A DNA stretch of 29,451 nt from IMG/VR virus record IMGVR_UViG_3300021378_000107, positions 1 through 29,451 of that record, one strand, 5' to 3'. The translations under genes and the position numbers were made by a program. Origin of the DNA: a virus. The notes below the pieces were generated by a model that ran no database searches, was not told the origin of the DNA, and worked only from the letters and a program-made list of their open reading frames with translations. Every line of letters begins with the position of its first letter. Position 1 is the stretch's first letter. Below are positions 1-29,451 of the stretch, piece after piece.

Positions 1-1
1 A

Positions 2-1024
2 CTTACACTAGAAGCAGGATGTATAAAACTAAACAGCGGATCAGCTCCAGATGTCCCTAAAGCACAAGAAATTCCAAAACGTAGGTTACCTGACACTGCA
101 TTTAGTCCTCAACAAGGATGGATACCAGAACCAGCCGCAATTGAAACTATAGTGACACGTGCTCCGACACACGAACCTTATGCTGAGCGTGGCACAGGTG
201 TAAACGCAACCACTAATTTGGCCAGCACAAGTGAAACGGTACCATTGGATAAAAAAACACAAGACGCAGTTGATAACACAGAAAAAACAGAAATTAAAAA
301 GATTGAAAAAGGCGACTACGAAGCACAAGAGTCAGCAAAAAGTAATGTTGGAAAGATTGCTCCAGAAAAAGTTACCGGTATGTTGGCACAAGCAAGTAAA
401 GAAGTGCCACAAGGATTCAATGAAATATCAAACACAGTTGGTGTTGGAAAATTTGGCTTCAGTGCTCCAGAGCTTGAAACTGCAGGATTCTTAAAACCAG
501 GTACTAGTGACTTCTTCCTCAAAGATGCTACTTCAGACCTAAACACTGTGTTAAGCAGTTCGAGTGTGTGGAGCGGAAATCAAGGCATAAACGGAGTAAG
601 CGACTTTTTAAACAATGAAGCAATACAAGACCTGACCAAAACAGATTTGTTTACCAAAGGACTTAACAGTTTACAAAATGCAGGAATAGTTACAGGTTTA
701 GAAAATGAAGCTGACCTAGCGGGACTAGTGAGCGGTGCGAGTAAATTTGGAGTAGACGCAGTCAAGAAATGGACACAAGGCAGTGCAATACTAGGCAAAA
801 CTTTTAACGGTGCCAATAGCGGAAATATCACTGCAGGACAAATGAATGAATTAGTTAAGGGCGGGCAGTATGCAGTCAATCTTACCACACAAAAAATCAG
901 CAGTGAAATACAAGGTTTTACAACTGGTACACTTGGCACAACTGGCACTGTGATAAGAAAAGAAATAGATACAGCAGTACAGTCAGTTATTGCTAGTCAA
1001 AAAGTCACTGGAATAGAAACATAA
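2..1024 (+). CDS. Probable baseplate hub/tail structural protein, C-terminal part (5' partial)
   Basis: The reading frame is open from the left edge, so the gene starts outside the window; the GTG at 152 lies inside it and need not be a start. The visible 340 residues begin with LTLEAGCIKLNSG and continue through a proline-rich linker with the motif RAPTHEPY (about residues 52-59). After that comes a low-complexity Lys/Glu segment, then a region with KFGFSAPELETAGFLKPGT. From memory, both motifs occur in baseplate-hub or virion proteins of marine T4-like phages. That recollection and the position just before gp25 and gp6 are the only grounds for the call. There is no membrane segment or catalytic motif in the visible part. 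The stop TAA (1022-1024) lies 7 nt before the next ATG. It could instead be another tail or peptidoglycan-binding protein. Confidence 0.5.
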   Translation, partial: LTLEAGCIKLNSGSAPDVPKAQEIPKRRLPDTAFSPQQGWIPEPAAIETIVTRAPTHEPYAERGTGVNATTNLASTSETVPLDKKTQDAVDNTEKTEIKKIEKGDYEAQESAKSNVGKIAPEKVTGMLAQASKEVPQGFNEISNTVGVGKFGFSAPELETAGFLKPGTSDFFLKDATSDLNTVLSSSSVWSGNQGINGVSDFLNNEAIQDLTKTDLFTKGLNSLQNAGIVTGLENEADLAGLVSGASKFGVDAVKKWTQGSAILGKTFNGANSGNITAGQMNELVKGGQYAVNLTTQKISSEIQGFTTGTLGTTGTVIRKEIDTAVQSVIASQKVTGIET

Positions 1025-1031
1025 ATACGGT

Positions 1032-1412
1032 ATGACAACAGTAATCGGATATAGCACAGTAGGTAGATATAAAAATTATACCCTTACTGATTTTGAACTC
1101 ATTAAGGTAGACTTATTGAATGCACTAAACATCAGACAAGGCGAAATGCCTGGCAGACCTGATGTTGGAACTAGTATGTGGAGTCTTATATTTGAACCAC
1201 AAAGTGCCCAAACATCAAAAGCAATTATCAATGAATTACAGCGTGTAGTTGCTCAAGATCCAAGAATAGAAATATCAGACATTAATGTATTTGCACAGGA
1301 AAATGGATTTTTATGTGAACTTGAAGTGCAAACTATTGCCGGACAAGATGCAAATAGTTTAACTGTGTTCTTTGACAATCAAACACAACGAGCCGCGTTC
1401 TCAGACGTCTAG
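1032..1412 (+). CDS. 25: Baseplate wedge protein gp25 (gp25/GpW lysozyme-like family)
   Basis: This 126-residue protein matches the T4 gp25 family in length and pattern. The signature RQGEMPGRPDVGT at about residues 36-48 is followed by SLIFEP at about 51-56, which corresponds to the family's EPR-type core motif. In T4-like phages gp25 joins the gp6/gp7 core bundle of each baseplate wedge and links wedge to hub; despite an old lysozyme-like label it is structural. ATG 1032 follows the upstream stop by 7 nt. No strong Shine-Dalgarno is visible, so translation is probably coupled. gp6 follows after a 51-nt gap that holds an 18-bp palindrome and a late-promoter-like octamer. Confidence 0.93.
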   Translation: MTTVIGYSTVGRYKNYTLTDFELIKVDLLNALNIRQGEMPGRPDVGTSMWSLIFEPQSAQTSKAIINELQRVVAQDPRIEISDINVFAQENGFLCELEVQTIAGQDANSLTVFFDNQTQRAAFSDV

Positions 1413-1413
1413 T

Positions 1414-1431
1414 ATAAACTACGTAGTTTAT
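1414..1431. promoter_or_regulatory. 18-bp perfect palindrome between gp25 and gp6 genes
   Basis: ATAAACTAC (1414-1422) is directly followed by its exact reverse complement GTAGTTTAT (1423-1431), two bases after the gp25 stop codon. Four T residues span 1431-1434. As RNA this could form a 7-bp AU-rich stem with an ACGT loop, a weak terminator or processing site. As DNA it could be a dimeric protein-binding site. The function is not shown. Confidence 0.5.
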
Positions 1432-1437
1432 TTTAAT

Positions 1438-1445
1438 GATAAATA
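1438..1445 (+). promoter_or_regulatory. T4-type late promoter candidate upstream of gp6 gene
   Basis: GATAAATA, continued by CT, matches the T4 late octamer TATAAATA at 7 of 8 bases. By T4 spacing (octamer at about -13 to -6) transcription would start near 1451. That leaves a leader of about 13 nt carrying the Shine-Dalgarno AAGGA at 1452-1456 before ATG 1464. Confidence 0.5.
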
Positions 1446-1463
1446 CTAGGTAAGGAAATACAT

Positions 1464-4400
1464 ATGGCTAAAACTACAAGACAAACTAGTATATTTGGCG
1501 TTGAGGATTGGAAGAGAATTTACCAAACTTACCGTGAAGCAGACTTTCAAAGTTATGATTTTGAAACACTGCGTAAAAGTTTTATAGATTATATACGTCT
1601 ATACTACCCAGAAAGTTTTAATGACTATATTGAGTCAAGTGAATTTATAGCACTGCTTGATGTTATGGCATTTATGGGACAAGCAGGTAGTTTTAGAAAT
1701 GATCTAAACACTAGAGAGAACTTCATTGACACTGCTGAAAGACGTGACAGTGTCAATAGATTAGCAGAACTAGTAAGTTACACACCAAAGCGTAATACTG
1801 CGGCATCGGGCTTTTTAAAAGTACAAAGTATAAGCACCACAGAAGGCGTCATTGACTTTACTGGTGTAAATCTTTCAAACGTAACAGTAAACTGGAATGA
1901 CACTACAAACGCAAACTGGCTAGAACAGTTTACAGTGATAGTAAATGCGGCTTTAGATAATAGTCAACGTTTTGGTCGTCCTGGAAACAGTCAGACAATA
2001 TTAGGCGTACAGACCGATGAATATGCACTTAACCTGATACAAGGGTTTTTACCAGTCATACCATTTACCAGTACAGTAAACGGAACATCAATGGGATTTG
2101 AGGCAGTATGTGCTACAACACAAGATGAAACATTTGTGTACGAGCCATCACCAGCTCCAAATGGTGCTTTTAATATTTTATATAGAAATGATAAACAAGG
2201 ATATGCTAGTGCAAACACTGGCTATTTCTTCTTGTTCAAGCAAGGAAGTCTACAAGACTTAGATTTTAACTTGGGCGAGCGTATAAGCAACAGAGTTGTA
2301 AACGTAAACATAGAAGGTATTAACAATGAGGACACATGGTTGTACCAACTTGATTCTCAAGGAAATATTACCAATGAATGGGACTATGTCGAAAACATTT
2401 ACTCAGGCGCAGTTGAAGAACTAACTCCAGAACAACGTCGGTACTTTACAATAAGTTCTCGAACAAATGATCAAATCAATTTAAACTTTGGAGATGGTGT
2501 GTTCAGTAGCATACCAGTTGGCAGTTTTAGAACTTATGTCCGTGCCAGTAACGGATTAAGTTATATTATCAATCAAGATGAGATGCAAAACGTAACCATC
2601 TCAATTGGCTATGTAAGTCGTACAGGTAGGAATGAAACACTTACTTTTACATGTGCATTAACTCAACCAGTGAGCAATGCCGCCAACAGAGAAAATATTA
2701 ACGATATAAAACAACGTGCTCCTGCAAGATATTACACACAAAACAGAATGGTTAACGGAGAAGACTACAACAATTTTCCATATACACTTTATTCAACTAT
2801 AATCAAGTCCAAGGCTGTTAATCGTAGCTCAATTGGTACTAGTAGATATTTGGATCTTGTAGATATCACTGGAAAATATTCAAGCACAAATGTTTTTGCT
2901 AGTGATGGATTAATATACGAAAACACCGCAGTACCTAGTTTTACTTTCACATTTGTTGACCAAAATGATATTACAGATGTAATTGTAAATCAAGTCGAGC
3001 CGGTATTAGCAAGTCGTGGTATGCAAGAGTTTTATTATGAAAACTTTACTCGACCAGACCTAGCAGTATTGAATTTAGACTGGAGTCAAAGCACAACCAG
3101 CAACAACGAAACCACAGGATTTTTTAGATTTGTCGCTAGCGGAGCGCCTGCACCGGTAGGACCGCAAGCAAGTGATAACAAAAAGTATATTGCACAAGGT
3201 GGATTAGTTAAATTTACACCTCCTGCAGGACAATATTTTACTGCTACGAATAGGTTAGCAGTTGGATCGCCAACGTTGCCTGGAGATAAAACAGTGTTAT
3301 GGGCAACTGTAACTGCATTAGAACTTGACGGGACAAATCAAGGAGTCGGCAATAATGCAGATGGCACCGGACCTGTCACGCTAAACAATTTTATTCCTAC
3401 TAACGCAGTACCAACTGAAGTTATTCCAAACTTTATTACAGATTTGCCAACTGCAATTGAAACCACAATGCGTGAAAACATTGAGTTATATAGAAATTTT
3501 GGGTTAGGATATGATAATCTAACAAGTACTTGGTATGTGATTACTAGCACTAATATCAACAACGCAATAACATTTAGTTTAACATATGCACAGAATACAT
3601 CAGGCACAGGACTGGATAATTCCTGGCTGGTTGATTTTACAACTGATGGAGTTACATATACAGTTAGCTCAAGAAGCCTACAACGCTTTTGGGCCAGTGT
3701 GTTAGAAACAAGATTCTTCTATGATGGCACACAGAAAGTATATGATCCAAAAACCGGAACAGTTATAAATGACTTTATAAATGTGCTTAAAACAAACAAC
3801 AAACCAGATTCAAGTACAACATTGAACAGTGATGAAGTATTAGACATTATTGATCAACCTGTTGAAACTGATGGCTTTGTCGATGACTTTAGAGTGAGAA
3901 TAAGTTACAAAGATTCAGACAATGATGGAATACCAGACAATCCAGACTACTTTACAGATCTTGTTGCTCCGACAGTGAATCCTAATAACAAAAGAATCTA
4001 CTTGCAACAAACAGTTGACTTTGACAATTTAGAAAGATATTTGCCTCTCGCCTCTGGTGTAGTAATAGGAACGATTGCAACCAAAGATGCAATTGAACTT
4101 GTAAAAAGCGAGTATGCTGATAAACAAGTATTTTATGCATACACCGATAAAAAGTTTTATCAGCTCACAGTTGATTATGAAGGTTTACGAACAATTACAG
4201 AGGTAACGGGTTATGATACCTATGTTGGCAGACAAGGATTATATTTTCAATATCGTCATAACGCTCCATTAAGCAGACGTATTGATCCTGGAACAACAAA
4301 TATTATTGACCTATATCTTGTAACACAATCTTATTATATTGCTTATCAAAATTACATACGTGATAGTACAGGCACTGTTACAGAACCAGCAAAGCCTACA

Positions 4401-4871
4401 ATAGATGAGTTAACAACCAGTTATAGTACACTAGATCAGTACAAGATGATAAGTGACAATATTATTTTGAATAGTATAACCTTTAAGCCACTATTTGGAA
4501 CAAAGGCGTCAGTTGAACTACAAGCAACTATCAAGTGTGTGAAAAACACTGCAAGTACTGCTAGTGTAAGTGAAATTAAAAGTCAAGTTGTAAGTGCAAT
4601 GAACACCTATTTTACAATAGAAAACTGGGATTTTGGTGATACGTTTTTCTTTAGTGAGCTTAGTGCATATCTGCATGATAGACTGGGAAGTATTATAAGT
4701 TCAGTGGTGTTAGTACCAACTGATCCTCTTAAATCGTTTGGAGATTTATATGAAATACGTAGTCAAGCAAATGAAATATTTGTAAATGCTGCCACAGTTA
4801 ATGATGTCCAAGTAATTGATGCACTAACAGGTAGCCAGTTAAGAACTGCACCAAATAGCGGAGTAGTCTAG
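1464..4871 (+). CDS. 6: Baseplate wedge protein gp6, enlarged
   Basis: The 1135-residue protein has a gp6-like N terminus: FGVEDWKRIYQTY, then DYIRLYYPESFNDYIESSEF and ELVSYTPKRN within the first 110 residues. A gp6-like C terminus (about residues 1000-1125) includes ITFKPLFGTKA and IENWDFGDTFFFSELSAYL. In T4, gp6 dimers form the continuous ring of baseplate wedges and bind gp25 and gp7. T4 gp6 is about 660 residues, so this protein carries several hundred extra residues in its middle. Within them, DSDNDGIPD at residues 817-825 resembles a thrombospondin type-3/dockerin-like calcium loop. The start is ATG 1464, with AAGGA eight bases upstream. One base separates its stop from the next ATG, which implies translational coupling. 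Confidence 0.9.
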   Translation: MAKTTRQTSIFGVEDWKRIYQTYREADFQSYDFETLRKSFIDYIRLYYPESFNDYIESSEFIALLDVMAFMGQAGSFRNDLNTRENFIDTAERRDSVNRLAELVSYTPKRNTAASGFLKVQSISTTEGVIDFTGVNLSNVTVNWNDTTNANWLEQFTVIVNAALDNSQRFGRPGNSQTILGVQTDEYALNLIQGFLPVIPFTSTVNGTSMGFEAVCATTQDETFVYEPSPAPNGAFNILYRNDKQGYASANTGYFFLFKQGSLQDLDFNLGERISNRVVNVNIEGINNEDTWLYQLDSQGNITNEWDYVENIYSGAVEELTPEQRRYFTISSRTNDQINLNFGDGVFSSIPVGSFRTYVRASNGLSYIINQDEMQNVTISIGYVSRTGRNETLTFTCALTQPVSNAANRENINDIKQRAPARYYTQNRMVNGEDYNNFPYTLYSTIIKSKAVNRSSIGTSRYLDLVDITGKYSSTNVFASDGLIYENTAVPSFTFTFVDQNDITDVIVNQVEPVLASRGMQEFYYENFTRPDLAVLNLDWSQSTTSNNETTGFFRFVASGAPAPVGPQASDNKKYIAQGGLVKFTPPAGQYFTATNRLAVGSPTLPGDKTVLWATVTALELDGTNQGVGNNADGTGPVTLNNFIPTNAVPTEVIPNFITDLPTAIETTMRENIELYRNFGLGYDNLTSTWYVITSTNINNAITFSLTYAQNTSGTGLDNSWLVDFTTDGVTYTVSSRSLQRFWASVLETRFFYDGTQKVYDPKTGTVINDFINVLKTNNKPDSSTTLNSDEVLDIIDQPVETDGFVDDFRVRISYKDSDNDGIPDNPDYFTDLVAPTVNPNNKRIYLQQTVDFDNLERYLPLASGVVIGTIATKDAIELVKSEYADKQVFYAYTDKKFYQLTVDYEGLRTITEVTGYDTYVGRQGLYFQYRHNAPLSRRIDPGTTNIIDLYLVTQSYYIAYQNYIRDSTGTVTEPAKPTIDELTTSYSTLDQYKMISDNIILNSITFKPLFGTKASVELQATIKCVKNTASTASVSEIKSQVVSAMNTYFTIENWDFGDTFFFSELSAYLHDRLGSIISSVVLVPTDPLKSFGDLYEIRSQANEIFVNAATVNDVQVIDALTGSQLRTAPNSGVV

Positions 4872-4872
4872 T

Positions 4873-7800
4873 ATGGCTAAGCGTATACGCTCAGAAGATT
4901 TCTTACCAGAAATATTTCAAACACCTGCTAACAAGCAGTTGTTACGTAGTACACTGGATCAACTTACACAAAATCCAAAACTTAAACCTACTGAAGGTTA
5001 CATTGGGCGTAAGATTGGCCCTGGCGTCACTGCATCAGACAGTTATGTGCTTGAGCCGACAACAACACGTAGCAATTATCAATTGGAACCGGGAGTTGTA
5101 CAAACAAACGACAACGGTACTGAAGTTTTAAACACTATTACCTATCCGGGTATAATTGACAGTTTACAATTACAAGGTGCAAATACTACACGGCATGACA
5201 GATTATTTGACAGTGAATATTATAGTTTTGATCCAATGGTTGATTTTGACAAATATGTCAACTTTGGACAGTATTACTGGGTACCAGCTGGTCCTGATAG
5301 TGTAAGTGTATTTGCAAATGCAATTCCTATACGTGCGGACTATGATGTAAAATATGTAAACACAGGTTATACATTTTCAGGATATGCAGGCACGTTACCT
5401 ACAATTAATCTTGCTAGGCAAGGTGAGTATAATTTTAACGTAAGCGATAGTGGGCGTAATTTTTGGATTCAAAGTCAACCTGGTACAAGCGGTGTCCTAT
5501 CACAACAACCAAACCAAAGCTCAAGAGAAGTATTAGGTGTAACAAACAACGGCGATGACTTTGGCACAGTGACATTTAACGTTCCAAGTAATACTGCACA
5601 AAATTTTTATTTTACACTTGCTGATATCGGAAGCACAGATTTACTCGAAGACACATTACAGTTCAATCAAATTAACAATGTGTTTGTTGATGTGTTTTTA
5701 GAAGAGCATGGCGGCATTGACGGCATCACTGACTTACAAGATCGTACACTTATTATTACCACTGATACTGACACTGGTTGGGAAATACTTACTCCGTTTG
5801 ATGATACATTGTTTGACCAAGACGACCCTGGTATACCTAATCCAGGCTTTGACAATAGTGTAGCGTTGGCAACTGACCCAGAGCGTTATGTGCAATGGAG
5901 AATAAGTTACAACTATGAAAATCCAACACGTCCTTTTATGGAACTTACAAAAGTACAAGACATTGCAAATCTAAGCAAAAGCATTATCAACTATGGTACA
6001 GACTATGCTGGCGTAACTTTTTACAAAAATGCTGATGGTGTATTTGAAAGACAACCTCTTATCACTGCAAACTTAGATATACTTTACTATCAAGATGCAA
6101 GTGATGAATTAAATTTTGGCATAATAAGATTAGTTGATCAAGCAAACATTTCAGATTTGAATGTTGACGAAGATATTGTTGGAAAGAAAACGTATACGTC
6201 ACCAAACGGAGTTATTTTTACTAATGGATTGAAAGTTGAATTCACAGGACAAATTGTTCCTGCAAGTTACGAAGGAAATCAATATTATGTAGAAGGTGTT
6301 GGAACTGCAATTGAATTACTTCCAGTAACTGATTTTGTAACTCCTGAAACCTATACTATAAGTGCAAGTGTTCCTTTTGACAGTTTATCCTTTGACGAAG
6401 GTGGATATGATGCAACTTCTAATGCTCCTACTGCACAAGATTATATGTTAATAAACAGAGCTAGTCTTGATCAAAATGCATGGAGTCGTGGCAACAGATG
6501 GTTTCACATAGATGTATTAAGTGCTACTGCAACATATAACAATGTTGCCTTGGACATAGATAACAATGCTAGAGCCAAACGACCAATACTTGAATTTAGA
6601 AAAAGTTTAAAATTATTCAACTATGGAACCCTAGCAACAGAGCCAGTTGATATTATTGATTTTACACAAACAAACGCTTTTCAAAATGTCAACGGAAGCA
6701 TAGGTTACAGTGTTGATGGATACACACTTATACAAGGCTCAAGAATTATATTTGCCAATGATAGTGATCCACAAGTTAAAAATAAAATCTATACTGTAAA
6801 TTTTGTAGACTTTGAAGACAGTAGTGTAAAGACAATTGATCTACAGGCTGCTAGTCTAACATCACCAGAAGTACCAACAAACACAAATGTTGTTGTGCTA
6901 AGTGGTACTACTGAACAAGGAAAAAGTTATTGGTTCAACGGAACAACATGGGTAAGTGGGCAACAAAAAACTGATACAAATCAACCACCACTTTTTGATG
7001 TATACGATGCAAACGGTTATAGTCTCAGTGATACATCAGTGTATCCTAGTACAACATTTATAGGAACAAAAATATTCAGTTACGCAGTTGGAACTGGCGC
7101 CACTGACACCATTATTGAACAACCTTTGAAATATTTTTCAATCAGTAATGTTGGAGATATTGTATTTGATAATAACTTATATACAGATACATTTACCTAC
7201 GTAAAAAATGCAACAAGTTCAACACAAAAAATTGACACAGGTATTATTCGACAGTACGATACAATATCAACTTTTGATAAGTTACTTGGATGGCAAACAC
7301 ATTTTGATACAAGTGTACAACGCCAAAGTTTTACTTTTGATTATGCAGGTATTCCGTTAGTTTTAGATGTGCCAGTTATTACAGATACTGCAAAAATACC
7401 TGTAAAAGTTTTTGTTGACGGACAGTTTGTACTTGCAAACACATATACCTATACTACCAATACAGACAACGTCACTGTAATTACTTTCAATGCAAATGTT
7501 GTAGGACAACCTGCTACTGAGCCTGCAACAGGTGCAGTGGTTGAAATTCAAGTTATAAGCAACAGTGCAAGTACAATTGGTTTTTATACTATTCCTAGTA
7601 ACTTAGAATCAAACGCTTTGAACAAGAACAGTGAAAATTTTACACTTGGAACTGTACGTACACACTATGAAAGTATTTGTCAAAACTTAGAAGAGTTTAG
7701 TGGTAAGATACACGGATCAAATAATGTACGTGATCTTGGCAATGTTGTACCATATGGCAATTTAATATTACAACAAAGTGCGCCACTAACAATGACTACT

Positions 7801-10800
7801 CCGTTTATTAACGGCAGAGAGTTTGAGTACTTCCGTGCATTAGAATTTAACAGTCAAGAATATGCAAAAACTAAAAACAAAATTTTAGATTTTGTTGCAA
7901 ATAACGATTGGTCAGGTAAAACTACTGCAACCATATTAGACACTACCTTACTATCTGTAAACGCCGGAAAGACTGCAAATGCACCATTTTATTGGACTGA
8001 TGCAATTCCAAGTGGTAACGAATTTGAAACAACAACATATACTTTTAGTCCTATATCAACATATGTGTTTGACACTCTTTACAGTTATGATTTTACAAGT
8101 GCCAATTACAACGGCATATTAGTTTATCTCACTCCAAAAAGCACTGGCATACAAACTATATTAGTTGGAGATGGTGACGAATACACAGTAGCCACCGATG
8201 GTCCTCGTATTACAATTAACAGTGAAAAGATCACGCTGGAAAATGATGATATTATTACCATTCGCGAATATACTGCAACTTATGGAAGTTATATTCCAGC
8301 CACTCCGAGTATGCTTGGACTTTACCCAGTGTATCTTCCGCAATCGTTTGTGGACAACACTTATGTGACTCCTACAACTGTTATTCAAGGTCATGATGGA
8401 AGTTTAACCGTTGCTTGGGAAACTGGCGATTACAGAAACGATGTATTACTTGAATTAGAAAAACGTATCTACAACAATATTAAAATTAGTGTTGCTGAAA
8501 AGTACGATCCACCGTTAAGATCTAGCGATGTCATACCTGGACAGTTCAGAACAACGGCGTACACGCTTACAGAAATAAACAACATATTAAACACCAGTTT
8601 CCTTGCATGGGTTGGTGCTAACCGTGTGCCATATAAAGATCAAACATATAATGCTGATGATCAGTTTACATGGAATTATAGTAACAGTCAAAACAGACTA
8701 GATGGAGATCCACTGTTAGGGTTCTGGAGAGGCATATATTTTGATCTCTATGACACTGATAGTCCACATACACGTCCATGGGAAATGGTAGGACTTAGTG
8801 TTGAGCCAAGTTGGTGGAATACTAGATATGGTCCAGCACCCTATACAAGTGGTAACACTGTATTATGGGACGATATGGCAAAAGGAATTATTGCATACCC
8901 AACAGGTAATGTTGTAGTAGAAGATTTTGTTCGTCCACAATTGCTCGAGTGTTTACCAACAGATTCACAAGGTAATCTTGTAAGTCCAATGCAAAGTATT
9001 GTTGGTAGTTACGATTCAGGCAGTTTTGTAAAAAGTTGGATAGCAGGTGATTATGCTCCAACACAGACTGCGTGGAGAAGAAGTAGTAATTATCCCTTTG
9101 CAATACAGAGATTATTAGCACTTACAGAACCAGCAAAATATTTTAGTTTGTTTGCTGACAGAGACCTATACAAATACAACACAGATTACAATCAATATTT
9201 GTACAACGATAGATTTAGAATTGAATCATCAGAACTTGTAATTTATGGCAACGGAACCAGTAAGAATAGTTACATAAATTTTGTTGTAGACTACAATAGA
9301 GTAACAGGTATAGATAGCACTGTTGTGGTTACAGACAAACTGGCTAATCTTGATGTTAGATTATGCTATAGAATGGCTAGTTTTAGTGATAAGTCATACC
9401 TAAAGATTTTTAGCGAAAAGTCATCGCCAAATAGTTTAAACAGTAGTTTGCTTTTACCAGATGAGAGTTACAATTTATTTTTATATAAAAATCCTAGTTT
9501 TGCTGAAATACAATTTAGTGCAGTAACAGTACAAAGAACAAGTGCAGGATATTCAGTATCAGGTTACTCAACAACAAAGCCATATTTTGAAATACTACAA
9601 AGTGTTCCAACTGGCAAATTTACTAGTATAGACGTAAATGGACAACAGAGCAGAATTAATAATTCTTATAGCGACAATGTTGTGCAAGTGCCTTATGGAT
9701 ATACTTTTACAAGCACTAATGCAGTTGTAGATTTCCTTAGCAGTTACGGAGCATTATTACAAAAGCAAGGATTGCAATTTGATAGCCAAGTTAATGATAC
9801 AATTGTTAACTGGACACAGATGGCAAGAGAGTTTTTATACTGGGTAGGGCAAAGCTGGACAGTCGGTAGTTTAATCAATCTCAATCCTGGTGCAGATATA
9901 CTAAAGTTACAACGTGACTTTGCAGTTGTTGAAAGTTTAAACAATGAAAACATAAACGACATTATGCTTGATCAAAACTTTGAGCCTCTGTTTGGTAAGG
10001 ACTATGCAGTAGAACGCTTGGACAACGAACTTAAACTTATAGGACTAAACAATCAAACATTTAGTTTTCTGAATGCAAGATATACGTCCTACGAACACAT
10101 TATTGTATTTGATAATGTAAGTATTTTTAATGATTTAATTTATAATCCAGTCACTGGAGCAAGGCAGAACAGACTGTTGTTAAACGGCAACACTGTTTTT
10201 GATTGGAACGGTACACTTGATGCACAAGGATTTATTCTTAACCAAGATAATATCAAAGAATGGGTAGCAAATCAGTCTTACACAAAAGGACAGATTGTGT
10301 TGTACAAAGAAGCATACTGGAGTGCAACAAGATTGTTGTCACCAAATCCAGAATTTGTGTTTGCTGATTGGATCAAGAGTGACTACGATAAGATACAAAC
10401 TGGATTATTGCCTAACATTGCAACTAAAGCAGATGCACTACGTGAAAACTATGATATCAACACTGCAAATTTAGAAAGCGATGCAACGTTACTAGGATTA
10501 GGACTAATTGGTTTCCGTCCAAGACAGTATATGCAGAACCTAAACTTAGATGACATTTCGCAAGCAGGATTGTATTCACAGTTTCTAGGTACAAAAGGCA
10601 CATTAGGTGCAGCGGAACAATTTAAATCTGCTAACCTCGGCAAAGAAGAAGCTGAATATGACATACGAGAGAACTGGGCAATACAACGTGGCATTTATGG
10701 AGCTAATGCAAATAGAAGTTACTTTGAGTTAAGATTAGACGAAAGCAAACTTCTTGGAAATCCAAGCACTGTTGCAGTTATAGACCCAGGTGAGATAACC

Positions 10801-13800
10801 ACTGCAAATCAAGAAATATTATTAGAAAATATTTGGAAACAAAGTTATAAAATTACCAATAAGAATATACTGCCAACAGTTGGTACAATCCCTGATGATG
10901 TAGCACTTCCTACTGCAGGGTATGTAAACTATGATGATGTAGATATAAAAGTCTTTAACTTTGATGACTTAACCAATATTGCGGCTAATCTTGAAAACAT
11001 TGCTATCGGAACAAACATATGGGTAGCAAAAGCAAATTCATATGATTGGAACATTTATAGAAACAACTTAGTTAATGCACTGGTCACAACTGTAGTTGAT
11101 AACCTAAACGGTACTTGTACATTTACATTTGATACAAATCATAATTTGCTAACAGGCACTAGACTCGTTATAAAGTATTTTGACGTTGCAGTTGACGGTG
11201 CTTATATTATAGAAAGTGTTCCAAGTTTAAAGACTATCACAGTAACACTTAGTTTGCCTGGAGAAACAACTTCTCTTACAGGAATCGGATTGACACTTGC
11301 TCTTGAAAGTGTGAGATTTGCACAAGCAAGTGATGTTGTGAATTCAACATTTGCAAATGCAATAGTGCCAGGCAACCAAGCATGGGTTGACGATTACGGT
11401 GATGGCAACTGGGCAGTACTACAAAAAATAAATCCATTTGGTACCGCTACTGAATTAGATGCTGACACTCCGATACTTAATGACCTATATGGTACAACAG
11501 TTCAACAAGGAGTTACAGGTGGACTAGCAATTGGTGCACCAGGATATGCAAGCGGAAAAGGTGCCGTATACTGTTACAATAAATCAGACACTGATACATA
11601 CAAAGAAAACACAATTATGACACCTACTGCCGCTGGATTTGTAGGCACAGGCACAAGTTTAAGTGTTGGAACTATCGAACGTATAGTTGCAGGAGCACCT
11701 GCAAGTGATAGTAATAAAGGTTATGCAGTCGGTATAAGAAGAAACAGTAGTAACGGCGAATATTCGCAGACACAATTGTTTAACACAGGAACAAATGATG
11801 TAGACAACTTTGGACAAGACGTTGCAGTAAGTGCAGATGAGCGTTGGTTGTACGTAAGTGCTCCAACAGCCACTGTTAGTGGCGATTATGTTTGGGCATA
11901 TCAACAAGTTGGTGTGCAAAGTCAAACACTTAAATTTACTGGCGATGCTACAACAACAGATTTTATTATTACAGGAACAATTGTTGTCAGTGCGGTAAAT
12001 GCAACTGCACAAACACAAATAGCAGTAACCAGAAACAATGTATCACAAACTGCTGGTAGTGATTATACGGTACAAACAAGTGGCACAAATCAAGTTGTAA
12101 GATTTGGAACTGCACCAAATGAGAATGATACTATTGTAATAACAAGACGTCAAGGTGTAACTTACCTACCTTCAGGATCAACTACGGCTTTTAGCACTGC
12201 TACCTTATTCACAGTCAATGACATTTACAGTTTTGCAGTTTACTATAATGGTGCGTTGTTGCGTCCAATACACGATTATACATTTGCCGGCAATACTGTA
12301 ACGTTGCTAGTAGCAATTAGCTCTGGCACACTACTAATTGATGCAAAAACATATTGGGATTTTGTAAAAACTATTAACACCGGTGGTAGTGTTGGTGACT
12401 TACCTGGGCAAAGCATATCCACTACAACAGATGGTAGACAAGTTATCATTGGAGCACCTGGTGCTGAAGTTACTGTTGGATCTACCACAACAACTGATGC
12501 TGGTAAGGTGTACATTTATGACAGAAGTGTAGAGCGTTTCCAAGTTCAAACTGCATCAACAACCACACAAAGTTTTACAACATCTGACACACCCGAAGGC
12601 ACACCAGCAGTAACAGTAAACGGAACATACCTAGTACCAACTGCACAAAATAACAATGCAGAATTTAGTTTTAGCGGTACTACAATAACAATTGGAACTG
12701 CAACAAATCCGTACACACTTAATGTTGGTGACATTGTTGAGATCGAAACTAACAACTTTAGATTGGTTCAAACTATTAATTCGCCAACAGTAGGTGAAGC
12801 ATACAATTTTGGTCAAGTGGTAGACATGTGTAGTACAAATTGTAGTCTATATATTGCAGAACCAAATGATAGTACAATCACAGAACAAGGCGGAAGTGTT
12901 GATAGGTGGATTAATCAATCCAGATTGTTTGGAACCATTACTGGTACTGTAACTAACCCAGTTTTAACTGCCACTGATAGTATAAGAATAAACAATTATT
13001 TTGTGACCTTAACTGGAACCACAGTTGCTAGTTTAGTAACTGATATCACCACTGCAGATTTGCCAAACATTAAGGCAACCGAAGTCAGTGGAGCATTACA
13101 AATTACACTTGTTGATGTACAAGCAGGTGAAGCATTTATAAAACTACAAGTAGCACCAGGAGCAGGAACTGCGTTTGCAGATTTAGGACTCGCTCAAATG
13201 GTATTTGCACAAACTATTGTATCTCCGGTAGCACAACAGTTTGGGCATTTTGGACAAAGCCTTAAAATTGATAGCACTGCAACAACCTTAGTTGTTGGTG
13301 CTCCAGATGCTACTGCTAACTTGCCAACCACGTTTGATAGCAATACAACATATTTTGATAGTAAAAGCACACTGCTAATTGATCCTTTAGAGGAATCAGG
13401 CGTAGCATATACCTATAACTTTTTAAACGCCGCCAATGCAAGTGCAACCAATACAGGCAAGTTTGTTTTTGGACAACAGATTTACGATACAAGCATGGTA
13501 AGTTTTGATAAGTTTGGTAGTGCAGTTGATTATTATGCCGGAGTATTATTAGTCGGAGCACCAAACGATGATTTAAATGATAGTTCCGGTGATTATGGAA
13601 GAGTAACACAACTTGTTAATGCAAACAAAGAAAGTGCATGGAAAATTGTTTACAATCAGCAACCAATGGTCAACAGTGCTCTGCTTAACAGTGTGTTTAC
13701 ATATGATAAAGTAAGTAACGAAGTAGATACATATTTAGATTTCATTGATCCACTACAAGGTAAAATACTAGGAGCGGCGAGTGCTAATATAAACTATCAA

Positions 13801-16800
13801 GGTGGTATTGATCCTGCAGCCTACAACACTGGCACAGTAAACAATTTTGGTTCGCAGTGGAGAGATGAGTACTTAGGACACTTTTGGTGGGATTTAAGCA
13901 CAGTTAGATTCATTGATTATCATCAAGACACTATAGAATACAAAGCAAGACGTTGGGGACAACTGTTTCCAGGTTCGTCAGTTGATGTCTATCAATGGAC
14001 TAAGAACAGTGTTGCACCAGCAAACTACACAGGACCAGGCACAGTTTATACAACTGATAGTTACGTTGTAACCAGCGAGCTTGATAGTGCAGGAACATTT
14101 GTTTCAAATTATTATTATTGGGTCAAAGGATTATCTGCAGTTCCAACTGGCAAAACACTTAGTTCAAATGCTATTACACAATACATATCTGATCCGAGAT
14201 CAAGTGGCGTATCATACAGTGCGGCATTAAGTCAAAACACAATTGGTTTATACAATGTACGTACACAATTGGTTGGGACAGACACTATACTGCACGTTGA
14301 ATTTGATAAACTAGAAAACACTGATGCAGTACACAGTGAATATGATTTAATCACTGACAATGATCCTAACAGTTTCTTAGGCACAGGACTTTACAGAAAG
14401 TTTTTAGATAGTTATTGTGGAGTTGATACACTTGGTAACAATGTGCCAGATCCTACTTTGAGCCCTGCTGACAAATATGGTGTAAGTTTCCGTCCAAGAC
14501 AAAGTTTCTTTATAGATAGATTTCTTGCACTTGAAAATTATATGACACGTGCAAATAGGATAATGAAACTGTATCCTATATCAGAAGACAAAAGTTTTAA
14601 ATTACTAAACAGTTCAGATCCAGAACCAACAAGCGTAAGTGGTTTGTGGGATAAACGTGTGTTAACCTATGCAGAACTTACGTATCAAGATCTAAATCAA
14701 GTAGCAGTTGGTTATAACTATTTGGTAGCAAGTGACAGTACCCAAGAAGGACTATGGACAATATATACTGTAATTGCTGGACCTAGTTTACAGTTAGCAA
14801 GAGTACAAAACTATGATACACAACTATATTGGAGTTATGTAGATTGGAATGGCTTAAATGCTGATGGAACAACCTACAGTAGTGCAAATGCTAGTGCTTA
14901 CGAAGTAGAAGTGTATAGTAATCTACTTGCACTCGAAGATGTGCCAAATCAATCATGGGCTACCGTTGAATCAAACAGTTTTGGAAAGAAAGAAGTCTAT
15001 CAGTATAGCACAACAACTGGTGAGTGGACAAGAGTTTTCTTAGAAGATGGAACCATTGCAGTTGACAAAACAATTTGGGATTATTCAGTTGGAAATTTTG
15101 GCTTTGATGTTGAAGCATTTGATGCACAAAGATTTGCACAAGCGCCTGATGTTGAAACAAGACAAATACTTAAAGCATTAAACGAAGAAATTTTTGTAAA
15201 CGAACTAAAGATATTCAGGAACGAACTTCTAATACTTACATTTGAATTTATTATGAGTGAACAACCTGCTCCAGACTGGTTGATTAAGACATCACTGATT
15301 GATGTCAATCATAAAATACGTGACCTAATAGAATATCCAATTTTTAGAAGAGACAATCAGGATTTTGTAAGTCAATACATAGAAGAAGTAAAACCATATC
15401 ATGTACAAGTTAGAGAATTTAACTTACGCTATGAAGGCGAGGATACTTACAACGGTAGTATTACAGACTTTGATCTTCCTGCATATTATGATGCATTGCG
15501 AAATCAATTTGTTTCGCCTATACTAGATGATAGCGAATTTCCAACATCACTAAGTGCAGTACCAAGTACTTCTAGCGTATGGACTACATTTCCATGGAGC
15601 CAATGGTACAACAATTATAAACTTATTGTAAAAGAAGTTAAAGTTCTAAATGGCGGAAGTGGTTACACTGTACCTCCGCAAGTGGTAGTGACAGGTGATG
15701 CAACGACACAAGCAACAATGACTGCAACTGTAAACACTGCTGGTGTAGTAACCGGAATTACCGTAGACACTCTAGGAAGTGGTTATATAACTACGCCAAC
15801 ATTAACAATATCAGGTGGCAACGGAACAGGCGCAACTGCGGTAGTGGTGTTAGAACCACAACAGGTACGTGACTTTAAAACAACAGTCAAGTATGACAGA
15901 ATTACATACACCAGTCAAGTGTTAGATTGGACTGCAAGTACTGTATACACTGCTGGTCAATTAATTCGATATCCGGTACCAACACTTGGAGTTGTAAACG
16001 TTAGTTTGCCAGAAGTTTATAGTGTAAATTTTAATTTTACAAGTAGCACAGTATTTGATCCTGACAACTATACTAAAGTTGATCAATCAACACTAGATGG
16101 TGCAGACAGAACTATTGGATTATATACTCCAGAGCCAAATGAACCAGGACGTGAACTAGCACAAGTGATGACAGGTATAGACTATCCTGGCGTACAAGTT
16201 CAAGGTCCAAACTTTAATCAGAATACTGGATATGATGTTGGAAACTTTGACATAAATCCATTTGATAACATAGATTTTGGTCCAGAAGGATTACCAACAT
16301 ATGATCCTGCAATACTTGACGTCATTTACGAAAGTGAATTTACAGACACATACTTAGGTGTCCGTGCAACAGACATTAATGTAGTAGGTGGCGCTTTTAT
16401 AGATACCTATAGTTCACATGCTCCTGAAGAACTTATACCTGGAAGCGAATTTGACACACTTGATCTAAAAGTTTACACACGTCCAGGCAGTGATTGGAGC
16501 AGTGACGGACACGGCTTTAACATTGCAACAATAAATGTTGTGTTTAACGGAGCCGGAACAACACTTGATTTTACAAGTGCAATGCTACATCCAGTTGGCA
16601 TAGAAGTAATTGATATTACAAGTGGACAAAGCATTACAAACACTGCATACACAATTGACTGGGTAAACAAAGTAGTTACACTCGGTGCAACTATGCCAAG
16701 TGCAATTGGAAGTAATATTGCAATTAAGATTTATGGCCTAGGTGGCGGTTCACAGATTTACAAAGAAAGCATTGTTGGAAGTGATATTACTAGTAATGTT

Positions 16801-18468
16801 GCAACCATTCCAGTAGTGTTCTCTGAGATTAACCAAATGGTAATTTTTGTTAATGGTACAATAATATCAGACTATGCGTTTGCCGCTAGTGGTAGTTTTG
16901 CTACTGCAATTACATTTACAAGCACATATGGTGCTAGTGATTGGATTACTTTTGGTGTACTAGGAGCAACAACACCTGTACAATATTCATGGAGCACTCC
17001 ATTAGTACAGTATATCACATACGATGGTTCAAGTTTACTCGATCCACTAACAAACAGTTTAGGTGGTACAAACCAGGCAAACATGGTTGTACAACGTGAA
17101 GGATTAAGACTTCGTCCGCCAGAAGGTATTGAATACACCGGTGATGGTTCAAGTGCAGGTCCTTATTACATAAGCACCACTGGCATCAGTAATCAAGGTT
17201 TAGTTGCAGATAATGATCTATTGGTTTATGTTGATAATGTAAGGAAAAATTTAGCAGTCGATTGGAACCTAAGTGCATGGGATGGATCAAGCGATAGATA
17301 TGTTGAATTTACAACTGCTAGTATGCCTCCTGCTAATAGTGATATTAAGATTTTCACAACAACTGAAGCAGATTATATTTTACTTGGCGATCAGTTAGAT
17401 TTACGTGTTAGTGCTGCCGCTAACGCAACATTCGCAGTGTACACCTACAATGATACTGCTCAACAAAACATACTTACAAAAGTATTTGTTGGACCAACTA
17501 CTACAGGTATTACAACAGGAGTTGCATACGACGAAGATGCTTATGATGCAAGTGAATTTGATGAAACTGTTGGTACAACCATTGATACAAACAACTTTGC
17601 ACTTGGCAGACTTGTAGACAGTCCTGAAAGACTTATAGTTACATTAAACGGAACATTTATTAGTCAATCAGAATATGATTTAACCACAGGCACTGATAAC
17701 AAAACCACATTGGTATTGGATAGAAATGTTATTAATGCTGCCGACGTGTTAGCAGTAACTATGTTTACAAACACAGTGGTTCCAAACAGCTTAAACTTTA
17801 GAATCTTTCAAGACATGTTAGGCAATCAAAAGTTGCTAAGAATGAATACGCAAAATACAACACAACTTGCACAAGATCTTGCAATTGACGATATAGAAAT
17901 TCATCTACAAGATGCAAGTAAACTTAGCGAGCCTGATTTAGATAACAATATTTTTGGACAACTTATGGTTGGTGGTGAACGAATTACATACAGAGTGAGA
18001 GACTTAGGCAATAATACTGTTAGCGATCTCAGACGTGGTACTGCAGGCACAGGAGTCTATGCACATGCAACAGGAACCAGTGTAAGCGACGTGGGCCCAG
18101 GAGAGCAACTTCCTGCAACATATCAACAAAAAACAACAACTGATAAAACAAATGTTGGTGATGGTACAACTACTAGATTTACAACAAGTATAATAGTACC
18201 AACTGGCTTAGACAGTACAGAACTTGCTGAATCAATTACAGTCACAGTTGCTTGTACAGTGCTTGTACCAGACACAGATTACACAATCACTGCAACAGAT
18301 AGTGCGTTTACAGAAGTAACACTTACAACACCACCACTTGCAAATGTGGAAGTTTGGTTCAGTCAAGTTACTGCTAAAGTAATGTACGCACAAGGTAGTG
18401 GTACTGCAAGTAACGGCATTCCGTTACAAGATCAAACAACACCAGCAGTAACATTCTTAAAGAGTTAA
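4873..18468 (+). CDS. Giant baseplate/tail structural protein (4531 aa), gene-7 position
   Basis: One uninterrupted frame of 4531 codons starts at ATG 4873; GGAG at 4860-4863 within the gp6 end can serve as Shine-Dalgarno. The N terminus (RIRSEDFLPEIFQTPANKQ) and FDPMVDFDKYVNFGQYYW near residues 119-136 resemble large structural proteins recalled from marine T4-like phages. Visible parts are: a Trp-rich stretch near 1295-1345; a conserved-looking core near 1655-1800; seven FG-GAP-like repeats near 2216-2916; a helical segment near 3340-3560; two tandem GSGY repeats near 3592-3662; beta-sandwich repeats scattered from about 817 and dense after 3885; and a GERITYRVRD/LRRGT module near 4333-4413. 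No protease or lysozyme motif is obvious. Position after gp6 suggests it does the work of T4 gp7 and perhaps gp8-gp10, none of which is seen separately. That role is inference. Confidence 0.8.
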   Translation: MAKRIRSEDFLPEIFQTPANKQLLRSTLDQLTQNPKLKPTEGYIGRKIGPGVTASDSYVLEPTTTRSNYQLEPGVVQTNDNGTEVLNTITYPGIIDSLQLQGANTTRHDRLFDSEYYSFDPMVDFDKYVNFGQYYWVPAGPDSVSVFANAIPIRADYDVKYVNTGYTFSGYAGTLPTINLARQGEYNFNVSDSGRNFWIQSQPGTSGVLSQQPNQSSREVLGVTNNGDDFGTVTFNVPSNTAQNFYFTLADIGSTDLLEDTLQFNQINNVFVDVFLEEHGGIDGITDLQDRTLIITTDTDTGWEILTPFDDTLFDQDDPGIPNPGFDNSVALATDPERYVQWRISYNYENPTRPFMELTKVQDIANLSKSIINYGTDYAGVTFYKNADGVFERQPLITANLDILYYQDASDELNFGIIRLVDQANISDLNVDEDIVGKKTYTSPNGVIFTNGLKVEFTGQIVPASYEGNQYYVEGVGTAIELLPVTDFVTPETYTISASVPFDSLSFDEGGYDATSNAPTAQDYMLINRASLDQNAWSRGNRWFHIDVLSATATYNNVALDIDNNARAKRPILEFRKSLKLFNYGTLATEPVDIIDFTQTNAFQNVNGSIGYSVDGYTLIQGSRIIFANDSDPQVKNKIYTVNFVDFEDSSVKTIDLQAASLTSPEVPTNTNVVVLSGTTEQGKSYWFNGTTWVSGQQKTDTNQPPLFDVYDANGYSLSDTSVYPSTTFIGTKIFSYAVGTGATDTIIEQPLKYFSISNVGDIVFDNNLYTDTFTYVKNATSSTQKIDTGIIRQYDTISTFDKLLGWQTHFDTSVQRQSFTFDYAGIPLVLDVPVITDTAKIPVKVFVDGQFVLANTYTYTTNTDNVTVITFNANVVGQPATEPATGAVVEIQVISNSASTIGFYTIPSNLESNALNKNSENFTLGTVRTHYESICQNLEEFSGKIHGSNNVRDLGNVVPYGNLILQQSAPLTMTTPFINGREFEYFRALEFNSQEYAKTKNKILDFVANNDWSGKTTATILDTTLLSVNAGKTANAPFYWTDAIPSGNEFETTTYTFSPISTYVFDTLYSYDFTSANYNGILVYLTPKSTGIQTILVGDGDEYTVATDGPRITINSEKITLENDDIITIREYTATYGSYIPATPSMLGLYPVYLPQSFVDNTYVTPTTVIQGHDGSLTVAWETGDYRNDVLLELEKRIYNNIKISVAEKYDPPLRSSDVIPGQFRTTAYTLTEINNILNTSFLAWVGANRVPYKDQTYNADDQFTWNYSNSQNRLDGDPLLGFWRGIYFDLYDTDSPHTRPWEMVGLSVEPSWWNTRYGPAPYTSGNTVLWDDMAKGIIAYPTGNVVVEDFVRPQLLECLPTDSQGNLVSPMQSIVGSYDSGSFVKSWIAGDYAPTQTAWRRSSNYPFAIQRLLALTEPAKYFSLFADRDLYKYNTDYNQYLYNDRFRIESSELVIYGNGTSKNSYINFVVDYNRVTGIDSTVVVTDKLANLDVRLCYRMASFSDKSYLKIFSEKSSPNSLNSSLLLPDESYNLFLYKNPSFAEIQFSAVTVQRTSAGYSVSGYSTTKPYFEILQSVPTGKFTSIDVNGQQSRINNSYSDNVVQVPYGYTFTSTNAVVDFLSSYGALLQKQGLQFDSQVNDTIVNWTQMAREFLYWVGQSWTVGSLINLNPGADILKLQRDFAVVESLNNENINDIMLDQNFEPLFGKDYAVERLDNELKLIGLNNQTFSFLNARYTSYEHIIVFDNVSIFNDLIYNPVTGARQNRLLLNGNTVFDWNGTLDAQGFILNQDNIKEWVANQSYTKGQIVLYKEAYWSATRLLSPNPEFVFADWIKSDYDKIQTGLLPNIATKADALRENYDINTANLESDATLLGLGLIGFRPRQYMQNLNLDDISQAGLYSQFLGTKGTLGAAEQFKSANLGKEEAEYDIRENWAIQRGIYGANANRSYFELRLDESKLLGNPSTVAVIDPGEITTANQEILLENIWKQSYKITNKNILPTVGTIPDDVALPTAGYVNYDDVDIKVFNFDDLTNIAANLENIAIGTNIWVAKANSYDWNIYRNNLVNALVTTVVDNLNGTCTFTFDTNHNLLTGTRLVIKYFDVAVDGAYIIESVPSLKTITVTLSLPGETTSLTGIGLTLALESVRFAQASDVVNSTFANAIVPGNQAWVDDYGDGNWAVLQKINPFGTATELDADTPILNDLYGTTVQQGVTGGLAIGAPGYASGKGAVYCYNKSDTDTYKENTIMTPTAAGFVGTGTSLSVGTIERIVAGAPASDSNKGYAVGIRRNSSNGEYSQTQLFNTGTNDVDNFGQDVAVSADERWLYVSAPTATVSGDYVWAYQQVGVQSQTLKFTGDATTTDFIITGTIVVSAVNATAQTQIAVTRNNVSQTAGSDYTVQTSGTNQVVRFGTAPNENDTIVITRRQGVTYLPSGSTTAFSTATLFTVNDIYSFAVYYNGALLRPIHDYTFAGNTVTLLVAISSGTLLIDAKTYWDFVKTINTGGSVGDLPGQSISTTTDGRQVIIGAPGAEVTVGSTTTTDAGKVYIYDRSVERFQVQTASTTTQSFTTSDTPEGTPAVTVNGTYLVPTAQNNNAEFSFSGTTITIGTATNPYTLNVGDIVEIETNNFRLVQTINSPTVGEAYNFGQVVDMCSTNCSLYIAEPNDSTITEQGGSVDRWINQSRLFGTITGTVTNPVLTATDSIRINNYFVTLTGTTVASLVTDITTADLPNIKATEVSGALQITLVDVQAGEAFIKLQVAPGAGTAFADLGLAQMVFAQTIVSPVAQQFGHFGQSLKIDSTATTLVVGAPDATANLPTTFDSNTTYFDSKSTLLIDPLEESGVAYTYNFLNAANASATNTGKFVFGQQIYDTSMVSFDKFGSAVDYYAGVLLVGAPNDDLNDSSGDYGRVTQLVNANKESAWKIVYNQQPMVNSALLNSVFTYDKVSNEVDTYLDFIDPLQGKILGAASANINYQGGIDPAAYNTGTVNNFGSQWRDEYLGHFWWDLSTVRFIDYHQDTIEYKARRWGQLFPGSSVDVYQWTKNSVAPANYTGPGTVYTTDSYVVTSELDSAGTFVSNYYYWVKGLSAVPTGKTLSSNAITQYISDPRSSGVSYSAALSQNTIGLYNVRTQLVGTDTILHVEFDKLENTDAVHSEYDLITDNDPNSFLGTGLYRKFLDSYCGVDTLGNNVPDPTLSPADKYGVSFRPRQSFFIDRFLALENYMTRANRIMKLYPISEDKSFKLLNSSDPEPTSVSGLWDKRVLTYAELTYQDLNQVAVGYNYLVASDSTQEGLWTIYTVIAGPSLQLARVQNYDTQLYWSYVDWNGLNADGTTYSSANASAYEVEVYSNLLALEDVPNQSWATVESNSFGKKEVYQYSTTTGEWTRVFLEDGTIAVDKTIWDYSVGNFGFDVEAFDAQRFAQAPDVETRQILKALNEEIFVNELKIFRNELLILTFEFIMSEQPAPDWLIKTSLIDVNHKIRDLIEYPIFRRDNQDFVSQYIEEVKPYHVQVREFNLRYEGEDTYNGSITDFDLPAYYDALRNQFVSPILDDSEFPTSLSAVPSTSSVWTTFPWSQWYNNYKLIVKEVKVLNGGSGYTVPPQVVVTGDATTQATMTATVNTAGVVTGITVDTLGSGYITTPTLTISGGNGTGATAVVVLEPQQVRDFKTTVKYDRITYTSQVLDWTASTVYTAGQLIRYPVPTLGVVNVSLPEVYSVNFNFTSSTVFDPDNYTKVDQSTLDGADRTIGLYTPEPNEPGRELAQVMTGIDYPGVQVQGPNFNQNTGYDVGNFDINPFDNIDFGPEGLPTYDPAILDVIYESEFTDTYLGVRATDINVVGGAFIDTYSSHAPEELIPGSEFDTLDLKVYTRPGSDWSSDGHGFNIATINVVFNGAGTTLDFTSAMLHPVGIEVIDITSGQSITNTAYTIDWVNKVVTLGATMPSAIGSNIAIKIYGLGGGSQIYKESIVGSDITSNVATIPVVFSEINQMVIFVNGTIISDYAFAASGSFATAITFTSTYGASDWITFGVLGATTPVQYSWSTPLVQYITYDGSSLLDPLTNSLGGTNQANMVVQREGLRLRPPEGIEYTGDGSSAGPYYISTTGISNQGLVADNDLLVYVDNVRKNLAVDWNLSAWDGSSDRYVEFTTASMPPANSDIKIFTTTEADYILLGDQLDLRVSAAANATFAVYTYNDTAQQNILTKVFVGPTTTGITTGVAYDEDAYDASEFDETVGTTIDTNNFALGRLVDSPERLIVTLNGTFISQSEYDLTTGTDNKTTLVLDRNVINAADVLAVTMFTNTVVPNSLNFRIFQDMLGNQKLLRMNTQNTTQLAQDLAIDDIEIHLQDASKLSEPDLDNNIFGQLMVGGERITYRVRDLGNNTVSDLRRGTAGTGVYAHATGTSVSDVGPGEQLPATYQQKTTTDKTNVGDGTTTRFTTSIIVPTGLDSTELAESITVTVACTVLVPDTDYTITATDSAFTEVTLTTPPLANVEVWFSQVTAKVMYAQGSGTASNGIPLQDQTTPAVTFLKS
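11515..13620 (+). repeat. Seven FG-GAP-like repeats (predicted beta-propeller) inside the giant protein
   Basis: The pattern FGxxV...(L/V)xVGAPxxxxxxGxVYxY recurs at about residues 2216, 2264, 2311, 2509, 2641, 2788 and 2876. Examples are AIGAPGYASGKGAVYCY, VIIGAPGAEV with GKVYIYDRS, and FGSAVDYYAGVLLVGAPND. Seven is the blade number of integrin-alpha-type propellers. Beta-sandwich-like sequences are inserted between blades 3 and 4 (about 2352-2491) and blades 4 and 5 (about 2561-2632). The fold is inferred from the motif count. Confidence 0.7.
15646..15858 (+). repeat. Tandem 40-residue GSGY repeats in the giant protein
   Basis: GGSGYTVPPQVVVTG and LGSGYITTPTLTISG begin exactly 120 nt (40 codons) apart. 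Each is followed by a short Ala/Thr/Val strand pair. This looks like a two-copy internal duplication of the beta-repeat type common in phage tail fibres and large structural proteins. Confidence 0.7.
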
Positions 18469-18499
18469 ACTGGTAGTTAATGAATAAGGTAAATACAGT

Positions 18500-19156
18500 A
18501 TGGAACAAGAAACAAAAAATGAGGCCATAGTGGATCAAGAAGAAAAACGTCCAAACGAAGCAGGACAACTTGCTATCAGTGGGCATATTAAGATATTTGA
18601 TCCTAATAGCGGTGAAGTTATTGTTGACAAACGAAATGCTATACACTATGAAAATATAAGTCAAAGTATAGCAAATAGTTTAGCAAATAAAACTATTGGC
18701 CAAATTTATAGTATGAGTTTTGGCAACGGCGGTAGCAGTGTTGATCCTACAGGAGTGATTACCTACTTGCCACCAAACACAACAGGACAGAATGCTAACT
18801 TGTACAATCCAACCTACTCAAAAGTAGTAGACGATAACAGTGCAAGTAACACTGACACTAGCAGTAATAACCTTACTATAACACATACAACAGGTAAAGT
18901 TTATTCAGATATACTTGTTAGTTGTCTGTTAGATTATGGCGAGCCATCAGGGCAACAAGCATTTGATAATTCAACAGATTTCAACGGTGATTATGTATTT
19001 GATGAACTAGGATTAAAAACTTGGAACGGAAGTGCAACTGACCTTAGATTGATAACACATGTTATCTTTCACCCAGTTCAAAAATCATTGAACAGACAGA
19101 TACAAATTGATTATACAGTTCGTATACAAACATTAACTAATCTTAGTGCAACATAA
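18500..19156 (+). CDS. Putative baseplate/tail structural protein (218 aa)
   Basis: The acidic N terminus (EQETKNEAIVDQEEKRPNE) is followed by a compact domain beginning GHIKIFDPNSGEVIVDKRNAIHYENIS at residues 28-54. SMSFGNGGSSVDPTG follows near residues 72-86. The C terminus is beta-rich (LITHVIFHPVQKSLNRQIQIDYTVRI). I recall similar small proteins with the KRNAIHYEN motif from the structural module of marine T4-like phages, without a proven function. It lies 31 nt after the giant gene and 28 nt before the fibre gene, so it may attach one to the other. That link is only inferred from position. ATG 18500 has a weak AAGG upstream. Confidence 0.6.
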   Translation: MEQETKNEAIVDQEEKRPNEAGQLAISGHIKIFDPNSGEVIVDKRNAIHYENISQSIANSLANKTIGQIYSMSFGNGGSSVDPTGVITYLPPNTTGQNANLYNPTYSKVVDDNSASNTDTSSNNLTITHTTGKVYSDILVSCLLDYGEPSGQQAFDNSTDFNGDYVFDELGLKTWNGSATDLRLITHVIFHPVQKSLNRQIQIDYTVRIQTLTNLSAT

Positions 19157-19159
19157 ATA
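19152..19159 (+). promoter_or_regulatory. T4-type late promoter candidate upstream of tail fibre gene
   Basis: CATAAATA, followed by C, matches TATAAATA at 7 of 8 bases and overlaps the TAA stop of the preceding gene. Predicted initiation near 19165 leaves a 20-nt leader with Shine-Dalgarno GGAG at 19172-19175. Confidence 0.45.
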
Positions 19160-19184
19160 CACTTAGAAAACGGAGTAAAACAAA

Positions 19185-20537
19185 ATGTCATATACCATTA
19201 ACTTAACAGATGGTACAATTTTTGCAGTAGTTGCGGATGGTACTATCAACACAGATTCGAGTCAGGTACTAGTCGGAAAAAACTACGCTGGTTACGGTGA
19301 ATTCTTAGACGAGAACTTCATACGTTTACTTGAAAATGCGGCAAATACATCAGCACCAGGAGCACCGTTAACAGGTCAACTTTGGTACGATAAAACAAAC
19401 AATGTGATGAAAGTGTACAACGGAACAACTTTTAAGGTTATTTCGGCTGCGACTGCATCCACTAGCCAACCAACTTCAAATATAGCTGGTGACTTATGGT
19501 TTGATACAACAAACGACCAACTTAAAGTTTATAATGGATCCACTTTTATTACTATTGGTCCAAGTTTTACAAGTGGCGAAGGAACATCAGGTGCTATTGT
19601 AACAACTATTACAGATAACGTTGCAAGTGATCACGTTGTGGTACAGATGTATGTAAACAACGTTATAGTTTCGATATTCTCAAAAGATGCTACATTTACT
19701 CCGGCAGTAGCTATTTCAGGATTTGCTACTATTGGTCCAGGTTTGAATATGAGTACAACAGTATCAAACGCAGTGTTTAACGGAACCGCAACAAATGCTG
19801 ATACACTAGATACACTCAATTCAACAAGTTTTATGAGATCAGATGCGGCCACAAGCAATAACACAAGTATCAGTGTGTTATCAGACACAGGATTATTTGT
19901 TGGTGCAGATAGTGATGCTAAAATTTCAGTTTCAGGAACTGATGTCACTATAGCCAACCAAACATCAGACGGTGATACTATATTAACAGTAAACGATGGT
20001 GGAGTTACTACAACAGTGATTCAACTTGATGGAGCAACTGCAACTGTAGGCGTAAGAGATATAACAAATTTACAAGCAGATGGTGTTGGAAACATTGGTA
20101 CTGCTAGTGTAGGATTCAATACTGTTCATGCTAAAGCAACATCAGCACAATACGCTGATATGGCTGAGCGTTTTCATGCAGATGCAGAATACGCTCCAGG
20201 AACAATTGTTGAACTAGGCGGTGTAAACGAAGTTACACTTTGCGTAGAAGAATTAAGTTCTAAAGTATTTGGTGTTGTTTCGACACAACCAGCATACTTG
20301 ATGAACGGCAATGCAGGGTCAAATGCTACGCATCCACCAATTGCGATGAGTGGAAGAGTGCCTGTAAACGTAATGGGATTTGTTACAAAAGGTGACAGAC
20401 TTGTAAGTGCCGGAAACGGAACCGCAAGAGCTGCAAACTTAGATGAGATTACAAGTTTCAACGTAATTGGACGTGCTCTAGAAAGCAAAACAGACGAAGG
20501 AATTGGCAGTATAGAAGCTATTGTAAAAATAGTTTAA
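19185..20537 (+). CDS. Tail fibre-like protein (450 aa)
   Basis: The N-terminal part has two copies of a fibre repeat: GQLWYDKTNNVMKVYNGTTF (64-83) and GDLWFDTTNDQLKVYNGSTF (102-121). A Ser/Thr-rich beta shaft follows, with hydrophobic Val/Ile alternation and few charged residues. The C-terminal domain (about 305-450) opens with SAQYADMAERFHADAEYAPG and reads through VFGVVSTQPAYLMNG to the end. YADMAE-type C-terminal domains are found in many phage fibres and are loosely reminiscent of the Peptidase_G2 autoprocessing region. No cleavage residue can be assigned. Such proteins are receptor-binding or fibre subunits attached to the baseplate. ATG 19185 has GGAG ten bases upstream. Confidence 0.75.
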   Translation: MSYTINLTDGTIFAVVADGTINTDSSQVLVGKNYAGYGEFLDENFIRLLENAANTSAPGAPLTGQLWYDKTNNVMKVYNGTTFKVISAATASTSQPTSNIAGDLWFDTTNDQLKVYNGSTFITIGPSFTSGEGTSGAIVTTITDNVASDHVVVQMYVNNVIVSIFSKDATFTPAVAISGFATIGPGLNMSTTVSNAVFNGTATNADTLDTLNSTSFMRSDAATSNNTSISVLSDTGLFVGADSDAKISVSGTDVTIANQTSDGDTILTVNDGGVTTTVIQLDGATATVGVRDITNLQADGVGNIGTASVGFNTVHAKATSAQYADMAERFHADAEYAPGTIVELGGVNEVTLCVEELSSKVFGVVSTQPAYLMNGNAGSNATHPPIAMSGRVPVNVMGFVTKGDRLVSAGNGTARAANLDEITSFNVIGRALESKTDEGIGSIEAIVKIV

Positions 20538-20540
20538 TAT

Positions 20541-20548
20541 TATAAATA
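20541..20548 (+). promoter_or_regulatory. Perfect T4-type late promoter TATAAATA
   Basis: The octamer is identical to the T4 late consensus recognised by gp55-RNA polymerase with the sliding clamp. It lies four bases after the fibre stop codon and 72 nt before ATG 20620. Expected initiation is near 20554, just before a set of palindromes in the leader. Confidence 0.7.
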
Positions 20549-20552
20549 TGTA

Positions 20553-20600
20553 GGATATCCAGCTAATAGTATAACTATTAGCGTATCATTAGATACTAAT
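20553..20600 (+). promoter_or_regulatory. Palindromic 5' leader (stacked hairpins)
   Basis: Three inverted repeats follow each other. GGATATCC is at 20553-20560. GCTAATAGT (20562-20570) pairs perfectly with ACTATTAGC (20574-20582) across a 3-nt ATA loop. GTATC (20583-20587) pairs with GATAC (20592-20596). ATTAG (20588-20592) can alternatively pair with CTAAT (20596-20600). No U-run follows, so this is not an ordinary terminator. It would lie at the very 5' end of the late transcript. Confidence 0.6.
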
Positions 20601-20619
20601 ACAAAGGAAATAAAAAGAG

Positions 20620-21573
20620 ATGACATATACAGTAGGTTCAACCATTGTAGACGACGACTACAATATATTTGCAACGGGAAATGCCGCTGGCTCCGGTGAT
20701 GACAGTGTAAACAATATTAATACTATATTGGGTACAGGAACTGGTGATAAAGGCTATGGGCAATCAACTACCTTGCCAGCAGTTAGTGCAGGTGGTACTG
20801 TAGCAGCCACAAACTGGGCAAACTTAGTAGCCAGAACTGCTACGCTCGCAGCACACCAAGGCATATCTATAACATCAATTACTCAGCCAAGTGCTGGAGA
20901 TACAGTTGCGGTTTTTGCTGCTTTATCACAGAACATAACAGATGTAAATACTAACAGAAATTTTGCAGCCGCAGAAGGATCTGACTCATCTGTATCAACT
21001 ACTTCAACTGCAGGTTGGAACAACAGTGCAACACTATCAAAAACATTTACGTTTGCAAGTGCAAATCAGTTGAGATACTTTTTTAATGCAGGTGGACAAA
21101 TTCGTTTGTCATGGAGTAGATCAGGTGGTACAACCAGTGATCAAAACACATCATGGACAAACTTGTTAACTGCTTCAGGTACATTGGTACTCACTGGTGC
21201 AGCCGCAGCTAAAACTATTAACGGTGTTTCATACACAGGCCTAACAAAAATTGGTGGCTCAGGTTCACCTACTACACTTAATACAACAGAAGGTGCATAC
21301 GCATTAGATGGTACACCATCATTGAACTTTAAACAGGTACCAAGTGCACCATATGGTTCAAACGAAATTGAAGTTTCATATAGCATATCGGGTAATGTAA
21401 TAACAATTTACACAGACTTATCAGATGACTATGCTCCACCGGATCCAGCATCACCTGATAACATTGACGGAACATTAACACAGGTATCAACTGTACGTCC
21501 GCCAAGTACAGCACAACTAAGTGATACTTGGGGAACTGTTACACAAAACACACCAAGTTGGTCACAGACATAA
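20620..21573 (+). CDS. Virion structural/tail fibre-like protein (317 aa)
   Basis: The protein begins with TYTVGSTIVDDDYNIFATG, and ATNWANLVARTATLAAHQG follows near residues 64-82. A Ser/Thr/Asn-rich beta domain contains NQLRYFFNAGGQIRLSWSRS at about residues 145-164. The FFNAGGxIR motif recurs in fibre and tail-tip-like structural proteins of marine phages, which is the basis for the call. The composition is typical of extended beta structure, with no signal peptide or membrane segment. ATG 20620 has AAGGA about ten bases upstream. It has its own perfect late promoter, and the gene is followed at 19 nt by a strong terminator, so it can be made as a single-gene transcript. The exact virion position is unknown. 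Confidence 0.65.
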   Translation: MTYTVGSTIVDDDYNIFATGNAAGSGDDSVNNINTILGTGTGDKGYGQSTTLPAVSAGGTVAATNWANLVARTATLAAHQGISITSITQPSAGDTVAVFAALSQNITDVNTNRNFAAAEGSDSSVSTTSTAGWNNSATLSKTFTFASANQLRYFFNAGGQIRLSWSRSGGTTSDQNTSWTNLLTASGTLVLTGAAAAKTINGVSYTGLTKIGGSGSPTTLNTTEGAYALDGTPSLNFKQVPSAPYGSNEIEVSYSISGNVITIYTDLSDDYAPPDPASPDNIDGTLTQVSTVRPPSTAQLSDTWGTVTQNTPSWSQT

Positions 21574-21591
21574 TTTTATAACAAATACTAC

Positions 21592-21623
21592 AAACCCTAG
21601 TTTTTATTAACTAGGGTTTTTTT
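21592..21623 (+). terminator. Intrinsic (Rho-independent) terminator closing the structural module
   Basis: AAACCCTAGTT (21592-21602) pairs perfectly with AACTAGGGTTT (21609-21619) around a TTTATT loop. Seven T residues run from 21617 to 21623. The stem is 11 bp with four G/C pairs. On the opposite strand there is no comparable T-run, so it acts in the + direction. Confidence 0.9.
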
Positions 21624-21639
21624 GTGGCTAAGTATTCGC

Positions 21640-21936
21640 ATGCAAGATTTAGTCAAAAGAATACGCAAAAGATTTGATCATCAGCAAGCAAGGCTGGTGC
21701 TTAAAGAAACATATCAAGCAAAAATGATATTTGCACACAATGGCGGTATGTGGCGTGCTGGTCCAGAGCTTTTAAGTTTATGTGAAATTTGTGATGATAC
21801 TGCAATACTACTAGACATATACGATACACCAGTACAAGTAAACACCGATGAACTACAAGTAATCGCCTTACAACTCTGGCAAGAACAGATGAATGCATGG
21901 CATGCTGAATATGAAGAAATGTCAAAACAAAGATGA
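21640..21936 (+). CDS. Conserved-looking small hypothetical protein (98 aa)
   Basis: I chose ATG 21640 (MQDLVKRIRKRFDHQQ). The in-frame TTG at 21622 falls inside the terminator T-run. The protein is helical and charged: a basic N terminus, then MIFAHNGGMWRAGPELLSL, then a C-terminal helix LQLWQEQMNAWHAEYEEMSKQR with many aromatic and acidic residues. No domain is recognised and there is no membrane segment. It is the first gene of the overlapping accessory cassette and shares ATGA with the next gene (21933-21936), so it is probably co-translated with the glycosyltransferase candidates. No clear promoter or Shine-Dalgarno was found in the 16 nt after the terminator. Confidence 0.7.
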   Translation: MQDLVKRIRKRFDHQQARLVLKETYQAKMIFAHNGGMWRAGPELLSLCEICDDTAILLDIYDTPVQVNTDELQVIALQLWQEQMNAWHAEYEEMSKQR

Positions 21937-22694
21937 CGGTTGGTGCTTTATTATATGCATTCAACAGTGATATAAAATATACCAAAATTGCTTTAGAATG
22001 TGCAAATAGGATTCAAGAATATTTAGATATTCCTGTTAGTATTGTTACAGACACTGCCTTAAACAATAGTACATTTGACAAAGAAATTATAGTAAGTAAA
22101 CCAGTAACAAAAAATTACAAATACTGGCAAGACACTGATAAAACCACACTGTGGCACAACGCTGGCAGAAGTGGAGCACTTGATGTTACACCTTATGAAC
22201 GCACCTTACTGGTGGATATAGACTATATGATCAACAGTACTGTGCTTGAAAATTTACTTAACAGTACACAAAGTTTTTTTGCACACAAAAATGTTATGCC
22301 AGCAACCAAAAAAACAACTGTAGAAACATTTGGATTACACAAAAGCACAATGTGGTGGGCAACTGTAGTTGTATTTGATAAAAGCCAATTCTCAGAAGAT
22401 GTGTTTGGAATGTGGCAAATGGTTGAACAAAATTATCAGCACTATGCAAATGCATTTCAATTTGATGGTCGTAAATTTAGAAATGATTATGCCCTAAGTA
22501 TTGCACTCTTAGTTGCTAACGGAAATACTGTACCAGAGCATTGCGATATTCCATGGCCTCTTGTTAATGTTGAGCCTGCAGTTGAAGTCTCTTTAGACGA
22601 GGACCGGTGGTCCATTGACGGAAAATTTTATACACGTAACCAGGATCTACACATAATGGGCAAAAGTTATTTGGAGAATCTATATGCAATATGA
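21933..22694 (+). CDS. Putative GT-A-fold glycosyltransferase 1 (253 aa)
   Basis: The N terminus GALLYAFNSDIKYTKIALECANRI followed by IPVSIVTD (residues 33-40) has the strand-helix-strand pattern of a nucleotide-sugar binding fold. YERTLLVDIDYMINS at 88-102 contains a hydrophobic strand ending in a DxD motif (D95, D97). In GT-A enzymes that motif binds the metal and nucleotide sugar. Length, fold pattern and motif suggest a small cytoplasmic glycosyltransferase; the donor and acceptor are unknown. It starts by ATGA overlap with the preceding gene and overlaps the next by 11 nt. The next protein appears to be a diverged paralogue. The family assignment is by motif only. Confidence 0.6.
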   Translation: MTVGALLYAFNSDIKYTKIALECANRIQEYLDIPVSIVTDTALNNSTFDKEIIVSKPVTKNYKYWQDTDKTTLWHNAGRSGALDVTPYERTLLVDIDYMINSTVLENLLNSTQSFFAHKNVMPATKKTTVETFGLHKSTMWWATVVVFDKSQFSEDVFGMWQMVEQNYQHYANAFQFDGRKFRNDYALSIALLVANGNTVPEHCDIPWPLVNVEPAVEVSLDEDRWSIDGKFYTRNQDLHIMGKSYLENLYAI

Positions 22695-23451
22695 AGCAGA
22701 CAACGGCTACATCATACCTGCAACAGAAGAATATATTCAATGTGCTGAAACACTTGCAAAAAGCATACGCTATTGGCATCCAGATGTAAAAATATGTTTG
22801 CTTACTGATATTGAATATACCAATAGTCTATTTGATTTTGTAAAACAGTTGCCATGGGGAAACACCGGTGGTTGGTCAAACGATTGGCAAGTGTATCACG
22901 CTAGTCCATTTCATGAAACAGTAAAGTTAGAAGCAGACATGATACTCAGTGGACCGGTGGACCATTGGTGGACACATTATCGCAAGTTTCCTGTTTGGAT
23001 CAGTACTGGATGTAGGAATCAATATAATAAAACTGCATACACAAGACACTATAGAAAAATATTTGATAAAAATAAACTTCCAGATGTCTATAATGCAATT
23101 ACCTATTGGCGTGTTAGCAGAGAGTCACAAGAATTTTTTAAAAGTGTTAGACAGTGCTTTGAAAAATGGGATCAAGTAAAAACAGATATACAAGGAGCAC
23201 AAGACGAAGTTGCAAATACTGATTTAATTTACGCACTGAATGCTGATGGTTATATTACTCCAGGATACGGCCCACAGATTGTACATTGTAAGCAAGAAGT
23301 GTTGCGTACATCGATCGAAGATTGGCATAAAGAACTTATATGGGAGATAGACAAAGGAGTATTTCGTATAAACGGTTACAATCAACATGGGTTTGTACAC
23401 TATCATCAAAAACAACTTGCAGTAGAATTTGGCAAATATTATGCTTGCTGA
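22684..23451 (+). CDS. Putative GT-A-fold glycosyltransferase 2 (255 aa)
   Basis: GYIIPATEEYIQCAETLAKSIR (residues 8-29), then DVKICLLTDIEY (34-45), gives the same N-terminal fold pattern as the preceding gene product. WSNDWQVYHASPFHETVKLEADMILSGP (64-91) aligns with its DxD region but reads E83-A-D85, a variant acidic pair. Later segments rich in Trp, Tyr and Asp (VYNAITYWRVS, AQDEVANTDLIYALNADGY) fit an acceptor-side domain. The start ATG 22684 lies inside the preceding gene with GGAG just upstream. Probably cytoplasmic and co-translated. The variant motif could mean altered metal use or a weakened enzyme. Confidence 0.55.
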   Translation: MQYEADNGYIIPATEEYIQCAETLAKSIRYWHPDVKICLLTDIEYTNSLFDFVKQLPWGNTGGWSNDWQVYHASPFHETVKLEADMILSGPVDHWWTHYRKFPVWISTGCRNQYNKTAYTRHYRKIFDKNKLPDVYNAITYWRVSRESQEFFKSVRQCFEKWDQVKTDIQGAQDEVANTDLIYALNADGYITPGYGPQIVHCKQEVLRTSIEDWHKELIWEIDKGVFRINGYNQHGFVHYHQKQLAVEFGKYYAC

Positions 23452-23788
23452 AGACTTTATAAAATTAATAAACGCCAGTGCTGAACTTGTAAACAAACCG
23501 GTTGACTTCACATACAGATTGTACTATAATAAAGAAACTGGTGAACCCATTGCATATAGTATGGAAAAACTAAAAGGTGATTTTGTCACAGTTACAAAAG
23601 AGCAGTATACGGTAGGTAGATATGATGTTATTGTTAAAGATGATTGTCTTGTAAGTACAGCTAGTATACAATATCTAAGAAAATTAGTGCCCAGTGCTGA
23701 TGGTATAGCATGTAATAAAACAAATGTTTTAATCTTAGATGAAACAAGTTCTACTAAGTGGAAACTTAAGACAAAGGAATTATTATGA
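23441..23788 (+). CDS. Small hypothetical phage protein (115 aa)
   Basis: ATG 23441 (MLAEDFIKLINASAE) is preferred over the in-frame TTG at 23429. The protein continues with FTYRLYYNKETGEPIAYSMEKLKG at about residues 23-46 and KDDCLVSTASIQYLRKLVPS at about 66-85. From memory, RLYY...GxPxxYSMExL proteins are common small ORFs in marine T4-like phages and have no assigned function. It is mainly beta with a Lys-rich C terminus, and there is no signal peptide or membrane segment. It overlaps the preceding gene by 11 nt and the next by ATGA, so it belongs to the same translation unit. I cannot assign a role. Confidence 0.65.
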   Translation: MLAEDFIKLINASAELVNKPVDFTYRLYYNKETGEPIAYSMEKLKGDFVTVTKEQYTVGRYDVIVKDDCLVSTASIQYLRKLVPSADGIACNKTNVLILDETSSTKWKLKTKELL

Positions 23789-24165
23789 AGTACATTATTA
23801 TTGTGATATTAGGCTTAATATCATTTACTACACATGCTCAAGAAATACCAAAACCAATGCCGAAGCCAGAAAGAACACAATTATTATTAAACATGCAGGT
23901 TCCATGTAGTCAGCAAGGCATTGAGTATCTTTCAGATATAGTAAACGAACACGGCGAACAAGAGTTTGCAAGTGGAGTGTTTGCAATAAAACCAGTATCA
24001 AAGCCAGATTTGGTCACGGTTGATTTATTAATGTATGTCAATCCTAAAACAAGAACGTTTACAATCTTTAGCTATCAAAAAGTCGGTGACTACAATATTG
24101 CATGTGTGCTTGCCGGTGGTACAGATTTCACACCATTCTCAGGTGAGTATAGAAAGAATGATTGA
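23785..24165 (+). CDS. Small exported protein with signal peptide (126 aa)
   Basis: The first 19 residues, MKYIIIVILGLISFTTHA, then QE, form a typical Sec signal peptide: a Lys, a hydrophobic core of Ile/Val/Leu, and a likely cut after THA. There is no lipobox cysteine, so the product should be periplasmic or secreted. The mature part (about 107 residues) has two cysteines (VPCSQQG and YNIACVLAGG) that could form a disulfide, and ends in a beta-rich segment with LLMYVNPKTRTFTIFSY. I recall small exported proteins with an ACVL..G ending in marine phages and bacteria; their function is unknown. It lies between a small unknown gene and a glycosyltransferase candidate, overlapping both. Confidence 0.7.
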   Translation: MKYIIIVILGLISFTTHAQEIPKPMPKPERTQLLLNMQVPCSQQGIEYLSDIVNEHGEQEFASGVFAIKPVSKPDLVTVDLLMYVNPKTRTFTIFSYQKVGDYNIACVLAGGTDFTPFSGEYRKND

Positions 24166-25081
24166 TGTTGCTGATTTAGATTGTATATACTTGAGCTATG
24201 ACGAGCCCAAAAAAGAAGAATTTTGGGTAAAAATACGCAACATGGTTCCGTGGGCTAAACGTGTAGATGGAGTACATGGATCAGATGCGGCACACAAAGC
24301 GGCTGCTGACGCAAGCGATACAGAACGTTTTATACTAATTGATGGCGATAACTTGCCACAAGAAAGTTTTTTCAACGAAACGATCGAATACAAAACAGAT
24401 CAGTACGAACAAGCAGTGTACAGATGGCGTGCCCGCAACGATATAAACGGACTTATGTATGGCAACGGAGGTATTAGCTCATGGACAAAAACGTTTGTAC
24501 AAAACATGCGTACACACGAAGCAAGTGCGGGTGCAGATGAAACTGACGTAGAATTTTGCTTTGATGATCTATATTGGCCAATGTACAACTGCTATTCAAC
24601 TACATATCCTGGAGAAAGTGCAAAACATGCTTTCCGTGCAGGCTTTAGAGAAGGCGTAAAGATGTGCCTTGATAAAGGTACCAAGCCCAGTGCAAGTGCG
24701 TTTAAAGAAAGTGTACATAATAGAAACTTAGATCATTTAACCATATGGCACAATATAGGTGCAGATACAGAACACGGACTATGGGCTATTGCAGGATCAA
24801 GACTTGGAACATATAAAACAATGTTGCAGAAGGATTGGAACTATAAAGACGTACAAGACTTTGCAAAGTTGGATGCTATATGGGAAGATGTAAAACATCT
24901 AGCACCTGGTGAATTAGTAAGTATCAAAGCCGATGATCTTGCTAGACAACTATCTTTACCAATGAATATCCTTACACCAGTACAAAGTAAGTTTTTTAAA
25001 CATCATTATCGCAGTAATTGGCACAATCAAGATATTATGACACGCGAAATTGATGTGATACGGAGCCAAGAAGGATGGTAA
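24158..25081 (+). CDS. Putative glycosyltransferase 3 with DGD motif (307 aa)
   Basis: The chosen start is ATG 24158 (MIDVADLDCIYLSYDEPK), which overlaps the preceding gene by 8 nt. The in-frame extension back to 24035 would overlap it by over 100 nt. ERFILIDGDNLPQE at residues 57-70 is a hydrophobic strand ending in D62-G-D64, a DxD-type metal/nucleotide-sugar motif. NGLMYGNGGISSW (about 107-119) and IWHNIGADTEHGLWAIAGSRLG (about 197-218) look like active-site loops. The KRVDGVHGSDAAHKAA segment precedes the motif as in small cytoplasmic GT-A enzymes. I recall similar proteins in marine cyanophages annotated only as putative glycosyltransferases. It overlaps the first radical SAM gene by 7 nt. 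It shares no obvious close similarity with the two other candidates here. Confidence 0.6.
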   Translation: MIDVADLDCIYLSYDEPKKEEFWVKIRNMVPWAKRVDGVHGSDAAHKAAADASDTERFILIDGDNLPQESFFNETIEYKTDQYEQAVYRWRARNDINGLMYGNGGISSWTKTFVQNMRTHEASAGADETDVEFCFDDLYWPMYNCYSTTYPGESAKHAFRAGFREGVKMCLDKGTKPSASAFKESVHNRNLDHLTIWHNIGADTEHGLWAIAGSRLGTYKTMLQKDWNYKDVQDFAKLDAIWEDVKHLAPGELVSIKADDLARQLSLPMNILTPVQSKFFKHHYRSNWHNQDIMTREIDVIRSQEGW

Positions 25082-26151
25082 AAGAACTTTTTGCTGATCT
25101 CAGCAAAGATTACAAATATACAATGAATGCAATGCCTCGTGGCAAAGATGAACAAAAATCAGTTTCTTTTGCCTGTAATTTGCCACATAAAGTAGTAAGC
25201 ATCGATGACAACTTAAATTGCATACTTTGTATTTGCGATGGTTGGTTGCCTATACCTGTTGGACAAGTGCAAGACTTTACAAGTTTACCTGAGATTTTTT
25301 CAAGCCCAAAAGCAAAAATTTTGCAAGCTGATATTGATGCTAAAACCTATACATGGTGTGCAGTGCAAAATTGTGGAATTAAGCATCATAATGTTTTAAG
25401 ATCTGATTATCAAGTGGTTATTAATATTGACAGGAGTTGTAATCTGCAATGTCCTAGCTGTCGGCGAGATAAATTTATGTTGACGTCTGGATCTCTGTAT
25501 GATAAAAAAATAGCTGCGGCAAACCAAATACTTACCTGGTTGGATCAGCTTGACGAACCGATCGATATTGTAACAAGCGGTGATGGTGACCCTCTTGCAA
25601 GTCTTGTTATGCGTCCATTAATAAAAAATTGGAAGTTTAAACCAAAGCAGAAGATAACAATAAAAACAAACGGCATGTTAATAAAAAAACAATTGCAAAA
25701 TACTGAAATGTTACGCAGTGCTCGTTTCAGTATTAGTGTTGATGCTGGCAGCAAAGATGTGTTTGAAAAAATTAGACTCGGCGGAAACTGGAAAATATTA
25801 TTAGATAATTTTGACTTCTTAGTTAAAAACAAGAAACAAAAATTTACATTTTTAAATTTTACTCTACAAAAAGATAACTATCGTGATTTAGAAAACTTTG
25901 TGAAATTATGCGAACACTACCAATTTTGTGGCGCAGTGTCAAAACTTTGTGATTGGGGGACTTGGAATCTGCAAGATGTTTCACAACCAGATGAGTGGAC
26001 TCAAAAAAACGGTTACTTTTATGAACATGATGTGTTACAATTAGAACATGCTAATTATAAAGAAGCCGCGTCAATTTGTACCCAGTTTTTAGATCATCCA
26101 TTGGTATACATTGATACATCAGTGAGAGAAAAGTTGTATGAAGCAAAATAA
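25075..26151 (+). CDS. Radical SAM protein 1, divergent (358 aa)
   Basis: SCNLQCPSC at residues 121-129 gives the radical SAM cluster ligands C122, C126 and C129 (CX3CX2C), which bind the [4Fe-4S] used to cleave S-adenosylmethionine. The second motif region reads TSGDGDPL near 162-169 in place of the usual GGEP. An N-terminal Cys-rich domain precedes the core: C34, C49, C52, C54, C95 and C100. It could hold an auxiliary Fe-S cluster, like a SPASM/Twitch domain placed before rather than after the core. The SSSW motif that follows the cluster in the next three proteins is missing. ATG 25075 overlaps the previous gene by 7 nt. The substrate is unknown. Confidence 0.85.
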   Translation: MVKELFADLSKDYKYTMNAMPRGKDEQKSVSFACNLPHKVVSIDDNLNCILCICDGWLPIPVGQVQDFTSLPEIFSSPKAKILQADIDAKTYTWCAVQNCGIKHHNVLRSDYQVVINIDRSCNLQCPSCRRDKFMLTSGSLYDKKIAAANQILTWLDQLDEPIDIVTSGDGDPLASLVMRPLIKNWKFKPKQKITIKTNGMLIKKQLQNTEMLRSARFSISVDAGSKDVFEKIRLGGNWKILLDNFDFLVKNKKQKFTFLNFTLQKDNYRDLENFVKLCEHYQFCGAVSKLCDWGTWNLQDVSQPDEWTQKNGYFYEHDVLQLEHANYKEAASICTQFLDHPLVYIDTSVREKLYEAK

Positions 26152-27568
26152 AGGCGATGAGGTAAACAAAGATTTTAAATCTAAGTTTCTCAGTGATGCT
26201 GAAATAGCAAAACAAAAGCTGGATACAGTAAGTTCAAGTTTCTGTTTGGCTAAATGGAAACAACTTAGTTTGCATTTGACAACCGGTATGAACAACAGTT
26301 GTTATCATCCTCCACTGCACAGAGCTGATGCTGATGCTATCAAACTCGACCCCGGTGCATTACACAACACAGAACACAAGAAGCAACAACGTAAGATGAT
26401 GCTAGAAGGCACACGCCCGCCAGAGTGTAGTTACTGTTGGGCAATGGAGGATAATGGCAAACTAAGTGACAGACACTATCGTTCTGGCGAGCCTTGGGCA
26501 ATGAAGGACTTCGAAACTATAAAGAATGTTCCGTGGGATCAGAATATAGTTCCTAGTTATGTTGAAGTAGACTTTAACAGTGCTTGTAATCTTAGTTGTA
26601 GTTATTGTTCGCCGCAGTACAGTAGTAGTTGGATGAAAGAAACCACACGAGAAGGTGCATGGCCAACCTCAACACCACACAACGACCCTAGCCACTTTGT
26701 AGGAGAACGCAGACCAATACCCGCAAGAGAACACAATCCATATGTAGAAGCGTTTTGGGAATGGTGGCCCTCACTGTATCCAGAACTTGAACATTTTAGA
26801 ATGACTGGTGGCGAACCAATGATGGATAAAAACACATATCGTGTATTTGATCATGTATTACAAAACCCATCACCAAAACTACATTTGAGTACTACATCTA
26901 ACTTCAGTGTTGAAGAAAAACTTTGGCAAAAGTATAAGGCCTATGTAACAATGCTTTGTGAAAAATCAAGCACTGTAGAACATTTCATGCAGTATGTTAG
27001 TCTTGATGGAATGTTTGAACCAGCAGAATACATGCGGCATGGATTGGACTTTAATTTGCTTTGGGACAGAGTAAACCAGTTTCTTAATGATATTCCAGAA
27101 CGTAACAGTATTACGTTTATTATTACAATGAACAATCTCAGTATCACCACACTTAAAAATTTATTTGCTGGCATACTAGGACTAAGGCAAATATACAGCA
27201 ACACTTATCAACGTATATGGTTTGATACACCGGTGTTGCGTACACCTACTTGGCAAAGTTTGCAAATACTTCCTGAAAGTTATGTACATGAGTTAGAGCT
27301 TTGCAAGATGTGGATGGATGATAATTTGGAAAAACCAGAAAAACGTTTCAAAGGATTTAAAGATTACGAAGTAGCCAGACTAGACAGAGACATTGCTTGG
27401 ATGCGTAACGGACAAAACTTAGATTCTAAGTATATACAACAAAACAAAGCAGACTTTTACAGATTCTTTAATGAGCATGATAGGCGCAGAGGTACAAACT
27501 TTTTAAAAACCTTTCCTGACATGAAAACATGGTGGAATGAGTGTAAATATTTGGCCGATAATTTTTAG
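26138..27568 (+). CDS. Radical SAM protein 2 with N-terminal Cys domain (476 aa)
   Basis: The core motif SACNLSCSYC puts the cluster ligands at C150, C154 and C157. MTGGEPMM at 222-229 is the SAM-binding GGEP motif. Just after the cluster comes YSSSWMKE. Ahead of the core, a domain with C36, C55, C97 and C100 (FCLAKW, NSCYHP, CSYCW) resembles an auxiliary-cluster domain. The C-terminal stretch (FYRFFNEHDRRRGTNF, then KTFPDMKTWWNE) is shared with the next protein and marks them as paralogues. ATG 26138 overlaps the preceding gene by 14 nt, with GAGAGAAAAG upstream. It is a probable radical enzyme on an unknown substrate, cytoplasmic. Confidence 0.88.
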   Translation: MKQNKGDEVNKDFKSKFLSDAEIAKQKLDTVSSSFCLAKWKQLSLHLTTGMNNSCYHPPLHRADADAIKLDPGALHNTEHKKQQRKMMLEGTRPPECSYCWAMEDNGKLSDRHYRSGEPWAMKDFETIKNVPWDQNIVPSYVEVDFNSACNLSCSYCSPQYSSSWMKETTREGAWPTSTPHNDPSHFVGERRPIPAREHNPYVEAFWEWWPSLYPELEHFRMTGGEPMMDKNTYRVFDHVLQNPSPKLHLSTTSNFSVEEKLWQKYKAYVTMLCEKSSTVEHFMQYVSLDGMFEPAEYMRHGLDFNLLWDRVNQFLNDIPERNSITFIITMNNLSITTLKNLFAGILGLRQIYSNTYQRIWFDTPVLRTPTWQSLQILPESYVHELELCKMWMDDNLEKPEKRFKGFKDYEVARLDRDIAWMRNGQNLDSKYIQQNKADFYRFFNEHDRRRGTNFLKTFPDMKTWWNECKYLADNF

Positions 27569-27582
27569 AAATAATTATACAT

Positions 27583-28941
27583 ATGCCAAAACAACCCAAC
27601 GAAACAGATTTAGATTATAAGCAAAGAGTATTGGACCCGCTTAGTTCAAGTATGTGCGGAGCCAAATGGTACAATGCAACCATATGGTTAGGCAGTGGCA
27701 TGACCACTAGTTGTCATCATCCTCTTCCGCATAAAGTTAGTGTCGAAGATGTTATAGCAAATCCAAAAGCACTACACAATACACCACAGAAAAAAGAAGA
27801 ACGTAGGCAAATGCAGTTTGGCGAGCGACCAAAGGGTTGCGAATACTGCTGGAAAGTAGAAGATATAGGGCGTAAAAATATTAGCGATAGAGTATACAAA
27901 AGCGTAATATACACTGATAATGAATTGCAGTGTGCCCATGCCACAGACCATAACGAAGATATAAATTTAAAAACACTTGAGATAGCATTTGATAGAACAT
28001 GTCAACTGGCTTGTAGTTATTGTAACCCTGCATTCTCCACAACATGGGTCAAAGACATCAAGAAGCACGGGACATATACCAATTTAGAATCTGATGGAAG
28101 GAATCATTTTACACATCCACATGATAGTTCGCAACTGTATAAGTTCAACGAAACAAACCCTTACATTGAAGCATTTTTCAAGTGGTGGGAATCAGACTTG
28201 CATCATACACTTGATGAGTTACGAATAACTGGCGGTGAACCAATGATGAGTGGGCACTTATGGAAACTATTAGACTGGTTTAAAGAGAATAAAGGTGCAA
28301 GTAAAACACGTATTGCTATTAATAGTAACCTACAATGTAGTATTGAAGACATAGAAAAATTACTTGACAGGGCAGATAGTGCTCCGCTTGACATATATAC
28401 TTCAAACGAAAGTCTTGGAAAACAAAGTGAATACATACGTGATGGATTAGACTGGGGTGTATGGTCTAGAAACTTACACATGCTTGCCAAGAGCAGAAAG
28501 ATACGCGGTTTGCACAACATGTGTACTATTAATGCATTATGTTTGGAATCCCTTCCTGAGTTTCTCACGTATTTGTTGCATGTAAAAGAACAACACGGCA
28601 GAGATTTTCCTAGTTTCACACTTAACATATTGCGTTTTCCAAGTTTTCAAAGTGCATTAGCATTACCAGATGAGTTACGCACATACCACAAGGATAGACT
28701 ACAACAGTGGTTTGATCAAAATGTCAACAACGATTTATTACACGAACATGAGATAAATCATACACAAAGATTATTAGACTATTTAGACGTGGTAAAAACG
28801 CCACATAGTGAGGCATTTGAGACTCCAAAACTACACAATGATTTTTGGCAATTTTACAATCAATACGATATACGTCGTAACAAAAACTTTGACAAAACAT
28901 TTCCAAGCATGAAAGAATGGCACAATGAGTTACGACTATAA
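27583..28941 (+). CDS. Radical SAM protein 3 with N-terminal Cys domain (452 aa)
   Basis: RTCQLACSYC gives cluster ligands C140, C144 and C147. ITGGEPMM at 215-222 is the SAM motif, and FSTTWVKD follows the cluster. The N-terminal domain has C25, C44, C86 and C89, with the same gaps (19, 42 and 3) as in the preceding protein. Both share KALHNT/GALHNT and an EYCW/SYCW ED segment. The C terminus FWQFYNQYDIRRNKNF, then KTFPSMKEW, is again shared. ATG 27583 follows the preceding stop by 14 nt, the only non-overlapping junction in the cassette. No Shine-Dalgarno was seen. It overlaps the next gene by 17 nt. Confidence 0.88.
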   Translation: MPKQPNETDLDYKQRVLDPLSSSMCGAKWYNATIWLGSGMTTSCHHPLPHKVSVEDVIANPKALHNTPQKKEERRQMQFGERPKGCEYCWKVEDIGRKNISDRVYKSVIYTDNELQCAHATDHNEDINLKTLEIAFDRTCQLACSYCNPAFSTTWVKDIKKHGTYTNLESDGRNHFTHPHDSSQLYKFNETNPYIEAFFKWWESDLHHTLDELRITGGEPMMSGHLWKLLDWFKENKGASKTRIAINSNLQCSIEDIEKLLDRADSAPLDIYTSNESLGKQSEYIRDGLDWGVWSRNLHMLAKSRKIRGLHNMCTINALCLESLPEFLTYLLHVKEQHGRDFPSFTLNILRFPSFQSALALPDELRTYHKDRLQQWFDQNVNNDLLHEHEINHTQRLLDYLDVVKTPHSEAFETPKLHNDFWQFYNQYDIRRNKNFDKTFPSMKEWHNELRL

Positions 28942-29451
28942 CAGTAGCGATCCAATAAAGATAAAGTTAGATGATCTAGAAACACGTGAGCGTTTCCTAC
29001 TAAGCGAAAGCAAAACATTTTGTATGTATCCTTGGATACATCTACACGCATATCCAACAGGCGAAGCATATCCTTGTTGTCATGCTGAAATGGGTGTAGG
29101 ACAGGTAGGCAACTGTAAAACAAACACCATGACTGAAATATGGAATAGTGCAGAACAAAAGCAACTGCGTAAAGACATGCTAACAGAAACAGAGAACAGT
29201 GCATGCGGACGTTGTTACGAACAGGAGAAGTCAGGCTTCTTCTCAGGTAGACAAAGTGCAAACAAGCATCACGGACATCACATACACAGAACAAAAGACA
29301 CCGCACCAGACGGTGCATACAACGACTTTCAAATGACCTATTGGGATATACGTTTTTCAAATCTTTGTAACCTGAGTTGCCGAAGTTGTGGACATATATT
29401 TTCAAGCAGTTGGTACAAAGATCAAACTGCACTTGCAGGTCCAGAATGGGC
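28925..29451 (+). CDS. Radical SAM protein 4 with N-terminal SPASM/Twitch-like domain (3' partial)
   Basis: The frame opens at ATG 28925 (MSYDYNSSDPIKIK) inside the end of the preceding gene and runs off the right edge after 175 codons. The N-terminal domain is FCMYPWIHLHAYPTGEAYPCC (C33, C51, C52), then NCKTNTMTEIWNS (C64), LRKDML, and CGRCYEQE (C94, C97). It resembles the SPASM/Twitch auxiliary Fe-S region usually found after the radical SAM core. The core begins NLCNLSCRSC with C148, C152 and C155, and FSSSWYKD follows. From memory, proteins of this layout are annotated in marine phages as twitch-domain radical SAM proteins of unknown function. The GGEP part lies outside the window. Confidence 0.85.
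   Translation, partial: MSYDYNSSDPIKIKLDDLETRERFLLSESKTFCMYPWIHLHAYPTGEAYPCCHAEMGVGQVGNCKTNTMTEIWNSAEQKQLRKDMLTETENSACGRCYEQEKSGFFSGRQSANKHHGHHIHRTKDTAPDGAYNDFQMTYWDIRFSNLCNLSCRSCGHIFSSSWYKDQTALAGPEW

Follow-up and report, generated by a model that had tools for sequence, protein, structure and literature searches.

Radical SAM genes in ocean phages have earlier been noted as auxiliary genes. The host recognition cluster of pelagimyophages, in the part of that work cited here, is a T4-like island near tail-fibre and baseplate genes that holds glycosyltransferases and radical SAM cassettes, as does the locus we describe (PMC7029224), and the T4-like environmental phage genome TARA_ERS488813_N000010 likewise has many radical SAM genes, with 12 reported in one phage together with an A-type carrier and paaD (PMC5332604). 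A further point of comparison is BtrN, a butirosin enzyme that catalyses dehydrogenation and that resembles the proteins of this locus in its twitch domain only. Its auxiliary cluster is ligated by four cysteines, a role in electron uptake or relay has been proposed for its C-terminal twitch, and the SPASM/twitch motif in general opens with CX9-15GX4C, followed by CX2C (PMC6231123). The architecture with an N-terminal twitch is already curated by NCBI as NF033640; in a search of mostly open-access journals, we found no paper that describes either a twitch domain at the N-terminus or the set of five genes considered below.

We analysed a window of 29,451 nucleotides from an IMG/VR virus record, in which all genes discussed here lie on the plus strand. 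An earlier note on this DNA had placed a radical SAM array in a phage, and the genes that precede the array bear this out. PHROG matches identify baseplate wedge subunits (1032-1412 and 1464-4871) and a virion structural protein of 4531 aa (4873-18468), and directly before the island stand three genes of virion or tail-fibre type (18500-19156, 19185-20537 and 20620-21573), present in 65, 73 and 76 loci, respectively, of a first set comprising the best 80 of 150. PHROG gives tail-fibre and structural matches for 19185-20537 and an unnamed phage family for 18500-19156, with no match for 20620-21573.

Three putative glycosyltransferase-like genes lie between these and the array. P0006 (GTa, 21933-22694), a DxD protein, is glycosyltransferase-like by motif only and has no relevant Pfam or PDB match; P0007 (GTb, 22684-23451) may be glycosyltransferase-like, its family giving weak Mannosyl_trans3 matches in 2 of 16 relatives, and a search of the phage records returned no relatives of it. 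They occur in 77 and 76, respectively, of the same best 80 of 150 loci. P0005 (GTc, 24035-25081, with a probable true start near 24158, at M42) is another DxD protein, with relatives that show sub-threshold similarity to glycosyltransferase family 2: Pfam GT2 models match 5 and 2 of 15 relatives below threshold, and none matches P0005 itself. GTc is downstream of the structural gene in all 42 loci of a second set, and of 33 bacterial loci examined at least 8 have a P0005 homologue close to N-twitch genes. Profile searches of the PDB with the P0005, P0006 and P0007 families and with cargo family A8 gave nothing usable. The cargo around the array varies between loci, in contrast to the fixed order of the radical SAM genes T2-T6; 3 of 10 representative cargo proteins had informative Pfam matches, and a B12-type protein was found in the phage records only in Streptomyces phage SF3 (two records).

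The array within the window consists of four genes, T1-T4, all of which encode the CX3CX2C motif that the earlier note had read in them. T1 (P0001, P1; 25075-26151) encodes a radical SAM enzyme of 358 aa, with a Cys-rich N-terminal domain (C34-C100, 25174-25374) ahead of the core motif (C122/126/129, 25438-25461). T2 (P0002, P2; 26138-27568, 476 aa), T3 (P3; 27583-28941, 452 aa) and T4 (P4; 28925-29451, 175 of 427 aa) encode predicted N-terminal-twitch radical SAM enzymes, with the twitch at C36-C100 (26243-26437), C25-C89 (27655-27849) and C33-C97 (29021-29215) and the core motif at C150/154/157 (26585-26608), C140/144/147 (28000-28023) and C148/152/155 (29366-29389), respectively. T4 is cut by the contig end; an intact copy of 427 aa is present in a twin record, L005, which matches window positions 16138-29451 at 99.98%. 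T5 and T6 are located outside the window. Compared with its six nearest distinct relatives, T2 has a dN of about 0.07-0.08 and a dS of about 1.0-1.5. We set aside a sequencing or assembly artefact in view of the open frames, the dN/dS values and the second record.

The core CX3CX2C is invariant among aligned relatives of the window genes, as are the four cysteine positions of the domain that precedes it in all four proteins. The spacing described earlier holds: gaps of 19, 42 and 3 are identical in T2 (C36/55/97/100) and T3 (C25/44/86/89), T4 has nearly the same layout (C33/C51/C52/C94/C97), and an SSSW-like motif follows the cluster as SSSW in T2 and T4 and STTW in T3, its first serine being invariant in 32 aligned family members. 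The upstream cysteines of T1 are C34/49/52/54/95/100. In 200,000 shuffles of the N-terminal parts of T2 and T3 the two never had a gap triple in common, so the agreement exceeds chance. Ligand cysteines are kept in every sequence counted (T2 80/80, T3 72/72, T4 68/68, T5 59/59, T6 55/55, T1 8/8), after exclusion of any sequence that did not reach 80% of the reference length, which left 72 of 77 for T3, 68 of 71 for T4, 59 of 67 for T5, 55 of 59 for T6 and all for T2 and T1.

This domain stands before the core in all four proteins, in contrast to the SPASM/twitch expectation of a position after the core barrel, and only one or two cysteines past the core are conserved, so that no C-terminal cluster pattern is present. 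The earlier note had seen here a permuted architecture repeated four times, and for T2-T4 this reading is supported: their N-terminal domain appears to be a SPASM/twitch domain relocated to the N-terminus, and it probably binds metal. The cysteines of T2-T4 fit CX12-13GX4C...CX2C, within the SPASM motif, with CX13GX4C in T2 and T3, CX12GX4C in T4 and CX2C after each. Searched against the PDB, a profile of this domain from T2-T4 and relatives found essentially only BtrN, at its C-terminal twitch (E 0.007), and, at weak scores, the BtrN core aligns to the later part of the profile and the BtrN twitch to the earlier part. The BtrN cysteines in this alignment, by our count, are C169, C187, C232 and C235, which we take to be the four that ligate its cluster. 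The similarity is weak and is confined to the twitch, with the active site outside it.

Against NF033640 (cut-off 170 bits), T2 scores 299.6, T3 285.0 and T4 405.9 at full length in L005 and 164.3 as truncated in the window, and T5 and T6 of the twin record score 338.6 and 292.4. In the HMM search that the earlier note had suggested, Pfam SPASM (PF13186, cut-off 21.5) is exceeded by T4, T5 and T6, with 44.7 bits for the window copy of T4, and has no match in T2 or T3 at E 0.1; PF04055 (gathering 29.5 bits) is exceeded by T1 (46.8) and T5 (46.7), with T2 (18.5), T3 (20.9), full-length T4 (24.8) and T6 (23.8) below it.

The fourth repeat stands less firmly, as T1 is an accessory member from a more distant family whose N-terminal domain is less certain as a twitch. 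The T1 cluster occurs in 8 of the best 80 of 150 loci, and a search for further T1 relatives found the twin record alone. Its NF033640 score of 28.6 bits, below the cut-off, covers the radical SAM part only, and its motif departs from SPASM, with L where G is expected and CX4C. Pfam SPASM matches 5 of 6 T1 N-terminal domains at E values of up to 10, the window copy scoring 14.8 bits, but hhalign did not join the T1 domain to that of T2-T6 (probability 0.3%), and a T1 profile searched against the PDB did not find BtrN, its sole match being a protein E7 chain (E 0.088). The T1 model is poor in this region, with pLDDT below 50 over residues 1-36 and 93-108, among others.

What is conserved is a unit of five genes, T2-T6, instead of four. 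The earlier note had suggested looking for the array in other phage contigs; in the 49 phage loci that had sufficient downstream sequence, T2-T6 are always complete, and they stand in a single order in 48. Loci with less than 9.5 kb downstream were left out, 31 of the 80 in the first set and 37 of 79 newly numbered loci in the second, which comprises the best 80 of at least 591. In the second set, fetched without a radical SAM query, T2 follows the structural gene in 40 of the 42 loci; the two others are L206 and L194, the latter sharing a contig with L055, where T2 is found further along. Names compared by eye put 20 of the 42 on first-set contigs; T2 is present in 21 of the 22 on other contigs, some of which could belong to the 70 relatives dropped from the 150. 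Such a fixed array would come near to being a core trait of the phage lineage. The phage records gave no relatives of P2 (E 1e-5) among 50,697, full-length T4 and T6 only in Vibrio phages K566 and K567, and no megablast match to window positions 18500-29451; a structure search against BFVD reached further, to Vibrio phage KVP40 among others.

All five genes also have counterparts on a single Bacteriovoracaceae contig, from a relative of predatory bacteria, and each phage family groups with one of its genes, the T4 grouping being the weakest (99/71). The contig comes from a MAG and is the only bacterial one seen with all five, in a scan that used two peptide patterns and yielded 33 loci, 10 of them followed into whole genomes. 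Neighbours of the bacterial set resemble, by eye, Obg, L27, RlmH and Lgt. Because the order is kept in related phages and the counterparts lie side by side on a bacterial contig, the five enzymes probably work as one pathway, in keeping with the multi-enzyme radical pathway first proposed.

We considered what the core fold might say about the substrate. The AlphaFold2 model of T2 (pLDDT 93.5) matches the radical SAM barrels of SkfB (Z 14.0), BlsE and DesII (13.4) and SuiB (13.0), and core fold matches also include anSME and viperin structures; Foldseek and VIA-align comparisons with the PDB chiefly pick up the core and do not reach the permuted N-terminal domain. BlsE and DesII are sugar-acting enzymes. 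The core fold gives sugars no preference over peptides, because the peptide enzyme SkfB has the top Z and BlsE, DesII and SuiB are close. The viperin structures, with weak matches to the viperin family, might suggest action on nucleotides or DNA bases, as in hypermodified phage DNA or viperin-like chain terminators. We regard this as very improbable: the fold matches stem from the shared core, and the viperin family scores, at most 30.8 bits, are far under the curated cut-off of 180, on which a viperin-like role was dropped.

In 20 virus records picked by the analyst from the 80 loci, a carbamoyltransferase, an epimerase and a DegT aminotransferase are present in every one, DegT as short weak pieces only in G018 and G020. 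Distances read from the tables place the carbamoyltransferase no more than 5 kb from T6 in 19 of 20 (the copy in G006 is at the opposite contig end), and in 18 records a full-length DegT gene, together with an epimerase gene, lies no further than about 13 kb from it. A nucleosidase occurs in 7 of the 20, always between T5 and T6, a SAM synthetase in 8 (near the array in 6) and an A-type Fe-S carrier in 10, distant from the array; FeS_assembly_P is near the array in the twin record. Among 14 control genomes, the carbamoyltransferase is found in 3, the A-type carrier in 9, SAM synthetase in 10, the nucleosidase family in 13 and epimerase and DegT in all 14.

These sugar-nucleotide, carbamoyl and aminotransferase families argue against the idea that the twitch enzymes modify tail-fibre polypeptides directly, by epimerisation, cross-links or C-C or thioether bonds, as happens on RiPP precursors and sulfatases. 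That idea draws on the position of the island directly behind conserved tail-fibre-type genes, on the presence of SkfB, SuiB and anSME among the best core folds, and on peptides being, in the part of the review cited, the substrates of sactisynthases and anSME (PMC6231123). We consider it rather unlikely, since Pfam scans of T1-T6 at E 0.1 contained no peptide-recognition domain, no tail-fibre gene was recognised by eye near the bacterial set, and adjacent genes among T1-T4 overlap or sit 14 bases apart, which leaves no space for a precursor gene between them.

The reading that we prefer, at roughly even chances, is a phage radical pathway that tailors a glycan, most likely a carbamoylated amino-sugar, for tail fibres or the host surface. 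The architecture of T2-T6, their conservation and order, their grouping with bacterial counterparts and the genes that accompany them come from computation; from these we infer substrate, product and location. In such a pathway, each T2-T6 enzyme would carry an auxiliary [4Fe-4S]-type twitch before its core barrel, cleave SAM at the CX3CX2C cluster and remove a hydrogen from the substrate, and the N-terminal twitch cluster could take up or relay an electron. All five enzymes would work on a single product. This would most likely be an unusual glycan with carbamoylated amino-sugars, which the glycosyltransferase-like proteins of the island would attach to tail fibres or to the surface of the host. 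The demand for SAM and Fe-S clusters would be met in some of the phages by a SAM synthetase, by Fe-S assembly proteins and by a nucleosidase of their own, the last perhaps acting on MTA/SAH and 5'-deoxyadenosine. Against this reading, most of the support families are widespread in cellular genomes, the nucleosidase and SAM synthetase occur in a minority of records, and the putative glycosyltransferases next to the array have sub-threshold family matches or none.

The sugar families in all 20 records would also suit a pathway aimed not at the virion but at the polysaccharide on the surface of the infected host, for instance to guard against superinfection. The same has been proposed for the glycosyltransferases of the similar pelagimyophage island, where radical SAM gene cassettes are mentioned (PMC7029224, in the part cited). 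Such a role is unlikely, as a strict gene order (48/49) amid variable cargo better suits a constant phage component than host adaptation, and we saw no link between the product and the host envelope. Extending the glycan pathway to the bacterial set, we offer as a doubtful proposal that the orthologous T2-T6 enzymes form an ancient portable pathway common to a widespread lineage of large tailed phages and predatory Bdellovibrionota, making by radical steps an amino-sugar glycan new to chemistry that is fixed on the tail fibre, and on the predator surface, for host attachment.

How the locus differs from described systems can now be stated. NF033640 (N_Twi_rSAM) has the same domain order, with T2, T3 and T4-T6 of the twin record above its cut-off and T1 below it; the family entry as matched here names no reaction and does not mention a set of five genes, how they are ordered, islands in phages or partner genes. 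BtrN (PDB 4m7s, 4m7t) shares a twitch with four cysteines, which over the aligned region reads CX12GX4C...CX2C, but this twitch is C-terminal, and so marginal a similarity does not imply the same reaction. The pelagimyophage island, as far as the cited part describes it, is non-syntenic, with radical SAM cassettes that differ between two genomes, whereas here five genes keep a constant order (PMC7029224); the passage on TARA_ERS488813_N000010 does not describe how domains or genes are arranged, nor a pathway (PMC5332604). Five enzymes in fixed order behind tail-fibre genes, with counterparts on a bacterial contig and joined in some records by genes for SAM synthetase, nucleosidase and Fe-S assembly that the phage itself carries, would be an unusually elaborate phage pathway. 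In Vibrio phage KVP40, genes.0260,.0261 and.0272 all have twitch-type cysteines (C...C, then CX2C) before CX3CX2C, with CX12G in two, and match NF033640 from position 2-4, but under the curated cut-off; they number three, not five, and lie in a different genome neighbourhood. Since KVP40 is a cultured phage with three relatives of these genes, their function could be tested there, which would place the N-terminal twitch family in a biological context open to experiment.

Four open reading frames whose translations carry the CX3CX2C motif lie consecutively on the plus strand, gene 1 at 25075-26151, gene 2 at 26138-27568, gene 3 at 27583-28941 and gene 4 at 28925-29451, where the contig end cuts the frame. 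Genes 1 and 2 overlap by 14 bases and genes 3 and 4 by 17 bases, and 14 bases separate genes 2 and 3. The window is a virus record of 29,451 bases. The twin virus record L005 (IMGVR_UViG_3300021375_000011, 120,835 bases) is nearly identical to window positions 16138-29451 (99.98% identity, 3 mismatches) and was therefore used to read past the end of the window. The phage origin assumed in the earlier note is sound: PHROG matches identify two baseplate wedge subunits, a 4531-aa structural protein and tail-fibre-type genes 5' of the array. This virion structural protein is encoded as one unit at 4873-18468 and matches PHROG 10938. The glycosyltransferase-like gene P0005, located between the tail-fibre genes and the array, probably starts at M42 (~24158), which would exclude 24035-24158; the median length of its cluster is 309 aa.

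The cysteine positions from which the earlier note proposed a SPASM/twitch domain ahead of the radical SAM core are correct, and the gaps common to two of the proteins (19, 42, 3) do not reflect chance, since none of 200,000 shuffled pairs gave the same triple. With short sequences excluded from the alignments, the putative ligand cysteines are invariant in relatives of genes 2 (80/80), 3 (72/72) and 4 (68/68) and of T5 (59/59) and T6 (55/55), two further family members downstream of the window. Genes 2 and 3 share the motif CX13GX4C and gene 4 has CX12GX4C; with the CX2C that follows in each, this fits the SPASM/twitch start CX9-15GX4C given in an excerpt of PMC6231123; from this spacing, C51 rather than C52 is the likely ligand in gene 4. 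Comparison with the Pfam SPASM model gave an uneven result, with gene 4, T5 and T6 above cut-off, but no match at E 0.1 for genes 2 and 3 and 14.8 bits for the window copy of gene 1. With an E limit of 10, a PDB search by a profile of 23 of these N-terminal domains found three sequences. Two are from BtrN (E 0.007), and the matched stretches, chain residues 166-238 and 186-258, correspond to its C-terminal twitch; the third is an unrelated ribosomal protein (E 0.62). In a full-length profile, the earlier part aligned to the BtrN twitch (E 0.11) and the later part to its core (E 0.0023); although these scores are weak, the domain order is permuted relative to BtrN. The confident AlphaFold2 model of gene 2 (pLDDT 93.5, pTM 0.91) has features seen in twitch domains, with a hairpin from C36 to C55 and a helix ahead of C97. 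Motif, BtrN match and profile order thus favor an N-terminal SPASM/twitch domain in genes 2-4.

Just one or two cysteines per family are conserved after the core. Those invariant in T4 (C298 of P0008, 68/68), T5 (C292 of P0010, 59/59) and T6 (C263 of P0013, 55/55) could act as hydrogen donors, a role that cysteine plays in radical SAM epimerases. In a cargo radical SAM protein of the same island at another phage locus (L033:6656-7525), the post-core cysteines resemble, by eye, a canonical C-terminal twitch, so that a single island may hold both domain orders.

The proposal that all four genes share this domain holds for genes 2-4, but less certainly for gene 1, which scores 28.6 bits against NCBIfam NF033640 (N_Twi_rSAM), below the cut-off of 170. 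Its putative ligands (C34-x12-L-x4-C52, then C95-x4-C100) are invariant in 8/8 aligned relatives, and Pfam SPASM matches the domain in five of six relatives (best E 1.2e-6). Its N-terminal domain was not joined to those of the other families by hhalign, a profile search of the PDB with it did not find BtrN, and the structure model is poor over this region.

A search of virus contigs with gene 2 yielded 150 relatives, of which the best 80 loci were used. T2 to T6 (T2-T4 being genes 2-4) are all present in 49/49 loci with at least 9.5 kb downstream, in that order in 48, and the gene 1 cluster occurs in 8 of the 80. Thus the array sought in other phage contigs is there, and the four genes are consecutive in the window, but the conserved unit is five genes, T2-T6; we take gene 1 as an accessory. 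For a second set, the query was the structural gene at 18500-19156; from the best 80 loci, out of at least 591, the 42 with 9.5 kb downstream were retained. T2 is found in 40/42 and a P0005-type gene in 42/42; 22 of the 42 contigs are absent from the first set, and 21 of these carry T2. The array therefore accompanies this phage lineage. Twenty whole records selected from the 80 contain 5 to 15 N_Twi_rSAM matches each at E 0.001 and, by our own count, 3 to 11 above cut-off (three in G006, where the contig end cuts the array), while all 14 control genomes have matches at E 0.001 and none above cut-off. In the 299,910-base record G006:C1, the array occupies the right end and a carbamoyltransferase is found at the left one, suggesting that this genome is circular or permuted.

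The next genes of the array, read from L005, encode a B12-type radical SAM protein (B12-binding match under cut-off), T5, a nucleosidase (PF01048 above cut-off, MTA/SAH-type models under theirs), a 387-aa protein and T6, followed by a methyltransferase, SAM synthetase, carbamoyltransferase, FeS_assembly_P protein, DegT aminotransferase and epimerase. The 387-aa protein (L005:17647-18810) had no Pfam, NCBIfam or PHROG match at the thresholds applied; its TGGIDS stretch resembles the ATP-binding loop of asparagine-synthetase-like enzymes. Carbamoyltransferase, epimerase and DegT occur in 20/20 selected records (DegT as short weak pieces in G018 and G020) and in 3/14, 14/14 and 14/14 controls; A-type Fe-S carrier, SAM synthetase and nucleosidase occur in 10/20, 8/20 and 7/20, and in 9/14, 10/14 and 13/14 controls (nucleosidase counted there as a family). 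By match-table positions, the carbamoyltransferase lies <5 kb from T6 in 19/20 records, with full-length DegT and epimerase within ~13 kb of it in 18/20; the nucleosidase sits between T5 and T6 in 7/7, SAM synthetase is close to the array in 6/8, and A-type carriers are located away from the array. Cargo between core genes varies, including an NAD-dependent epimerase, a 4,6-dehydratase-like enzyme and a cytidylyltransferase (three informative matches among ten proteins scanned) and, by eye, sulfotransferase-like and SGNH hydrolase-like proteins.

Established radical SAM chemistry together with a twitch cluster would provide hydrogen abstraction and an electron path. The sugar genes nearby point to a carbamoylated amino sugar as the product, and the array's position behind tail-fibre genes points to a virion glycan. 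The best core folds are SkfB (Z 14.0), BlsE (13.4), DesII (13.4) and SuiB (13.0). BlsE and DesII act on sugars, and this mixture of peptide (SkfB, SuiB) and sugar folds counts against a sugar glycan, as does the identification of the array-adjacent putative glycosyltransferases by DxD motifs and sub-threshold matches only. The product is thus one that we infer, and we give it about an even chance.

Bacterial and archaeal genomes were scanned once, using two peptide patterns, which gave 33 loci, 25 with titles that we assign to Bdellovibrionota. Among them, a Bacteriovoracaceae MAG contig (L088, DIVA01000093.1) carries eight N_Twi_rSAM genes above cut-off within ~12 kb. A tree was built from 64 proteins, namely 30 phage T2-T6 rows and 34 others (two of these from Vibrio phage K566). 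In it, every phage family forms one group joined to its own L088 gene, with support of 100/99 for T2, 100/100 for T3 (two L088 genes), 99/71 for T4, 100/99 for T5 and 100/100 for T6 (including an L094 gene). Neighbors resembling, by eye, Obg, ribosomal L27, RlmH and Lgt indicate that this contig is probably chromosomal. All ten bacterial genomes examined whole have N_Twi_rSAM matches above cut-off. Such arrays recur in Bdellovibrionota (L088, L121-L128), with 13 genes above cut-off in genome G029 by our own count. P0005-type genes lie near N-twitch genes in at least 8/33 bacterial loci; among the matches listed, P0006- and P0007-type genes do so at one (L116), and the B12-type protein has relatives in L124, L097 and, more weakly, L093.

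Three relatives are encoded by the cultured Vibrio phage KVP40 (4056-5045, 5038-6162 and 12445-13497 of L213, KVP40 131000-148000). Their NF033640 matches begin at position 2-4 and score under cut-off, and their annotations refer to the moaA/nifB/pqqE family or to heme biosynthesis domain proteins. Twitch-type cysteines precede CX3CX2C in all three, with CX12G in two, and two genes away from one of them is a protein whose annotation lists a match to PF00534, a glycosyltransferase family. These relatives offer a route for testing function.

NF033640 matches genes 2, 3, full-length gene 4 (in L005) and two genes further downstream far above cut-off; the N-terminal-twitch permutation is therefore already catalogued as a curated architecture. 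Our literature search did not find a paper on it, and the domain order and five-gene set are undescribed in excerpts of three papers that report a pelagimyophage host recognition cluster with glycosyltransferases and radical SAM cassettes (PMC7029224), a T4-like genome whose 12 radical SAM genes are accompanied by an A-type carrier and paaD (PMC5332604), and Tasman Sea samples enriched in phage radical SAM genes (PMC7150976). Whereas the twitch of BtrN is C-terminal, genes 2-4 place a twitch-type domain at the N-terminus, before the core.
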